From: Rhizobiales bacterium CCH10-E5
GTDB taxonomy: Bacteria > Pseudomonadota > Alphaproteobacteria > Rhizobiales > Beijerinckiaceae
Direction of reading: 5' to 3'
Length of the DNA stretch: 64,000 nt
Assembly: GCA_001556125.1 (NCBI GenBank)
Contig: LSIG01000110.1
Coordinates: forward strand, 124,001-188,000
Part shown: positions 1 to 64,000 of the stretch, piece by piece
Numbering within the stretch: the stretch's first letter is position 1
Layout of the letters: the number at the start of each line of letters is the position of its first letter
Notes under the pieces: generated by a model
Databases searched by the model: none
What the model saw: the letters and a program-made list of their open reading frames with translations, nothing else
What the model was told of the DNA's origin: nothing
Made by a program: the position numbers and the translations under genes

Positions 1-157
1 AGCGATCCGGCGACAGTTGGCCCCAGACAATTGCACCGCGTCAATTTGCTCCAGCCGAGACGGCGGCCCGATTTCGCGCCACCGCCACCAGGGCAGGAGA
101 CAGACCGGTCAAGCATTCGCCGCGAGGGCCCAAGCAGACGCCGGGCCGGATACGCAA

Positions 158-181
158 AACGCGCGCCAGACGGCGCGCGTT
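158..181 (-). terminator. Intrinsic terminator downstream of clpX
   Basis: A perfect 10-bp inverted repeat (AACGCGCGCC / GGCGCGCGTT) encloses a 4-base loop. Read on the minus strand it is followed by TTTT, the usual form of a rho-independent terminator. It lies about 85 bases past the clpX stop, so it should end the clpX transcript. The remaining bases 1-157 show no gene that I can support. Confidence 0.75.
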
Positions 182-264
182 CGACGATTTGTTATCTGGC
201 AAGGCACAGGCAGGGCCGCTTCGGACACCCGCCCAATACCAGCCCGGCCCGATCACGCGGCGTC

Positions 265-1533
265 TCAGGCCGAGGCCGACTTCGCCTCGTCCTCGCGCTC
301 CGAGTAGATGAACAGAGGGCGAGACTTGGATTCCACGGCCTCCGGGCCGATCACGACCTGCTCGACGCCCTCGAGGCCCGGCAGCTCGTACATCGTCTCG
401 AGCAGGATGCCCTCCATGATGGAGCGCAGGCCGCGCGCGCCGGTCTTGCGCTCGATCGCCTTGCGGGCGATCAGGCCAACCGCCTCGTCGGTGAAGGTCA
501 GCTCGGTGTCCTCCATCTCGAAGAGACGCTGATACTGCTTGACCAGCGCGTTCTTCGGCTCGGTCAGGATGGTCTTCAGCGCGGCCTCGTCGAGATCCTC
601 CAGCGTCGCCAGGACCGGCAGACGGCCGACGAATTCCGGGATCAGACCGAACTTCAGCAGATCCTCGGGCTCGACCTCACGGAAGATCGCCCCCGTGCGG
701 CGCTCGTCGGGGCCCTTCACGGTCGCACCGAAGCCGATCGAGGTGCCCTTGCCGCGGCCCGCGATGATCTTGTCGAGGCCGGCGAAGGCGCCGCCGCAGA
801 TGAAGAGGATGTTGGTGGTGTCGACCTGCAGGAACTCTTGCTGCGGATGCTTGCGCCCGCCCTGCGGCGGCACGGAGGCGACGGTGCCTTCCATGATCTT
901 GAGCAGGGCCTGCTGCACGCCCTCGCCCGAGACGTCGCGCGTGATCGACGGGTTGTCGGACTTGCGGCTGATCTTGTCGATCTCGTCGATGTAGACGATG
1001 CCGCGCTGCGCCCGCTCGACATTATAGTCGGAGGCCTGGAGCAGCTTGAGGATGATGTTCTCGACATCCTCGCCGACATAGCCGGCTTCGGTCAGCGTCG
1101 TCGCGTCGGCCATGGTGAAGGGCACGTCGAGGATGCGGGCCAGCGTCTGCGCGAGCAGCGTCTTTCCCGAGCCGGTCGGCCCGATCAGCAGGATGTTGGA
1201 CTTCGCCAGCTCGACGTCGTTGTGCTTCGTCGCGTGCGAGAGGCGCTTGTAATGGTTGTGGACAGCGACGGAGAGCACCTTCTTGGCGTGCTCCTGGCCG
1301 ATGACGTAGTCGTCCAGAACCTTGCGGATCTCCTTCGGCGTCGGCACCCCGTCCTTGGACTTGACCAGCGCGGACTTCGATTCCTCGCGGATGATGTCCA
1401 TGCAGAGCTCGACGCATTCGTCGCAGATGAACACGGTCGGACCCGCAATGAGCTTGCGAACCTCGTGCTGGCTCTTGCCGCAGAAGGAGCAGTAGAGCGT
1501 GCTCTTGGAATCGCCGCCGCTGACCTTACTCAT
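265..1533 (-). CDS. clpX: ATP-dependent Clp protease ATP-binding subunit ClpX
   Basis: ClpX is the AAA+ unfoldase that recognises tagged or regulated substrates and feeds them into the ClpP chamber in the cytoplasm. The 422-residue product has the family's usual length. It shows the N-terminal C4 zinc-binding domain (Cys15, Cys18, Cys37, Cys40), Walker A GPTGSGKT at 118-125, Walker B with YIDEIDKI near 180, and the ClpP-docking IGF tripeptide in [10 protein letters not shown]. The ATG is preceded by GGAG eight bases upstream. clpP lies upstream on the same strand across 287 bp, which leaves room for a separate clpX promoter. A small perfect hairpin (1666-1687) sits in that gap. Confidence 0.98.
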
Positions 1534-1820
1534 CGTCCATCTCCATTCTCGGAGCCGGAGACCACATCAGCCCTAAGCGGATGCAACCGTCGTCTCTTCG
1601 TCATCATAGGCGTCCAGTTCACGATCATCAGGTTAACGGCCCGTTCCGAGACGCCTGATTTCGCGGCTGATCCACAAGCGGATCAGCGTGGGACACCGGC
1701 GGGATCATCCCGCATCCGTCCGATTCCCCATGCAAACACGGGGCCGGCCACCTGGCAATATGGGGACTCGGCGAGGCCGAGCCAACCCATCTGCAACGCG
1801 CCCGCTGGTCGCAGCCGCGA

Positions 1821-2444
1821 TCAGGCCGGGTCCTCGGGGCGCTTGTCGATGACCTTGTCGATGAGCCCGAACTCGCGGGCCGCCTCGGCGGTCATGAAAT
1901 TGTCGCGCTCGAGAGCCGCCTCGATCTCGGCATAGGTGCGGCCGGTGTGGTTGACATAGATTTCGTTCAGCCGGCGCTTCAGGCTCTCGACCTCGCGGGC
2001 ATGGATCAGGATGTCGGTGACCTGGCCCTGATAGCCGCCGGAGGGCTGATGCACCATGATGCGGGCATTCGGCAGGGCGAAGCGCATGTCCTTGGCGCCG
2101 GCGGTCAGCAGCAGCGAGCCCATCGAGGCGGCTTGGCCGACGCAGAGCGTCGTCACCGGGCAGCGGATGAACTGCATCGTGTCATAGATCGACAGGCCGG
2201 AGGTGACCACGCCGCCGGGCGAGTTGATGTAGAAGGAGATTTCCTTCTTGGGGTTCTCGGCCTCGAGGAACAGGAGCTGCGCCACGATCAGCGACGCCGA
2301 GTAATCCTCGACCGGCCCGGTCAGGAAGATGATCCGCTCGCGCAGCAGGCGCGAATAGATGTCGAAGGCACGCTCGCCGCGGCTCGACTGCTCGACCACC
2401 ATCGGGACGAGATTGTTGTAGGTCTCGATCGGATCGCGAAGCAT
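1821..2444 (-). CDS. clpP: ATP-dependent Clp protease proteolytic subunit ClpP
   Basis: ClpP is the serine peptidase that forms the tetradecameric proteolytic chamber used by ClpX and ClpA, both encoded in this window. I chose the ATG that begins MLRDPIETY, because AAGGA lies about ten bases upstream and the open frame before it has no family similarity. This gives 207 residues. The catalytic triad reads Ser107 (in GQAASMGS), His132 (MVHQPSGG) and Asp181. The gene lies between tig and clpX on the same strand, the common alphaproteobacterial order tig-clpP-clpX. Confidence 0.98.
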
Positions 2445-2553
2445 GGAGATGTCCTTGGATGGAAGAGGCCGGAAGAGCGGAGGCCGGGAACCGGCGGTCG
2501 GTCGAATCGTGACTGTCGTGAGAGCCACACACATAAGCACGGCAAACGCGGCT

Positions 2554-2592
2554 GAAAAGAGAAGCGCCGCCCGGCACGGGGCCGAGCGGCGC
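2554..2592 (-). terminator. Intrinsic terminator of tig
   Basis: A stem of about 12 bp with one mismatch and the loop ACGGG is followed on the minus strand by TTCTCTTTTC. It begins about 30 bases past the tig stop and lies upstream of the chosen clpP start, so tig and clpP probably have separate transcripts. Confidence 0.65.
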
Positions 2593-2620
2593 GAATGTTG
2601 AGAATAAGGTTTCCGTATCG

Positions 2621-4063
2621 TCAGACGGATGCGTCGTCGCCGGCCGAATCCTCGGCCTTGTCGGCCTTCTTCGCCTTCTTGGCGGCCGCCTTCTTCGGCT
2701 TGGCCTCGGCGGCCGCGTCGGCGTCCTCGTCGGCGAAGAGAGCCTCGCGCGAGACGGTCTGGTCCTCGACCTTCACCTGCCCGAGCAGGTGGTCGACGAC
2801 CTTCTCCTCGAAGATCGGGGCGCGGATTTCGGCGAGAGCCTGCGGGTTCTTGCGGTAGAACTCCCAGACCTGCTTTTCCTGGCCGGGGAACTGGCGGGCG
2901 CGCTCGACGAGAGCCTGGGTGACCTCGTCATCCGAGATCTGCACCTTGGCCTGCTCGCCGATCTCGGCCAGCACCAGCCCCAGACGCACGCGGCGCTCGG
3001 CGATCTTGCGGTAGTCGGCCCGGGCGGCCTCCTCGGTCGTGCCCTCGTCCTCGAAGGACTTCTTGGCGTCCTTCATGTCGGCCTCGACCTGGCTCCAGAC
3101 GCTGCCGAACTCCTGCTCGACCAGGGTCGGCGGCAGCTCGAAGGTGTACTTGCCGTCGAGCGCGTCGAGCAGGCTCTTCTTGAGCTTGCGACGCGACTGG
3201 GTGGCGAAGTCGCGGCCGATCTGCTCGCGGATCGCGCTCTTCAGCGCGTCGAGCGACTCCAGCCCGAACGCCTTGGCCAGCTCGTCGTCGATCTTCACCG
3301 GCTCGGGAGCCTGAACCTCGGTGACCGTGACCTCGAACTCGGCCGGCTTACCGGCGAGATGCTGGGCGGTATAGTTCTCCGGGAAGGTGACCTTGACGGT
3401 GCGGGTCTCGCCCGCCTTGGCGCCCTCGAGCTGCTCCTCGAAGCCGGGGATGAACTGGCCGGCGCCGACGTCGAGCGCGATGCCCTCGCCCGTGCCGCCG
3501 TCGAAGGGCTTGCCCTCGAGCGTGCCGACGAAGGAGATCATCAGGCGGTCGCCCTTCTCGGCCTTGGCCTTCTCGCCCTTGTTGGAGAAGCTGCGGTTCG
3601 ACGACGCCATCCGCTCGAGGGCGGCGTCGACATCGGCGTCCGGAACCTCGGCGACCGGCTTGGTCAGCGCCACGTCCGAGAGGTCGGCGAGCTCGATCTT
3701 CGGCAGGACCTCGAGCGCGACGGTGAAGGCGAGATCGCCCTTGGCCTCCATCGCGGCCTCGATCTCGTCCTTGTTCTCGGGGAACTTGATCTGCGGCTCG
3801 AAGGCGAGCTTCAGGCCGTGATCGGCGACGATCTTCTGATTGGCTTCGTTGACCGCGTTCTGGACGACATCGGCCATGACCGAGCGGCCATAGAGCCGGC
3901 GCAGATGGCCGACCGGCACCTTGCCGGGGCGGAAGCCGTTGATGCGCGCCTTGCCCTGCAGACCCTGGAGGCCGTCATCGAGCCGCGTCTTGAGGTCGGC
4001 GGCGTTCAGCACCACCTGAAATTCGCGCTTGAGGCCCTGCGAGAGGGTTTCGGTCACGTTCAT
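2621..4063 (-). CDS. tig: Trigger factor (ribosome-associated chaperone/PPIase)
   Basis: Trigger factor binds near the ribosome exit tunnel and assists folding of nascent chains. The 480-residue product has an N-terminal ribosome-binding domain containing GFRPGKVP (about residues 43-50), the variant of the conserved ribosome-docking signature. A central FKBP-type PPIase domain contains [14 protein letters not shown] and [19 protein letters not shown] long helical C-terminal domain ends in a Lys/Ala-rich tail. The tail makes it longer than the E. coli protein (432 residues). It sits between tRNA-Leu and clpP, all on the minus strand. Confidence 0.97.
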
Positions 4064-4150
4064 CGTTTTCGATCCGCCAACAGCTCGTTACTTCAATGTC
4101 CAAAGCGCGACGCCGGGGAGACCGCCGCCGCGCTCACGAAAACCATTCGA

Positions 4151-4235
4151 TGGTGCGGGCGGAGGGACTCGAACCCCCACGACTTTCGCCGCTGGTACCT
4201 AAAACCAGTGCGTCTACCAGTTCCGCCACGCCCGC
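4151..4235 (-). tRNA. tRNA-Leu (anticodon UAG)
   Basis: Read on the minus strand, the 85 bases fold into a class II tRNA with encoded CCA. The acceptor stem pairs GCGGGCG with CGCCCGC. The D arm contains AACTGGTAGACGC. The anticodon stem CTGGT/ACCAG holds the loop TTTAGGT, giving anticodon UAG for CUA/CUN codons. A variable arm is followed by the T arm with GGTTCGAGTC. The long variable arm and the anticodon both indicate leucine. Confidence 0.96.
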
Positions 4236-4425
4236 CGGCCCGATGGCGCCAGCATGCGCAAAAGCGCAGCGCGGCCATCATTGGGCGCCGGTGCTATACG
4301 CATTTCAGGCGGCCCATGCAGCAAAAAAATGACGGTTCTGCAAAAGACGCCGGGCGGCCGTCCTCACGCGATCGCAAGGGCACGGCCTCTCGCCTTCGGT
4401 CCCGCCGCCGATTATGCGGTTGTGC

Positions 4426-5862
4426 ATGACCGACACGACCGACAGCCCCGCCCTACCGACCCGCCGCGCCGCGCTGACCGGTTTGGCCGCCGCGAGCGCG
4501 CTCGCCGCCCTGCCCGGCGGGGCCAGCGCCCAGTCGGCCTCGCCCCCGGCGGCTGCCGCCGAGCCGCCCCTGCGCACGCTCACCGCGGCGCCTGCGAAAG
4601 CGCGTCTGCGCCCGGCACCGGCGCTCGACAGCGAGATCTGGGCCTTCGATGGCGCCACGCCGGGGCCCACTTTGAGGATCCGCCAGGGCGAGGCGCTGCG
4701 CCTCGAGTTGCTCAACAACACCAGCGGGCCGCTGTCACTGCACTGGCACGGGCTGCGGGGCGACGCGGCGATGGACGGGGTCGGCGGCTTCAGCCAGCCC
4801 GCGATCGCGCCAGGCGAGCGCTTCACCTATCGCCTGAAGCCGCCGGATTCGGGCACCATCCTGTATCGGCCGCTGGTGCTCGGCGGTGCCGCCGAGCCCG
4901 CCGGGCGGGGGCTCAGCGGCCTGCTCGTCGTCGAGGAGCCCGAACCGCCACCGGTCACGCTCGACCTGCCCGTTCTGGTCACCGACTGGCTGCTCGGCGA
5001 CGACAATGCGGTCCAGCCCTTCGCGCCCGACAGCCCTGCCGTTGCGGCCGCCGGGCGGCTCGGGAGCTGGGTGACCGTCAACGGCGCGGCGCCGCCGCAG
5101 CGTGTGCCGGTGGCGCCCGGAGCGCGGGTGCGGTTGCGGCTGGCCAATGCCTGCAACGCCCGGATCATGCGGTTGCGCTTCGACGGCATCAAGGCGGTGG
5201 TCATCGCGGTCGACGGGCAACCGACCGAATCCTTTGAGCCGGTGCGCTCGCAACTGCCCTTCGCACCGGGGACCCGCTACGACCTCCTGGTCGACATGCC
5301 GGCGGAGGCCGGCGCGACCGCGATCGTGACGGCGCTGGTCGGCGCGGGCGTGCCGCTGGTCAGGCTCGTCACCGAAGGCGCGGCGCGGCCGGCCTCGACC
5401 GCCCCGATGGCGCTGAAGGCCAACCCGACCCTGCCGGCGGCGGTGCGCCTGCAGGATGCGGTGCGACCGCAGATCGTGATCGAGGGTGGTGCGAAGCTCA
5501 GTGCCGACCTGAAGCTCGACATGGCGAGCGTCGATCCGGCGCGGCCCTGGCGCCTCAATGGCGGGGTCGGCGACGCTTCGGGCAAGCCGCTGTTCAGCGT
5601 CAGGCGCGGCACACCGATCGTGCTCGCGATCGACAACCGGACCGCCTTCCTGCAGCCGCTGCATGTCCACGGCCATTGCTTCCGGCTGCTTCACCCGCTC
5701 GACGATGGCTGGGAGCCCTATTTCCTCGACACCGTGCAGATCCCGGACGGCAAGCGCCTGCACATCGCCTTCATCGCCGAGAATCCCGGCCGCTGGCTGA
5801 TCTCCTCGACCGTGCTGGAGCGCTTCGACCGCGGGCTGTGGACCTGGTTCGAGGTGACGTGA
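4426..5862 (+). CDS. Tat-exported multicopper-oxidase fold protein with degenerate copper sites
   Basis: The protein has three cupredoxin-like domains of the multicopper oxidase family behind a twin-arginine signal (PTRRAALTG, then an Ala-rich stretch ending ASAQS), so it should be folded before export to the periplasm. Only part of the copper set survives. The first motif HWHG is intact (106-109). The second, normally HxH, reads YRPL (147-150). The third keeps two of three His (QPLHVHGH, His413 and His415), with Gln at the type-1 His. The fourth, normally HCHLLEHxxxGM, reads SSTVLERFDRGL. It is therefore unlikely to be an oxidase. FtsP/SufI of E. coli is a known copper-free relative. An ATG four codons earlier is an alternative start. 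A DoxX-like gene follows with a 1-base overlap. Confidence 0.85.
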   Translation: MTDTTDSPALPTRRAALTGLAAASALAALPGGASAQSASPPAAAAEPPLRTLTAAPAKARLRPAPALDSEIWAFDGATPGPTLRIRQGEALRLELLNNTSGPLSLHWHGLRGDAAMDGVGGFSQPAIAPGERFTYRLKPPDSGTILYRPLVLGGAAEPAGRGLSGLLVVEEPEPPPVTLDLPVLVTDWLLGDDNAVQPFAPDSPAVAAAGRLGSWVTVNGAAPPQRVPVAPGARVRLRLANACNARIMRLRFDGIKAVVIAVDGQPTESFEPVRSQLPFAPGTRYDLLVDMPAEAGATAIVTALVGAGVPLVRLVTEGAARPASTAPMALKANPTLPAAVRLQDAVRPQIVIEGGAKLSADLKLDMASVDPARPWRLNGGVGDASGKPLFSVRRGTPIVLAIDNRTAFLQPLHVHGHCFRLLHPLDDGWEPYFLDTVQIPDGKRLHIAFIAENPGRWLISSTVLERFDRGLWTWFEVT

Positions 5863-6263
5863 TGGCGGAGAGCCGCTGGCGCCAAGCGATGCGGTGGCTG
5901 CTGGCGGCGTTCTATCTCGCGGCGGGCCTGCTGCATCTCGCCCGACCCGAGGGTTTCCTGCCGATCGTGCCGGACTGGGTGCCCGCGCCTTTTGCGGTCG
6001 TGATCGCCACCGGCCTGGCGGAGATCGCCGGTGCCGTCGGCCTGATGATCCCGCGCCTGCGCCCGGCGGCCGGCATCGGGCTCGCGCTCTACGCGGCCTG
6101 CGTCTTCCCGGCCAACATCAAGCATGCGCTGGAAGGCATTGCCGTCACAGGCCTTCCCTCCAGCTGTTGGTATCACGCGCCGCGGCTGGCGCTGCAGCCC
6201 GTGCTGGTCTGGTGGGCGCTTCAGGCCGGCGGCGTGATCCGCTGGCCGTTCCGGCGCCCCTGA
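5862..6263 (+). CDS. DoxX-like small integral membrane protein
   Basis: A 133-residue product with about four hydrophobic segments. It contains AAFYLAAGLLHLARPEGF near the start, GLAEIAGAVGLMIP in the middle and a segment ending PANIKHAL. This pattern resembles DoxX/MauE-type quinone-linked membrane proteins, but I can name only the family. The ATG overlaps the preceding stop (TGATG), so it is translationally coupled to the multicopper-oxidase fold gene. That suggests the pair acts together in or at the inner membrane. Confidence 0.8.
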   Translation: MAESRWRQAMRWLLAAFYLAAGLLHLARPEGFLPIVPDWVPAPFAVVIATGLAEIAGAVGLMIPRLRPAAGIGLALYAACVFPANIKHALEGIAVTGLPSSCWYHAPRLALQPVLVWWALQAGGVIRWPFRRP

Positions 6264-6278
6264 CGCTCCCCGCCGGGC

Positions 6279-6806
6279 TCAGGCCAGCGAGAGCCGAGTC
6301 AGCACGTCAGCGACGATCGCGTCCTTCGACGATTCGACCGAGACGACGAGCGGTCGCTCGTCCTCGCCCGGCTCCTCCAGCGTCGCGAACTGGCTGTCGA
6401 GCAGTGCCGTCGGCATGAAGTGATGCTGCCGCTGTGCCATGCGCTCGCCGATCAGCGCGCGCGAGCCCTTGAGATAGACCAGCGCGACATCCGCCCGGTT
6501 GCCGACGATGACGCGGCGATAGGCGCGCTTCAGCGCCGAGCAGGTGACGATGCCGTTGCGGCCCGAGGCCCGCAGATCGTCGATCCAGGCGGCGATGGCG
6601 GCGAGCCAGGGCTTGCGGTCCTCGTCCGTCAGCGGCGTTCCGCCCGCCATCTTGGCGACGTTCTCCGGCGGATGGAACGAATCGGCGTCGCGGAAGGGCC
6701 AGCCGAGCTGCGCGGCGAGGCGCTCCCCCAGCGAGGTCTTGCCCGAGCTGGCGACGCCCATGACGACGATGACGGCCGGCTTGACCGTCGCATGCGAGGC
6801 AACCAT
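6279..6806 (-). CDS. gntK: Gluconokinase
   Basis: The enzyme phosphorylates gluconate to 6-phosphogluconate in the cytoplasm. The 175-residue product is typical of the GntK/P-loop gluconokinase family. It shows the P-loop GVASSGKTS (about 17-25), DADSFHPPENVAKM with the substrate-binding region, LTDEDRKPWL, and CSALKRAYR. The gene lies 6 bases downstream of the 6-phosphogluconate dehydrogenase gene on the same strand, so kinase and dehydrogenase form a two-gene gluconate unit. Confidence 0.95.
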   Translation of the reverse strand: MVASHATVKPAVIVVMGVASSGKTSLGERLAAQLGWPFRDADSFHPPENVAKMAGGTPLTDEDRKPWLAAIAAWIDDLRASGRNGIVTCSALKRAYRRVIVGNRADVALVYLKGSRALIGERMAQRQHHFMPTALLDSQFATLEEPGEDERPLVVSVESSKDAIVADVLTRLSLA

Positions 6807-6812
6807 CCGGAA

Positions 6813-7799
6813 TCAGCCCTGCTTTTTGGGTTCGACATGGCCGCCGAAGCCGGCGCGCATGGCCGAAAGCACCTTCTCGCCGAAGGTGTGGTCGACGCGC
6901 GAGCGGAAGCGCGCGAACAGCGCCGAGGTCAGCACCTCCGCCGGCGTCGCGGTCTCGACCGCGGCATCGACGGTCCAGCGCCCCTCGCCCGAGTCGGACA
7001 CATGGCCGGAATAGGCCGAGAGTTCCTCGTCGGCGGCGAGCGCCTCGGCCGTCAGGTCGAGCAGCCAGGAGGTCACGACCGAGCCGCGGCGCCAGACCTC
7101 GGCGATCTCGGCCGTATCGAAGGAAAAGCCGTATTCGGGCGGCAGGCCTTCCTTGGCAGAGGCGTTGCGCAGCAGGTCGAAGCCCTCGGCGAAGGCCTGC
7201 ATCATGCCGTACTCGATGCCGTTATGGACCATCTTGACGAAATGCCCGGCGCCGACCGGTCCGCAGTGAAGGTAGCCCTGCTCGCTCGTCGGATTGCGGC
7301 CCTCGCGATGATTGGTCGGCTCGATCTCGCCCTTGCCGGGCGCGAGCGTCGCGAAGATCGGCTCCAGCCGGTCGAAGGCTTCCTTGTCGCCGCCGATCAT
7401 CAGGCAGTAGCCGCGGTCGAGGCCGTGGACGCCGCCTGAGGTGCCGACATCCATGTAGTGCAGGCCCTTGGCCGCCAACTCGCTCCCGCGGCGGACGTCG
7501 TCCTTCCAGAAGGCGTTGCCGCCGTCGATCAGCGTGTCGCCCGGCGAGAGCAGGCCGGCGAGCTCGGCCAGCGTCGCCTCGGTGATCTTGCCGGCCGGCA
7601 GCATCACCCAGATCGCGCGCGGCGCCTGGAGCTTGGCGACCATGTCGGCGAGATCGGCCGCGACGACCGCACCATCCGCCGCCAGCGCCGCACCGGGCTT
7701 GGGATCGCGGTCGTAGACGACGCAGTCATGCCCGGCGCGCATCAGCCGGCGCACGATGTTGCCACCCATCCGGCCGAGGCCGACCATTCCAAGCTGCAT
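6813..7799 (-). CDS. gnd: 6-phosphogluconate dehydrogenase, decarboxylating (short, YqeC/GntZ type)
   Basis: It oxidises and decarboxylates 6-phosphogluconate to ribulose 5-phosphate. The 328-residue product starts [15 protein letters not shown], with the dinucleotide-binding GLGRMG at once. It carries the signature [19 protein letters not shown] and the later [16 protein letters not shown]. The length matches the shorter, usually NAD-preferring subfamily rather than the 470-residue form. The start is set by AAAGGA seven bases upstream of ATG. It is followed by gntK, so together they turn gluconate into pentose phosphate. Confidence 0.94.
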
Positions 7800-7845
7800 C
7801 GGGAATCCTTTCGTCGCCGCCCTCGCGATGCGAGGCCACGGATTT

Positions 7846-8754
7846 TCAGCGCGCTTCTCGCATCCCGGCGGCCTCTGCGACAAGCCAGTCCCGCAACAGC
7901 GCGAAGGCCGGGCTCGGGGGGCGATCGGAGGGATAGGTCAGCCAGTAGCCGTGGCGGCTGCGAAAACCGAGCCCGGCCGGATTGACGAGCTGGCCGCTCA
8001 CCAATTCCTCGCCGACCAGCGTGCGGGGCACCAGCGCCAGTCCCTGGCCGGCGATGGCGGCGCGGATGACGAGCGCATAGAAGCCGAACCGAATCACCCG
8101 CTGGGGCGCGAGGCCGACAACGCCGTTCGCCTCGCCGAAGTCGCTCCAGCGCAGCGGCGTCTGGAAATGGTCGAGCACCGGAAATCGCGCGACGTCGGCT
8201 GCGCTCTCGAGGCCGCCGAAGCGGCCGAAGACATCGGGAGCGCCGACCAGAACCACGTCGCGGCCGAAGAGATAGTCGCAGACCTGGCCGGGCCAGTCGC
8301 CCTCGCCGAAGCGGAAGATGGCGTCGGGCGGCTCACTGGTGTCATGGGTGACAAAAGTGGTGAACTGCACGTCGATCTCGGGATGCCGGTCGGAAAAGCC
8401 CGAGAAGCGCGGCACCAGCCAGCGATCGCCGAGGATCGGCAGGACATGCAGCCTGACGCGGTGCTGTGCCGGGCGAAACGGCGCCATCCCGGCGACGGCC
8501 GCCACCAGACCCGACAGGGCCGCGCGCGCCGGCTCTATGAAGGCGCGGCCGGCCTCGGTGGGCTCGAGCCCGCGGCGGTTGCGCCTGAACAGCGGCACGC
8601 CGACGATCTGCTCGACGGCCTTGAGCTGCTTGCTGACCGCGCTCTGGGTCATGTTGAGTTCGAGCGCCGCGCCGGAGCAGGAGGCGTGACGCGCCACGGC
8701 CTCGACGACGCGCAGGCCGGTGGTCGACGGCAAGGGATGCGACGGCCCGCTCAT
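7846..8754 (-). CDS. LysR-type transcriptional regulator (GcvA-like)
   Basis: A 302-residue LysR regulator. The N-terminal winged helix-turn-helix contains [20 protein letters not shown] and [18 protein letters not shown], and the effector-binding domain starts near residue 95. It is divergent from the argH-ABC transporter operon across 138 bp that contain a T-N11-A palindrome (8795-8809), so that operon is the more likely target. The gluconate genes lie downstream and could be read from the same transcript. The effector cannot be told from sequence. Confidence 0.93.
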
Positions 8755-8794
8755 CCCGACATTTTAAGGGACGTTGCCGACCAGGCAAAGTGGT

Positions 8795-8809
8795 ATTCCG
8801 AAATGGAAT
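8795..8809. promoter_or_regulatory. Candidate LysR box
   Basis: ATTCC-GAAAT-GGAAT is a perfect 5-bp inverted repeat with the T-N11-A form of LysR binding sites. It lies 40 bp upstream of the LysR gene start and 84 bp upstream of argH, in the shared divergent promoter region. Confidence 0.5.
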
Positions 8810-8892
8810 GATCGTGGGAAATCATCTCCTTTGCCGGCGGGGCCGTCCTCGCCCTAGGCTTCCCCGAAGAGACATCGTGCCGGAGTTGATCT

Positions 8893-10317
8893 GTGAACCA
8901 GCCCTTGCGCCTCTGGGGTGGCCGTTTCGGCGCCGAGCCCGATCCGTCTTTGACTCGCCTCTCGCGTTCGGAGCCGAGCTATTTCCGGCTCGCGCCCTAT
9001 GATCTGGCCGGTTCGCGCGCCCATATCCGTGAACTCGGCCGCGCCGGGCTGCTCGACGATGGCGAGATCGCCACGATCCTGAAGGCCATCGACGAGGTGG
9101 CGCAGCAGCATGCGGCCGGGCTGATCGAGCCCTGGCCGGAGGACGAGGACGTCCACACCTTCCTGGAGCGGGTGCTGACCCAGAAGCTCGGACCGCTAGG
9201 CGGCAAGATCCGCGCCGGGCGCTCGCGCAACGACCAGGCCGCCAACGATCTCAAGCTGTTCCTGCGCCACCGGGCGCGGACGCTGATGACGGAGCTCATG
9301 GCGCTGCAGGATGCGCTCGTCGCCCAGGCGCAAGCGCACAAGGCGACGCCGGTGCCCGGCGTGACCCATCTCCAGGCGGCCCAACCGATCACCTTCGGCC
9401 ATCATCTTCTCGCCCATGCCCAGGCCTTCTCGCGCGATGCCGGCCGGCTGATGGACTGGGATGCGCGCAATGCCGTCTCCCCGCTGGGGGCCGCGGCGCT
9501 GGCGGGCTCGGCGATCGCGCTCAATCCCGAGCTGTCGGCCGAAGAGCTCGGCTATGACGCCTCCTTCGAGAATTCGGTCGACGCGGTCGGCGCGCGGGAC
9601 CATGTCGCCGAATTCCTGTTCGTCGCCGCAATGCTCGCGGTGCATCTGTCGCGCCTGGCCGAGGAGATCGTGATCTGGTGCACCCAGCCCTATCGCTGGA
9701 TCTCGCTGCACGATTCCTTCGCGACCGGCTCCTCGATCATGCCGCAGAAGAAGAACCCCGACATCGCCGAGCTGACGCGCGGACGCTCGGCCCGGCTGAT
9801 CGGCGGCGTGACCACGATGCTGGCCGCCTTGAAGAGCCTGCCCCTGTCCTACAACCGCGACCTCGCCGAGGATAAGCGCGCCGCCTTCGAGGCCGTCGAC
9901 GGGCTGGCGCTGGTGCTGCCGGCGATGGCGGGCATGGTCGCGACGATGACCGTCGAGACCGAGACGATGCGGAAGGCCGCGTCGCAGGGCTTCACGCTCG
10001 CCACCGAGGTCGCCGATTTCCTGGCGCGCAAGGGCGTTCCCTTCAGCACGGCGCATGACATCACCGGCGCGCTGGTGCGCCTCTGCGAGGAGCGCGACTG
10101 CGAGCTCCACGAGATCGACGATGCCGCACTGGCCGCCATCGATGCGCGCCTCACGCCCGATATCCGCGAGCATCTGACGCTGGAAGCCGCGCTGGACGCC
10201 CGCATGGCCAGGGGCGGCACGTCTCCTGCACGGGTCGGCGAGCAGATCGAGCGGCTGTCGCGCGAGCTGGCCCGGCAGCGCGCCTGGGCGCTGGATTACC
10301 GGGGGCCGACGCCATGA
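8893..10317 (+). CDS. argH: Argininosuccinate lyase (transporter-linked paralogue)
   Basis: The enzyme splits argininosuccinate into arginine and fumarate. The 474-residue product has the fumarase/aspartase superfamily signature GSSIMPQKKNPD, GGKIRAGRSRNDQ and the catalytic-region THLQAAQPITFGHH. The start is GTG, with GGAG eight bases upstream. Its stop overlaps the start of an amino acid ABC permease (ATGA). The operon has an ABC transporter instead of arginine biosynthesis genes, so this is probably a second ArgH serving uptake and breakdown of an argininosuccinate-like or related amino acid. That role is inference. Confidence 0.9.
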   Translation: MNQPLRLWGGRFGAEPDPSLTRLSRSEPSYFRLAPYDLAGSRAHIRELGRAGLLDDGEIATILKAIDEVAQQHAAGLIEPWPEDEDVHTFLERVLTQKLGPLGGKIRAGRSRNDQAANDLKLFLRHRARTLMTELMALQDALVAQAQAHKATPVPGVTHLQAAQPITFGHHLLAHAQAFSRDAGRLMDWDARNAVSPLGAAALAGSAIALNPELSAEELGYDASFENSVDAVGARDHVAEFLFVAAMLAVHLSRLAEEIVIWCTQPYRWISLHDSFATGSSIMPQKKNPDIAELTRGRSARLIGGVTTMLAALKSLPLSYNRDLAEDKRAAFEAVDGLALVLPAMAGMVATMTVETETMRKAASQGFTLATEVADFLARKGVPFSTAHDITGALVRLCEERDCELHEIDDAALAAIDARLTPDIREHLTLEAALDARMARGGTSPARVGEQIERLSRELARQRAWALDYRGPTP

Positions 10318-11183
10318 CCCAGCCCACGCGGACGGCATCTCACTTCGACCCGGCCATCCTGAGCCTGCCCCGGGTCGGGCGCCTGCATCTCGGGCGCTGG
10401 CTCTCGGCCGCGCTGGTGCTGCTGGCGCTGGCGCTGGTGATCAAGGCCTTCGCCGAGGGCGATATCGCCTGGAAGGTCGTCGGCCAGTTCTTCACCGCGC
10501 CGGCCATCCTCGGCGGGCTCGTCAACACCGTCATCATGACGATCTGCGCCATGGCGCTGGGCATTGCGCTCGGCGTCCTCTTCGCGATCATGGCGATGTC
10601 GCCCAATGGCGTGATGCGGGGCTGCGCCGCCTTCTACATCTGGTTTTTCCGCGGCACGCCGCTGATCCTGCAGTTGCTGATCTGGTTCAACCTCGCGCTG
10701 GTGTTCCCGACCCTCGGCATCCCCGGCCTGTTCTCGGTCCGTACGATCGACGTGATCGGGCCCTTCATGGCGACGCTGCTGGGGCTCGGCATCAATCAGG
10801 GGGCCTATACGGCGGAGGTCGTCCGCTCCGGCATCCTCTCGGTCGATCACGGCCAGACCGAAGCCGCCAAGGCGATCGGCATGACACGGCTGACGACGCT
10901 GCGCCGGATCGTGCTGCCGCAGGCGATGCGGGTGATCATCCCGCCCGTCGGCAACGAGGTGGTCAGCATGGTCAAGCTGACCTCGATCGCCAGCGTGATC
11001 CAGTTCTCCGAGATCCTGCGCAACGCCCAGACGATCTATTACGCCAATGCCCGCGTCATCGAACTGCTGATCGTCGCCGCCGGCTGGTACCTGATCGTGG
11101 TGTCGATCCTGTCGCTCGGCCAGATCGCGCTCGAACGGCATTTCGCCAAGGGGCGTGCCGGCGCGGGAGGTCGACATGGCTGA
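10314..11183 (+). CDS. Polar amino acid ABC transporter permease (HisM/GlnP type)
   Basis: A 289-residue inner-membrane permease with about five to six membrane segments. The family's N-terminal signature [14 protein letters not shown] comes before the coupling loop [19 protein letters not shown], which docks on the ATPase. It is a single permease, so the transporter should use a homodimer. It overlaps argH by 4 bases and the following ATPase gene by 8. Confidence 0.94.
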
Positions 11184-11952
11184 GACCGGCATCCCGATGG
11201 TCAAGGCGCTGTCGGTCACCAAGCGCTTCGGCACGCTGGCCGCGCTCGACGACGTCTCGCTCGAGATCGCACCCGGCGAGGTCGTCTGCATCGTCGGGCC
11301 TTCGGGCTCCGGCAAATCGACGCTGCTGCGCTGCATCAACCAGCTCGAGCGCATCGACTCCGGCGCGATCTGGGTCGATGGCGAACTCACCGGCTTCCGG
11401 CAGGAGGGCGGACGGCTGGTCGAGCTGACCGATCGCGACATTGCCCGGCAGCGGCTGGCCAGCGGTATGGTCTTCCAGCGCTTCAATCTCTTCGCCCATA
11501 TGACGGCGCTGCAGAACATCATCGAGGGGCCGGTGACGGTCCTGAAGCGCCAGCGGCGCGATGCGATCGCCGAAGCCGAGGCGCTGCTCGCGCGCGTCGG
11601 CCTGGCGGACAAACGCGACGCCTATCCGTCCGAACTCTCCGGCGGCCAGCAGCAGCGCGTCGCCATCGCCCGCGCCTTGGCCATGAAGCCGCGCCTGATG
11701 CTGTTCGACGAGCCGACCTCCGCGCTCGATCCCGAACTCGTCGGCGAAGTCTTGGCCGTGATGCGCGACCTCGCCCGCAGCGGCATGACGATGATCGTGG
11801 TGACGCATGAGCTTGGCTTCGCCCGCGAAGTCGCCAGCCGGGTCGTCTTCATGGACCAGGGCCGGCTCGTCGAGCAGGGCCCGCCGGCCCAGGTTCTGGG
11901 AGCGCCACAGCAGCAGCGCACCCGCGACTTCATCGCCGCCGTCCTGAGCTGA
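11176..11952 (+). CDS. Polar amino acid ABC transporter ATP-binding protein (GlnQ type)
   Basis: A 258-residue ABC ATPase. It has Walker [11 protein letters not shown]-loop MVFQRFNLF, signature LSGGQQQRV, Walker [13 protein letters not shown] and the switch His in VVTHELGF. I chose the ATG at MAETGIP because GGGAGG lies five bases upstream. It overlaps the permease gene by 8 bases. The sequence is closest to the GlnQ/HisP group, and it completes the transporter with the flanking permease and binding protein. Confidence 0.95.
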
Positions 11953-11991
11953 ACCACCCCTTTTTCAGCGCCGCTTCCAGAGGAGTTTTCC

Positions 11992-12831
11992 ATGTCCCAG
12001 ATGACCCGCAGCCTGATCGCCGCGCTCGCCCTCGCCCTGCCTGCCGCCGCTTCGGCCCAGGAGCTTCCGGCGCGCATCAAGTCCGCCGGCAAGATCGTGG
12101 TCGCAACGCAGCCGAACTACCCGCCGATCACCTTCAAGGACACGGCGACCAACACGCTGACCGGGCTCGACATCGAGCTCGGCGAGGCGATCGGCGCCGA
12201 ACTCGGCGTCAAGATCGAATGGCAGGAAACCGCTTTCGCGCAGATGCTGCCCTCGCTGCAGACGGGCCGCGTCGACATGGTCATGGCCGGCATGTCGGAC
12301 AATGCGGCACGGCGCGAGACCGTGGATTTCGTCAACTATTTCGCGTCCGGCGCGCAGTTCTACACGATCACGGCGCTGGCGGCCTCGGGCATCAAGACCA
12401 CCGACGACCTCTGCGGCAAGAGCGTGGGCGCCAGCCGCTCCACCACCTGGCCGGCCGAAATGGAGAAGTGGAGCCAGGCCAACTGCGTCGCCAAGGGCAA
12501 GCCGGCGATGACGATCGTCGGGACCGAGGGCTCGGTCGATGCCCGCACGCAGCTCAAGACGCAGCGGCTGCAGGCGGCTGTCCAGGGCAGCGAGACGATG
12601 CCCTATTTCCTGAAGCTCGAGCCCAACACCTATGTGCCGCTGGGCACGCCCTTCACCGATGTCCGCGCCGGCATCCCCTTCGCCAAGACCGCGGAGGGCA
12701 ACCAGCTGCGCGACGCGGTCAAGGGCGCTCTCGACCGGCTCAAGGCCAAGGGCGGCTATGACGCGATCTTCGCAAAATACGGCCTGCAGAGCAGCGCCCT
12801 GCCGGCGATCACGGTCAACGCGGGCAAGTGA
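11992..12831 (+). CDS. Amino acid ABC transporter substrate-binding protein (PBP2, SBP family 3)
   Basis: A 279-residue periplasmic binding protein with a Sec signal ending PAAASAQ. The mature part holds the family 3 features GLDIELGEAIGAELGVKIEW and SLQTGRVDMVMAGMSDNAARRE. A strong GAGGAG ribosome site precedes the ATG. It is the last gene of the argH-permease-ATPase operon, and an 11-bp hairpin follows. The ligand is not determined. The argH neighbour suggests an argininosuccinate-, arginine- or citrulline-related compound. Confidence 0.92.
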   Translation: MSQMTRSLIAALALALPAAASAQELPARIKSAGKIVVATQPNYPPITFKDTATNTLTGLDIELGEAIGAELGVKIEWQETAFAQMLPSLQTGRVDMVMAGMSDNAARRETVDFVNYFASGAQFYTITALAASGIKTTDDLCGKSVGASRSTTWPAEMEKWSQANCVAKGKPAMTIVGTEGSVDARTQLKTQRLQAAVQGSETMPYFLKLEPNTYVPLGTPFTDVRAGIPFAKTAEGNQLRDAVKGALDRLKAKGGYDAIFAKYGLQSSALPAITVNAGK

Positions 12832-12842
12832 GCCCTCCTGCC

Positions 12843-12874
12843 CTCGCCCGGTGTGCCGCAGGCCACCGGGCGAG
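12843..12874. terminator. Hairpin between convergent genes
   Basis: A perfect 11-bp inverted repeat (CTCGCCCGGTG / CACCGGGCGAG) with a 10-base loop lies between the convergent binding-protein gene and the small minus-strand gene at 12884. The T run is weak, but the position fits a bidirectional transcript end. Confidence 0.55.
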
Positions 12875-12883
12875 CGTGCCGTT

Positions 12884-13186
12884 TCAGGGAAACATCAGCG
12901 CTAAGGGCTCCATCGACCAGAGCGGCTGGACGGCGAGAGGCCGCACCGAGGCCTCGGCCGGAAGCGCCCCCTCCTCGCGCCAGCGTGCGATGAGCGCCGT
13001 CGCCTCGGCCGCCCGTAGCAGCCCCACTGCCAGCACCTCGCGGCCCGGCTTGCCCGCCTCGCCCGGCGCGGTGCCGAGAAAGCTGAGCCGGCCTCGCCCC
13101 GTCAGCGCAAGCGCACCGAGCCGCTCCAGCAGGGCGGCGCGTTCTGGCGCCCCCGCCTCGAACTCGATCAGGAGGACGACCTCCAT
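12884..13186 (-). CDS. Conserved-looking small protein downstream of acdS
   Basis: A 100-residue product beginning MEVVLLIEFEAG, alternating hydrophobic and charged in a way that suggests a small alpha/beta fold of the dimeric ferredoxin-like (YciI/EthD) kind. No catalytic motif is recognisable. It starts 5 bases after the acdS stop on the same strand, so it is almost surely co-transcribed with acdS. I do not recognise the family. Confidence 0.6.
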   Translation of the reverse strand: MEVVLLIEFEAGAPERAALLERLGALALTGRGRLSFLGTAPGEAGKPGREVLAVGLLRAAEATALIARWREEGALPAEASVRPLAVQPLWSMEPLALMFP

Positions 13187-13191
13187 CGCGT

Positions 13192-14202
13192 TCAGCCGTT
13201 GCGGAAGGTGTAGCTGTAACCGTTGATCGCCGGCACGCCGCCGAGATGGGCGTAGAGCACCTTCGAGCCGGCGGGGAAGAAGCCCTTCTTCACCAGGTCG
13301 ATCACGCCCTGCATGGATTTCCCCTCATAGACGGGGTCGGTCATCATGCCCTCGAGCCTAGCGGAGAGGCGGATCGCCTCGATGGTTTCCTTCGAGGGGA
13401 CCCCGTAGACCGGATAGGCGTAGTCCTCGTTCAGAACGATGTCGTCTGCGACGATGTCCTTGCCGCCGATCAGGGCCGAGGTCTTCTGTGCGATGTCGAG
13501 CACCTGCGCTTTTGTCTGTGCCGGGGTGAAGGAGGCGTCGATGCCGATGACGTTGCGCTGGCGGCCGTCCTTGGCGAAGCCGACGATCATGCCGGCATGG
13601 GTCGAGCCCGTCACGGTGCAGACGACGATGTAGTCGAACTTGAAGCCGAGCTGTTCCTCCTGCGCCCGCACCTCCTCGGCGAAGCCGACATAGCCGAGGC
13701 CGCCGAACTTGTGGACGGAGGCGCCGGCGGGGATCGGATAGGGCTTGCCGCCCTTGGCCTTCACATCCGCCAGCGCATTCTCCCAGCTCTGGCGGATGCC
13801 GATGTCGAAGCCCTCGTCGACGAGCTGGACGTCGGCGCCCATCACCCGCGACATCAGGATGTTGCCGACGCGGTCATAGACGGCATCCTCATGCGGCACC
13901 CAGCTTTCCTGGACGAGACGGCACTTCATGCCGATCTTGGCGGCGGTCGCGGCGACCATGCGGGTGTGGTTCGACTGGACGCCGCCGATCGAGACCAGCG
14001 TGTCGGCGCCCGACGCGATCGCATCCGGCACGATGTATTCGAGCTTGCGCAGCTTGTTGCCGCCGAAGGCGAGGCCGGAATTGCAGTCCTCGCGCTTGGC
14101 GAAGAGCTCGACCTGACCGCCGAGATGGGCGGACAGACGCGGCAGCGGCTCGATCGGCGTCGGGCCGAAGGTCAGCGGATAGCGCTCGAATTTCGACAGC
14201 AT
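13192..14202 (-). CDS. acdS: 1-aminocyclopropane-1-carboxylate (ACC) deaminase
   Basis: This pyridoxal-phosphate enzyme breaks ACC, the plant ethylene precursor, into 2-oxobutyrate and ammonia. The 336-residue product carries Lys50 in [11 protein letters not shown] (Lys51 in the Pseudomonas enzyme), Ser77 in [11 protein letters not shown], and the diagnostic DPVYEGKSM near residue 293 with the Tyr-Glu pair that separates true ACC deaminases from D-cysteine desulfhydrases. The end [14 protein letters not shown] also fits. A divergent Lrp-type gene, the usual acdR arrangement, lies 158 bp away. This supports a plant-associated lifestyle. Confidence 0.95.
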
Positions 14203-14227
14203 GGTTCTTGCTTGCTCCGGATTGAAC

Positions 14228-14350
14228 TCCGAAAAAACTAGCGAAAATCGCCTGAAAGGTGCTTCCGAAGTTGGATCCAGGAACGGCGCCTTGACGCCGT
14301 GTTTGATCCCATTCTCTGTTATGGCTCTCAGACAGATCCTCTTTTTCGGA
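14228..14350. promoter_or_regulatory. acdS-acdR divergent control region with spaced inverted repeat
   Basis: The 158-bp gap between acdS and acdR is bracketed by a perfect 9-bp inverted repeat, TCCGAAAAA at 14228-14236 and TTTTTCGGA at 14342-14350. Each arm lies next to one gene start. Lrp-type proteins wrap DNA and bind repeated sites, so these are candidate AcdR sites. This is inference from position and symmetry only. Confidence 0.4.
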
Positions 14351-14360
14351 AGATCCTTTC

Positions 14361-14825
14361 ATGGAGCCCAAACTCGACCGGACCGACCTCAAGATTCTGC
14401 GGCTGCTGCAGAGCGACGGGCGGATGGGCAATGCGGAGATCGCCAAGCGCGTGAACACCAGCGCCGCAACCTGCCACAGGCGCATCCAGCGCCTGTTCAC
14501 GGAGGGCTACGTCACCGGGGTGCGGGCACAGGTTTCGCCGCAGAAGGTCGAGATGGGCACGCTCGCCTTCGTCGGCGTGGTACTGGACCGCTCAACCCCC
14601 GAAAGCTTCGGCGATTTCGAGGCGGCGATCCGGGCGATGCCGGTCGTGCTCGACTGCCACATCGTCGCGGGTGATTTCGACTACATCCTGAAGATCCGCG
14701 TGCGCGATATGGCGGATTTCAACAAGCTGCATGGGGACAAGCTGATTGCGCTGCCGGGCGTGCGGCAGACGCGCACCTTCTTCGTGATGAAGGAGGTCGT
14801 CGACAACGCGCCGCTGGCGTTCTGA
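14361..14825 (+). CDS. acdR: Lrp/AsnC-family regulator of ACC deaminase
   Basis: A 154-residue regulator with an N-terminal helix-turn-helix (DLKILRLLQSDGRMGNAEIA, then STSAATCHRR-like NTSAATCHRRIQRL) and a C-terminal RAM ligand-binding domain (VLDCHIVAGDFDYILKIRV). In known systems AcdR activates acdS and sits divergently beside it, exactly as here. The assignment to AcdR rests on this context. The family call is firm. Confidence 0.88.
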   Translation: MEPKLDRTDLKILRLLQSDGRMGNAEIAKRVNTSAATCHRRIQRLFTEGYVTGVRAQVSPQKVEMGTLAFVGVVLDRSTPESFGDFEAAIRAMPVVLDCHIVAGDFDYILKIRVRDMADFNKLHGDKLIALPGVRQTRTFFVMKEVVDNAPLAF

Positions 14826-14835
14826 GGGGCCGCGC

Positions 14836-14928
14836 CGTCATTCTCGGGCGGAGCGGATCGCAGACCCGAGAAGCTCTCGACCAGATGAGCTGGATCAAGA
14901 GATGCTCGGGTCAAGCCCGAGCATGACG
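14836..14928. repeat. Palindromic intergenic repeat, type A copy 1
   Basis: The element begins CGTCATTCTCGGG, has an 8-bp pair TTCTCGGG/CCCGAGAA and then a 9-bp pair ATGCTCGGG-TCAAG-CCCGAGCAT, and ends in CATGACG. Near-identical copies lie at 60119-60195 and 61143-61219. It fills the gap between the convergent acdR and urtE and may also act as a transcript end. Confidence 0.8.
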
Positions 14929-14935
14929 TCGCTCA

Positions 14936-15637
14936 TCACACCTGGATCAGGCGCTGGACCTGGTTGGCGTCGAGGTCCTTCATCGCGCCGGACAGCACGA
15001 CCTCGCCGCGGTCCATCACGAACATCGTGTCGGCAAGGTCGCGGGCGAAGTCGAAATACTGCTCGACCAGCACGATCGTCATGTCGCCCTTGGAGCGCAG
15101 ATAATCGATCGCGCGACCGATATCCTTGATGATCGAGGGCTGGATGCCCTCGGTCGGCTCGTCCAGCACCAGCAGTTTGGGTCGGGTCACCAGCGCCCGC
15201 GCGATCGCGAGTTGCTGTTGCTGGCCTCCCGAGAGGTCTCCGCCGCGTCGGCCCAGCATGGACTTGAGCACGGGGAACAGGTCGAAGAGTTCGTCCGGGA
15301 CATAGCGCTCCCGGCGCGGCAGCGGCGCGAAGCCGGTCTCGAGATTTTCCTTCACGCTGAGCAGCGGGAAGACCTCGCGGCCCTGCGGCACGAAGCCGAT
15401 GCCGGCCCGCGCCCGGTCCTCGGTGCGCAAGGTCGAGATGTCCTCGCCGCGAAAGCCGATCTTGCCGCCGCTGATCGGCTGCTGGCCGACGATGGCGCGC
15501 ATCAGCGTGGTCTTGCCGACGCCGTTGCGGCCCATCACGCAGGTGACCTTGCCGGCTTCCGCCGTGATCGAGACCCGCCGCAGCGCCTGGGCGGCACCGT
15601 AATGCAGGTCGATGGCGTCGACGGTCAGCATGCTCAT
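14936..15637 (-). CDS. urtE: Urea ABC transporter ATP-binding protein UrtE
   Basis: The second ATPase of the branched-chain-type urea importer. The 233-residue product has Walker A GRNGVGKTT, Q-loop FVPQGREVF, signature DLSGGQQQQLAIAR, Walker B LLVLDEPTEGIQPS and the His-replaced switch region typical of UrtE/LivF (VLVEQYFDFA). The ATG overlaps the urtD stop as ATGA, which fixes the start. It is the last gene of urtABCDE and is followed by a palindromic repeat. Confidence 0.96.
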   Translation of the reverse strand: MSMLTVDAIDLHYGAAQALRRVSITAEAGKVTCVMGRNGVGKTTLMRAIVGQQPISGGKIGFRGEDISTLRTEDRARAGIGFVPQGREVFPLLSVKENLETGFAPLPRRERYVPDELFDLFPVLKSMLGRRGGDLSGGQQQQLAIARALVTRPKLLVLDEPTEGIQPSIIKDIGRAIDYLRSKGDMTIVLVEQYFDFARDLADTMFVMDRGEVVLSGAMKDLDANQVQRLIQV

Positions 15638-16398
15638 CGCCCCAGATAGACTTCGACGACGCGCTCGTTGGCGCTGACCTGGTCGAGCGGCCCCTCGGCG
15701 AGGACCGAGCCCTCGTGCAGCACCGTGACCTTCACGCCGAGTTCGCGGATGAAGCCCATGTCGTGCTCGACCACGATGACCGAATGATCCTTCGCGATCT
15801 CCTTGAGCAGCACGGCCGTCTCGGCGGTCTCGCCGTCGGTCATGCCGGCGGCGGGCTCGTCCACGAGCAGGAGCTTGGGGTCCTGCGCCAGCAGCATGCC
15901 GATCTCGAGCCACTGCTTCTGGCCGTGCGAGAGCGAGCCGGCAAGCCGCTCGCGCGCGTCGCCCAGCTTGATGATGCCGAGGATATCGTCGATGCGCTTC
16001 TGCTGCGCCGCCGCCGTCTTCCAGAACAGGGTCCGCGCCACCGTGCGCGGCGCCTTCAGCGCCAGCAGGATGTTGTCCTCGATGGTGTGGAAGTCGAAGA
16101 CGGTGGGCTTCTGGAACTTGCGGCCGATGCCGAGATTGGCGATCGCCGCCTCGTCGAGCCGCGTCAGGTCGATCGAGCCGCCGAACATCACCGTGCCGAC
16201 ATCGGGCTTGGTCTTGCCGGTGATGATGTCCATCATCGTCGTCTTGCCGGCGCCGTTGGGGCCGATGATGGCGCGCATTTCGCCGGGCTCGATCGTCAGC
16301 GAGAGGCCACGGATCGCCTTGAAGCCGTCGAAGGAGACGCTGACGCCGTCGAGATAGAGCAGCGAGGAGGTGAGCTGGCCGGGGTTGGGAGCGTTCAT
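15634..16398 (-). CDS. urtD: Urea ABC transporter ATP-binding protein UrtD
   Basis: The first ATPase of the urea importer, 254 residues, LivG-like. Walker A is GPNGAGKTT. The distinctive GRKFQKPTVFDFHTIEDN, SLSHGQKQWLEIGM signature and VDEPAAGMTDGET Walker B are characteristic of UrtD. It follows urtC after 5 bases and overlaps urtE by 4. Confidence 0.96.
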   Translation of the reverse strand: MNAPNPGQLTSSLLYLDGVSVSFDGFKAIRGLSLTIEPGEMRAIIGPNGAGKTTMMDIITGKTKPDVGTVMFGGSIDLTRLDEAAIANLGIGRKFQKPTVFDFHTIEDNILLALKAPRTVARTLFWKTAAAQQKRIDDILGIIKLGDARERLAGSLSHGQKQWLEIGMLLAQDPKLLLVDEPAAGMTDGETAETAVLLKEIAKDHSVIVVEHDMGFIRELGVKVTVLHEGSVLAEGPLDQVSANERVVEVYLGR

Positions 16399-16403
16399 GC
16401 GCG

Positions 16404-17543
16404 TCACTCCGCCGGGGCCGGTTCGGGCGTGGTCGCGGGAGCGGACCTGCGCCGCTTCTCCCACCAGTCCTGCGCCGTGCCGAGGATGCCCTTGGGCATG
16501 AACAGGGTGACGAAGACGAAGAGCGCGCCGAGCGCAAACAGCCAGTACGGCGCCATGAAGCCGGAGGTGAAGATCGTCTTGGCGTAGTTGACGACGACGC
16601 CGCCGAGCGCCGCGCCCACCAGCGTGCCGCGGCCGCCGACCGCGACCCAGATGACGGTCTCGATCGAGTTGGCGGGAGCGAATTCGCTGGGGTTGATGAT
16701 GCCGACCTGGGGCACGTAGAGCGCCCCTGCAACACCCGCCATGCAGGCGGAGACGGTGAAGACGAAGAGCTTGAAGCGGTCGACCCGGTAGCCGAGGAAG
16801 CGCGTGCGCGATTCCGCATCGCGGATCGCGATGACCACCTTGCCGAGCTTCGAGACGACGATGCCGCGCGCGATCAGGAAGCCCGCGATCAGCATGACGC
16901 AGGTCATGGAAAACAGAGCCGCACGAGTCGCTTGCGCCTGGACGTTGAAGCCGAGGATGTCCTTGAAATCGGTCAGGCCGTTGTTGCCGCCGAAGCCCAT
17001 GTCGTTGCGGAAAAAGGCGAGCAGCAGGGCGTAGGTCAGCGCCTGGGTGATGATCGAGAGATAGACGCCGGTGACTCTGCTGCGGAAGGCAAACCAGCCG
17101 AAGACGAAGGCGAGCAGCCCCGGCGCGAGCAGCACCATCAGCATCGCGAAGGGGAAGGAGTCGAAGCCGTACCAGTACCAGGGCAGCTCCTTCCAGTTCA
17201 GGAAGACCATGAAGTCCGGCAGGATCGGGTTGCCATAGGTGCCACGCGAGCCGATCTGGCGCATCAGATACATGCCCATCGCGTAGCCGCCGAGCGCGAA
17301 GAAGGCGCCATGGCCGAGCGAGAGGATGCCGCAATAGCCCCAGACGAGATCGAGCGAGATCGCCAGTAGCGCGTAGCAGAGATATTTGCCCCAGAGCGAC
17401 ATGGTCGAAGTCGGCACGTGGAAGGGCGAGCCGGCCGGCACGAGCAGGTTCAAGGCCGGGATCAGGATAGCAAGCCCGGCGATGAGGGCGAGGAAGACCG
17501 CGCCGCGCCGGTCCATGTCCTGCAGGAGAAAGCGCGCGATCAT
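16404..17543 (-). CDS. urtC: Urea ABC transporter permease UrtC
   Basis: A 379-residue inner-membrane permease of the LivM type with about nine to ten membrane segments. Typical pieces are DLVWGYCGILSLGHGAFFAL, GGNNGLTDF and the coupling region AIRDAESRTRFLGYRV. The C-terminal tail is Pro/Glu/Arg-rich and cytoplasmic. Its ATG overlaps the urtB stop as ATGA. Confidence 0.96.
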   Translation of the reverse strand: MIARFLLQDMDRRGAVFLALIAGLAILIPALNLLVPAGSPFHVPTSTMSLWGKYLCYALLAISLDLVWGYCGILSLGHGAFFALGGYAMGMYLMRQIGSRGTYGNPILPDFMVFLNWKELPWYWYGFDSFPFAMLMVLLAPGLLAFVFGWFAFRSRVTGVYLSIITQALTYALLLAFFRNDMGFGGNNGLTDFKDILGFNVQAQATRAALFSMTCVMLIAGFLIARGIVVSKLGKVVIAIRDAESRTRFLGYRVDRFKLFVFTVSACMAGVAGALYVPQVGIINPSEFAPANSIETVIWVAVGGRGTLVGAALGGVVVNYAKTIFTSGFMAPYWLFALGALFVFVTLFMPKGILGTAQDWWEKRRRSAPATTPEPAPAE

Positions 17544-19141
17544 GCTTCCACCGCCCGGCCCTTGAGCGCGAACAGGCCGCGCGGGCGCTTCTGGATGAAG
17601 AGGATGATGAAGACGAGCAGCGCGATCTTGCCGAGCACCGCCCCCGCATAGGGTTCGAGCAGCTTGTTGGCGACGCCCAGCGTCATCGCGGCGACCAGCG
17701 TGCCCCAGAGATTGCCGACGCCACCGAAGACCACGACCATGAATGAGTCGATGATGTAGCTCTGGCCGAGATTGGGGCTGACATTGTCGATCTGCGAGAG
17801 CGCGACGCCCGCCAGCCCCGCGACGCCCGAGCCGAGTCCGAAGGTCAGCGCGTCGACGCGGCCGGTGCGGATACCCATGGCGGATGCCATGCGGCGGTTC
17901 TGCGTGACCGCGCGCATCTGCAGGCCGATCGGCGTCAGCTTCAGGATCGCCAGCAGGGCCGCAAAGACGAGGATCGCGAAGACGATGATCCAGAGCCGGT
18001 TCCAGGTGATCGCCATCTCGCCGATCTCGAAGGCGCCCGACATGAAGGCGGGCGCGCCGACCTCGCGATTGGTCGGCCCGAAGGCGGTGCGGACCGCCTG
18101 CTGCAGGATCAGGCTGATGCCCCAGGTCGCCAGCAGCGTCTCCAGCGGCCGGCCATAGAGGAAGCGGATCACGCCGCGCTCGATGGCGATGCCGACGAGT
18201 CCGGCCACGAGGAAGGCGAGCGGCACGGCGATCAGCAGCGAATAGTCGAACAGGCCCGGGAAGCGGGCGCGGATGACCTCCTGGACGATGAAGGTCGTGT
18301 AGGCGCCGATCATGACCATCTCGCCATGGGCCATGTTGATCACGCCCATCACACCGAAGGTGATGGCGAGCCCGATGGCGGCGAGCAGGAGGACCGAGCC
18401 GAGCGAGAGCCCATACCAGAGGTTCTGTCCGGCCCGCCAGAGCGCCAGCCGGCCCTCGATGTCGGAGATGGCGCGGGCCTGCGCCTCCTTCAGCGAGGCG
18501 GAGGCATCGGCCGGCAGGGAGCGCAGCGTCGCCAGCGCATCCTGGTCGCCGCGCTCGCGCAGCACGTCGATGGCGGCGATCCGGTCGAAGGGGGGCGCGT
18601 CGGATTTCGCGACGAGGATGGCGGCCTGTGCCTGCCGCAGCGCCGCCTTGACGCGGGCATTCGTCTCCTTGGCGATGGCGCCTTCGAGCACGGGCAGCAG
18701 CGAGGCGTCGCGCGACTTGAACACGGCTTCCGCCGCGGCGATGCGCTTGCCGGCGTCGGGATTGAGCAGACCGAGCCCACCGAGCGCGCCCTGGATGGTG
18801 CGGCGGACGCTGTTGTTGAGGCGCACCGCGGCGAGCCCTGCGGGTGCCGCGGCGAGCGCCGCGCCGGTGCGGGCGTCGAGGACGCGGCCATCCGGCATCC
18901 GGACGACGACGGCACCGCCACCGGCCAGCAGCCGGCCCTCGGCCAGCGCCTCGATGATCAACGCCGCCTGCGGATGCGCCTGGGCGATCAGCAGCTCGAT
19001 GGCGCGGTTGGTTTCGGAAAAACTGTCGGCACCGAGCCGGGCAAAGGCGTCGTCGGCGCTCTGGGCGGGGGCTGCACCCGGATGGAGCGCGAGCAACATC
19101 GCCAGCGCCAGGGTGCGCAGGAGGCAGGGCAGGATCCGCAT
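17540..19141 (-). CDS. urtB: Urea ABC transporter permease UrtB
   Basis: A LivH-type permease, about 533 residues. It has a signal sequence (MRILPCLLRTLALAML) and a periplasmic N-terminal domain of roughly 230 residues of helical repeats, which is specific to UrtB. The membrane part holds GVMGVINMAHGEMVMIGAY, GIAIERGVIRFLYGRPLETLLATWGISLIL and GVGNLWGTLVAA. Five codons upstream another ATG is possible, and neither has a clear ribosome site. It pairs with UrtC to form the membrane channel. Confidence 0.94.
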   Translation of the reverse strand: MRILPCLLRTLALAMLLALHPGAAPAQSADDAFARLGADSFSETNRAIELLIAQAHPQAALIIEALAEGRLLAGGGAVVVRMPDGRVLDARTGAALAAAPAGLAAVRLNNSVRRTIQGALGGLGLLNPDAGKRIAAAEAVFKSRDASLLPVLEGAIAKETNARVKAALRQAQAAILVAKSDAPPFDRIAAIDVLRERGDQDALATLRSLPADASASLKEAQARAISDIEGRLALWRAGQNLWYGLSLGSVLLLAAIGLAITFGVMGVINMAHGEMVMIGAYTTFIVQEVIRARFPGLFDYSLLIAVPLAFLVAGLVGIAIERGVIRFLYGRPLETLLATWGISLILQQAVRTAFGPTNREVGAPAFMSGAFEIGEMAITWNRLWIIVFAILVFAALLAILKLTPIGLQMRAVTQNRRMASAMGIRTGRVDALTFGLGSGVAGLAGVALSQIDNVSPNLGQSYIIDSFMVVVFGGVGNLWGTLVAAMTLGVANKLLEPYAGAVLGKIALLVFIILFIQKRPRGLFALKGRAVEA

Positions 19142-19201
19142 GGGCTCGCTTCGCATGGTCCGTCGGCGGGCGGGGCGCGGCGCCGGATCGTCTTTGGCGA
19201 A

Positions 19202-19274
19202 CACCCCCGGCCCGAGCCGGGGGTGCCGCTGATTGCGAGGGCCGGCCGGGCCTTATGGCGCCCGTGCCGGCCCT
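19202..19274 (-). other. Two strong hairpins between urtA and urtB
   Basis: Two perfect inverted repeats lie side by side: 10-bp arms CACCCCCGGC/GCCGGGGGTG at 19202-19225, and 9-bp arms at 19238-19246 and 19266-19274. Neither has a T run in the direction of transcription. In ABC operons such structures after the binding-protein gene stabilise its mRNA so that more binding protein than permease is made. That role is inferred here. Confidence 0.5.
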
Positions 19275-19289
19275 CCCCCTCTCAAGTAA

Positions 19290-20570
19290 TCAGGCGCCGC
19301 CGCACTTGCCGGTCTTGGTGTTGAAGTTGCCGCACTTCTTCTCGACCCAGTCGCCGATCAGGTCCTTGGAGCCTTCGAGGTGCTTGGACCAGGCGTCGCC
19401 CGGAACGAGATCGGTCTTCGAAACCACGTCGAACTGGCCGTCGGCCTTGATCTCGCCGATCAGGACGGGCTTGGTGATGTGGTGGTTGGGGAGCATCGTC
19501 GAGATGCCGCCGGTCAGGTTCGGCGCGGTGATGCCGGGCAGCGCGTCGATCACCTTGTCGGGATCGAAGCTCTTAGCCTTCTCGACCGCCTTCACCCACA
19601 TCGCGAAGCCGATGACATGGGCCTCCATCGGGTCGTTGGTGACGGCCTTGTCGTTCTTCTTGAAAGCCTTCCACTGCTTGATGAAGGCCTCGTTCTCGGG
19701 CGTCTTGACCGACTGGAAGTAGTTCCAGGCGGCGAGATGGCCGACCAGCGGCTTGGTGTCGATGCCGGCCAGCTCTTCCTCGCCGACAGAGAAGGCGATG
19801 ACCGGGATATCGGTCGCCTTGATGCCCTGATTGCCGAGCTCCTTGTAGAACGGCACGTTGGCGTCACCGTTGATGGTCGAGACGACGGCCGTCTTCTTGC
19901 CGGCGGTACCGAACTTCTTGATGTCGGAGACGATCGTCTGCCAGTCGGAATGCCCGAACGGTGTGTAGTTGATCATGATGTCCTCCTTGGCCACGCCCTT
20001 GGCGAGCAGATAGGCCTCGAGGATCTTGTTGGTCGTGCGCGGATAGACATAGTCGGTGCCGGCCAGCACCCAGCGCTGGACCTTCTCTTCCTTGGCGAGA
20101 TAGTCGACCGCGGGGATCGCCTGCTGGTTCGGCGCGGCGCCCGTATAGAACACGTTGCGCTCGCTCTCCTCGCCCTCGTACTGGACGGGGTAGAACAGGA
20201 TCGAGTTCAGCTCCTTGAAGACCGGCAGCACGGACTTGCGGGACACCGAGGTCCAGCAGCCGAACACGACCGAGACCTTGTCCTTGGTGATGAGTTCGCG
20301 CGCCTTCTCGGCGAAGAGCGGCCAGTTCGAGGCAGGGTCGACCACGACCGGCTCGAGCTTCTTGCCGAGCACGCCGCCCTTCTTGTTCTGCTCCTCGATG
20401 AGCATGAGCATGACGTCCTTCAACGTCGTCTCGGAAATGGCCATCGTGCCCGAGAGCGAGTGGAGGATGCCGACCTTGATGGTCTCCTGCGCCGCCGCCG
20501 GCAGAAGGGTGGCAAGCATGGTGGCGCCCGCGAGAGCAGCGCCCAGAATTGTGCGACGTGTGGTGTTCAC
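19290..20570 (-). CDS. urtA: Urea ABC transporter substrate-binding protein UrtA
   Basis: The periplasmic urea (or short-chain amide) receptor of the UrtABCDE importer. I chose the GTG start at VNTTRRTILG because GGGGGA lies seven bases upstream. This gives 426 residues with a Tat/Sec-like signal ending PAAAQ. Family features include KVGILHSLSGTMAISETT at the mature start, VFGCWTSVSRKSVLPVFKE, YPVQYEGEE and FFSVG-like IAFSVGEEEL. It is the first gene of the operon and has a sigma-54 promoter about 80 bases upstream, as expected for nitrogen-controlled urea uptake. Confidence 0.96.
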   Translation of the reverse strand: MNTTRRTILGAALAGATMLATLLPAAAQETIKVGILHSLSGTMAISETTLKDVMLMLIEEQNKKGGVLGKKLEPVVVDPASNWPLFAEKARELITKDKVSVVFGCWTSVSRKSVLPVFKELNSILFYPVQYEGEESERNVFYTGAAPNQQAIPAVDYLAKEEKVQRWVLAGTDYVYPRTTNKILEAYLLAKGVAKEDIMINYTPFGHSDWQTIVSDIKKFGTAGKKTAVVSTINGDANVPFYKELGNQGIKATDIPVIAFSVGEEELAGIDTKPLVGHLAAWNYFQSVKTPENEAFIKQWKAFKKNDKAVTNDPMEAHVIGFAMWVKAVEKAKSFDPDKVIDALPGITAPNLTGGISTMLPNHHITKPVLIGEIKADGQFDVVSKTDLVPGDAWSKHLEGSKDLIGDWVEKKCGNFNTKTGKCGGA

Positions 20571-20650
20571 GGATGATCCCCCGAACCGACCCTGGTTGGC
20601 CGCGCCTACGGACCGAGGCGTCGGCGGGCCTCCCCGGCCCGGAGCAAATG

Positions 20651-20670
20651 GCTGGCAAGGGACGTGCCAA
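20651..20670 (-). promoter_or_regulatory. Sigma-54 (RpoN) promoter of urtABCDE
   Basis: On the minus strand TGGCAC-N5-TTGC (bases 20669 down to 20655) matches the -24/-12 consensus of sigma-54 promoters exactly, including the GG and GC dinucleotides. It would start transcription near 20644, giving a leader of about 75 bases before the urtA GTG. A 6-bp inverted repeat TGCCTG-N9-CAGGCA at 20805-20825, about 140 bp further upstream, is a possible enhancer site for NtrC, but it does not match the NtrC consensus closely. Confidence 0.8.
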
Positions 20671-20892
20671 CCTCCCCACCATCGCTGCAGCGCACCACAA
20701 ATCTCTGTCACCAGAGAGCTTCCAACGGCATTTCCTGCGATCGGTCATACCCGGGACGCAAGGATCATGCGAAGCTGACCGTATTGCCCATTTTGCAGTC
20801 GATTTGCCTGCCTATGAAACAGGCATTTCGCCGTGGTGTTGCCGGCAACCCCGGTGGCACCGAGATGAGCGCCACGGAGAGCCGCTTGCTTT

Positions 20893-20898
20893 TTGACA
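20893..20898 (+). promoter_or_regulatory. Possible -35 box for the small leader gene
   Basis: A perfect TTGACA lies 71 bases upstream of the small GTG open frame at 20964. The matching -10 position is GC-rich and weak, so this is only a candidate. Apart from this box, the urtA promoter and the leader gene, I see nothing else in the 650-bp gap 20571-21220. Confidence 0.3.
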
Positions 20899-20963
20899 TT
20901 TACGGCCCGTCGGGAATCGCCCTAGCCTCTCCCTGTCGGTAACAACTGAAAGGAGGTGATCCA

Positions 20964-21041
20964 GTGTCTCATTGTCATCAACCGCTGGTTCAAAGCGGGC
21001 AGACAGGGTCTCTCTCTCCGTGGGGGTCTTGTTCCGCCTGA
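20964..21041 (+). CDS. 25-codon leader-like open reading frame with perfect Shine-Dalgarno
   Basis: The sequence AAAGGAGGTGATCC (20949-20962) is fully complementary to the 3' end of 16S rRNA, and its GGAGG stands seven bases before a GTG. The frame reads 25 codons (starting MSHCHQPLVQSGQTG) to TGA. A short GC hairpin near 21057-21076 follows, then a terminator at 21087-21116. The arrangement of a highly translated short peptide, alternative hairpins and a terminator resembles a transcription attenuator or an independent sRNA/small-protein gene. It lies in sense upstream of rnr. I do not recognise the peptide. Confidence 0.5.
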   Translation: MSHCHQPLVQSGQTGSLSPWGSCSA

Positions 21042-21086
21042 GTTTTGGACCTTCAGGCCCGGTTACCGGGGCTGCGGTTCGGCAAT

Positions 21087-21116
21087 GGAAGGGCTGCCCG
21101 AAAGGGCGGCCCTTCT
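21087..21116 (+). terminator. GNRA-capped terminator before rnr
   Basis: An 11-13-bp stem (AAGGGCTGCCC / GGGCGGCCCTT, one G-U pair) capped by the tetraloop GAAA is followed by CTTCC. It should end transcription of the small leader gene, about 105 bp before rnr. Confidence 0.6.
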
Positions 21117-21220
21117 TCCGTTGCAGGGACGAAATCCGCTGCGGGTTCTGGTATCGCGTGCCCGCGCATGCCACATCAGGCTGATGACGCAGCCTCCGCC
21201 CCATCCGGAAAGCCCCTGCC

Positions 21221-23563
21221 TTGTCCGCGCCTGAACCCAGCCGCGAGGCGATCCTCGACTTCATCGAGGCGGAGCGCGAGGCCGGCCGCGAGGTCGGCCG
21301 CCGCGAGATCGCCAAGGCCTTCGGGCTTTCGGGCGGCGGCAAGATCTGGCTGAAGCGCCTGCTCAAGGAACTCGAGGAAGAGGGCGAGACCGGCGGCGAT
21401 GGCGTCGCCCGGCCGGTGCATCCGCGAGGCGCCCTGCCCCCCGTCCTGCTCTGCGAGATCAAGGGCAAGGATCGCGATGGCGACGCCTATGCCGTTCCGC
21501 TCGAATGGAACGAGGCCGATCAGGGCACCGCACCGCGAATCCTGGTGGAGCGGCGGCGCGAGTTCAGGGCCAAGCGCCATGCCGCGCCGGCACCGGCCTT
21601 CGGCGATCAGGCGCTGCTGAAGCTCACGCGGCTAAAGGGCGTCGACGGCTATGCCTATTCCGGCCGCGTGCTGAAGGTGATGGGCAAGGGCAAGGCTCAG
21701 GTGCTCGGCATCTTCCGCGCCCTGCCGGACGGTTCGGGCCGCCTGATCCCGATCGACAAGAAGGCGCAGGGCCGCGAGGCGCTGATCCCGAAGGGCCAGA
21801 CTGGCGATGCGCAGGACGGCGACCTCGTCTCCGTGGCACTGCGGCGTGAGACACGCTTCGGCCCACCCGAGGCGCAGGTCAAGGAGCGGCTCGGCTCGCT
21901 GAAATCCGAGCGGGCGGTGAGCCTGATCGCGATCCACGCCCATGGCATTCCCCATGTCTTCCAGCCCGCCACGGTCGCGGAAGCCGAAGCCGTGCGGCCG
22001 GCCGGCACGGCCGGACGCGAGGACTGGCGCGCGCTGCCGCTGATCACGATCGACCCCGCCGACGCCAAGGACCATGACGACGCCGTCCATGCGGCGCCCG
22101 ACAGCGACCCGGACAATCCCGGCGGCCATGTCGTGACCGTCGCCATCGCCGATGTCGCGGCCTATGTCCGGCCCGGCTCCGCGCTCGACCGCGAGGCGCT
22201 GGAGCGCGGCAACTCGGTCTATTTCCCCGACCGCGTCGTGCCGATGCTGCCGGAGCGGATCTCCAACGATCTCTGCTCGCTGCGTGAGGGCGAGGACCGA
22301 CCCGCGCTGGCGGTGCGGCTCGTGCTCAAGGCCGACGGCTCGAAGAAGAGCCACTCCTTCCATCGCATCCTGATGCGCTCGGCCGCCAAGCTCTCCTACC
22401 AGCAGGCGCAGGCCGCGATCGACGGACAGGGCGACGAGAAGGGCTCGGCGGTCCGCGAGACGATCCTGATGCCGCTCTGGGCGGCCTATGGCGTGGCGGC
22501 GCGCGCCCGGGACGCACGACAGCCGCTGGATCTCGACCTGCCCGAGCGCAAGCTGATCCTGAAGCCCGACGGCTCGGTCGACCGCGTCGTCGTGCCGGAG
22601 CGGCTGGCCGCGCATAAGCTGATCGAGGAGTTCATGATCCTCGCCAATGTCGCGGCGGCGGAGACGCTCGAGAAGGCCGGGAGCCTCCTGGTCTATCGCT
22701 GCCATGACGAGCCTTCGCTCGAGAAGATGCGCGCGCTCGGCGAGGTCCTGGCGTCGATCGGCATCAAGCTGCCGAAGGAGGGCGTGCTGCGCCCGGCGCT
22801 GTTCAACCGCATTCTCGGCATGATCAAGGGCTCGGAGAACGAGATCTTCATCAACGAGGTCGTGCTGCGCAGCCAGGCCCAGGCGGAGTATGTCGCGGAG
22901 AATTACGGGCATTTCGGGCTCAACCTGCGTCGCTATGCCCATTTCACCTCGCCGATCCGGCGCTATGCCGATCTCGTCGTCCACCGCGCCCTGATTGCGG
23001 CCCAGCGCTTCGGCGAGGACGGCCTGCCGAAGGGCACGACGCTGGAGACGCTGCGCGAGGTCTCGACGCGGATTTCGGCCGCCGAGCGGCGCGCCATGGC
23101 GGCCGAGCGCGAGACGGTCGACCGGCTGATCGCGCATTTCCTGGCCGACCAGATCGGCGCCTCCTTCGACGGGCGCATCGGCGGCGTCAACAAGGCCGGG
23201 CTGTTCGTCAAGCTCGACGGCACGGGCGCCGACGGCTTCATTCCAGCCTCGACGCTGGGGGCGGACTATTACCGTTACGACGAGGCGGCGCATGCGCTGA
23301 TCGGCGAGCGCACCGGCGAGAGCTTCCGCCTCGGCGACCGCGTCCATGTGAAGCTGGTCGAGGCCGCACCCGTCGCAGGCGCGCTGCGCTTCGAGCTGCT
23401 CTCGGCCGGCCGGGCGGCAACGGGAGGCGGCCTGGGCGGACGCGGCCCCGCGCCTCGTCGCGGCAAGGGCGGCGCCTTCGGCGGTCCGCCCGGCGGCCGC
23501 AGCGGCCCGGGGCGCTTCGCCAAGGGCAAGGCGGGCAAACCCAAATCGGGAAAGAGGCGGTGA
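21221..23563 (+). CDS. rnr: Ribonuclease R
   Basis: RNase R is a 3'-to-5' exoribonuclease that degrades structured RNA. The 780-residue product has an N-terminal helix-turn-helix (EAILDFIEAEREAGREVGRR), cold-shock domains, the RNB catalytic core with DPADAKDHDDAVH carrying the metal-binding aspartates, GNSVYFPDRVVPMLPERISN, the HFTSPIRRYADLVVHR motif, an S1 domain near 650-730, and a basic Gly-rich tail. The start is TTG: the next in-frame codon upstream that ends the frame is a stop at 21185, with no ATG or GTG between, and GGAAAG stands upstream. It overlaps the DUF983 gene by one base. Confidence 0.96.
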   Translation: MSAPEPSREAILDFIEAEREAGREVGRREIAKAFGLSGGGKIWLKRLLKELEEEGETGGDGVARPVHPRGALPPVLLCEIKGKDRDGDAYAVPLEWNEADQGTAPRILVERRREFRAKRHAAPAPAFGDQALLKLTRLKGVDGYAYSGRVLKVMGKGKAQVLGIFRALPDGSGRLIPIDKKAQGREALIPKGQTGDAQDGDLVSVALRRETRFGPPEAQVKERLGSLKSERAVSLIAIHAHGIPHVFQPATVAEAEAVRPAGTAGREDWRALPLITIDPADAKDHDDAVHAAPDSDPDNPGGHVVTVAIADVAAYVRPGSALDREALERGNSVYFPDRVVPMLPERISNDLCSLREGEDRPALAVRLVLKADGSKKSHSFHRILMRSAAKLSYQQAQAAIDGQGDEKGSAVRETILMPLWAAYGVAARARDARQPLDLDLPERKLILKPDGSVDRVVVPERLAAHKLIEEFMILANVAAAETLEKAGSLLVYRCHDEPSLEKMRALGEVLASIGIKLPKEGVLRPALFNRILGMIKGSENEIFINEVVLRSQAQAEYVAENYGHFGLNLRRYAHFTSPIRRYADLVVHRALIAAQRFGEDGLPKGTTLETLREVSTRISAAERRAMAAERETVDRLIAHFLADQIGASFDGRIGGVNKAGLFVKLDGTGADGFIPASTLGADYYRYDEAAHALIGERTGESFRLGDRVHVKLVEAAPVAGALRFELLSAGRAATGGGLGGRGPAPRRGKGGAFGGPPGGRSGPGRFAKGKAGKPKSGKRR

Positions 23564-24009
23564 TGGCGGTCCAGATCCATACGGCGAACCCTCAACCGCA
23601 GGCACGGGACTGGCGGCGGGCGATCGGCAACGGCCTGCGCGGGCGTTGTCCGCATTGCGGCCAGGGACGGCTGTTCAAGGGCTTCCTGAAGCCGGTCGAC
23701 ACCTGCGAGGCCTGCGGCGAGGCGCTGCATCACCAGCGTGCCGACGATCTGCCGCCCTATGTCGTCATCACCATCGTCGGCCATGTCGTCGTCGGCGGGC
23801 TGCTGCTGGCGGAGAAGTATGCCGACTGGTCGATGGGGCTGCACATGGCGGTCTGGCCGGCGCTGACCGTCCTCCTCTCGCTGCTGCTGATGCAGCCGGT
23901 CAAGGGCGGCGTCATCGGCCTGCAATGGGCGCTGCGCATGCACGGCTTCGGCGGCAAGCCCGATACCGCCGACCGCCAACCCCTTCCGCCTGCGGTGCAG
24001 CAGCCATGA
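23563..24009 (+). CDS. DUF983 zinc-ribbon membrane protein
   Basis: A 148-residue protein with an N-terminal zinc ribbon (CPHC at about 30-33, CEAC at about 51-54) followed by two membrane helices (VVITIVGHVVVGGLLLAE and a Leu-rich segment ending LLLMQPVKG). This is the DUF983 pattern, widespread beside rnr in Alphaproteobacteria. Its biochemical role is unknown to me. The ATG overlaps the rnr stop (TGATG) and its own stop overlaps the Nudix gene (ATGA), so the three are one operon. Confidence 0.9.
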   Translation: MAVQIHTANPQPQARDWRRAIGNGLRGRCPHCGQGRLFKGFLKPVDTCEACGEALHHQRADDLPPYVVITIVGHVVVGGLLLAEKYADWSMGLHMAVWPALTVLLSLLLMQPVKGGVIGLQWALRMHGFGGKPDTADRQPLPPAVQQP

Positions 24010-24740
24010 ACGACCATGCCGTCACCCTGACCAATGCCGAACGCGTCCGCGTCGCCGTCAACCAGCGGCCGCGCGACGCGGCGACGATGATGATCCTCGA
24101 CCGCGCGGCGGCGAAGCCACGGATCCTGATGGGCAAGCGCCATCCCGGCCATAAATTCATGCCGGGGAAGTACGTCTTCCCGGGTGGCCGGGTCGATCCC
24201 GGCGACCGGCGGATGGCTGCAACGGGGGCGCTCCCCCAGATCTGCGAGGACCGGCTGCTGAAGCGGACCCTGCGCCCGAGCGCCGGCAAGGCGCGGGCTC
24301 TGGCGCTCGCCGCGATCCGCGAGACCTTCGAGGAGACCGGCCTGCTCTTCGGCTCCACCGAATTCGGCGCGCCGGAGAAGGCCCCGGCCGGAAGCTGGGC
24401 CGATTTCGCCGGCCACGGCATCTTTCCCGATCTGTCGGCGGTGACCTTCGTCGCGCGTGCGATCACACCGCCGCGGCGCCCGAAGCGCTTTGACACCCGT
24501 TTCTTCACGGTCGACGCCACGGCGAGCGCCAAGCGCATCGAGAACGTCGTCGGGCCCGATTCGGAACTGATCGACCTCGTTTGGGTGGACTTCGACGAGG
24601 CCAAGGAACTCGACCTGCCGACCATCACCAAGGTCATCATCCAGGAGGTGGAAGCGCGGATTGCCGGCGGTTTCGCGCCCTGGCTGCCGGTACCGTTCTA
24701 TTGGGAGAAGAACGGCCGCTTCGTGCGCGAGGAGCTTTGA
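24006..24740 (+). CDS. Nudix hydrolase (NUDT7/19-like)
   Basis: A 244-residue Nudix-fold protein. FPGGRVDPGD is followed, after an insertion of about 40 residues, by the Nudix helix core RETFEETGLLF. The first glutamate of the classic Nudix box is replaced by Arg, so only the REUXEEXGU half is intact. This split arrangement is usual in the NUDT7/19 branch. The substrate, possibly a nucleotide or CoA conjugate, cannot be told. It overlaps the DUF983 gene by 4 bases. Confidence 0.88.
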   Translation: MNDHAVTLTNAERVRVAVNQRPRDAATMMILDRAAAKPRILMGKRHPGHKFMPGKYVFPGGRVDPGDRRMAATGALPQICEDRLLKRTLRPSAGKARALALAAIRETFEETGLLFGSTEFGAPEKAPAGSWADFAGHGIFPDLSAVTFVARAITPPRRPKRFDTRFFTVDATASAKRIENVVGPDSELIDLVWVDFDEAKELDLPTITKVIIQEVEARIAGGFAPWLPVPFYWEKNGRFVREEL

Positions 24741-24894
24741 CGCATTCTCCGCCCCGCCGAGCGATGGCCGCACCGATCCGCCTTGACTTCGACGCCCCTT
24801 TCCGGCATTCCCACGCCCGACGGTTTGCCGGGCTCGCCCGGCCTTTCTCATTTTCCGTGGGCCTCACCGCCCCGCATGGTTCGAGGATATCCCC

Positions 24895-25062
24895 ATGGCC
24901 AAGGCCGTGACCATCAAGATCAAGCTGCTTTCGACCGCCGACACCGGCTTCTTCTACGTGACGAAGAAGAACTCGCGCACGATGACCGAGAAGATGTCGA
25001 AGAAGAAGTACGACCCGATCGCGCGCAAGCACGTCGAGTTCAAGGAGACCAAGATCAAGTGA
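24895..25062 (+). CDS. rpmG: 50S ribosomal protein L33
   Basis: A 55-residue basic protein beginning [20 protein letters not shown] and ending [10 protein letters not shown]. This is the standard proteobacterial L33 without zinc cysteines. It is followed by a strong terminator, and it has its own 150-bp upstream gap, so it is probably monocistronic. Confidence 0.96.
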
Positions 25063-25094
25063 GGCTTTGGCCCCGCTGAGATCGGTCTTTCACG

Positions 25095-25121
25095 AAAACC
25101 GCCCCTTCCGGGCGGTTTTTT
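25095..25121 (+). terminator. Intrinsic terminator of rpmG
   Basis: The perfect stem AAAACCGCCC / GGGCGGTTTT with the loop CTTCC, followed by a run of T, is a textbook rho-independent terminator 33 bases after the rpmG stop. Confidence 0.95.
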
Positions 25122-25212
25122 GTTGCGCCCGACCTGTCGCCCTCCATGGCCGCGGCCTTCCCTCGTCGCCCAGCGGCCCCTGAAAGATGTCTGCGCCAAA
25201 GGATCTCGCGCC

Positions 25213-25446
25213 ATGAGCAACGATCGGCCACGCCGCCCCCTCAGCGCGCGCGACAAGGCGGAAGCGCTGTTCGCCGCCCCGAAGCCGCCGACGCCCGAGC
25301 CCGTGACGCAACGGACCGCCCTGCCCGGTGCGCGCGAACTGGTCTCGCTGCGCATCGACAGCGATGTGCTCGAACATTTCCAGAGCGACGGACCCGGCTG
25401 GCAGGATCGCATCAACGCGGCGCTGCGGCGCGTGGCCGGGCTCTGA
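25213..25446 (+). CDS. BrnA-type antitoxin-like protein (orphan)
   Basis: A 77-residue protein whose C-terminal half, VSLRIDSDVLEHFQSDGPGW followed by QDRINAALRRV, is the BrnA antitoxin signature of a ribbon-helix-helix DNA-binding domain. The N-terminal half is basic and proline-rich. No BrnT-type toxin gene adjoins it on either side, so it is probably a free-standing regulator rather than half of a toxin-antitoxin pair. The start is the ATG at MSNDRPRR. Confidence 0.8.
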   Translation: MSNDRPRRPLSARDKAEALFAAPKPPTPEPVTQRTALPGARELVSLRIDSDVLEHFQSDGPGWQDRINAALRRVAGL

Positions 25447-25660
25447 GATCCCCTCCCCGCCGGGCGCCGGACGTCATCGGCGCGAGGCACAACGCCACCG
25501 ACGGGGGTCTGAAGGCGGTTTTTTCGGCGGCTGCGGCGCAATTGTCACGCCACGGAACCCGGAATGATGTCACGCTGGCGATCGGTCGGGGGCGACGACC
25601 ATCTGCGCTGGCGGCGCGCGCTGCGCAGGGTTCGTCCCTTGGTTACCGGAAGATCGACCC

Positions 25661-25861
25661 GTGAACGCCGCAGATCCCGATCCCACCCCCCGCAGCACGC
25701 CGCACGGCGCCGGGCGTCGCCTGCTCAAGCTGCTCGTCGAAATCGATTCCTCGCGCTTCCTCGGCAACCGCGTCGTCGCGGCGGTCGCGCTCGTCGCGAT
25801 CCTCGCGATCTTCGCCGGGCTCGGTTATGTCGTGCCGGCCGTGCTTTCGCAGTACTTCTGA
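25661..25861 (+). CDS. Small single-pass membrane protein
   Basis: A 66-residue product from a GTG start with GGAAG eleven bases upstream. A charged, proline-rich N-terminus is followed by one clear membrane helix (VVAAVALVAILAIFAGLGYV, about 38-57) and a short periplasmic end. No family is recognised. The neighbouring gaps 25447-25660 and 25862-26107 show no convincing gene. Confidence 0.5.
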   Translation: MNAADPDPTPRSTPHGAGRRLLKLLVEIDSSRFLGNRVVAAVALVAILAIFAGLGYVVPAVLSQYF

Positions 25862-26107
25862 GGCGGGAAAGAGGTGGCCGGCCGGCAGCGGTTCTGAGGA
25901 GGCCAGAATGTCCGCAACCGACCGGCCGAGCCCTCCGGGATCCCAGGAGATGCGGCGGACCTGAGAGCCGAGGGGCGTGGCGAGGCAGCGCATGACGCTG
26001 CGTCGCACAACACTTGCCGCCGGAGCGCAGCCGAATCAACAGCCGGACCGCGATTCACCAATCTTTGTCGGGGCTTAACCTTACCTGATAACCAGATCCG
26101 CCGCGTT

Positions 26108-27484
26108 TCAGGCGGCGTTGGCCGCGATGACGCGGTTCCGGCCGTTCGCCTTGGCCAGATAGAGCGCGTCGTCCGCGCGCTTCATGATCTCGGCGGGCGA
26201 GGCATCGCCGGCACGCCGGCTCGAGACGCCGATCGACACGGTCACGGGAATCGTGCGGGTCGCACCCTGGATGCCGAAGGGCTCGGAGACCACGCGCTCG
26301 CGGATGCGCTCGGCCACCGCATAGGCGGCGTCCAGCGCGGTATCCGGCAGCACGACGACGATCTCCTCGCCGCCCATGCGGGCGACCAAGTCGATGCCAC
26401 GGGTGCAGGCGCGCACCCGGTCGGCGAATTCGCGCAGCACCTCGTCGCCGGCATCGTGGCCGTAGCTGTCGTTGACGCTCTTGAAGTGGTCGATGTCGAG
26501 CACGAGCAGCGCCAGCGAGCGGGCGCGCAGGGCGGACTCGTCGAAGAGCGCCGCCATGCGCGTATCCATGTAGCGGCGGTTGTGCAGCCCAGTGAGTTGA
26601 TCCATCACCGCCATTTCCATCGAGGTCTGCACGCTGTCGCGCAGTTTCTCGGTGAAGCGCTTGCGGCGCACCTGGGTGCGGACGCGCGCCAGCAGCTCGT
26701 TGCGATCGATCGGCCGGATCAGGAAGTCATGCGCACCGATCTCGAGGCCGCGCAGGATGCGGGTGCGGTCCTCCGCCTCGCCCATCATCAGAACGGAGAC
26801 GTTGCGGGTGCGCTCCAGCGAGCGCAGCTGGCTGCACAGGCGCAACCCGTCGAAACCCTGCAGGTCGAGGCTGACCAGCACGCTGTCGAATTCGCCCTCG
26901 ACCGCCCGCAGCAGCGCCTGCTGCGGATCCGGCTCGGTCTCGACGACGTGGAAGGCCGAGAGCGCGCTTTCGAGCCGCTCGATCACACGCGGCCGGTCCT
27001 CGATGATCAGGATGCGGCCGTTCAGCCCGGTTTCGGAAGCGGCGGCGGCGAGCGGATCGGCAATGCCAAGGCGGCGCGAGGCGAGTGCCCGGTTGCGCAG
27101 CTCGTCCGTCATCGACTTCAGCCTTACAAGGCTGCGCACGCGGGCGAAGAGCGCGGTGTCGTCGAGCGGCTTGGTCAGGAAGTCGTCGGCGCCGGCATCC
27201 AGCCCCTTGAGCCGATCGCCCGGCTGGTCGAGCGCGGTGACCATCACGACCGGGATATGCGCCGTGATCGCCTCGCTCTTGAGGCGGCGGCAGACGTCGA
27301 AGCCGTTCATGCCCGGCATCATCACGTCGAGCAGCACGATGTCGGCCTCGCCGCGCTCGCAGATCGCGATGGCATCGGGGCCGTTCAGTGCCGTGACGAC
27401 GTCGAAATATTCCGAGGAGAGCTTCGCCTCGAGCAGCTTCACGTTGGTGATGATGTCGTCGACGACCAGAACGCGCGCTGACAT
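26108..27484 (-). CDS. pleD: Diguanylate cyclase response regulator PleD
   Basis: PleD makes c-di-GMP and controls the motile-to-sessile change in Caulobacter and relatives. The 458-residue product has the canonical REC-REC-GGDEF order. The first receiver has the phosphoacceptor Asp53 in VLLDVMMPGMNG and Lys in LTKP. The second is an adaptor receiver. The cyclase has the active site GGEEI near residue 370, preceded by an RGID allosteric inhibition site (RxxD). divK lies 18 bp upstream on the same strand, the conserved divK-pleD operon. Confidence 0.97.
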   Translation of the reverse strand: MSARVLVVDDIITNVKLLEAKLSSEYFDVVTALNGPDAIAICERGEADIVLLDVMMPGMNGFDVCRRLKSEAITAHIPVVMVTALDQPGDRLKGLDAGADDFLTKPLDDTALFARVRSLVRLKSMTDELRNRALASRRLGIADPLAAAASETGLNGRILIIEDRPRVIERLESALSAFHVVETEPDPQQALLRAVEGEFDSVLVSLDLQGFDGLRLCSQLRSLERTRNVSVLMMGEAEDRTRILRGLEIGAHDFLIRPIDRNELLARVRTQVRRKRFTEKLRDSVQTSMEMAVMDQLTGLHNRRYMDTRMAALFDESALRARSLALLVLDIDHFKSVNDSYGHDAGDEVLREFADRVRACTRGIDLVARMGGEEIVVVLPDTALDAAYAVAERIRERVVSEPFGIQGATRTIPVTVSIGVSSRRAGDASPAEIMKRADDALYLAKANGRNRVIAANAA

Positions 27485-27502
27485 GGCAAGCCCTTCGAAC
27501 GT

Positions 27503-27871
27503 TCAGGCCGCGCCGGCATAGGCGCGGACGGTCTCCAGGAATTTCGCGACCGAGATCGGCTTGGAGAGATAGGCCTCGCAGCCGCCCTCCCGGATCCGCT
27601 CCTCGTCGCCCTTCATCGCGAAGGCGGTGACGGCGATCACGGGGATCGCCTTCAGGTCGTCGTCCTCCTTGATCCATTTGGTCACCTCGAGCCCCGAGAC
27701 CTCGGGCAGCTGGATGTCCATCAGGATCAGGTCGGGACGATGCGTGCGCGCGAGCTCGATCGCCTCGATGCCGTCGGCGGTCTTCAGCGTGGCATAGCCA
27801 TGCGCTTCGAGGAGGTCATTGAAGAGCTTCATGTTGAGCTCGTTGTCCTCGACGATCAGAACCGTCTTCAT
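27503..27871 (-). CDS. divK: Single-domain response regulator DivK
   Basis: A 122-residue stand-alone receiver domain. It shows [20 protein letters not shown] at the start, the phosphoacceptor Asp52 in [23 protein letters not shown] and Lys104 in YLSKPIS. This sequence and the link to pleD identify DivK, which passes signals from DivJ/PleC-type kinases to the cell-cycle regulator CtrA. The ATG chosen is the one at [10 protein letters not shown]. Confidence 0.96.
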
Positions 27872-28018
27872 GATGCCGCCCTTCCTTTGCGCCGCGGACC
27901 GGGGGCCGATCCCGATTGCCCAAGCTGGCAGCCTCGTTCCATGATCACTGCCTAGCATGTAAGCCGTTGACGAAACGCAAATCCCCCGACCGATTCCGGC
28001 AGGAGCCTTCCGACAGCC

Positions 28019-28309
28019 ATGGCGAGCCCCCCGAGCCAAGACGACGCCGAGATGCTGGCCCTGCGCGCGCTGGGGTTTCTCGCTGCCGAGCCCGAGCGGC
28101 TCGAGCCCTTCCTGGCCACCACGGGACTGGGCCCGGCGACGTTGCGCGCCGCCGCGGGCGACCCCGGCTTCCTGGCGGCGGTGCTGGACCATGTCGGCGG
28201 CAGCGATTCGCTGCTGCTCGAATTCGCCGCCAATGCGGGCGTGGACCCGGAAGCGGTGGCGCGGGCCCGGGAGCGTCTGGGCGGGCCACCCGCCGGCGAC
28301 TTCGCTTGA
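28019..28309 (+). CDS. DUF3572 family protein
   Basis: A 96-residue acidic, helical protein containing [19 protein letters not shown] and [20 protein letters not shown], the DUF3572 pattern found in Alphaproteobacteria. The function is unknown. Its stop overlaps the TTG start of the DNA polymerase IV gene (TTGA), so they are coupled. It is divergent from divK. Confidence 0.88.
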
Positions 28310-29664
28310 CCGCGCCGTCGCGGGGCCTGGCGCGGCGCGTCCTGTGCCGCGACTGCCTGCGCGACCATGACGGCGACGAGGCCGAGCCGCGGCGCTGCCC
28401 CGCCTGCGGCTCGCCGCGCCTGCTGCGCCACCCCGAGCGCGACAGTCTCAGCCTCGCCCATATCGATTGCGACGCCTTCTATGCGGCGGTGGAAAAGCGT
28501 GACGATCCCTCGCTGATCGACAAGCCGGTCATCATCGGCGGCGGCAAGCGCGGCGTCGTCTCGACCGCCTGCTATATCGCGCGGACCTATGGCGTCCGCT
28601 CGGCCATGCCGATGTTCAAGGCGTTGAAGGCCTGCCCCGAAGCGGTGGTGGTGAAGCCCGACATGGCGAAATACGTCGCGGTCGGCCGGCAGGTGCGCCG
28701 GCTGATGCAGGAGCTCACGCCGCTGGTCGAGCCCATCTCGATCGACGAGGCCTTTCTCGACCTCGCAGGGACCGAGCTGCTGCACCATGCCAGCCCGGCC
28801 GTGACCCTGGCACGCTTCGCCCGGCGCATCGAACAGGAGATCGGCATCACCGTCTCGGTCGGCCTGTCCTATGCGAAGTTCCTGGCCAAGGTCGCCTCCG
28901 ACATGGACAAGCCGCGCGGCTTCTCGGTGATCGGGCGGGCGGAAGCAGTCTCCTTCCTTGCCTCCAAGCCGGTCGGCCTGATTCCGGGAATCGGCCAGGC
29001 GAGCGCGGCCAAGCTGGCGGAATCCGGGTTCAGGCTGATCGGGGATCTGCGCGAAGCGCCGGTCGACAAGCTGTTCCGGCTGGCGGGCAAGGACGGCCCG
29101 CGCCTGAAGAACCTCGCCAACGGCATCGATCCCCGCCGCGTCACGCCCGACCGGGACACCAAGAGCGTGTCCAGCGAGACGACGCTGGATGTCGATCTGT
29201 CACGCTTCGACGAGCTGGAGCCCGTGCTCTGGCGGCTCTGCGAGAAGACCTCGAAGCGCCTGAAGCATCAGGAGCTGGCCGGACGGACGATCACGCTGAA
29301 GCTGAAGACCGCGGATTTCCACTCCATCACGCGGGCGACGCGGCTGCCCGAGCCGACGCAGCTTGCCGCGCGGCTCTTCGCGGCCGGGCGCGAGCTGCTG
29401 CGGCGCGAATGCACCGGCCCGCGCTACCGGCTGATCGGGATCGGGGCGAGCGACCTGACCGGCCCGGAAGATGCCGACCATGGCGACCTCGCCGATGTCG
29501 CGACGCCGCGGCTGAAGGCCATGGAGGGCGCGCTCGATGCGCTGCGGGCCCGCTTCGGCGACGCCGCCATCGGCAAGGGGCTGAGCCTGCGCCTGCCGCA
29601 GCGGGCCGGGGGCGAGAGCGCTATTTCGCGCAATCCGCCTGAGGCAGAAGATCCAGACGCGTGA
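28306..29664 (+). CDS. dinB: DNA polymerase IV (Y-family, translesion)
   Basis: A 452-residue Y-family polymerase for error-prone bypass. An N-terminal zinc-finger-like extension (CRDC at about 14-17 and CPAC at about 31-34), common in rhizobial DinB, precedes the catalytic core with [26 protein letters not shown] with the metal-binding Asp-Glu, and [18 protein letters not shown]. The helix-hairpin-helix [14 protein letters not shown] and a little-finger domain follow. The start is TTG, overlapping the DUF3572 stop. The 3' end overlaps the convergent eipB gene by 44 bp. Confidence 0.95.
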
Positions 29665-30457
29665 GCGTGCCGCGCAGGGCGAAGCTGCCATAGTCGAGCC
29701 GGACCGCGCCGGTGACGCCGTTCTCGTACAGCTCGAAGGAGATGGTATAGCTCGGCGTCGTCTCGCCCGAGCCGACCTTGAAATAGGACATGGTCACGGG
29801 CCAACGGGCGAGCTTCTCGAACTCCGGCCGCTGCAGCGGTTCTTCCGTCGGCTTGCTGTCCAGCTTGCGGCCGATGACGGACAGCGTCTCGTAGACGTCC
29901 TTGCCGCCATTGGCGCCGTCATAGAGCCGGACGTTCAGGGTGTTGCGACCCTCGCGCGCCGCCTGGATGACGGCCTTCATCTGCGCGTTGGGAAACAGCG
30001 CTGCCACCGGCTCGCGATGAGTCTCGGGTTTGGGCGCCGTGAGCTTGACCTCATAGCCCTCCCCGGTGCGGGTGGCCGTGCCGTCGACGATTTCCTTCGG
30101 CGTGCCACTGGCGGAGCTTTCGGTCTTGAAGCGATAGCTCGCGCCGTCGCCGGCCTCGAAGCTGGTTGTTCGCGCATCGATCAGGCGCGGGCCGCCCTCG
30201 CCGCTCTGCAGCTGCGTCACCTGGCGGAAGGAGAGCGCATAGCCCTCGCAGGCATCGCCGGTGAAGTCGAAGGCGATGCGTCCGCGGGCCGAGTCGACGT
30301 TCTTGGCCGCCTTGCCGGCGTCGAGAACCAGATCGTAGACCGCGCGATGCGGCGCCAGAACGACACGCTCAGTAGGGCTCGGCTGGGCTGCCGCCGCGCC
30401 GCTCCAGAGCGCCGCGACTGCGAGAAATCCCGTGAGGCCTGCTGCGTTCGTCGTCAT
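29621..30457 (-). CDS. eipB: Envelope integrity protein EipB (DUF1849)
   Basis: EipB is a periplasmic beta-spiral protein needed for envelope integrity in Brucella. This 278-residue product begins [10 protein letters not shown] with a Sec signal ending AAAAQ and continues with [13 protein letters not shown]. The pair Cys70 ([14 protein letters not shown]) and Cys276 (QADCAK) matches the conserved disulfide of Brucella EipB in both position and spacing. I identified it from these features. The coding end overlaps the convergent dinB by 44 bp. Confidence 0.88.
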
Positions 30458-30703
30458 GGTCGCGCCGCTTCCTGTGCTGAACACTCTCGAAGCTAGGTGC
30501 ATTGCCGCAATGGCGCAAACAAGGCGGTCAGCGCGCGAGAGGCGGCCGCGTCGCGCGCGGCGGGCGGCCGGATGGCGCATGGCCTCGCGCTTGCGGGCGG
30601 GCCGGGCATCGGCCATGAAGGTAGGCCCGGCCCGGCTCGCGCTTCAGCGCGCCGCATCGTGCCGGGCCCGCTTCACACCAGCCGCTCCGGTGGAGTTTTT
30701 CCG

Positions 30704-31177
30704 ATGAATGCCGTCGATACCAAGCTCGCCGAACTCGGCATCACCCTGCCCACGCCGGCTGCGCCCGTCGCCAACTATGTGCCCTATGTCATCACCGGCA
30801 ATCTGCTGGTGATCTCCGGCCAGCTCTGCTTCGGCCTCGACGGCAAGCTCTCCGACACGCACAAGGGCAAGCTCGGCGTCGAAATCTTCAACGAGGCGGG
30901 ACTTGAGGCCGCGCGGCTCTGCGCGATCAATGTGCTGGCCCAAGCCAAGGCGGCGCTGAATGGCGATCTGAGCCGGATCACGCGCTGTGTCCGCCTCGGC
31001 GGCTTCATCAACGCAGCCCCACATTTCGCCGCTTTGCCCGCAATCATGAACGGCGCGTCGGATCTGATGGTCGAAGTCCTGGGCGACAAGGGGCGCCACG
31101 CCCGCTCGACGATCGGCGTGGCCGAGCTACCGGCCGATGCGGCGGTCGAGGTCGAGGCGATGTTCGAGATCGCCTGA
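30704..31177 (+). CDS. RidA family protein
   Basis: A 157-residue member of the RidA/YjgF family, whose best known members hydrolyse reactive enamine/imine intermediates. It shows LAELGITLPTPAAPVANYVP and NLLVISGQL, then the family's end region RSTIGVAELPADAAVEVE. The longer N-terminus places it in the alphaproteobacterial subgroup rather than the archetypal 128-residue RidA. GGAG precedes the ATG, and its stop overlaps the next gene (TGATG). Confidence 0.92.
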   Translation: MNAVDTKLAELGITLPTPAAPVANYVPYVITGNLLVISGQLCFGLDGKLSDTHKGKLGVEIFNEAGLEAARLCAINVLAQAKAALNGDLSRITRCVRLGGFINAAPHFAALPAIMNGASDLMVEVLGDKGRHARSTIGVAELPADAAVEVEAMFEIA

Positions 31178-31953
31178 TGCGCGGCCCTCTCCTTGACGGC
31201 GCCCGCCCCGATCTCGGCTTGCTGGTCGCTCGCCCGATCGCCCATCGCGGGCTTCACGACGCCGCCGCCGGCGTGATCGAGAACAGCGGCCCGGCGGCCG
31301 AGGCGGCCATCGCCCGCGGCTTCGGCATCGAATGCGACATCCAGCTCAGCGCCGATGGCGAGGCGATGGTGTTTCATGACTTCGTGCTCGACCGGCTGAC
31401 CGAGCGCCAAGGCGCGGTCTCGGCGCAGACGGCGGAGGCGCTCGCCGCAATTCCGCTGCGCGGCAGCCAGGCGCTGATCCCGACGCTCTCCCGCTTCCTC
31501 GACCTGATCGCCGGGCGCGTGCCGCTGGTGATCGAGATCAAGAGCCGCTTCGACGGCGATCTCCGGCTGACCCGGCGCGCCGCCGAGATCGTCGCCGGCC
31601 GCGTCGGCCAGCCGATCGTGTTCAAATCCTTCGATCCCGAGATCGTCGCGGCGCTGCGCGAGATCGCACCCGGCGTTCCGCGGGGTATCGTCGCGATGAA
31701 CGACTATTCCTACCCCGACTACGCCCATCTCGATGCGGGCCAGCGCCGCGCCATGGCCAATCTGCTGCATTTCGAGCGCAGCCGGCCGGACTTCCTGTCC
31801 TGGAAGGTGGCGGATCTCGACAGCGCGGCCCCCTATCTCTGCCGCAATGTCGTCGGCATGCCGCTGATGAGCTGGACGGTGCGGACCCCGGAGGACCGGG
31901 AGAAGGCTTCGCGCCTTGCCGACCAGATGGTGTTCGAGGGCTTCACGCCTTGA
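31177..31953 (+). CDS. Glycerophosphodiester phosphodiesterase
   Basis: A 258-residue GDPD TIM-barrel enzyme. IAHRGLHDAAAGVIENS carries the catalytic His-Arg and Glu-Asn, GFGIECDIQLSADG supplies metal ligands, and VFHDFVLDRLT contains the second catalytic His. It should release glycerol 3-phosphate from glycerophosphodiesters. There is no signal peptide, so it acts in the cytoplasm. It is coupled to ridA upstream and to the acyltransferase downstream (TTGA overlap). Confidence 0.94.
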   Translation: MRGPLLDGARPDLGLLVARPIAHRGLHDAAAGVIENSGPAAEAAIARGFGIECDIQLSADGEAMVFHDFVLDRLTERQGAVSAQTAEALAAIPLRGSQALIPTLSRFLDLIAGRVPLVIEIKSRFDGDLRLTRRAAEIVAGRVGQPIVFKSFDPEIVAALREIAPGVPRGIVAMNDYSYPDYAHLDAGQRRAMANLLHFERSRPDFLSWKVADLDSAAPYLCRNVVGMPLMSWTVRTPEDREKASRLADQMVFEGFTP

Positions 31954-33161
31954 GCGAGAGCGGGGCCGGCGACCTCAGGGTGCGCGTCGCGACCTCGCTG
32001 AAGGCGGTTCCGGCCGCGGCCTGGGATGCCTGCGCCCATCCGCAGGCGCAGGACGAGGGGCCGGACGGGCTCGACCGGGAAAACCCCTTCGTCTCCCATG
32101 CCTTCCTGCGCGCGCTCGAGGAGAGCGGCTGCGTGGGCGGGCGCTCGGGCTGGTCACCGGCCTATCTGCTGGTCGAGGATGGCGAGGATCGGCTGCTCGC
32201 CGCTGCGCCGAGCTTTCTGAAGAGCCACAGCCAGGGCGAATATGTCTTCGACCATAGCTGGGCCGACGCCTATCAGCGCGCGGGTGGGCGCTACTATCCC
32301 AAGATCCAGGTCGCGGCGCCCTTCACGCCTGCCACGGGCCCGCGCCTGCTGGTCGCGCCGGGGCCGCGCGCGGCAGAGGCTCGTGCCGGGCTGATCGCCG
32401 GGCTGGAAGCGCTGTGCGAGCAGACGGACGCCTCTTCGGTGCATGTCACCTTCGCGCAGGAGCCCGATGTCGCGGCGCTCCGGGAGGCCGGCTATCTCGA
32501 GCGGCACGACCTCCAGTTCCACTGGTTCAACGAGGGCTTCGGCACTTACGACGATTTTCTGGCCACGCTGGCCTCACGCAAGCGGAAGGCGCTGAAGCGA
32601 GAGCGCCGCGAGGCGCTGGCGCCCGGGATTACCGTCGAGATCCTCAGCGGCAGCGACCTGACCGAGGCGGTCTGGGACGATTTTCATGCCTTCTATGAGG
32701 ACACCGGCTCGCGCAAATGGGGGCGCCCCTATCTGAACCGCGCCTTCTTCTCCTGCGTCGGCGCGGCGATGGGCGAGCGCATCGTCCTCGTCATGGCGGA
32801 GCGCGCGGGACGCTATATTGCCGGCGCGATCAATTTCCGCGGCGCCGACACGCTGTACGGCCGCAACTGGGGCTGCATCGAGGACCACCCCTTCCTGCAT
32901 TTCGAAATCTGCTACCATCAGGCCATCGACTATGCGATCGCGCATGGACTTGCCCGCGTCGAGGCCGGCGCCCAGGGCGAGCACAAGCTCGCGCGCGGAT
33001 ACCGCCCCGTGGTGACGCGCTCGCTGCACCATCTGGCAGATCCCGGGCTGAGGCGCGCCGTGGCGCATTACCTGCCGCGCGAGCGGGCTCAGATTGCGGA
33101 AGCCCAGGCGGCCCTGGCGGCCGAAAGCCCCTTCCGCAAATCCGGCGATGCCGATGGCTGA
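31950..33161 (+). CDS. FemAB-like GNAT acyltransferase (DUF482)
   Basis: A 403-residue protein of the DUF482/peptidogalycan-type GNAT family (PF04339). It shows ENPFVSHAFLRALEESG near the N-terminus, SRKRKALKRERREA in the middle, LYGRNWGCIEDHPFLHFEIC and GAQGEHKLARGYRPV. These are diagnostic of the family, but its substrate is unproven. The start is TTG overlapping the preceding stop. The whole stretch from ridA to the next gene is tightly overlapping and should be one operon. Confidence 0.9.
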   Translation: MSESGAGDLRVRVATSLKAVPAAAWDACAHPQAQDEGPDGLDRENPFVSHAFLRALEESGCVGGRSGWSPAYLLVEDGEDRLLAAAPSFLKSHSQGEYVFDHSWADAYQRAGGRYYPKIQVAAPFTPATGPRLLVAPGPRAAEARAGLIAGLEALCEQTDASSVHVTFAQEPDVAALREAGYLERHDLQFHWFNEGFGTYDDFLATLASRKRKALKRERREALAPGITVEILSGSDLTEAVWDDFHAFYEDTGSRKWGRPYLNRAFFSCVGAAMGERIVLVMAERAGRYIAGAINFRGADTLYGRNWGCIEDHPFLHFEICYHQAIDYAIAHGLARVEAGAQGEHKLARGYRPVVTRSLHHLADPGLRRAVAHYLPRERAQIAEAQAALAAESPFRKSGDADG

Positions 33162-33960
33162 TCGACAGGCTCAAGCAGAATCCGCCGGGCCGATTTTCTG
33201 CACGGATGGCGAACTCGGCTATAGGCGCAGCCTGACGGATTTCGCGACCGGGCCGCTGCTTCTGGACGAGCCCTATCGGCTCGCCCACCTGCCGCTGGTG
33301 GCGCCAAACCATCCGCGCGTCATCGCCCGGCAGGAGGGCCGCTCCTACGAAATGGGCGTCCACCCGCCGATCTTCTCGCTGGTTCTGCCCGTCGATGGGG
33401 CTCTGCTGGCCGGTTCCGAGCCCTTCCGGCGGCTTGACACCGAGATGCGCGCGGCGCCTTTCGCCTCCAAGATCGCGTGGGACATCCTGCCGCGACGCTC
33501 CGAGCGGCTGCACGCCACCCTGTGCGGCACGCTCTCGACCGGGGATGCGCCGGTCATTTCGGACGACACCCGCCCGGCCCTCTCCCGGGTCGCGCCCTTC
33601 ACGGTCGATCTGCGCGGGCTGTTCTCGGGCAACGTCAATCGTGGGCGCTTCTATCTGCGGGTCTATCCGGAACAGCGGGACGGTCTGAACCCCATCCACG
33701 CCATCCAGGCCGCCTTTGGGCGCCCGCCGGGCGACCTCTACCTCGTCGGGCTCTACAATTTGACCGACGATCTCGACGCGCGCGAGACCGCCGCGCTGGC
33801 GGAGATGATCGCGCGCTGGTGGGATGTGTCGCTGCTGCGCTTCACGGTGAGCGATCTCTGGGTGCTGGGTGCGAGCGACGACCTCGTGCTGGATTCGCAG
33901 ATCGCGGACACGGTGAGGCTGGGGGGCGTCGCTCGTTCTCCGACGCCGCCACGCCCTTGA
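33154..33960 (+). CDS. Hypothetical protein in the ridA operon
   Basis: A 268-residue soluble protein of unknown family that overlaps the acyltransferase gene by 8 bases (start at MADRQAQAES). It has an LHATLCGTL segment near residue 123, reminiscent of one HxT/S motif of 2H phosphoesterases, but no convincing second copy (FYLRVYP lacks it), so I do not assign that function. The second half repeats the theme of predicted beta-alpha units. No signal peptide or membrane helix. Confidence 0.75.
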   Translation: MADRQAQAESAGPIFCTDGELGYRRSLTDFATGPLLLDEPYRLAHLPLVAPNHPRVIARQEGRSYEMGVHPPIFSLVLPVDGALLAGSEPFRRLDTEMRAAPFASKIAWDILPRRSERLHATLCGTLSTGDAPVISDDTRPALSRVAPFTVDLRGLFSGNVNRGRFYLRVYPEQRDGLNPIHAIQAAFGRPPGDLYLVGLYNLTDDLDARETAALAEMIARWWDVSLLRFTVSDLWVLGASDDLVLDSQIADTVRLGGVARSPTPPRP

Positions 33961-34021
33961 CGCTGACCGCCCGCCCGCGACAGGTTGGCCGCCCCAGTTT
34001 CTCGCCTGAGCCGGATGCCGC

Positions 34022-34450
34022 ATGAGCGCCTACGACACCGACAACGTCTTCGCCCGGATCCTGCGCGGCGAGTTGCCCTCGCATACCGTCTATGAGGACG
34101 AGGCGACGGTCGCGATCATGGACATCATGCCCCGCGCCGACGGGCATGTGCTGGTGATCCCCAAGGCCGCCTGTCGCAATGTGCTGGATGCGCCGCCCGA
34201 GGCGCTGCAGGCCGTGGCGCTGACGACGCAGCGGCTGGCGCGCGCCGTGAAGGCCGCCTTCGCGGCTGATGGCGTGACGATCCAGCAGTTCAACGAGGCC
34301 GCCGGCGGACAGGTCGTCTTCCACCTGCATGTCCATGTGATCCCCCGCCATGACGGCGTGGCGATGCGTCCGCATACGGGTGCCATGGCGGATGCCGAAG
34401 TGCTCAAGGCCAATGCCGAGAAGATCCGGCTGGCGCTGACGACGCTCTGA
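34022..34450 (+). CDS. HIT family protein (Hint/FHIT-type)
   Basis: A 142-residue histidine-triad hydrolase/transferase. The catalytic motif HLHVHVIPR is near residue 100, with FARILRGELPSHTVYEDE at the N-terminus and MPRADGHVLVIPKA in the middle, as in bacterial Hint proteins acting on nucleoside phosphoramidates. It is convergent with azlD, leaving 9 bases between stops. Confidence 0.94.
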   Translation: MSAYDTDNVFARILRGELPSHTVYEDEATVAIMDIMPRADGHVLVIPKAACRNVLDAPPEALQAVALTTQRLARAVKAAFAADGVTIQQFNEAAGGQVVFHLHVHVIPRHDGVAMRPHTGAMADAEVLKANAEKIRLALTTL

Positions 34451-34459
34451 CCCGCCCGC

Positions 34460-34834
34460 TCAGGGCGCCAGCAGCCAGTAGGCGCCGCCGATGAGCGTCG
34501 CCTCCCCGGCCAGCACCGCCAGCAGCACCCTCCGGCGGTCGAACAGCATGATCGCGAGCGTGACCGAGAGGGCTCCGACCCGCAGGGCGAGCGGCACGGC
34601 GGCGAGCGCTCCCGGCGGCGCGACGATCAGCTTGGCGACGATGCCGGCGAGCAGCGCCGTCGCGACCGCCCGCACCCATTCCAGCGCCGGCGAATCGGCG
34701 TCGATCCGCCGCGAGAAGGCCACCGCGAGCCAGCGCCAGATCTCGGTCGGCAGCACGGCGAAGAGAATGAGGGCGAGATAGGGCCACCACGGCCCGTCGA
34801 GCCAGGGGATGGGCTGTGTGATCGTCCCCATCAT
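34460..34834 (-). CDS. azlD: AzlD-type branched-chain amino acid exporter small subunit
   Basis: A 124-residue membrane protein with four hydrophobic segments (GPWWPYLALILFAVLPTEIW, then AVATALLAGIVAKLIVAPPG). The size and position after azlC make it the AzlD partner. The sequence is more divergent than AzlC. The ATG overlaps the azlC stop as ATGA. Confidence 0.85.
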   Translation of the reverse strand: MMGTITQPIPWLDGPWWPYLALILFAVLPTEIWRWLAVAFSRRIDADSPALEWVRAVATALLAGIVAKLIVAPPGALAAVPLALRVGALSVTLAIMLFDRRRVLLAVLAGEATLIGGAYWLLAP

Positions 34835-35553
34835 GGCGCCGCCCGCTTCGGCCGCAGGACAAAGGCGATCGTACCCGCGATCAGCCCGGCAACGATCAGG
34901 TCGAAGCCGCCACCGATGAAGCGGTCGCAGATCGGCGCCAGCGCGAGACCGAGGACGATGGCGGCCACATCGCCGCGATGGCGCAGGCCCGCCGTGAGCG
35001 AGGCGAGGAAGAAGATCGGCGTCAGGCAGAGCAGCCCGGCGGCGAAGGGGATCGGCAGCGTGCCGATCAGATAGTAGCCGAGGAAGGTGCCGATCGAGCT
35101 CGTCGCCATGCAGGTGTTGGCGAAGCCGAGGAAATAGGCGACGCGCTGGGGCGGCGGCACATGCGGCAAGCGGCGCAACCCTTCCGTCCAGGCCGTCACC
35201 GCGACGTAGTGCGCGAGCAGGAGCTGCATCCAGACGCCCTGCCCCGGGCGGCGCAGCAAGGGCAGGATCGCCACCGTCATCGGCAGGAAGCGCAGCGAGG
35301 CGAAGCCGACCGCGATCGCGATCGCACTCCAGGCGGCGCCGGCCGCGATCGAGGCGAAGAAGATCACCTGCGAGGGGCCGGCCCAGACCAGCATGGTCGA
35401 AAGCACTGCGACCTCGACCGGATAGCCGACATCGCGCGCCAGTGAGCCGATGCCGACTAGCCCGAAGCCGACGACCCAGGCCGGCAGCGACAGCGCATCG
35501 CGCATGCCGGCCAGCGCGACGCGCCACCAGCTCCACTCGGCGGATACGGTCAT
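34831..35553 (-). CDS. azlC: AzlC-type branched-chain amino acid permease
   Basis: A 240-residue inner-membrane protein of the AzlC/YgaZ family, which exports branched-chain or similar amino acids together with AzlD. It shows the family's VWAGPSQVIFFASIAAGAAW, FASLRFLPMTVAILPLLR and a central THYVAVTAWTEG-like region. Seven to eight membrane segments are visible. It is coupled to azlD. Confidence 0.92.
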   Translation of the reverse strand: MTVSAEWSWWRVALAGMRDALSLPAWVVGFGLVGIGSLARDVGYPVEVAVLSTMLVWAGPSQVIFFASIAAGAAWSAIAIAVGFASLRFLPMTVAILPLLRRPGQGVWMQLLLAHYVAVTAWTEGLRRLPHVPPPQRVAYFLGFANTCMATSSIGTFLGYYLIGTLPIPFAAGLLCLTPIFFLASLTAGLRHRGDVAAIVLGLALAPICDRFIGGGFDLIVAGLIAGTIAFVLRPKRAAP

Positions 35554-35711
35554 GGAGAGATCAGCACATAGCCAGTTGGGACAGCGGGAACGGAGCCCGC
35601 CGAGGGCGGATCCTGAGCGATCCTTCTAGCCGGCTCGGCCCCTCGCGCGGAGTCGCCATGATGGATAGCGGGGATTGCGCCGGCTGCAGGGACCCCGGCG
35701 CGGGGCACGCC

Positions 35712-35990
35712 TCAACGGCCGCCCTTCATGACCAGCCCCAGCAGTTCGTTGCCGAAGTCGATGATCTCCTTCGGGATGCCGCCGACCGCCTTCACGCCGA
35801 GATAGATCAGATAGACGAAGGCGGGGACGAGGATCCAGCCCAGGATTTCCTCGAACACCTTGCGGCGACGGCGACGCCGATCGCGCTTCTCGAACCAGCT
35901 CAGCTTTTCCTTGCGCGCCGGAGCCACCTGCTCCGGCGCCGGCTCGGCCGCATGGGCCAGCAGCGTATCGGTCTTGCGCCTGAACAACAC
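35712..35990 (-). CDS. Small basic membrane protein downstream of clpA
   Basis: A 92-residue product from a GTG start, 4 bases after the clpA stop, so co-transcribed. A basic cluster (EKRDRRRRRRKVFEE) precedes one membrane helix (ILGWILVPAFVYLIYLGVKA), and the short C-terminal part is amphipathic. No family is recognised. Location beside clpA hints at a membrane link for the ClpAP protease, but this is speculative. Confidence 0.7.
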   Translation of the reverse strand: MLFRRKTDTLLAHAAEPAPEQVAPARKEKLSWFEKRDRRRRRRKVFEEILGWILVPAFVYLIYLGVKAVGGIPKEIIDFGNELLGLVMKGGR

Positions 35991-35994
35991 GGTC

Positions 35995-38559
35995 TCAAGC
36001 CTTCGTCAGCGGGACCTTCGGGACGGTGCGGACGGAGCGCTGGGCCTTGGGAGCCTCGGGCCCCTTGCCACCGCTGCCCTTGCCGCCATCCCCCTTGCCG
36101 CCGTCCCCCTTGCCCGCCTTGCCTGCGGGACCGCTGCGACGCGGCGCAGCCGGAGCCGGCTTGGCCGTGGCCGCCTTGGCGCGCGGCTTGCGCTCGCGCT
36201 TCTCGGCCGCGGCGGCGACGTCCTTCTCGGGCTTGGGCTTGACCGGCCCGTCGGGGAATTCGAGTCCCAGCACCTTGATGCCCGTCTCCGACTGCACGAC
36301 GACGACGCGGACTGCGCCGCCGTTCTTCAGCCGCCCGAACAGCACCTCGTCGGCGAGCGGCGTCTTGATCGTCTGCTGGATCAGGCGGGCCATCGGGCGG
36401 GCGCCCATCGCCTCGTCATAGCCGTTCTCGACCAGCCATTCGCGGGCTTCGTCCGACAGTTCGATCGTGACGTTGCGGTCGGCAAGCTGCGCCTCGAGCT
36501 GCAGCACGAATTTGTCGACGACGCGGGCGACGACCGTCTTCGGCAGATGGCCGAAGGAAACCACCGCATCGAGCCGGTTGCGGAATTCCGGCGCGAAGAG
36601 CTTGTTGATCGCCTCCGCGTCGTCGCCCTCGCGCTTGCTGCGCGTGAAACCATAGGCGTTGCGGGCCATGTCAGCGGCGCCGGCATTGGTGGTCATGATC
36701 AGGATGACGTTCCTGAAATCGACCTGCTTGCCGTTATTGTCGGTCAGCTTGCCGTGATCCATCACCTGCAGGAGGATGTTGAACAGGTCGGGATGGGCCT
36801 TCTCGATCTCGTCCAGCAGCAGCACGCTGTGCGGGTGCTGGTCGATCTGGTCGGTCAGGAGCCCGCCCTGGTCGAAGCCGACATAGCCCGGAGGCGCGCC
36901 GATCAGCCGTGAGACGGTGTGGCGCTCCATGTATTCCGACATGTCGAAGCGGATCAGCTCGACGCCGAGCGAGGTCGCGAGCTGGCGGGCGACCTCGGTC
37001 TTGCCGACGCCGGTGGGGCCCGCGAAGAGATAGCAGCCGATCGGCTTCTCGCCGTCGCGGAGGCCGGCGCGGGCGAGCTTGATCGAGGAGGACAGCGCCT
37101 CGATCGCCTTCTCCTGGCCATAGACAGTGCGCTTCAGCGTCGTCTCGAGGTTGCGCAGCACCTCGGCATCGTCCTTCGAGACGGTCTTGGCGGGGATGCG
37201 CGCCATCGTGGCGATCGCCGCCTCGATCTCCTTCACGCCGATGGTCTTCTTGCGCTTGTTCTCGGGCACCAGCATCTGCGAGGCGCCGGTCTCGTCGATG
37301 ACGTCGATCGCCTTGTCCGGCAGCTTGCGGTCATGAATGTAGCGCGCCGACAGTTCCACCGCCGCCTTGATGGCGTCGTTGGTGTAGCGCAGCTTGTGGA
37401 ACTCCTCGAAATAGGGCTTCAGCCCCTTCAGGATCTCGACCGCATCCGGAATCGAGGGCTCGCTGACGTCGATCTTCTGGAAGCGCCGCACCAGCGCCCG
37501 GTCCTTCTCGAAGTACTGGCGGTACTCCTTGTAGGTGGTCGAGCCGATGCAGCGCAGGCTGCCCGAGGCGAGCGCCGGCTTCAGCAGGTTCGAGGCGTCC
37601 ATCGCGCCGCCCGAGGTCGCACCGGCGCCGATCACCGTGTGGATCTCGTCGATGAACATGATGGCCTTGGGGTGGGCCTCGATCTCTTTCATCACCTGCT
37701 TGAGGCGTTCCTCGAAATCGCCGCGATAGCGGGTGCCGGCGAGCAGCGTGCCCATGTCGAGCGAGAAGACGGTGGCGTCTTCCAGCACCTCGGGCACCTG
37801 GCCGCGGGTGATCTTGAGGGCGAGCCCTTCGGCGATCGCGGTCTTGCCGACGCCGGGATCGCCGACCAGGAGCGGATTGTTCTTCTGCCGGCGGCACAGG
37901 ATCTGGATCGTGCGCTGGACCTCGGCCTCGCGGCCGATGAGCGGGTCGATGCGGCCGTCGCGCGCCTTGCGGTTGAGATTGACGCAATAGGCGTCGAGGG
38001 CGCTTTCCTTCTTCTTCTTGTCCTTGTCGGCGTCGTTGCCGGAATCGGCGGCGCGGGAATCCCGCTGCTGCTCGGGCTCCTCCTCGACGCCGCGAACGGG
38101 CCGCGACTCGCTCGCGCCCGGGCGCTTGGCGATGCCGTGGCTGATGTAGTTCACCGCGTCGTAGCGCGTCATGTCCTGCTCCTGCAGGAAGTACGCGGCA
38201 TGGCTCTCGCGCTCGGCGAACATCGCCACGAGCACGTTGGCGCCGGTCACCTCCTCGCGGCCCGAGGACTGGACATGGATGACAGCGCGCTGGATCACGC
38301 GCTGGAAGCCGGCGGTCGGTTTGGAATCGTCGCGCCCGTCCGTGACCAGATTGGCGAGCTCGGCGTCGATATAGTCGACGAGGCTGCGCCGCAGCGTGTC
38401 GAGATCGACGCTGCAGGCGCGCATGACCGCAGCGGCGTCCTGATCGTCGACCAGGGCCAGCAGCAGATGTTCCAGGGTGGCGTATTCGTGGTGGCGCTCA
38501 TTGGCGAGCGCCAGAGCCCGGTGAAGCGCCTGTTCGAGACTGCGCGAGAAACTCGGCAC
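35995..38559 (-). CDS. clpA: ATP-dependent Clp protease ATP-binding subunit ClpA
   Basis: ClpA is the double-ring AAA+ unfoldase that works with ClpP and the adaptor ClpS. The 854-residue product has the N-domain repeats (ANERHHEYATLEHLLLAL), a first AAA module with Walker A GDPGVGKTA and a second with GPTGVGKTE. Two oddities are visible. The ClpP-docking tripeptide, normally IGL or IGF, reads YGF in NAYGFTRSKREGDD. The protein also carries a Lys/Gly/Pro-rich tail of about 84 residues (771-854) absent from the 758-residue E. coli protein. The GTG start has AGGAG upstream. clpS lies 48 bp upstream. Confidence 0.97.
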   Translation of the reverse strand: MPSFSRSLEQALHRALALANERHHEYATLEHLLLALVDDQDAAAVMRACSVDLDTLRRSLVDYIDAELANLVTDGRDDSKPTAGFQRVIQRAVIHVQSSGREEVTGANVLVAMFAERESHAAYFLQEQDMTRYDAVNYISHGIAKRPGASESRPVRGVEEEPEQQRDSRAADSGNDADKDKKKKESALDAYCVNLNRKARDGRIDPLIGREAEVQRTIQILCRRQKNNPLLVGDPGVGKTAIAEGLALKITRGQVPEVLEDATVFSLDMGTLLAGTRYRGDFEERLKQVMKEIEAHPKAIMFIDEIHTVIGAGATSGGAMDASNLLKPALASGSLRCIGSTTYKEYRQYFEKDRALVRRFQKIDVSEPSIPDAVEILKGLKPYFEEFHKLRYTNDAIKAAVELSARYIHDRKLPDKAIDVIDETGASQMLVPENKRKKTIGVKEIEAAIATMARIPAKTVSKDDAEVLRNLETTLKRTVYGQEKAIEALSSSIKLARAGLRDGEKPIGCYLFAGPTGVGKTEVARQLATSLGVELIRFDMSEYMERHTVSRLIGAPPGYVGFDQGGLLTDQIDQHPHSVLLLDEIEKAHPDLFNILLQVMDHGKLTDNNGKQVDFRNVILIMTTNAGAADMARNAYGFTRSKREGDDAEAINKLFAPEFRNRLDAVVSFGHLPKTVVARVVDKFVLQLEAQLADRNVTIELSDEAREWLVENGYDEAMGARPMARLIQQTIKTPLADEVLFGRLKNGGAVRVVVVQSETGIKVLGLEFPDGPVKPKPEKDVAAAAEKRERKPRAKAATAKPAPAAPRRSGPAGKAGKGDGGKGDGGKGSGGKGPEAPKAQRSVRTVPKVPLTKA

Positions 38560-38607
38560 GGATTGCGCTCCTATTCCGATTCAAGGGGTGCGAACGGACT
38601 CAAGACG

Positions 38608-38949
38608 CTACTTCTTCTCCATCACGCATTGGAGCGGATGCATGTGCTTGCGCGCAAGGTCCATCACGAGGGTCACCTTCGTCTCGGCGACCTCGTAGGT
38701 GAAGACGCCGCATTCGCCGACGCCGTTCTGATGCACATGCATCATGATCTGCGTGGCCGCGGCGCGGTCCTTCTGGAAGAACCGCTCGAGGACGTGAACG
38801 ACGAACTCCATCGGGGTGTAGTCGTCGTTCAGAAGCAGGACCCGATAGAGGTTGGGCTTGCGGGTCCGCGTCCGCGTCAGGACCGCGGTGCCGGCGCCTT
38901 CCCGGCCACCATCGGCGGGCGGGCCCGCGCGGCGCGGCCGATCGGCCAT
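38608..38949 (-). CDS. clpS: ATP-dependent Clp protease adaptor ClpS
   Basis: ClpS delivers N-degron substrates to ClpA. The 113-residue product, started at MADRPRRAG, carries the family core [40 protein letters not shown] and ends [11 protein letters not shown]. It lies just upstream of clpA on the same strand, the usual order. The open frame extends about 40 codons further upstream without similarity, and I judged that part not to be coding. Confidence 0.94.
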
Positions 38950-39227
38950 CACCAGGGGGGTGCGGGCGGTCACGGGCCAAGCGGGACCGTTTCCGGCGCC
39001 CCTGGCAGCCCTCCCCCGCATCGTGCTCGCAGCCGTCGTTCCCAAGATCGATCCCTGTCCTGACCTGCCCGACATAATGCGTCGCGACTGAATTTACAGA
39101 CCTCGCGACTGCTTCGCCAGTGCGTTCGCACGGCAGCCGCGCAGCTGCGGCGTCTCGGCGCGGCGGGTTGACCCGCCGGGGCGGACGGTTCAAAGCCCGG
39201 CGCCTGACAGGACGGGAGACGTCGATC

Positions 39228-40100
39228 ATGACCGCCAACGCCATCGTGACCGTAGGAGCGGATCTCGCCTCACCGGTGCGCTTCGGCAATGCCCTGCCGC
39301 TCGCCGTGATCGCCGGCCCCTGCCAGATGGAAAGTCGCGACCACGCGCTGGAAACGGCCTTCGCGCTGAAGGAGATCGCGGAGGAGCTCGGGATCGGGCT
39401 CGTCTTCAAGACGTCCTTCGACAAGGCGAACCGGACCAGCGTCAAGGCCGCGCGCGGCATGGGGCTGGAGGCGGCGCTGTCCGTCTTCGCCGAGATCCGC
39501 GAACAGACCGGCCTGCCGGTGCTGACCGACGTCCATGAGGCGAGCCAGTGCGCCGCCGTGGCGGAATGCGTCGATGTGCTGCAGATCCCCGCCTTCCTCT
39601 GCCGGCAGACGGACCTGCTGGTGGCGGCGGCCCGGACCGGCCGCGTCGTCAACGTCAAGAAGGGCCAGTTCCTCGCCCCCTGGGACATGGTCAACGTCGC
39701 CGCCAAGATCACCGAGAGCGGCAACCCCAATGTCATGGTGACGGAACGGGGCGCCTCCTTCGGCTACAACACGCTCATCTCCGACATGCGCGCCCTGCCG
39801 ATCATGGCGCAGACGATCGGTGCGCCGGTGATCTTCGACGCCACCCACTCGGTCCAGCAGCCCGGTGGCAAGGGCTCATCGAGCGGCGGGCAGCGCGAAT
39901 TCGTGCCCGTACTGGCGCGTGCTGCGGTCGCCGTCGGCGTCGCCGGCGTCTTCATCGAGACGCATGAGGACCCTGACAGCGCCCCCAGCGACGGGCCGAA
40001 CATGGTGCCGCTCTCGGCCTTCCCTGCGCTGATTGCAGAGCTGCAAGGCTTCGATCGACTTGCCAAGGCACGGGCCAAGCCTACGCTGGCTTATGTCTGA
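39228..40100 (+). CDS. kdsA: 3-deoxy-D-manno-octulosonate 8-phosphate synthase (KDO-8-P synthase)
   Basis: It condenses phosphoenolpyruvate with arabinose 5-phosphate for lipopolysaccharide KDO. The 290-residue product has [15 protein letters not shown] with Cys32, the metal-ligand position that marks the metal-dependent class of KDO-8-P synthases. It also has [28 protein letters not shown] and [17 protein letters not shown] precedes the ATG. It overlaps the next gene, an MFS exporter, by 8 bases. eno lies 3.7 kb downstream. Confidence 0.95.
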
Positions 40101-41307
40101 CACGCCGCCCCCGGCGCCGGCCGCCGCGCCGGCTCCCACCTCACTGCCCGCCCTCATTCTCGTCCTCGGAGCCTGCGGCTTCGCCTCGACCTTCACGATG
40201 CGGATCATCGATCCGCTGATCCCGACGCTCGCCGGCGAGTTCGGGCGAAGCGTGCCGCAGATCGTGATGATGGTGACCGGGTTCTCGCTGGCCTATGCGC
40301 TGGGCCAGCCCTTTCTCGGCCCCGTCGCGGATGCGGTCGGGAAGATCCGCACGATCCTGACCTGTCTGCTGGCGCTCGCCCTGTTCTCGACGGTGGCGGC
40401 GCTGTCGCAGTCCTACGAGATCATGGCGGTGGTCCGCGGCGTCACGGGCATCGCCTCGGGCGGGATCATCCCGATTGCGATGGCGGCCATCGGCGACCGG
40501 GCCCCGATGCAGGAGCGCCAGGTGGCGCTCGGCCGCTTCCTGGTGCTGATGATCATCGGCCAGATGTCGGGCTCGGCCTGTTCCGGGCTGATCGCGACGC
40601 ATCTCGGCTGGCGCGCCGCTTTCCTCTCGGCAGCGGGCGTCGCGGCGCTGGCGGCGGTGCTGGTCGCGATCGTGCTGAAGCCGCGCCGGAACGTGACCCG
40701 CCAGGCGCTGAGCGTCGCGGGTGCGCTGGCCAATTACCGCATCGTCTTCGCCAATCCGCGCACCAAGCTGCTCTACGGCCTCGTCGTGATCGAGGGCATC
40801 CTGCTCTTCGGCATTCCGGCCTATGTCGCGGCGATCCTGTTTGAGCGCTCGGGCGTCGGGCCGGGCGAGGCCGGGCTCGCCATCGCCGGCATGGGATTCG
40901 GTTGCCTGGTCTACGGGTTGCTGACGCGTATCCTCGTCGAGCGCCTCGGCCCGACGCGGATGACGCGGACGGGCGGCGTGGTCTGTGCGATCGGGCTTGC
41001 CCTTTTCGCCTTCGACTGGCCCTGGTGGAGCGCGATCCCGCTCTTCGCGCTGCAGGGTTTCGGCTTCTTCCTCCTGCACGGCACCTTTCAGGCGCAGGCC
41101 ACGGAGCTCGCGCCGGCGGCGCGCGGCTCGGCCATGGCGCTCTTCGCCTGCTGCTTCTTCCTGGGCCAGGCGACGGGGCCGCTGGCGATGGGCGCGGCCA
41201 TGCATGCGCTGGGGGCGCCCGTGGCGATCCTGCTCTTCGCCGCCGCGATCGTCCTGTTCGGCTATCTCACGCCGCGGATCCTGCCGGTGCCGAGCAGCCG
41301 GACCTGA
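40093..41307 (+). CDS. MFS transporter
   Basis: A 404-residue, 12-helix major facilitator. Family features are the loop [14 protein letters not shown] with the helix 2-3 motif, the repeated ITGF-like [15 protein letters not shown], and LGWRAAF in the middle. The N-terminus is Pro/Ala-rich. The overall shape is drug:H+ antiporter-like, but the substrate cannot be inferred. It is coupled to kdsA by an 8-base overlap. A perfect 8-bp hairpin at 41328-41346 follows the stop and may end the transcript. Confidence 0.9.
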
Positions 41308-41459
41308 ATTTCGCTCAAATGCCGGACATCGTCGAGTTTCGACGATTGACGGAACGGAATCGCAACCTCTCGGCCGCATAACGCAGGCATCTTGATCGGC
41401 TCCAGGCTCGCGACCTCGCGGTCGCATCTGTGGGCCGCCGCCAGAGATGAGAGGCTGCG

Positions 41460-42953
41460 ATGCGCCAATCCTACCGCGATGCCCTGCTCGGAGTCGCTTC
41501 CCGCTTTCGCCGCGACGAGGCGGGCGCCACCGTGACCATGTTCGCCTTCGCCGGCGTCGTGCTGATCGGCATGGCCGGCGTGGTGCTGGACTACGGACGC
41601 CTGACCAAGGCGCATTCCGGTCTGCAAGCAGCGACCGACTCTGCCGCGCTGGCCGCCGCGAGGCTGCCCAGCAAGGACGCCGCGACGATGCGCGCAGCGG
41701 CCGAGAAATTCTTCGTCGCCAACACAGCGGGACTGGGCGGCCAGAACATTCAGATCACGAAGTTCGATTTCCAGGAATCGACGGGGACCGTGACGATCGA
41801 AAGCAGCGGCGTCCTCGACACGTCGCTGATGGCGATCGCCGGCATCAAGACGATGGCCTACAGCACGCGCGCGGCTGCACTGAAGGAGGTCACGGGCACG
41901 GTCGAGATGGCGCTCGTGCTCGACAACACCTGGTCGATGTCCGACAGCGCCGGCGCCGGCGGCTCGAAAATGACCGTGCTGAAGTCGGCCGCCAAGAATC
42001 TGGTCAACACCATCCTCACGCAGGGCGGCAGCAATGTGAAGGTCGGCATCGTCCCCTTCGCCGAATACGTCAATGTCGGCCTCGACAACAGGAGTCAGGC
42101 CTGGGTTTCGGTTCCGGCCGACAGCACGAAGACCGAAGACCGCTCCACGCCGCGAGTCTGCGAGACGAAAACTACAAAACAGGTCTGCACGCGCGGGACT
42201 CCCGCCACCTGCACTCGAACCGGCAAGGACGGGGTCCGCGAGACCTATGACTGCACGCCGCAGACTTGCACGGTCCAAACCGTGCCTCCCTATCAGTCGT
42301 GCTCCGGCGGGCCGAACATCGTAACGACAGTCAGCAAATGGTTCGGCTGCGTTTTGTCGCGCAAGACAGGAAACCTCCGGCTTACCGACGAAGAACCGAC
42401 GATCCCCTATATCGGAATCATGGGGTCCAGCCAGACCTGCCTCAATCCGATCGTGCCGCTCACTTCTGACAAAACAAAGCTTACGAGTGCGATCGATGGC
42501 TTGGTCAATTCGATGGGCAACTACAAGCCTTCGACATACATCCCCGCCGGGCTGATCTGGGGCGTTAACATCTTGTCGCCGACCGAGCCGTTCATGGAAG
42601 GTAGGACCTATGATCCGGCCAACAAGAACCCACGCAAGGCCCTGGTGCTGATGACGGACGGAGCCAACACACTCTATTTCCGCAACTCCGACGGCACCCA
42701 TCAGGCCGTGCGGAACAATGGCGACGTCACGACGACCAACAACGACACCTCGAAGATCTGCGAATACGCCAAGTCGAAGAAGATCGAGGTGTTCACCGTC
42801 GCCTTCGCGGTAACGGACGTCGCAGCCAAGACGATGCTGCAGGGCTGCGCGAGCAGTTCGGGTCACTACTACGACGCGACGGACTCGGCAGCCCTCACCG
42901 CCGCCTTCCAGTCGATCGGCCAGTCGCTGACCAGCCTGCGCCTGTCGCAGTGA
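41460..42953 (+). CDS. TadE/TadG-family pilus protein with von Willebrand A domain
   Basis: A 497-residue envelope protein. A single N-terminal membrane helix (ATVTMFAFAGVVLIGMAGVV) precedes the TadE-like DYGRLTKAHSGLQAATDSAA. A VWA domain begins MALVLDNTWSMSDS, with a DxTxS metal-binding motif, and has a later LVLMTDGAN. Inside it lies an unusual Cys-rich, Thr-rich insertion (about 235-305, eight or more Cys) that probably forms disulfides outside the cell. No other tad/flp pilus gene is in the window. GAGAGG stands before the ATG. Confidence 0.9.
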   Translation: MRQSYRDALLGVASRFRRDEAGATVTMFAFAGVVLIGMAGVVLDYGRLTKAHSGLQAATDSAALAAARLPSKDAATMRAAAEKFFVANTAGLGGQNIQITKFDFQESTGTVTIESSGVLDTSLMAIAGIKTMAYSTRAAALKEVTGTVEMALVLDNTWSMSDSAGAGGSKMTVLKSAAKNLVNTILTQGGSNVKVGIVPFAEYVNVGLDNRSQAWVSVPADSTKTEDRSTPRVCETKTTKQVCTRGTPATCTRTGKDGVRETYDCTPQTCTVQTVPPYQSCSGGPNIVTTVSKWFGCVLSRKTGNLRLTDEEPTIPYIGIMGSSQTCLNPIVPLTSDKTKLTSAIDGLVNSMGNYKPSTYIPAGLIWGVNILSPTEPFMEGRTYDPANKNPRKALVLMTDGANTLYFRNSDGTHQAVRNNGDVTTTNNDTSKICEYAKSKKIEVFTVAFAVTDVAAKTMLQGCASSSGHYYDATDSAALTAAFQSIGQSLTSLRLSQ

Positions 42954-42984
42954 GACCAGAAGGCCCGGCCGCCAGGCCGGGTCG

Positions 42985-43440
42985 TCAGCGCCCGCGATAG
43001 GGCGCGACGCCCTGGTCCGGCAGCCAAAGGCCCTTGGGCGGCTCGCCGGTCTGCCAGAAGACGTCGATCGGGATGCCGCCGCGCGGATACCAATAGCCGC
43101 CGATGCGGAACCATTCCGGCTCGAGCAGCTCGACGAGCGTCTTGCCGATGCCGATGGTGCAGTCCTCGTGGAAGGCGCCGTGATTGCGGAAGGCGCCGAG
43201 ATAGAGCTTCAGCGACTTCGACTCGACCAGCCATTTCCCTGGCAGATAGTCGATCACGAGGATGCCGAAATCCGGCTGGCCGGTAACCGGGCAGATCGAG
43301 GTGAATTCCGGGCAGGTGAAGCGGGCGAGATAGGCGGTCCCGGCATGGGGATTGGGCACGCGGTCGAGGCGCGCCTCCTCGGGCGAGGCGGGCAGACCGG
43401 TCTGCTGACCGAGTTGCAGGGTCGCGGCATCGAGGGACAT
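42985..43440 (-). CDS. queF: NADPH-dependent 7-cyano-7-deazaguanine reductase QueF (preQ1 synthase)
   Basis: It reduces preQ0 to preQ1 in queuosine synthesis. The 151-residue, single-domain type I enzyme has the catalytic Cys in [14 protein letters not shown] (about residue 50) and the substrate motif [17 protein letters not shown], with Glu and Ser. AGGAG precedes the ATG. tgt, the next step that inserts preQ1 into tRNA, is encoded 4.3 kb away on the same strand. Confidence 0.96.
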
Positions 43441-43524
43441 GGAAGGCTCCTGAGGTTGGCCGCCTTCTAGAGCAAGGTCAGGCCGGGTGGGAACCGGTTT
43501 TCGCGGGCGCCGGTGCCGCAGCCC

Positions 43525-43650
43525 TCACCAGAACCAGATCGGGCGGCCGGCGACGAGGCATAGGCCGCTCCAGTAGAGGACCGTGACGGTGATCGAGGCC
43601 AGCACGATCGCGCCTGAGGGCCGGCGGTTGTCGGACCAGATCTGGAACAT
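43525..43650 (-). CDS. Small hydrophobic protein (41 aa)
   Basis: Starting at the ATG preceded by GGGAG at a good distance, the product MFQIWSDNRRPSGAIVLASI and following residues makes a 41-residue protein with one membrane helix ending RPIWFW. The ribosome site and the clean hydrophobic pattern support it as a real small membrane protein, though no family is recognised. It lies between queF and eno, reading away from eno. Confidence 0.5.
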   Translation of the reverse strand: MFQIWSDNRRPSGAIVLASITVTVLYWSGLCLVAGRPIWFW

Positions 43651-43801
43651 TGTCGTCTCCCGATGGAACAGCGCCGCTGTCGGCACCGTCAGGACCGCAA
43701 GCGGCAGGCCGTTCCGGGGAGGCAAAGGCGACGGTCGCAGGCGGCAACCGGACGACTCTCTCGGGCGATCGGGGCTTCCCGCGAGCCGGGCGCTTGGCTA
43801 G

Positions 43802-45130
<1,329 letters not shown>

Positions 45131-45134
45131 GCCG

Positions 45135-45809
45135 TCACAGGCGCGGCAGCAGGCTGGAGGCGCGCGACAGCGTCCAGATGCCGGCCGCGCCGACGACACC
45201 GACCGCCCCGGACATCGCGTCGCCGACGCGGGCGACCGGGGTGGGCATCGTCACGCCGAGCAGCCGCAGCGGCGGCTGGGACGGCGTGCCGCCTTCGACC
45301 GCAGCCGCCTGAACCGCAGGAGCGATCTGGAGGGGAGCGGCTTCCGCGGTCACCCCCGCACGCTCGATGACGGGGCGACGCGGCGGGGACGGCGGAACCG
45401 TCACCGTTGCCTGCGCCTGCGCAACATGCAGCCGCGGCTCGGCGGCGGCCGGCCGCTCCTGCCGCAGAGCGGTGATCGGGGTCGCGGGCTGCTTCCAGTC
45501 GAGCGACATCGGCATGACGATCGCCGCCGGGCTGATCAGCCCCTGCGCGGCACGCAAAGGTGGTTCGCTTGCTGCCGCGTCCTGATGGCGCTCGCGGATC
45601 TTCCCATCCGACGCCACGGGCGAGACCCAGCGTTCCTGCCGCGCAGCCGCCGTATCCGTCTGCGCGGAGGCGCCGAAGAACGGCAGCGGAATGCCCGCAG
45701 GCAGGGCCAGCACGGCAGCGGCCAGTGCCGAGGCTGCGACCGAGACGGTCGCCTGCGTGCCGACGCCGCGCAGGAATTTGGCCGTGGCCGCGAAGACAGA
45801 ACCCGTCAT
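45135..45809 (-). CDS. Hypothetical Ala/Pro-rich exported or anchored protein
   Basis: A 224-residue protein with an N-terminal membrane anchor or signal (ATVSVAASALAAAVLALPAG), a low-complexity Ala/Pro/Arg-rich middle (about 55-180) and a second hydrophobic stretch near the C-terminus (SGAVGVVGAAGIW). It is convergent with eno, leaving 4 bases between stops. I do not recognise a family. The ORF keeps the codon bias of the neighbours, so it is likely real. Confidence 0.6.
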   Translation of the reverse strand: MTGSVFAATAKFLRGVGTQATVSVAASALAAAVLALPAGIPLPFFGASAQTDTAAARQERWVSPVASDGKIRERHQDAAASEPPLRAAQGLISPAAIVMPMSLDWKQPATPITALRQERPAAAEPRLHVAQAQATVTVPPSPPRRPVIERAGVTAEAAPLQIAPAVQAAAVEGGTPSQPPLRLLGVTMPTPVARVGDAMSGAVGVVGAAGIWTLSRASSLLPRL

Positions 45810-46008
45810 GTCCGACTACCCTCCGTGAACGCAGCCACAAGACCACCGGCGCCCGGCACGCGCGGGGCCGAAGCAGGGAGCAATTGGGGCGTTTCGTCTC
45901 GCAATGTTTCCCGAGCCATGCGCCGGGGGCGCGGCAGCGCGGATTTCGCGCGGGGGCCATGCAGCCCGGGCGCTAACGCGTGGCCGACGAAACGGGCGAT
46001 ACCGGCTG

Positions 46009-46938
46009 ATGCATCAGACCGCCCCCCTGTCGGAAGCCGCCCGCCTGCGAGAGCGGCGCCTGTGGCGGCTGGCCTTTGCCGGCATGGTGCTGGCGATGCT
46101 GATCTTCGGCTCGAATTTCGTGGTCAGCCGCCATGCCGTGCTCAACAGCCTGACCTCGCATGACCTCCTCGCCTTGCGCTTCGGCATCGCAGGCCTGCTG
46201 CTGCTGCCGGGTTTCATCGCGGGCGGGGTGAAGAGCTGCAACGGGATCGGCTGGGGCCGCGGCCTGCTGCTCGCGGTGATGAGCGGCTTCCCGATGAGCT
46301 ATCTGCTGCTGACCGGCGTGACCTATGCGCCGGCCGCCCATGGCGCGACCATCGGGCCCGGCCTCGTGACGGTGATCTCGATCATCGGCAGCGTCGCCCT
46401 GTTCGGCGCGATCATCACCCGGCAACTCGTCATCGGCATCGTCGCCGTGCTGCTCGGCCTGACCTGCCTCGGCATTGCCGGCACGACCCACACCAACCCC
46501 TCGATCCTGTTCGGTGATCTCTGCTTCGTCGGCGTCGGGCTGATCTGGGGGATGTATCCGCTGCTGGTCCAGCTCTGGCGGCTCGACCCCTTGAAGGCGA
46601 CGAGCGTCGTCGCGGTGCTGTCGATGGCCTATCTGCCGTTCTACGCGCTGTTCTTCTTCCGCGGCTTCGACGTCGCGCCCTGGTGGGTCATCGTGCTGCA
46701 CGGCATCAACCAGGGCGTGCTGAACGTCATCCTCGGGCTCTGGCTGTGGAGCGTCGCGGCGCGGCGGATGGGGCCGGCGGTAGCCGGGCGCTTCCCGCCG
46801 ACGATCCCGATCATCGGCACGCTGCTCGCCATCCCCGTGCTGGGCGAAATTCCGAGCGGGCTTCAGGTCGCCGGCGTCGGCCTGATCATCACGGGGCTTT
46901 TCGTGGCCTCCTGGCGCTCACCGCGCCCGGCGGTTTAG
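46009..46938 (+). CDS. EamA-family (DMT) transporter
   Basis: A 309-residue membrane protein with ten hydrophobic helices in two EamA repeats (FGSNFVVSRHAVLN, PAAHGATIGPGLVTVI and later LWLWSVAARRMGPAVAGRFP). These proteins export metabolites or amino acids, and the substrate is unknown here. The ATG at MHQTAPLSEA is chosen. The 3' end overlaps the convergent membrane gene by 21 bp. Confidence 0.9.
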   Translation: MHQTAPLSEAARLRERRLWRLAFAGMVLAMLIFGSNFVVSRHAVLNSLTSHDLLALRFGIAGLLLLPGFIAGGVKSCNGIGWGRGLLLAVMSGFPMSYLLLTGVTYAPAAHGATIGPGLVTVISIIGSVALFGAIITRQLVIGIVAVLLGLTCLGIAGTTHTNPSILFGDLCFVGVGLIWGMYPLLVQLWRLDPLKATSVVAVLSMAYLPFYALFFFRGFDVAPWWVIVLHGINQGVLNVILGLWLWSVAARRMGPAVAGRFPPTIPIIGTLLAIPVLGEIPSGLQVAGVGLIITGLFVASWRSPRPAV

Positions 46939-47701
46939 CTGCATCACGCCGAGATTCCAGCCGACGGCAATGGCAAGCGCGAGGCTGAGCGCCGCGGCCG
47001 AGCCGAGCGGAACCGCCGTCAGATGCAGCGCCGCCAGCGCGAGACCAAAGCCGATCAGCGGGAGTGCGCCATTGGCGAGCACGGCGGCGGTCGCCGGCCC
47101 GCCGATCCGGGGCTGAAGCATGGCGATCATGCTGCTGAGAACCACCGGCAGGGCCGCCAGCGAACCCGACCAGTCCGGTCCGACATGCGCGCTGACCGTC
47201 GTCACCGTGCCCGCCAGGGCTGCGACAAAGCCGGCCCGCATCGGGATCAGATACCATGGCCGGCCGGGCGGCCGGTCGGGGCGCGGCGAGATAGGGCCGG
47301 AACAACCGATGGAGCCCGCCATAGATGGCGATGGTGGCGACGGTCATCACCGGGAACGAGAGATCGAGCCCGCGCATCAGCAGCAGCGTCGCGACCCAGG
47401 CCGCCAGTGCGGCGGCCAGGCTGAGCACCGTTCCGAAGCGCTGCGCCAGCAGCACATAGGCGCAGCTCAGCCCGGCATTGGCGATGTTGGAGGTCATGGC
47501 CCCGAGCGCGCTCTCCGCCATGAAGGCCGCGTCGTGCTCGAGCGCGAGGAAGACCAGGACCGGCCCGGCCGAAATCGGCAGGGTGGCGATGAGCGCTGCG
47601 ATCAGCGGCCCGCTGCGCTCGGCCAGCAGCGAGCAGCCGACGACGATGGCGGCGGCGGTCGCCATCTTCGCCGCCAGCATCAGGAACCAGAGGTCGATCA
47701 C
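46918..47701 (-). pseudogene. Frameshifted polytopic membrane protein gene
   Basis: The gene begins with GTG overlapping the tgt stop (GTGA) and reads through a hydrophobic N-terminal half ([19 protein letters not shown], then about six helices to YLAAPRPAARP). Near 47258-47285, in a C/G-rich tract, the sensible reading moves by one base into the next frame, which continues WYLIPMRAGFVAALAGTVTT and further helices to GVMQLNRRAR at 46918. The result is a broken gene of about 260 codons, with one extra base or two missing ones. It could be a true recent mutation or a sequencing error in a GC-rich homopolymer. I do not recognise the family. Confidence 0.8.
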
Positions 47702-48870
47702 GATGCGGCGGGGACGTCGCCCCTCGCCCAGCCTTCCTTGGTCTGCGCGACGAAATCCTCCAGCCGCCCCTCGGCGATGGCGCCACGCAGCCCGGCCATC
47801 AGCTCCTGGTAATAGGCGAGGTTGATCCAGGTCAGCAGCATCTTGCCGAGCATCTCCTCCGCCTTGACGAGGTGGTGGAGATAGGCGCGCGACCAGCCAT
47901 TCGCGGCCGGGCAGGAGGAGCCCTCGTCGACCGGGCGCGGGTCGTCGGCGTGCTTGGCGTTCTTGAGATTCATCCGACCGAAGCGGGTGAAGATCTGGCC
48001 GTGGCGGCCGGCCCGCGTCGGCATCACGCAGTCGAACATGTCGATGCCGCGGCGCACCGCCTCGACGATGTCGTCGGGCGTGCCGACGCCCATCAGATAG
48101 CGCGGCTTCTCGACCGGCAGATGCGGCTCGACCGTCTCGATCATCGCCAGCATGATCTCCTGCGGCTCGCCGACAGCCAGTCCGCCGACGGCATAGCCCT
48201 TCAGGTCCATCGCCGCGAGTTCGCGCGCGCTCTCGACGCGCAGATGCGGCACCGCTCCGCCCTGGACGATGCCGAAGAGCGCCCGGCCGGGGTGATGGCC
48301 GAAGGCGTCCTTGCAGCGCAGCGCCCAGCGCAGCGACAGGCGCATCGCCTTCTCGGCCACCTTGTCCTCGCAGGGCAGCGAGACGCATTCGTCGAGCTGC
48401 ATGACGATGTCGGAGCCGAGCAGGTTCTGGATCTCGACCGAACGCTCGGGCGAGAGCATGTGCTTGGAGCCGTCGATATGGGAGCGGAAGGCGACGCCCT
48501 CCTCTGTCAGCTTGCGCAGATTGGCCAGCGACATCACCTGGAAACCGCCGGAATCGGTCAGGATCGGGTGCGGCCAGTTCATGAAGCGGTGCAGGCCGCC
48601 GAGCCCCGCGACCCGCTCGGCGCCCGGCCGCAGCATCAGGTGATAGGTGTTGCCGAGCACGACATCGGCGCCGAGCGCCCGCACCTGGTCGGGATACATC
48701 CCCTTGACCGTCGCGGCCGTGCCCACCGGCATGAAGGCCGGCGTGCGGATGACGCCGCGCGGCATACGGATCTCGCCCGTCCGGGCGGCGCCGTCGCGGG
48801 CGTGGAGGTGGAAGGTGAAGTCGGTCACCGGAGTCGCATCGGCCGGCGGGATGGGGTGCTCGTCGCTCAT
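47698..48870 (-). CDS. tgt: Queuine/tRNA-guanine transglycosylase with altered zinc site
   Basis: Tgt swaps guanine 34 for preQ1 in tRNAs with GUN anticodons. The 390-residue product, started at MSDEHPIPP, keeps the catalytic Asp regions ([13 protein letters not shown] and [15 protein letters not shown]) and the family end SRAYLHHL. The zinc site is odd. Against the Zymomonas ligands Cys318, Cys320, Cys323 and His349, this protein has Ser318, Cys320, Ala323 and Ile349, so three of four ligands are lost. The alignment is by identical residue numbers and flanks. queF lies nearby on the same strand. Confidence 0.93.
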
Positions 48871-48928
48871 GCGCTGCGAGGTAGAGGAGCGCGGGCCATT
48901 AGGGAAGAGCGGCCCGCGCCCGCGCGCA

Positions 48929-49282
48929 TCAGGCCTTCGCCAGCGCCGCCTCATAGATCTCCGGCTTGAAGCCGACGAGCGTCCGGTCGCCGAGGTCGAG
49001 GACCGGGCGCTTGATCATCGAGGGCTGAGCCAGCATCAGGGCGATCGCCCTGTCGGCGTCGAGGCCCTGCCTGTCGGCCTCGGGAAGGACGCGGAAGGTG
49101 GTGCCGGCGCGGTTCAGCACCGTCTCCCAGCCATGCTCCCCGACCCAGCGCGTCAGCGAGGCACGCTCGATCCCGCTCGCCTTGTAGTCATGAAAGGCGT
49201 AGGCGACGCCCTGCCCGTCGAGCCAGGCGCGCGCCTTCTTCATCGTGTCGCAGTTCTTGATGCCGTAGAGGGTGATCGCCAT
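48929..49282 (-). CDS. ArsC/Spx-family thioredoxin-fold protein (YffB-like)
   Basis: A 117-residue protein beginning [17 protein letters not shown], with a single Cys in the CxxM position and [11 protein letters not shown] and [11 protein letters not shown] later. That is the YffB/ArsC-like branch, possibly using glutathione as a cofactor, and the reaction is not known. It starts 12 bases after the glutathione transferase stop and so is probably in one unit with it. Confidence 0.9.
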
Positions 49283-49293
49283 GTCGCTTGCCC

Positions 49294-50001
49294 TCACGCC
49301 GGCCGCTTGGGGATTTCCAGCCCGCGTTGGACGGCGGGTCGCGCCAAGCCGCGCTCGAGCCAGGCCGGCACGGCCTTCAGGCTGGCATAGTCCACCAGCT
49401 CACCCGCGCCATAGAAGCCGACGAGGTTGCGCACCCAGCCGAGCAAAGCGATGTCGGCGATCGTATAGTCGGCGCCCATGATCCAGTCGCGCCCGGTCAG
49501 CCGCTCCTCCAGCACGCCGAGCAGGCGCTTGCTCTCGGCGGCGTAGCGGTCGCGCGGGCGCTTGTCCTCGTAGTCCTTACCGGCGAATTTGTGGAAGAAG
49601 CCGAGCTGGCCGAACATCGGGCCGACAGCGGCCATCTGGAACATCACCCACTGGATCGTCTCATAGCGGGCGGCGGGATCGGTGGGCAGCAGCTTGCCGG
49701 TCTTCTCGGCCAGATAGATCAGGATCGCGCCCGATTCCCACAGGGCGAAGGGCTTTCCGCCCGGACCGTCGGGGTCGATGATGGCGGGAATCTTGCCGTT
49801 GGGGTTCAGCGACAGGAACTCCGGGCCCCAGGTCTCGTTCTGGCCGATGTTGATCGTGTGCGGCTCGTAGGAAAGGCCGAGTTCCTCCAGCGCGATCGAG
49901 ACCTTCACGCCGTTGGGGGTCGGCAGCGAATAGAGCTGGATTCGGTCGGGGTGCTGGGCGGGCCAGCGCTGCGTGATCTTGAAGGCTGAGAGGTCTGCCA
50001 T
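49294..50001 (-). CDS. Glutathione S-transferase (YghU/Ure2-like)
   Basis: A 235-residue GST. The N-terminal thioredoxin fold has LPTPNGVKVSIALEELGLSY, LNPNGKIPAIID and WESGAILIYLAEKTGKLLP. The helical C-terminal domain ends with SLKAVPAWLERGLARPAVQR. The TPNG start motif and the PNGKIPA loop place it in the YghU/Ure2p-like group. GGAG stands seven bases before the ATG. It precedes the ArsC-like gene. Confidence 0.93.
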   Translation of the reverse strand: MADLSAFKITQRWPAQHPDRIQLYSLPTPNGVKVSIALEELGLSYEPHTINIGQNETWGPEFLSLNPNGKIPAIIDPDGPGGKPFALWESGAILIYLAEKTGKLLPTDPAARYETIQWVMFQMAAVGPMFGQLGFFHKFAGKDYEDKRPRDRYAAESKRLLGVLEERLTGRDWIMGADYTIADIALLGWVRNLVGFYGAGELVDYASLKAVPAWLERGLARPAVQRGLEIPKRPA

Positions 50002-50118
50002 GGCGGGCTCCGGGGCTGAGCCGGTGCCGCTCATGGGCGCCGGGTGGTCGGGAGATAGTCGCCCCGCCCCGCTGTGCAATCGCACCCGCGTCGCACGGGG
50101 CGCATCCGGGCCGCGCGC

Positions 50119-50859
50119 TCAGCGCGGGGCGGTTGCCGCAACCGCCGCACGGCGCGGGCTCACCCCCTCGCCCTGCTCCGCCCGGAAGGCGGCGATGGCC
50201 TCCTCCAGCAAGCCCTCGAGCGAGGGGCCGGCGTCGTCGCAGACGATCGGGCGCAGCCGCGTCTCGACCAGCGAGAGATGACTGCTCATCGCCTTGACCG
50301 CCCTGCCGCGCTCGCGGCCCGCCAGCGCCTTGAAGATCAGCCGGTGTTCCTCGCAGCCGCAGGCGGAGCCGAGCGTCGTCTCATATCGCTTCACCAGCAT
50401 GATCGTCCGGCCGATCAGCTCGTGCGCCTGACGCTGGACGATGGGGTTGCCGATCATCTCCGCCAGCAGGAAGTGGAACTCCGCCGAAAGCTTCTGCCAG
50501 GTCGCCTGGTCGCCGCGGCGCAGGGCGTCGGCCTCCGCATCGACATGCTCGCGCAGCCGCTCGATCTGCGCCTCGGTCAGATGGTCGGCGAGATGGGCGA
50601 CCATGCCGCTCTCGAGGATGCGGCGGGCCTCGTAGACGACCCGGCCCTCGCGCAGATCCGGCTCGATGGTGAAAGCGCCGCGGTTCTTGACGACCTCCAG
50701 CAGCCGCTCATGGCCGAGACGGTGCAGCACCTTGCGGACGCGCTCGCGGCTGACGCCGAAGAGCTCGGCGAGACGATGCTCGCCGAGCTTCATGCCGCCC
50801 GGCAGCAAGCCTCCCAGCAGCAGGCGCGAGAGGATCGTATGGATCGCCGCTTCGTTCAT
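50119..50859 (-). CDS. GntR family (FCD) regulator of the nitrogen-compound island
   Basis: A GntR/FadR-type regulator. The N-terminal winged helix-turn-helix includes LPGGMKLGEHRLAELFGVSR followed by ERVRKVLHRL, and the FCD ligand domain has metal-binding-type acidic/His residues in EFHFLLAEMIGN and MSSHLSLVE. I use the start at MNEAAIHTIL, 246 residues. An ATG 22 codons upstream (50925) is possible, but the paired operator at 50937-50975 would then touch the start. It is divergent from the sigma-54-driven ABC operon, its likely target. Confidence 0.9.
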   Translation of the reverse strand: MNEAAIHTILSRLLLGGLLPGGMKLGEHRLAELFGVSRERVRKVLHRLGHERLLEVVKNRGAFTIEPDLREGRVVYEARRILESGMVAHLADHLTEAQIERLREHVDAEADALRRGDQATWQKLSAEFHFLLAEMIGNPIVQRQAHELIGRTIMLVKRYETTLGSACGCEEHRLIFKALAGRERGRAVKAMSSHLSLVETRLRPIVCDDAGPSLEGLLEEAIAAFRAEQGEGVSPRRAAVAATAPR

Positions 50860-50936
50860 GCCGCCCGTCTCGACATCACTGCTCCGCCTGCGAACCGACC
50901 GCCCGCCATCAGTCCATCCTAGCATCGACCGGGCCG

Positions 50937-50975
50937 ATTTTTATGCACATTCGGGAAGCGATTGTGCACAAAAAT
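50937..50975. promoter_or_regulatory. Paired GntR operator
   Basis: Two half-palindromic boxes, ATTTTTATGCACA and TGTGCACAAAAAT, form a 13-bp inverted repeat with one mismatch and a 13-base spacer. The right box itself contains the perfect palindrome TTGTGCACAA. The centres are 21 bp apart, two helical turns. The site lies between the divergent gntR and the ABC operon. GntR/FCD proteins commonly bind such A/T-flanked GTGCAC-type boxes, so this is the best operator candidate for the regulator. Confidence 0.65.
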
Positions 50976-51090
50976 CACGCCAATGCCGCTCGCAACGGGC
51001 TCAACCGGGGCGCAGAGATCGATTCCGCCTCTCCGCCTAAAAGACTGATATCATTATTTTTATTTGCGCCTTGCTACTGTAACCCGCTCT

Positions 51091-51106
51091 TGGCACGACG
51101 GTTGCT
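51091..51106 (+). promoter_or_regulatory. Sigma-54 (RpoN) promoter of the ABC-deacetylase operon
   Basis: TGGCAC-N5-TTGCT matches the sigma-54 -24/-12 consensus exactly (GG and GC dinucleotides with correct spacing). It would start transcription near 51117, leaving a 45-base leader with GAGAGG before the binding-protein ATG. This implies enhancer-dependent, probably NtrC-type nitrogen control. Confidence 0.8.
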
Positions 51107-51161
51107 GACCTCTCCCAATGTTCGCGCCGTCGGGAGCGCGCCGCATTCGAGAGGTCCGACC

Positions 51162-52211
51162 ATGGATATGCTGTCCGCAGGCAAGCCGAACCGCCGCGCA
51201 CTCCTCAAAGCGGGCCTGGGCGCCACGGCGCTGATCGCCGCCCCGTCCGTGCTGCGGGCCCAAACGAAGGAACTCGTCGTCGGCGGCGCCGCCGGGCACA
51301 AGCCCTGGGTCGAGCAGACCGTCGTGCCGATGTTCGAGAAGAAATATAACTGCAAGGTGATCTTCGAGGGCACGCGCTCGCTTGTGAACCTCGAGAAGAT
51401 GCAGAAAAACAAGGACAAGCCCTACATGTCCGTCGTCCAGATGGACGATCCGGTCATGATCCTGGCGGTCAAGGAAGGGCTACTCGAGCCGCTCACCGTG
51501 GCCAAGGCGCCGAACATGGCCGATCTCCTGCCCGGCTCGACCCATATGGACGGCATGTGGGCCAATTATCTCCAGCCCTGGCTCGGCGTCGCCTACAGCA
51601 AGGCCGCGATGAAGACCCCGCCCTCCTCCTGGGCCGAGATGTTCGACCCGAAATACAAGGGCCGCATCGTCATTCCCTCGCTGCAGAACACAGAAGGCCT
51701 GCCCTCGCTCTTCGTCGCCGGCCTGCTCGCGGGCGGGACGATGGAGAGCGTCCAGAAGGACACCGATGCCGGCTTCAAGAAGCTCGCCTCGCTGAAGCCG
51801 AACCTGCTGACGATCTACACGCAGCAGCCGCAGGCCTTCAATCTGCTCGAGCAGGGCGAGGCCTGGATGATCGGGCCGGCGATGTCCTCCTATGCGCTGG
51901 AGCGCAAGGCGGCCGGTGCGCCGATCGACCTCGCCGCGCCGAAGGAAGGCGTCTTCGCCATGCCGTCGGGCATCGCGGTCGTGAAGGGCTCGCCGCAGCA
52001 GGAGCTCGCCTTCGCCTATGTCAACGAGCTGCTCGGCGCCGAGCTGCAGAACAAGCTGGCGGGGCCGACCTTCTCGATCGGCACCAACAAGGCGGTGCCG
52101 AAACCAGCGGGCCTCGGCGCCGACGTGAAGATCCACCAGATCGACTGGGCCAATGTCGCGGCCCAGCGCGGCGACTGGATCAAGCGCTGGGATCGCGAGA
52201 TGGCGATCTGA
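51162..52211 (+). CDS. Polyamine/spermidine-type ABC transporter substrate-binding protein
   Basis: A 349-residue binding protein with a twin-arginine signal (NRRALLKAGLGATALIAAPS ending LRAQ), so it should reach the periplasm folded. The mature part is of the PotD/AfuA-like class (GGAAGHKPWVEQTVVPMFEK, TGMWANYLQPWLGVAYSK-like MDGMWANYLQPW, FDPKYKGRI). It is the first gene after the sigma-54 promoter and heads an operon of at least seven genes. Confidence 0.93.
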   Translation: MDMLSAGKPNRRALLKAGLGATALIAAPSVLRAQTKELVVGGAAGHKPWVEQTVVPMFEKKYNCKVIFEGTRSLVNLEKMQKNKDKPYMSVVQMDDPVMILAVKEGLLEPLTVAKAPNMADLLPGSTHMDGMWANYLQPWLGVAYSKAAMKTPPSSWAEMFDPKYKGRIVIPSLQNTEGLPSLFVAGLLAGGTMESVQKDTDAGFKKLASLKPNLLTIYTQQPQAFNLLEQGEAWMIGPAMSSYALERKAAGAPIDLAAPKEGVFAMPSGIAVVKGSPQQELAFAYVNELLGAELQNKLAGPTFSIGTNKAVPKPAGLGADVKIHQIDWANVAAQRGDWIKRWDREMAI

Positions 52212-52213
52212 GC

Positions 52214-53284
52214 ATGAGCCCCGGTTTCCTGTCCGTCGCGGGAGCGGCCAAGACCTTCGGCGCCGCCACCGTGCTCGACGGCGTCGATCTCGCGATGGAC
52301 CGCGGCGAGTTCGTCTCGCTGCTCGGCCCCTCGGGCTGCGGCAAGACCACGCTGCTGCGGATCGTCGCCGGGCTGATGCGGCCCGATCAGGGCCGCGTCG
52401 CGCTCGACGGGCAGGACATCACGAGGCTGCCGCCGCACAAGCGCGACGTCAGCGTCGTGTTCCAGAGCTATGCGCTGTTTCCGCATCTCACGGTGGCGGA
52501 GAATGTCGCCTTCGGCCTCAAGGCGCGCGGCGCGCCCTCGGGCGAGATCGCGCCGGCGGTGAAGCGCTTTCTCGACCTCGTTCAGATGGGCGCCTATGCC
52601 GAGCGCTCGATCAAGGCGCTGTCAGGCGGCCAGCAGCAACGTGTCGCCGTGGCGCGTGCGCTCGTCGTCGGGCCGAAGCTTCTGCTGCTCGACGAGCCCT
52701 TCTCGGCGCTCGACCGCAAGCTGCGCGAGACCATGCAGATCGACCTCAAGCGCCTGCTGCGCGAGGTCGGCACCACCGCGATCTTCGTCACGCATGACCA
52801 GGACGAGGCGCTGACGATGTCGGACCGGATCGCAGTGATGCATCGCGGCCGGATCGAGCAGCTGGATACGCCGGCCGCGATCTATGCCAGGCCGGCGACG
52901 CCCTTCGCGCTCGGCTTCGTCGGGCTGTCGACACGGCTTCCCGGCACGGTGACCGAATCCACCGACGGCATCGTCACGGTGGCGACGCAGGCCGGCCCGC
53001 TGCGCGGCCCGGGCCACTTCCTGCCCGGCAGCCCGGTTCTGCTCGGCGTGCGGCCGGAGCGCATCGCGCTCGACCATGGCGGCGCCAACCGGATCGAGGC
53101 GCCGCTCGCGGACGCCGCCTTCCAGGGGGCGCGGGTGCAGTTGCATTTCCAGGCGCCGCCCGACGGGCAGATCCTGGTCGAGACGCCGTCCCTGCCGGCT
53201 GCAGCGGGTCCCGGCACGTCGCTGAAGATGTCCTGGGCGATCTACGACACGCTGGTCTACCCAGCACCGAGCGCCGCGGCATGA
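52214..53284 (+). CDS. Spermidine/putrescine-type ABC transporter ATP-binding protein
   Basis: A 356-residue ATPase with Walker A GPSGCGKTT, Q-loop VVFQSYALFPHLTV, signature LSGGQQQRV, Walker B LLLLDEPFSALD, switch His in FVTHDQDEAL, and a C-terminal TOBE regulatory domain (GVRPERIALDHGG). This is the PotA class. It follows the binding-protein gene by 2 bases and overlaps the first permease by 4. Confidence 0.95.
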   Translation: MSPGFLSVAGAAKTFGAATVLDGVDLAMDRGEFVSLLGPSGCGKTTLLRIVAGLMRPDQGRVALDGQDITRLPPHKRDVSVVFQSYALFPHLTVAENVAFGLKARGAPSGEIAPAVKRFLDLVQMGAYAERSIKALSGGQQQRVAVARALVVGPKLLLLDEPFSALDRKLRETMQIDLKRLLREVGTTAIFVTHDQDEALTMSDRIAVMHRGRIEQLDTPAAIYARPATPFALGFVGLSTRLPGTVTESTDGIVTVATQAGPLRGPGHFLPGSPVLLGVRPERIALDHGGANRIEAPLADAAFQGARVQLHFQAPPDGQILVETPSLPAAAGPGTSLKMSWAIYDTLVYPAPSAAA

Positions 53285-54117
53285 GCGCCTCGCGACGCGT
53301 CGATCCCGTGCTGCTGCTGGCCCTGCCGGCAGTGCTTTATCTCGCCCTCGTCTACGGCGTGCCGCTGCTGATGCTGCTCGGCCGCAGCATCATGTCCGGC
53401 GGCGTCCCCTCGCTGGCGCCGTTCATCGGGTTCCTCTCCGATCCCTTCAGCTGGACCGTGATCGGCAACACGCTGCGCATCGCGGTGCTGGTCACGCTGC
53501 TGTGCCTGCTGATCGGCTATCCGACGGCGCTCGCCCTGGCGCGGGCACGCGGCGCGGCTCAGGCGCTGATCCTGGTCGCGATCATCCTGCCGCTCTCGGT
53601 CGGCGTCGTGGTCAAGGCCTTCGCCTGGCAGATCGTGCTGCGGCGCGACGGCGTGGTCTCGCAGCTGATGATGGGGCTCGGCCTGTGGAGCGAGCCGCAG
53701 CGCCTGCTCTTCACCGAGGCCGGGCTCGTGATCGGCGCGGCCAATGTCTTCGTGCCCTTCATGATCCTGCCGATCTATTCCGTCCTGAAGCTGGTCGATC
53801 CGCGGCTCGGCGAGGCGGCGGCGACGCTGGGCGCCTCGCCGCTCTACCGCTTCTTCAAGGTCGCCCTGCCCCTCTCGCTGCCCGGCATCGTCACCGGCGT
53901 CGCCTTCGTCTTCTCGATGGCGGCCTCGATGTATGTCATCCCCAACCTGCTGATCGGCGACCGTTTCCAGACGCTGGCGACGCTGACCGGGCGATCCTTC
54001 CTGTTCATGCGCAACGAGCAGCTGGGATCGACGACGGCGGTCGTCCTGCTCGTGCTGACGGTTGCGGTCGTGGTCGGCAGCGCCGCGCTCTCGAAGCGGC
54101 TGGGAGGCGCGTCGTGA
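53281..54117 (+). CDS. ABC transporter permease (PotB type)
   Basis: A 278-residue permease with six membrane segments. The coupling motif EAAATLGASPLYRFFKVALPLSLPG docks on the ATPase. PotB-like, it pairs with the following PotC-like permease. The start overlaps the ATPase stop (ATGA), and its stop overlaps the next gene's GTG (GTGA). Confidence 0.94.
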   Translation: MSASRRVDPVLLLALPAVLYLALVYGVPLLMLLGRSIMSGGVPSLAPFIGFLSDPFSWTVIGNTLRIAVLVTLLCLLIGYPTALALARARGAAQALILVAIILPLSVGVVVKAFAWQIVLRRDGVVSQLMMGLGLWSEPQRLLFTEAGLVIGAANVFVPFMILPIYSVLKLVDPRLGEAAATLGASPLYRFFKVALPLSLPGIVTGVAFVFSMAASMYVIPNLLIGDRFQTLATLTGRSFLFMRNEQLGSTTAVVLLVLTVAVVVGSAALSKRLGGAS

Positions 54118-54914
54118 CGGCCATCGAGCGCATCGCCTCGGCCGTCGTCTGGGGTCTGGCCGCCTTCACTGTGGTCTTCCTGCTGACGCCGCTCGTCGTC
54201 AGCGTGCTGGTGTCCTTCGGCTCCAGCGCCGTCTTCACCCTGCCGGCGCCGAGCTGGTCGCTGCGCTGGTACCACGCGCTCGGCCGTTCGCGCGAGCTCT
54301 GGCCGGTGGTCGCCACCTCGGTCCAGCTCGCGGCGGCGTCGACTGCGATTGCGCTTCTGCTCGGAACGCTCTGCGCCATCGGCCTGCTGCGCGGCCAGTT
54401 CCGCGGCCGCGACGGCATCGTCACCTTCCTGGTCTCGCCGCTGATGCTGCCCGGCCTCGTCATCGGCATCGCGATGCTGGAGAGCTTCCGGGCGGCGGGC
54501 CTGCGCGACGTGTGGCTGAGCCTGATCCTGGCCCATGTCGTGATCACGCTGCCTTACGTCGTGCGCACCGTCTATGCGGCGCTCTCCCTGTTCGACTTCA
54601 CGCTGATCGACGCCGCCCGCACGCTCGGCCTGTCCTATCCCAAGGCTGTTCTCAAGGTGCTGGTGCCCTCGCTCGCCCCGGCCTTCCTCACCTCGGGAAT
54701 GTTCGCTTTCCTGGCGTCGATGGACAATTATCCGATCTCGATCTTCTTCACCGACGCCTGGACCAAGACATTGCCCATACAGATGCTGCAATATGTCGAG
54801 GAGAGCCCCGATCCGACGATCGCGGCGATCTCCGCCCTGCTGATCCTGCTCGCCGCCGCCGTGCTCGTCATCGGCGACCGGCTGGTGGGCCTGCGCCGGA
54901 TGGCCGATCTCTGA
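54114..54914 (+). CDS. ABC transporter permease (PotC type)
   Basis: A 266-residue permease from a GTG start that overlaps the previous stop. The coupling motif is DAARTLGLSYPKAVLKVLVP, and ASMDNYPISIFF is the usual PotC end region. Six membrane segments. It completes the first transporter, and its stop overlaps the first deacetylase gene (TGATG). Confidence 0.94.
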   Translation: MTAIERIASAVVWGLAAFTVVFLLTPLVVSVLVSFGSSAVFTLPAPSWSLRWYHALGRSRELWPVVATSVQLAAASTAIALLLGTLCAIGLLRGQFRGRDGIVTFLVSPLMLPGLVIGIAMLESFRAAGLRDVWLSLILAHVVITLPYVVRTVYAALSLFDFTLIDAARTLGLSYPKAVLKVLVPSLAPAFLTSGMFAFLASMDNYPISIFFTDAWTKTLPIQMLQYVEESPDPTIAAISALLILLAAAVLVIGDRLVGLRRMADL

Positions 54915-55819
54915 TGGCTTCTCCCGCGAGCGACCGCGATTTCCGCGGCTATGGCAGCAATCCGCCCGCGATCCGCTGGCCGAACGACGCGCGGCTCGCC
55001 GTTTCCGTCGTGGTCAATGTCGAGGAGGGCGCGGAGCTCTCGATCGGCCAGGGCGACGAGCGCAACGAGAGCGTCTACGAGGTGGTCGAGGAGATCACCG
55101 GCGTACGCGATCTCTGCATGGAATCGCATTTCGAATACGGCCCGCGCGCCGGCTGGCCGCGCATCCGCGCGCTGCTGAAGCAATATGGCGTGGCGGCGAC
55201 GCTGAACGCCAATGGCCGCGCCGTCGCGCTCTCACCCTGGCTGGTGCAGGAGGCGGTCGCCGACGGGCATGAGGTCGCGGCCCATGGCTGGCGCTGGGAG
55301 CGGCACGCCCATATGGACGAGGCGCAGGAGCGCGAGGCGATCGCGCGCGCGGTTGCCGCGATCACGGAGGCCGCCGGTACGCCCCCCGTCGGCTGGCACA
55401 CGCGCTCGGCGACCTCGCTCAACACCCGCCGGCTCCTGCGCGAGCATGGCGGCTTCCTCTATGATTCCAACGCCTACAATGACGACCTTCCCTTTCTGGT
55501 CGATGTCGAGGGCGGGCCGCATCTGGTGCTGCCCTATGCCTTCGACACCAACGACATGCGCTTCCAACGTGGTGGCGGCTTCGTCTTCGGGGACGATTTC
55601 GCGCGCTACTGCATCGACGCCTTCGACCGGCTCTACGCAGAAGGCGGCACGGCGCCACGGATGATGTCGGTGGGCTTGCACCTGCGCATCATCGGCCGGC
55701 CCGGACGGATCGGCGGGCTCGAGCGCTTCCTGGCGCATGCGGCGTCAAAGCCCGGCGTCTGGTTCGCGCGGCGCGACGCGATCGCGCGGCATTGGCTGGC
55801 GGAACTGGGGAAGAGTTGA
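54914..55819 (+). CDS. PuuE-type polysaccharide deacetylase/allantoinase-like protein 1
   Basis: A 301-residue NodB-fold hydrolase of the PuuE branch. It starts DFRGYGSNPPAIRWPNDARL, has NVEEGAEL where CE4 deacetylases have TFDDG, AAHGWRWERHAHMDEAQERE with the His-Trp-Arg motif, and SVGLHLRIIGRPGR near the end. In Pseudomonas, PuuE is a metal-independent allantoinase that opens the allantoin ring. Two paralogues lie nearby. The genetic link to an ABC transporter and amidohydrolase suggests action on a ureide or cyclic amide. Confidence 0.9.
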   Translation: MASPASDRDFRGYGSNPPAIRWPNDARLAVSVVVNVEEGAELSIGQGDERNESVYEVVEEITGVRDLCMESHFEYGPRAGWPRIRALLKQYGVAATLNANGRAVALSPWLVQEAVADGHEVAAHGWRWERHAHMDEAQEREAIARAVAAITEAAGTPPVGWHTRSATSLNTRRLLREHGGFLYDSNAYNDDLPFLVDVEGGPHLVLPYAFDTNDMRFQRGGGFVFGDDFARYCIDAFDRLYAEGGTAPRMMSVGLHLRIIGRPGRIGGLERFLAHAASKPGVWFARRDAIARHWLAELGKS

Positions 55820-55834
55820 CGTCAGTTGCACTCG

Positions 55835-55880
55835 ACGCCGTCATCCCGGGTCTCCCTCCGGTCGCCCGGGATGACGGCGT
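55835..55880. repeat. Large palindrome between deacetylase genes
   Basis: Perfect 16-bp arms, ACGCCGTCATCCCGGG and its reverse complement, enclose a 14-base loop. The outer CGTCAT and CCCGGG resemble the ends of the other palindromic repeats in this window. It lies in the 78-bp gap between the first two deacetylase genes and would form a very strong RNA hairpin. Confidence 0.85.
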
Positions 55881-55897
55881 GAACTAGGATCGGCCGC

Positions 55898-56806
55898 ATG
55901 ACCCACCGCGACCTCGAAGGCTATGCCGGCGCCTGGCCGGACTTCACCTGGCCCAATGGCCGGCGGCTCGCCGTCTCCGTCGTGATCAATTTCGAGGAGG
56001 GCGCGGAGCTTCAGGTCGGCGACGGCGATGCGCGCTCGGAGAGCATGGGCGAGGTGATCAGCGTCGTTCCCGCCGGCAAGCGCGACCAGGGCCAGGAGCA
56101 GATTTTCGGCTATGGCACGCGCGCCGGGCTCTGGCGCATGCTCGACGCGCTCGACGACAACGCCATCCGCGCGACGATCTTCTTCTGCGGCCGCGCCGTC
56201 GAACGCTCGCCGGCGCTAGCGAAGGCCGTGGTGGCGCGCGGCCATGAGCCGGCGGTGCATGGCTGGCGCTGGCGGCCGCACGCCGATTACGAGACGCCTC
56301 AAGCGGAGGCTGCCGACCTCGACGCCTGCGTCGCCACCATCACGGCAGCGACGGGTGTCGCGCCCGTCGGCTTCTTCTGCCGCGGCGGGGAGAGCCCCTG
56401 GACGCGGGAGCTTCTGGCCCAGCGCGGCTTTCTCTACACCTCCAACGGCTTCGACGACGATTTGCCCTATTGGGATCGCGCACCGGGGCGCCCGCCCCTG
56501 CTCGTCGTGCCCTATGCGCTCGACAGCAACGACCTGAAGTTCTTCCACCCCAACGGCTTCGTCCGTGCCCGCGAGATGGTGGAGTACGTCACCGACGCGC
56601 TCGACGTGCTGGAGGCGGAGGCCGCGCGCGGCCTGCCGCGGCTGCTCAATCTCGGCTTCCACTTGCGGATCGTCGGGCGCCCGGCGCGCTTCGCCGCCTT
56701 TCGCGACATCATGAACCTGCTGGCGGTCCGGCGCGACCGACTCTGGATCGCGGGCCGCGCCGAGATCGCGCGCGCCTTCATCGCCGCCGTGCCGGAGAGC
56801 CCCTGA
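55898..56806 (+). CDS. PuuE-type polysaccharide deacetylase/allantoinase-like protein 2
   Basis: A 302-residue paralogue of the previous protein. It starts RDLEGYAGAWPDFTWPNG, has NFEEGAEL, AVHGWRWRPHADYETPQ and NLGFHLRIVGRPAR. It differs more from canonical PuuE than the third copy does, for example lacking GYGxNPP. Its stop overlaps the racemase-family gene (TGATG). It could be the partner of the first, acting on a related ring. Confidence 0.9.
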   Translation: MTHRDLEGYAGAWPDFTWPNGRRLAVSVVINFEEGAELQVGDGDARSESMGEVISVVPAGKRDQGQEQIFGYGTRAGLWRMLDALDDNAIRATIFFCGRAVERSPALAKAVVARGHEPAVHGWRWRPHADYETPQAEAADLDACVATITAATGVAPVGFFCRGGESPWTRELLAQRGFLYTSNGFDDDLPYWDRAPGRPPLLVVPYALDSNDLKFFHPNGFVRAREMVEYVTDALDVLEAEAARGLPRLLNLGFHLRIVGRPARFAAFRDIMNLLAVRRDRLWIAGRAEIARAFIAAVPESP

Positions 56807-57462
56807 TGCGCCTGCTGCTGATCAACCCCAACACCAATGCCGCCACGACCAACATGATGCGTGCCATCGCCCAGGCGGCGGCGCCGGGCGGCACCGTGAT
56901 CGACGCGATGAGCGCGCCCTATGGCGTGCCGCTGATCACGAATGAAGAGGCACTGGCGCAGTCGGCGAAGGCGGTGCAGGCGCTGACGGGGACGATCACC
57001 ACGACCCCGCCGGACGGCGTCATCATCGCCGCCTTCGGCGATCCCGGCCTGGCGGCGCTGCGGCTTCGCCTCTCCTGCCCGGTCACCGGCATCGCCGAGG
57101 CCGGCATGGCCGAGGCGGGAGCGGGCCGGCGGCCCTTCGCGGTGGTGACGACGACGCCCGATCTCGTCGCCTCGATCACCGGGCTCGCCCAGGCCTACGG
57201 CCATGACAAGACGTTCCGGGGCGTCGCGCTGACGAAGGGCGACGTCCACGCCATCATGGCCGATCACGCCACGCTGGTGGAGGCGCTGGCCGAGGCCTGC
57301 AAGGAGGCGATCGAGACGCTGGGCGCGCAGGCGCTGGTGATCGGCGGCGGCCCGCTCGGCCAGGCGGCGCAATCCCTCTCGCTGCGCTTCCCAGTACCGG
57401 TGATCGCGCCGATCCCCGCGGCGGTGCGGCTGGCGCAGAAGCGGGTTTCGCGAGGGCATTGA
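56806..57462 (+). CDS. Aspartate/glutamate/hydantoin racemase family protein lacking both catalytic cysteines
   Basis: A 218-residue protein of the Asp/Glu/hydantoin racemase superfamily (NPNTNAATTNMM start, FGDPG motif). Hydantoin racemases use Cys76 and Cys181. At these exact positions this protein has Ala76 (IIAAFGDPG) and Gly181 (LVIGGGPLGQ), so the two-base racemase mechanism is not available. It may act by another chemistry, bind a ligand, or be inactive. It is the last gene of the sigma-54 operon, followed by a large palindrome. Confidence 0.88.
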   Translation: MRLLLINPNTNAATTNMMRAIAQAAAPGGTVIDAMSAPYGVPLITNEEALAQSAKAVQALTGTITTTPPDGVIIAAFGDPGLAALRLRLSCPVTGIAEAGMAEAGAGRRPFAVVTTTPDLVASITGLAQAYGHDKTFRGVALTKGDVHAIMADHATLVEALAEACKEAIETLGAQALVIGGGPLGQAAQSLSLRFPVPVIAPIPAAVRLAQKRVSRGH

Positions 57463-57492
57463 GCGTCGCTTCTGGGGGCCGCCGAACCTCCA

Positions 57493-57639
57493 CCGTCATT
57501 CCGGGGCTTCGCGGCAGCGAAGAGCCCGGAACCCAGAACCGATGCCGTTGGGTGCTGGGACAAAGCGCTCGACTGGTCCCTGAGACGTTATCGGTTCTGG
57601 GTTCCGGGCTCAGGCCTTCGGTCTGCCCCGGAATGACGG
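57493..57639. repeat. Nested palindromic intergenic repeat, type B copy 1
   Basis: An outer 14-bp inverted repeat (CCGTCATTCCGGGG and its complement) encloses a perfect 21-bp inner pair at 57523-57543 and 57590-57610, with a further GGGAC/GTCCC in the loop. It separates the convergent racemase-family and amidohydrolase genes. A similar, degraded element lies at 62075-62201. Confidence 0.85.
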
Positions 57640-57677
57640 CCTGGTTCCGGGCACATGGGTAGTTTCGACGTCGCCCG

Positions 57678-59228
57678 TCAGAAGCGCCCGCTCGGGCGGT
57701 AGAAGGGCTCGTCGCCCTGCCCGTCGAGATAGCCGTCATAGAAGCGGCGGACATGCGGCAGCAGCGCCTGCGAGAGGGCGATGCGGTCCCGCTCGGCCGG
57801 CGATTTCGGCTTCGCCAGCGCCTCGGCGAGGCCAGCCAGAACGGCGTCGCGGTCGATCCTGGTGAAGCGGCGCTCGCGATAGACGAATTCGCCGGCGATC
57901 ATGACGCTGTGGACGGCCTTCGCCTTGGCGCGCTGGACCAGCACCTCGACGAAGCCGAGGCCATCGTCCTGATAGGGATAGGTCACCGCCGGCCAGTCGA
58001 ACATCACGAGATCGACCGCCATGCCAGGCTCGAGCCGGCCGATGCGGCCGGCGAAGGGGGTCGTGCGCGCCCCGCCTTCGGTCGCCATGCGCAGCACCTG
58101 CGCCGGCGAGGGATGGGGCGCGTCGATGCCGGGCTCGCGATGGGCGCGCAGGACGAGCCGCATCTCCTGCAGCATGTCGCGGTCGTCGTTGATGCCGGCC
58201 TCGTCGATGCCGATGGCGACGGGGATTTTGCGGGCGAGGAAGCGGTTGACCGGCGCCACGCCGCTCTTCAGCCGGAAGTTCGAACTGCAATTGTGGCAGA
58301 TGCAGACGCCGCGATCGGCCGCGAGCTCGATATCGGCCTCGCTCATCCAGACGCCGTGGCCGATGGTGAAATGCGGGCCGAGCAGGCCGAGCCGGTCGAG
58401 ATGGGCGAGCGCCGAGCCGCCCGTGCGCTTGAGGGCATAGGCCTTCTGATAGGGCGTCTCAAGCACATGCATATGGACCGGCAGACCGGTGCGGCGCTGC
58501 AGCTCGCCGGTGACACTGAGCGCTTCCTCCGAGAGCCAGTGCAAATTGGCGGGCGCGATCTGGATGCGGATGCGCCCGGCCTCGCCCTCGCCCCGACCAT
58601 GGCGCGCCAGTAATTCCTCGAAAACTGCAACCTGGTCGGAGAGCGGCACGGTGAAGCGCTGGAAGAAGGCGCTCGCGGCCGGGCGCAGCTCCTCGGGCAG
58701 ACGAGCGACGAAATCCTGGTCGGCCTCGTAGACGAGCCGGTTCTGGTCGCGCAGCGCCATCGAGTAGGAGGCGCGCATGCCGATATCGCGATAGGCGCTG
58801 ATGACCTTCTCGGCGGCAGCAAGGATGTCGGCCGGCGTACCCGGCGCGCGGCTGTGGAGATGCTGAACGGTGGTGACGCCGCTCTCGATCATCTCGAAGG
58901 CGGAGAACAGCGTGTCGGCGTAGAGATCGACATCGCGCAGCGCGATGCGGCTGGCGAACCAGAGTTCGAGCGGGTGGTCCGGCGAGCCGAGTTGCAGCGG
59001 CGTCAGGCCGACATGGTGATGCGCGTTGACGAAGCCCGGCGTGATCGCGAAGTCACGCCCGCCGGTCACCGTCGCTTCGGGATTGGCCGCCTTCAGATCG
59101 GCGAGCGGCCCGGTCGCGACGATGATGCCGCCCTCGCAGGCGACACCGGCGTCCTGCAGGACGACCGGCTCGCCTGCGGCGTCGAAGCCGGTGAGGAGCG
59201 TCCCGCCCCAGATGATCTGTGTGGTCAT
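57678..59228 (-). CDS. ATZ/TRZ-type amidohydrolase (cyclic amidine/guanine-deaminase-like)
   Basis: A 516-residue metal-dependent amidohydrolase. The metal-binding His pair is in ITPGFVNAHHHVGLT, followed by HMHVLET, GHGVWMSEADI (His) and the catalytic Asp in IAIGIDEAGINDDRD. This is the ATZ/TRZ group that deaminates or dechlorinates heterocycles, with 8-oxoguanine deaminase and cytosine/guanine deaminases in the same fold. It is 100-150 residues longer than common members, mainly in the middle and C-terminus. The substrate is unknown. It lies 2 bases after the NHL gene on the same strand. Confidence 0.92.
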   Translation of the reverse strand: MTTQIIWGGTLLTGFDAAGEPVVLQDAGVACEGGIIVATGPLADLKAANPEATVTGGRDFAITPGFVNAHHHVGLTPLQLGSPDHPLELWFASRIALRDVDLYADTLFSAFEMIESGVTTVQHLHSRAPGTPADILAAAEKVISAYRDIGMRASYSMALRDQNRLVYEADQDFVARLPEELRPAASAFFQRFTVPLSDQVAVFEELLARHGRGEGEAGRIRIQIAPANLHWLSEEALSVTGELQRRTGLPVHMHVLETPYQKAYALKRTGGSALAHLDRLGLLGPHFTIGHGVWMSEADIELAADRGVCICHNCSSNFRLKSGVAPVNRFLARKIPVAIGIDEAGINDDRDMLQEMRLVLRAHREPGIDAPHPSPAQVLRMATEGGARTTPFAGRIGRLEPGMAVDLVMFDWPAVTYPYQDDGLGFVEVLVQRAKAKAVHSVMIAGEFVYRERRFTRIDRDAVLAGLAEALAKPKSPAERDRIALSQALLPHVRRFYDGYLDGQGDEPFYRPSGRF

Positions 59229-59230
59229 GC

Positions 59231-60085
59231 CTACTCGTCCAGCAGACGCAGCCGCGTCAGCCGGCTCGGATTGCTCTCGGCCAGCAGGATGTCGCCACCC
59301 GGCATGCCGTAGATGCCGTGCGCGCCGTTGAGGAAGGGGCGGCAGCGGCCGAGGCGCTCGCCATGGGGACCGATCTTCTGCAGGGTCGGCTGGTTGTCGG
59401 TGACATAGGTGTTGCCGTCCTCGTCGCCCCAGATCGCGACGGGGTCGCGGAAATGGCTCCAGGTCGCGAGATGCTGGCCATTTCGGTCGAAGACCTGGAC
59501 GCGGTTGTGCGTGCGGTCGACGACGACGACGCGTCCATCGGCATGAGTCCAGAGCGCATGCGGCCAGCCGAACTGGCCTTCGCCGGCGCCATGCTCGCCC
59601 CAGCTCTGGAGGTGGACGCCAAAGGCCGAGAAGCGGTGGATGCGGCTCGCGGCATAGCCATCGGCGACATAGATGTCGCCCCAGGCCGAGACATGCACGT
59701 CGGTCGGGTGGTTGAAGGGCGAAAGCGGCTCGCTGCGCTGGCCGAGGCCGCCCAGGCGCTCGCCGCTCGCCGAGCAGATGACGATCTCATGCATGTCGCG
59801 ATCGACGCAGAGGAGACGCCCCTGCGCATCGACGGTGAGCATGTGGGAATCGGCGATCAGGTCGCCGCCCCAGCCGCCGAGATACTCCCCCTCGGGCGAT
59901 AGCTCGACCACACGCGGATCGTCGGGTTGGGTCAGGGGATCGTGCCGCAGCATGACGAAGATATGCCCGCGGGCATCGACCGTCACATCGGTGACGAAGC
60001 CGGCATTCTGCGGCCAGGAGCCGAAGGGCCGCTCGATCAGGTAGCGGGCATCGCCGAGGGCGACGATGAGGTCGGGCTTGGGCAA
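59231..60085 (-). CDS. Cytoplasmic NHL-repeat beta-propeller protein
   Basis: A 284-residue protein of about five NHL repeats (DVTVDARGHIFVMLR, DVHVSAWGDIYVADGY, VVVVDRTHNRVQVFD, AIWGDEDGNTYVTDN), with no signal peptide. The start is TTG, since the frame has no ATG near it. The propeller resembles peptidyl-amidoglycolate lyase-like and gluconolactonase-like folds, but I cannot assign catalysis. It is coupled to the amidohydrolase. Confidence 0.85.
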   Translation of the reverse strand: MPKPDLIVALGDARYLIERPFGSWPQNAGFVTDVTVDARGHIFVMLRHDPLTQPDDPRVVELSPEGEYLGGWGGDLIADSHMLTVDAQGRLLCVDRDMHEIVICSASGERLGGLGQRSEPLSPFNHPTDVHVSAWGDIYVADGYAASRIHRFSAFGVHLQSWGEHGAGEGQFGWPHALWTHADGRVVVVDRTHNRVQVFDRNGQHLATWSHFRDPVAIWGDEDGNTYVTDNQPTLQKIGPHGERLGRCRPFLNGAHGIYGMPGGDILLAESNPSRLTRLRLLDE

Positions 60086-60118
60086 GGGGGCATCCTATCG
60101 TGAAAGGGCTGCGCCCGG

Positions 60119-60195
60119 CGTCATTCCCGGCCGGAGCGCAGCGGAGAGCCGAGAATCTCCGGCAGGAGATGCTCGGGTCAAGCCCGAGCATGACG
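60119..60195. repeat. Palindromic intergenic repeat, type A copy 2
   Basis: The element has the type A plan: CGTCATTC at the left, GAGAATCTCCGGCAGGAG, then ATGCTCGGG-TCAAG-CCCGAGCAT and TGACG. It is almost identical to the copies at 14836 and 61143. It lies between the NHL gene start and the end of the third deacetylase gene. Confidence 0.85.
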
Positions 60196-60199
60196 CGCG

Positions 60200-61108
60200 T
60201 CAGGCCGGCTGGAAAGGATGCGTCTTCGCCCAGTGCTTCGCAATGTCGAGCCGGCCGGTCACCCAGACGTTCTCGTGCTTCTGGACATAGTCGAGGAAGC
60301 GCGCGAGGCCCGCCGCGCGGGCGGGGTGGCCGATCAGGCGCATATGCAGGCCGACCGACATCATCTTGGGCTGGGTCGCCCCTTCCGCATAGAGCATGTC
60401 GAAGGCGTCCTTGTGCCAGTCGAAATAGTCGTTCGAGGTGGCGAAGAAGCCCGAGCCGAACTTGCCGTCATTGTTGACGAGCGAATAGGGCACGACGAGA
60501 TGCGGCTTGCCGTCGACCACCTTCCAATAGGGCAATTCGTCGTCATAGGCGTCGGAATCGTAGAGGAAACCGCCCTCCTCCACGACGAGCCGCCGCGTGT
60601 TCACGCTGGGCCCATAGCGGCAGTACCAGCCGAGCGGACGCTCGCCGACCGTGGCTTCGAGCGACTTGATCGCCTTGGCGATATGCTCGCGCTCCTCGTC
60701 CTCGGTGAGATCGTAGTGCTTGATCCAGCGCCAGCCATGGCAGCAGACGTCGAAACCGGACGCCCGGATCGCAGCCGCAGCGTCGGGGTTGCGCTCGATC
60801 GCGAGCGCGCAGCCGAACACCGTCATCGGCAGGCCGCGCTCCTGGAACAGCCGCATCAGCCGCCAGAAGCCGACACGGCTGCCATAGGCGAACATGCCCT
60901 CGCCGGCGAGGTCACGGCCCTTGACCCCGGTCGGCAGGCCGTTGGCCTCGGTCAGGCCGAGTTCGGTGTAGCCCTCGCCGTCCTGGACGGAGGGCTCGGA
61001 ACCTTCCTCGTAGTTCATCACGAAGTTGATCGCGATGCGGGCACCACCCGGCCATTGCGGATTGGGCGGGTTGGCGCCGTAGCCGATCAGGTCGCGGTCG
61101 TAGGTCAT
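60200..61108 (-). CDS. puuE: PuuE allantoinase-type polysaccharide deacetylase protein 3
   Basis: The 302-residue product is the most canonical of the three paralogues. It starts RDLIGYGANPPNPQWPGGAR, shows NYEEGSEPS, MFAYGSRVGFWRLMRLF, CCHGWRWIKHYDLTEDEERE, GWYCRYGPSVNTRRLVVEEG and SVGLHMRLIGHPAR. This is the pattern of Pseudomonas PuuE allantoinase, which hydrolyses allantoin without metal. The start is the second ATG (MTYDRD), as GGAG stands six bases upstream. It could supply allantoin or a close ureide breakdown. Confidence 0.9.
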   Translation of the reverse strand: MTYDRDLIGYGANPPNPQWPGGARIAINFVMNYEEGSEPSVQDGEGYTELGLTEANGLPTGVKGRDLAGEGMFAYGSRVGFWRLMRLFQERGLPMTVFGCALAIERNPDAAAAIRASGFDVCCHGWRWIKHYDLTEDEEREHIAKAIKSLEATVGERPLGWYCRYGPSVNTRRLVVEEGGFLYDSDAYDDELPYWKVVDGKPHLVVPYSLVNNDGKFGSGFFATSNDYFDWHKDAFDMLYAEGATQPKMMSVGLHMRLIGHPARAAGLARFLDYVQKHENVWVTGRLDIAKHWAKTHPFQPA

Positions 61109-61142
61109 GTCAGTCTCCATCCCGCAGGCATGCTGGCGAACA

Positions 61143-61219
61143 CGTCATTCTAGGGCGGAGCGAAGCGCAGACCCGAGAATCTCCGGCACGAGATGCTCGG
61201 GTCGAGCCCGAGCATGACG
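61143..61219. repeat. Palindromic intergenic repeat, type A copy 3
   Basis: Same plan as the copies at 14836 and 60119: CGTCATTC, GAGAATCTCCGGCACGAG, ATGCTCGGG-TCGAG-CCCGAGCAT, TGACG. It fills most of the gap between the third deacetylase gene and the second transporter's permease gene. Confidence 0.85.
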
Positions 61220-61241
61220 CGCCATATCGCCGTGCTAAGCT

Positions 61242-62060
61242 TCACCCGCTCATCCGCCGCGTCAGGCCGGTCAGGCGGTCCATCACGATCATCAGGATCA
61301 GCGTCGCCAGGATCAGCACGCCGGCGATGGCGGCGATGCGGACGTCGAGCGTCGTCTCCATCATCCCCCACATCCGGATCGGCAGCATGGCCGTGCGCGC
61401 GGTCGAGAGGAAGAGCGAGACCGGGACATTGTCCATCGAGGAGATGAAGGCGAGGAAGCAGCCTGCCGCGATCCCTGGCGCGATCAGCGGCAGGGTGATG
61501 CGACGGAAGCCGTAGAGGCGGCTGGCACCGAGATTGGCGGAGGCCTCGAGCAGGACCGGATCGAGCTGCGACAGGCTCGCCAGCGTGGTGCGGAAGACGA
61601 AGGGCGCGATCACCACGAGATGGCCCGCGATCAGCAGGTTGAGCGAGGGCCTGATGCCGAGCACCGAGAAGAACATCAGCGCGGCCAAGCCGTAGGACAG
61701 CGTCGGCAGCACGAGCGGCGACAGGAAGCTCGCCTCCAGCACGCGCGCCGAGGGCCGCGCGACCCGTGAGATCGCCAGAGCCGCAAACACGGCGAGCACG
61801 CCGCCGATGGCGGTGGCGAGGCCGGCGACCCAGAGGCTGTTCAGCGCGGCCGTGTGGATCTGGGCCGAGCGGGTGGTGTCGAACAGCTCGCCATACCAGC
61901 GCAGCGACAGGCCGGGCGGCGGAAACTTCAGGGTCTGCGACGTCGTGAAGGAGGTCGCGATGACGACCAGCACCGGCCCGACCAGGATGAGGATGCCGAG
62001 TCCCGCGAGCAGGCCGATGATCCAGGAATAGCCGATGTCACCGAGCGTGGACCGCTGCAT
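61242..62060 (-). CDS. ABC transporter permease (PotC type), second transporter
   Basis: A 272-residue permease with six membrane segments. The coupling motif is EASANLGASRLYGFRRITLP, and SSMDNVPVSLFLS is the PotC end region. It lies downstream of the PotB-type permease on the same strand, separated by a palindromic repeat. No ATPase of this transporter is within the window. Confidence 0.92.
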   Translation of the reverse strand: MQRSTLGDIGYSWIIGLLAGLGILILVGPVLVVIATSFTTSQTLKFPPPGLSLRWYGELFDTTRSAQIHTAALNSLWVAGLATAIGGVLAVFAALAISRVARPSARVLEASFLSPLVLPTLSYGLAALMFFSVLGIRPSLNLLIAGHLVVIAPFVFRTTLASLSQLDPVLLEASANLGASRLYGFRRITLPLIAPGIAAGCFLAFISSMDNVPVSLFLSTARTAMLPIRMWGMMETTLDVRIAAIAGVLILATLILMIVMDRLTGLTRRMSG

Positions 62061-62074
62061 GGCCTATTCCCCCT

Positions 62075-62201
62075 TGTCATTCCGGGGCGCGCCGACAGGC
62101 GCGAACCCGGAACCCACGACTGGGTCAATCGTGCAGGTTGTCTCTCGGCTCGCCCCATCATGGATTCTGGGTTCATCGCTGCGCGATGCCCCGGAAAGAC
62201 A
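62075..62201. repeat. Palindromic intergenic repeat, type B copy 2
   Basis: An outer 14-bp inverted repeat with one mismatch (TGTCATTCCGGGGC and GCCCCGGAAAGACA) and an inner imperfect pair with GGAACCCA / TCTGGGTTC-type arms. It is the same kind of element as that at 57493-57639, more degraded. It separates the two permease genes. Confidence 0.75.
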
Positions 62202-62224
62202 GCTGTGCAGGATCATCACAGTCA

Positions 62225-63097
62225 TCAGCTCGTCCTGGCGAAGCGGCCGAGCCAGCCGAGCGCCATGATGCCCGCCAGCACGGTGAAGAGCAGCGTCAGC
62301 GAGGCCACCGCCGCGAAGGGCCAGTTGTAAACCACCATCGACTGCTGCCAGATCAGCGAGGGCAGATAGACCAGCCGCGCCCCGCCGATGACCGATTGCG
62401 AGATGAAGGCGGTCGTTGCCGAGGCGAAGACCAGCGTCGCGCCGGCGATCCAGCCCGGCAGCGTCAGCGGCAGGATCACCCGGAAGAAGGTCCGCCATTT
62501 CGAGGCGCCGAGCGCGCGCGACGCATCGACGAGGTTCTGGTCCATCTGGTTCATGATGGTCAGGAGCGGCAGCAGCATCAGCGGCATCTCGATCTGCGTC
62601 AGCGCGATGACGAGGCCGAGCTCGGTCTGGAGCAGATTGAGCGGGGTCGAGGTCAGCCCGAGCCCGATCAGCGTCTGGTTGAGCACGCCCTCGCGCGCCA
62701 GGATGACGATCCAGGCGAAGGTGCGGATCACGACCGAGGTCAGGAGCGGCATCAGGATGATGAAGATCAGCAGGCGCTGCACGCGCGGGCTCGACGCCCG
62801 GAAGACCAGCGCGAGCGGATAGGCCAGCAGCGTCGTCGCCAGCACGGCCAAGACGCCGAGCTTGAGCGTGTCGAAGATCACCTTCCGGTAGAAGGCATCG
62901 CCATAGAACTTGGCCCAGGAGGCGAGCCCCAGCCGCGTCTGCTCGGCATCGGCATAGAAGCTGATGCCGAGCAGGATCGCAAAAGGCGCGGCAAAAAAGG
63001 CGAGATAGGTCAGGCCGAGCGGCGCCGCGAGGCGCCAGTCGACCCTGGCCCCCGGAACGCCACCGCTCGCGGCGGCCGCTGCAGCCATGCCCGCCAT
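62225..63097 (-). CDS. ABC transporter permease (PotB type), second transporter
   Basis: A 290-residue permease with six membrane segments. The coupling motif is DASRALGASKWRTFFRVILP. It follows the binding-protein gene (gap 9 bases) and precedes the PotC-type permease. The second transporter thus has the order binding protein, PotB, PotC. The N-terminus is Ala-rich and the first ATG may be too early by a few codons. Confidence 0.93.
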   Translation of the reverse strand: MAGMAAAAAASGGVPGARVDWRLAAPLGLTYLAFFAAPFAILLGISFYADAEQTRLGLASWAKFYGDAFYRKVIFDTLKLGVLAVLATTLLAYPLALVFRASSPRVQRLLIFIILMPLLTSVVIRTFAWIVILAREGVLNQTLIGLGLTSTPLNLLQTELGLVIALTQIEMPLMLLPLLTIMNQMDQNLVDASRALGASKWRTFFRVILPLTLPGWIAGATLVFASATTAFISQSVIGGARLVYLPSLIWQQSMVVYNWPFAAVASLTLLFTVLAGIMALGWLGRFARTS

Positions 63098-63106
63098 CGC
63101 TGCGTC

Positions 63107-64000
63107 CTACTTGGTGATTTCCTTGTTGAATCGCTCGATCCAGGCGGCGCGCTGCGGGTTGATCACCGTCCAGTCATGCGTGACCATCGTCGCCAGTTCG
63201 TCGAGCGACTTGATGTCGAGCGTCTCGACCAGCTTCACGTCCTTGTTGATCGGGACCATGTTATAGGGCTGCTTCTGCAGCTCGGCCTGAACATCCGACG
63301 AGATCGCGGTGTCGATGTATTTGTAGGCGTTGGCGACGTTGTCGGCACCCTTCACGATGTGCAGCGTGGTCTGGAAGGTGATCGCGCCGGTCTCGGGCTT
63401 GATGAACTCGATATCGACGCCACGACCCTTCAGCGTCGCGACCGTGTTGGTGTTGGTGTACATGATGTCGATCTGGCCCTGCTGGAACAGGCCGGGCATG
63501 GCGGCGGGCGCGGCGACCGCAGCCGCCTTCGAGACGGCCTTCTTCAGCTCAACGAAGACCGGCTCGACATTGGTGGCGGAGCCGCCGAAGACCTTCGCCA
63601 TCTCGATGATCGAGACCGTGCCGAAGGTGGTCTGGAAGCCGGTGAGGCCCAGCCGCTCGACGTAAGGCGACTTGAACAGGTCGGCCCAGCCCTTGGGAGG
63701 CGTGGCGAACTTCTTCGGGTTGTACGCGATGCCGACGACCTGGGCGTTGCAAGTCACGCCATGCGACTTGATCAGGCCGGTCGGGATCTTCGCGGCGTTG
63801 GTCAGCTTGGCGGGATCGATCGGCTCGAACAGACCGGCGGCCTGCGCCGCTGCGGCCGGGCCGGGATCCAGCACGAAGCAGTCGAAGGGCGGCACGCCGC
63901 GCGCGGCGCGCACCTTGGCGACCTGATCGACGGCGAACAGCGCGTCGAAGGCGACGTCGACGCCGGCGTTCTTCTTGAGCGCCGGAGCGACGACGCCGCG
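63107..64000 (-). CDS. ABC transporter substrate-binding protein, second transporter (5' end outside window)
   Basis: The open frame continues through the right edge of the window without a start, so 297 C-terminal residues are present and the signal peptide is missing. The protein is of the Fe3+/spermidine-type class (PFDCFVLDPGPAAAAQAAGL, GITCNAQVVGIAYNPKKF-like SHGVTCNAQVVGIAYNPKKF, FQQGQIDIMYTNTNTVATL). It is linked to the PotB- and PotC-type permeases downstream. Confidence 0.92.
   Translation of the reverse strand, partial: RGVVAPALKKNAGVDVAFDALFAVDQVAKVRAARGVPPFDCFVLDPGPAAAAQAAGLFEPIDPAKLTNAAKIPTGLIKSHGVTCNAQVVGIAYNPKKFATPPKGWADLFKSPYVERLGLTGFQTTFGTVSIIEMAKVFGGSATNVEPVFVELKKAVSKAAAVAAPAAMPGLFQQGQIDIMYTNTNTVATLKGRGVDIEFIKPETGAITFQTTLHIVKGADNVANAYKYIDTAISSDVQAELQKQPYNMVPINKDVKLVETLDIKSLDELATMVTHDWTVINPQRAAWIERFNKEITK

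What the first reader, a model, noticed from the sequence alone, without database searches (positions are those of the whole stretch)
50119..64000. Uncharacterised nitrogen-compound utilisation island with three PuuE paralogues
One block carries a GntR/FCD regulator, two polyamine-type ABC transporters (one complete, one without its ATPase in view), three PuuE-type deacetylase/allantoinase-like proteins, a racemase-family protein, an ATZ/TRZ amidohydrolase and an NHL propeller. Known allantoin or hydantoin clusters hold one or two of these, but I know of no described pathway with this full set and no ureidoglycolate or uricase genes. A plausible use is opening of a cyclic ureide/amide whose ring is attacked stepwise. 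The substrate is unknown.
Basis: partly seen in the sequence, partly recalled or inferred. Interest (0 to 1): 0.72.

Follow-up and report, generated by a model that had tools for sequence, protein, structure and literature searches.

The report
Ureide-opening island with substitute propeller lyase
A soil-bacterium gene island seems to import and open small nitrogen-rich rings, and one of its proteins, built like an animal hormone-processing enzyme, appears to stand in for the usual enzyme that splits the opened ring into urea and glyoxylate.

Summary
The window is Bosea-like. Two tight operons converge: GntR | ABC1-PuuEa-PuuEb-"racemase", and ABC2-PuuEc-NHL-amidohydrolase (the missing ATPase lies beyond the window in relatives). 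The PuuE-like proteins are not the genome's allantoinase: all score below the curated cut-off, each has its own conserved substrate-loop signature, and 11 of 12 related genomes carry a canonical PuuE elsewhere. The "racemase" lacks both catalytic cysteines (120 of the 120 best homologues). The NHL propeller keeps the active-site residues of peptidyl-hydroxyglycine amidating lyase (PAL), which cleaves N-acyl-hydroxyglycine to glyoxylate. In 34 neighbourhoods of the PuuEc clade, 14 have this NHL beside PuuEc, 11 an AllA-type ureidoglycolate lyase, 9 neither, 0 both; on the PuuEc tree NHL stands in at least two separate places, each next to AllA-bearing rows. Best explanation: a PAL-type lyase stands in for AllA, so PuuEc's product is ureidoglycolate or a close N-acyl-hydroxyglycine (ring for example 5-hydroxyhydantoin), cleaved to urea/amide and glyoxylate. 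The shared slot rests on comparison; chemistry and substrate are inferred, untested.

The parts
50119..50925 (-). GntR/FCD regulator
   Evidence: Pfam PF00392, PF07729
50936..50976 (.). Palindrome (18-nt arms, 5-nt spacer) between GntR and operon 1, candidate operator; core TTGTGCACAA
   Evidence: core and second half-site seen in 5 of 5 loci compared (window, L001, L002, L003, L005)
51162..52211 (+). SBP1, substrate-binding protein
   Evidence: Pfam PF13343/PF13416; start ATG
52214..53284 (+). ATPase1
   Evidence: PF00005
53281..54117 (+). Permease A1
   Evidence: ORF; syntenic in relatives; no family search
54114..54914 (+). Permease B1
   Evidence: ORF; GTG start; syntenic; no family search
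54914..55819 (+). PuuEa, PuuE-like, signature GWHTRSATSxNTRRL
   Evidence: TIGR03212 326.4 bits, cut-off 424.6; signature
55898..56806 (+). PuuEb, PuuE-like, signature GFFCRGGESPWTR
   Evidence: TIGR03212 258.4 bits; signature
56806..57462 (+). Cysteine-less member of the Asp/Glu/hydantoin racemase family
   Evidence: PF01177; both HpxA cysteines replaced
57678..59228 (-). ATZ/TRZ-type amidohydrolase (deaminase-like)
   Evidence: PF01979; H70, H72, H252, E257, H291, D342 each in 120 of the 120 best hits, the window's own protein being one of them
59231..60085 (-). NHL six-bladed propeller with PAL-type active site (R46, H80, Y143, H175, R190, H255; numbered without the start residue); proposed ureidoglycolate-lyase-type enzyme
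   Evidence: TTG start
60200..61120 (-). PuuEc, PuuE-like, signature GWYCRYGPSxNTR and HMRLIGHPAR (start 61120 or 61108)
   Evidence: TIGR03212 400.5 bits, below cut-off
61242..62060 (-). Permease B2
   Evidence: no family search
62225..63097 (-). Permease A2
   Evidence: no family search
63107..64000 (-). SBP2, cut by window end; its ATPase follows beyond the window in relatives
   Evidence: PF13416

Best explanation
The island is a ring-opening catabolic locus of two neighbouring operons. ABC2 imports a small cyclic ureide or amide. PuuEc, a metal-free PuuE-type hydrolase, opens the ring to an N-carbamoyl- (or N-acyl-) alpha-hydroxyglycine, most simply ureidoglycolate from 5-hydroxyhydantoin. 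The NHL propeller, a PAL-type zinc lyase, splits this to glyoxylate and urea (or an amide). It fills the slot that an AllA-type ureidoglycolate lyase fills in sister lineages. The amidohydrolase, PuuEa, PuuEb, the cysteine-less racemase-fold protein and ABC1 probably feed related rings (for example amino- or N-substituted forms) into the same end step. Shown by comparison: gene content, conservation, distinctness from the true allantoinase, active-site residues, mutual exclusion of NHL and AllA beside PuuEc and its recurrence on the tree. Inferred: every reaction, the substrate, the metal, and that NHL replaced AllA and not the reverse.
For: (1) A bacterial relative, L066, aligns to PAM chain 5wm0 so that rat PAL H585, Y654 and H690 can be counted in the printed alignment. 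The window protein has H80, Y143 and H175 at those places. R46, R190 and H255 are paired with R533, R706 and H786 by position and by recalled PAL numbering; one search names R706 and the Y654 equivalent as the catalytic dyad. All six window residues are kept in the 120 best of 541 homologues. (2) The model (pLDDT 93.8) matches 3fvz with the highest query TM-score of the 50 listed rows, 0.83. (3) Of 36 PuuEc-clade matches in 33 of 397 order-sample genomes, 34 had context fetched: NHL beside PuuEc 14, AllA (PF04115) 11, neither 9, both 0; Fisher two-sided p = 0.00066, ignoring kinship. (4) On the PuuEc tree NHL needs 2 changes and starred branches force at least 2; the two NHL sets join AllA rows L148/L149 (fork 100/98) and L160 (98/90). 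(5) PF04115 is found in 1 of 10 NHL-bearing genomes searched whole (control: E. coli only of 14 rang). (6) NHL homologues also lie near a D-hydantoinase-type gene in L011, L081, L086, L087, L088 and L123.
Against: No activity is known for any protein here. TRIM-type NHL domains, which are not lyases (recalled), score higher by sequence and as high by Z (3fvz 33.5 over 271 residues, rmsd 2.3; best row 35.5 over 260), so fold alone proves nothing. On the tree AllA needs 6 changes and 'neither' 5, the 16-row NHL clade is itself only 91/72, and the program warns of long branches meeting; so the direction of replacement is not established. Kinship inflates the NHL count: 7 of those 16 rows are nearly one sequence. 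In the second set (L093, L112) NHL lies on the strand opposite to PuuEc, and L093 begins inside PuuEc, so its other side is unseen. 9 of 34 loci have neither lyase; some have an amidase or an AtzD/TrzD-type gene nearby. AllA itself may have drifted in function in these clusters.
Confidence: 0.55

Rival explanations
1. Ordinary allantoin/purine catabolism: the island paralogues are extra allantoinases plus an allantoin racemase.
For: PuuEc reaches 400.5 of the 424.6 bits needed, and allantoinase 3cl6 is its top PDB hit. The racemase family includes allantoin racemase.
Against: All three fall below the cut-off. A canonical PuuE over the cut-off exists elsewhere in 11 of 12 genomes; of two such loci fetched, both are PuuE-UraD fusions and one was checked to lie with HIUase and a PuuD-type domain. 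The substrate loop differs in all three. Both racemase cysteines are absent.
Confidence: 0.12
2. The PuuE-like proteins are cyclic-imide or dihydropyrimidine-type hydrolases for unrelated substrates; the NHL protein is a binding or regulatory propeller and its exclusion of AllA is coincidence.
For: NHL domains of TRIM type match strongly. PuuEc-like genes also sit near AtzD/TrzD-type enzymes, HyuA and amidases, so the clade's substrates probably vary.
Against: The six catalytic positions are kept in the 120 best NHL homologues. The exclusion of AllA recurs in two parts of the tree.
Confidence: 0.18
3. One reading: one single pathway in which all enzymes attack one ring stepwise.
For: Operon-1 genes (PuuEa, PuuEb, racemase-like or ABC1) lie within the fetched stretch of 12 of 13 order-sample genomes whose PuuEc is at least 79% identical and NHL-linked; in the 13th (G258) the contig begins inside SBP2.
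Against: Operon 2 occurs without operon 1 beside it (L006), without the amidohydrolase (e.g. L012, L076, L085) or as ABC2, PuuEc and AllA (L148, L149). No palindrome like that before operon 1 was seen before ATPase2 in 8 loci (single half-sites in 2).
Confidence: 0.15

Closest known systems
PuuE allantoinase (Pseudomonas fluorescens, PDB 3CL6)
   Same: Sequence family; the NxEEGxE and HGxRW motifs and the NDxxF stretch; 3CL6 is described as non-metal-dependent (PMC10967932, passages)
   Different: Substrate loop and HCRL motif differ in each paralogue; below the TIGR03212 cut-off; not beside UraD, HIUase or urate oxidase in the island
[quoted passage not shown]
   Same: Six-bladed propeller; residues at the H585, Y654, H690 places (read) and R533, R706, H786 places (partly recalled)
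   Different: Bacterial, no PHM domain (only NHL in Pfam; signal peptide not tested); sits with ring-opening enzymes and importers
Ureidoglycolate lyase AllA/DAL3 (PF04115; EC 4.3.2.3)
   Same: Occupies the same place beside PuuEc in sister lineages; would make glyoxylate and urea
   Different: Cupin fold, nickel-dependent (PMC3793230, passages); the NHL protein has no PF04115 match
Allantoin racemase HpxA (PDB 3QVJ/3QVK)
   Same: PF01177 family; E 8e-23 to 3QVK
   Different: Both catalytic cysteines replaced, by Ala (or Gly) and Gly
Hydantoin-utilising (hyu) clusters
   Same: Ring-opening enzyme followed by a second cleavage (PMC3546935, passages); hydantoinase-type genes with importers beside NHL homologues in L086-L088, L123
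   Different: PuuE-type instead of hydantoinase-type opening, and a lyase instead of a carbamoylase, in the window

Membership tests
Allantoinase PuuE (TIGR03212) | Curated score 424.6 bits | tested here: not met
   PuuEa 326.4, PuuEb 258.4, PuuEc 400.5 bits
Allantoinase PuuE (TIGR03212) | Loop GxY-[TQ]GRxxxxT and HCRLxGRPxR seen in 3CL6 and the canonical copies L015-L025 | tested here: not met
   Different, subfamily-conserved motifs in all three
Allantoinase PuuE (TIGR03212) | NxEEGxE and HGxRW motifs in place of the CE4 metal motifs | tested here: met
PAL lyase | Zn ligands H585, H690, H786 and residues Y654, R706, R533 (roles of the histidines and R533 recalled; R706 and Tyr) | tested here: met
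   H585, Y654, H690 read via L066; the other three paired by position and recall; all six window residues in the 120 best homologues
PAL lyase | Six-bladed propeller fold | tested here: met
PAL lyase | Release of glyoxylate from N-acyl-hydroxyglycine | not testable with these tools
   needs an assay
Ureidoglycolate lyase AllA (PF04115) | Sequence membership | tested here: not met
   The NHL protein matches only PF01436
Ureidoglycolate lyase AllA (PF04115) | Same genomic slot (works like it) | tested here: met
   14 NHL, 11 AllA, 9 neither, 0 both of 34; at least two places on the tree
Allantoin/hydantoin racemase | Two catalytic cysteines (C79, C184 in HpxA; numbers recalled) | tested here: not met
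   0 of the 120 best of 3011 homologues keep either; 0 of 15 rows (window included; two rows are one gene)
ATZ/TRZ amidohydrolase | PF01979 and metal ligands (ligand roles recalled) | tested here: met
   H70, H72, H252, E257, H291, D342 in 120 of the 120 best of 3620 hits, own protein included
ATZ/TRZ amidohydrolase | Match over the cut-off of a named NCBIfam family (e.g. 8-oxoguanine deaminase) | tested here: not met
   Best 175 of 522 bits; 8-oxoguanine deaminase 170 of 532

The most novel reading that the evidence does not exclude
A PAL-fold zinc lyase, known in animals and algae as the second half of peptide amidation, is a second, unrelated ureidoglycolate lyase of bacteria. It has displaced AllA at least twice beside a PuuE paralogue that opens 5-hydroxyhydantoin-type rings, so that oxidised purine or pyrimidine ring fragments can be used as nitrogen source through an undescribed route ending in urea and glyoxylate.
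Probability: 0.35. Interest if true: 0.78.

Novelty: new variant of a known kind. Interest (0 to 1): 0.6.

Why it matters
If true, the chemistry behind peptide-hormone amidation has a metabolic counterpart in soil bacteria. Labels such as 'hypothetical protein', 'NHL repeat' or 'peptidylglycine monooxygenase' given by annotation pipelines would hide a nitrogen-releasing enzyme. PuuE would be a family of ring openers, not one allantoinase. Finding two unrelated lyases in one slot makes the substrate class directly testable: whatever PuuEc makes should be cut by both AllA and the NHL protein.

Tried and rejected
Simple allantoin operon: rejected. Racemization step by the two-cysteine mechanism: rejected. 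Single regulon: not supported; no palindrome like the GntR-side one within 500 bases upstream of ATPase2 in 8 loci, single half-sites in L005 and L006. Absence of TIGR03383 urate oxidase in 10 of 10 genomes was set aside, because a PuuD-type urate oxidase domain is present in the one locus tested (L126). Absence of allantoicase (0 of 13) shows nothing, as no control genome rang. AllC-like M20 enzymes match in 13 of 13 genomes, 0 over the cut-off, so they do not discriminate. Trimethylallantoin (caffeine) was considered: late steps are open in print (PMC4408171, passages); no search for caffeine genes was made. Amidohydrolase relatives were followed for a substrate hint: 8 of 327 class-sample genomes; a PuuE-, hydantoinase- or HyuB-type gene lies within the fetched stretch in 5 of 8 (G005), still no substrate. 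Wider NHL searches: 38 of 397 order genomes at E <= 1e-15, 12 of 385 class genomes and 11 of 398 phylum genomes at E <= 1e-30 (G005 counted each time); many are 35-38% relatives whose context was not followed. PDB searches spent to see the PAL alignment failed to print it because TRIM domains crowded the top rows; it was seen only for a relative. Paper searches: 'peptidylamidoglycolate lyase' with 'ureidoglycolate lyase', 'amidating lyase' with 'hydantoin' and with 'polysaccharide deacetylase' gave 0 papers each; 'amidating lyase' with 'ureidoglycolate' gave one coral proteome paper (listing); 'hydroxyglycine' with 'ureidoglycolate' gave 3 papers, of which two were read in passages without a PAL link and the third is the same coral paper; 'Bosea' with 'allantoin' gave 3 papers, listing only. 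The original PuuE paper is not held, so PuuE residue roles rest on motif comparison. The second structure-prediction job was not used.
Full report
WHAT IS THERE. They form two tight convergent operons: 51162-57462 (+), SBP1-ATPase1-PermA1-PermB1-PuuEa-PuuEb-racemase-family; and 64000-57678 (-), SBP2-PermA2-PermB2-PuuEc-NHL-amidohydrolase, with GntR divergent from the first (gaps). A scan of one-genome-per-species contigs with the NHL protein gave 14 loci: ten from Bosea records, one each labelled Beijerinckiaceae and Methylocystis, and two distant Dehalococcoidia. The whole arrangement including GntR is kept in L001, L002, L003 and L005; L011 has the rest without GntR in the fetched stretch, with the amidohydrolase turned round and a racemase-family gene of only 34% identity. 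PuuEc stands beside NHL in 10 of 14. In relatives an ATPase precedes SBP2, so the second transporter is complete. The window's own genome is not held.

THE PuuE PARALOGUES. Against TIGR03212 (cut-off 424.6) they score 326.4, 258.4 and 400.5 bits. In 12 genomes reached through the loci, 11 have another copy over the cut-off, 534-544 bits; the twelfth (G001) has two abutting pieces. Of two canonical loci fetched, both are PuuE-UraD fusions by Pfam, and in L126 an HIUase and a PuuD-type urate oxidase domain lie beside it. So the true allantoinase is elsewhere. The aligned motifs show what changed: all three keep NxEEGxE and HGWRW, but the loop that reads GWYTGRTGPNTRRL in allantoinase 3cl6 reads GWHTRSATSxNTRRL, GFFCRGGESPWTRxL and GWYCRYGPSxNTRxL, each kept with little change across its close orthologues, and the HCRL motif changes too. 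These are three distinct groups, presumably with different substrates. A wider PuuEc clade with GWYCR-type loops was found in 33 of 397 genomes of the order sample.

THE 'RACEMASE'. One search prints cysteine at both catalytic positions for 3qvj; the window protein has Ala and Gly there. In 15 rows (window included; L064 and L090 are one gene) and in the 120 best of 3011 database homologues neither position is cysteine. It is a cysteine-less branch and cannot racemize by the two-cysteine mechanism.

THE DISPLACEMENT. In 397 genomes of the order sample, 33 have PuuEc-clade matches at E <= 1e-110, 36 matches in all. Neighbourhoods were fetched for 34 of the 36 (G257 and G317 were not; G101 is represented by a second contig, L093, which begins inside PuuEc). 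With profiles for NHL and for AllA (the latter built from 12 hits in these same loci): NHL beside PuuEc in 14, AllA in 11, neither in 9, both in 0. AllA identity was checked by Pfam in L149 (E 2.7e-30) and in the class-sample locus L188 (2.5e-29). All 11 AllA genes lie on the PuuEc strand. Among the 11 extra loci given to the same call, L112 and nine loci have NHL and no AllA; L188 has AllA and no NHL. Fisher p = 0.00066 without correction for kinship. On a tree of 39 labelled PuuEc rows plus 5 outgroup rows, NHL needs two changes and the starred branches force at least two: 16 NHL rows join AllA rows L148/L149 (fork 100/98; the NHL clade itself 91/72), and two NHL rows join AllA row L160 (98/90). 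AllA needs six changes and 'neither' five, so lyase genes come and go, and the direction AllA to NHL is likely but not proven; the program also warns of long branches. L148 and L149 carry ABC2 too, so importer plus PuuEc plus a lyase recurs as a small set. No allantoicase-like gene was recognised by eye among the ORFs listed near them; no profile search was made there. A whole-genome search for PF04115 in ten NHL-bearing genomes rang in one, G010. AllA releases urea from ureidoglycolate (PMC3793230, passages). The simplest reading is that NHL and AllA do the same job on PuuEc's product.

LINK BETWEEN OPERONS. In 12 of 13 order-sample genomes with NHL-linked PuuEc of at least 79% identity, at least one of PuuEa, PuuEb, a racemase-like gene or ABC1 lies within the fetched stretch; in the 13th (G258) the contig begins inside SBP2. 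The arrangement varies: convergent in Bosea, divergent in L075, L076, L078, L079, L085, L094 and others. The association survives rearrangement. Yet L006 has only operon 2 in its stretch (an operon-1-like set lies elsewhere in that genome, L042), and a palindrome with core TTGTGCACAA lies before operon 1 in 5 of 5 loci and not before ATPase2 in 8 loci. Erosion is visible: L004 and L008 keep NHL without its neighbours, L007 keeps fragments of PermB2 and PuuEb, and the PuuEa of G004 has lost the HGWRW motif (L036).

OTHER NHL CONTEXTS. NHL homologues of 45-55% identity stand near a D-hydantoinase-type gene and, in four of five, an ABC1-like transporter (L081 without, L086, L087, L088, L123 with; family search done on L081 and L086), and with HyuA in L089 (44%). 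Other NHL loci (for example L082-L084) showed no such gene with the queries used. The recurring theme is ring opening followed by this lyase.

MECHANISM AND LIMITS. Proposed: import; PuuEc opens the ring to a ureido- or acyl-hydroxyglycine; the NHL lyase, with metal on H80/H175/H255, cleaves it to urea or amide and glyoxylate. 5-hydroxyhydantoin giving ureidoglycolate is the simplest substrate that needs no further enzyme; that is chemical inference, not a result. The roles of PuuEa, PuuEb, the amidohydrolase and the cysteine-less protein are open. The amidohydrolase keeps a complete ligand set but passes no named family's cut-off.

NOVELTY. In the held library the searches made found no paper joining a PAL-type enzyme with ureidoglycolate or hydantoin catabolism; subscription journals are mostly not in it. 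The kinds of parts are known; their combination and the shared lyase slot appear new.

Noticed in passing
window 55820-55897, 57463-57677, 60086-60199, 61121-61241, 62061-62224: Palindromic or repeated elements fill these intergenic gaps; two are 90% identical over 80 bases, with a weaker copy (72-75%) near 14833.
   Followed up: partly
L151:16072-17178 and L152:4036-5172: AtzD/TrzD-type ring-opening amidohydrolase (PF09663) near a 70%-identical PuuEc relative, hinting that the clade also serves barbiturate- or cyanurate-like rings.
   Followed up: partly
L148:6941-8671: Formate-tetrahydrofolate ligase (PF01268) close to PuuEc, AllA and a GntR/FCD gene.
   Followed up: no
L036, L169, L004 (same genome, G004): Decaying island: PuuEa has lost HGWRW and the NHL gene stands without the other island genes.
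   Followed up: partly
L006 about 4170 and L010 about 4271: A different GntR-family gene (31-33% identity) directly before ATPase2, suggesting operon 2 has its own regulator there.
   Followed up: no
window 13192-14202 and 14936-20711: Probable ACC deaminase and a urea-type branched-chain ABC transporter (recognised by eye, no family search).
   Followed up: no
amidohydrolase and racemase-family hit lists: By eye, 14 contig lengths occur in both lists (e.g. 98624, 41943, 220981, 192448), suggesting these two genes are linked beyond Bosea; L193 shows the pair side by side.
   Followed up: partly
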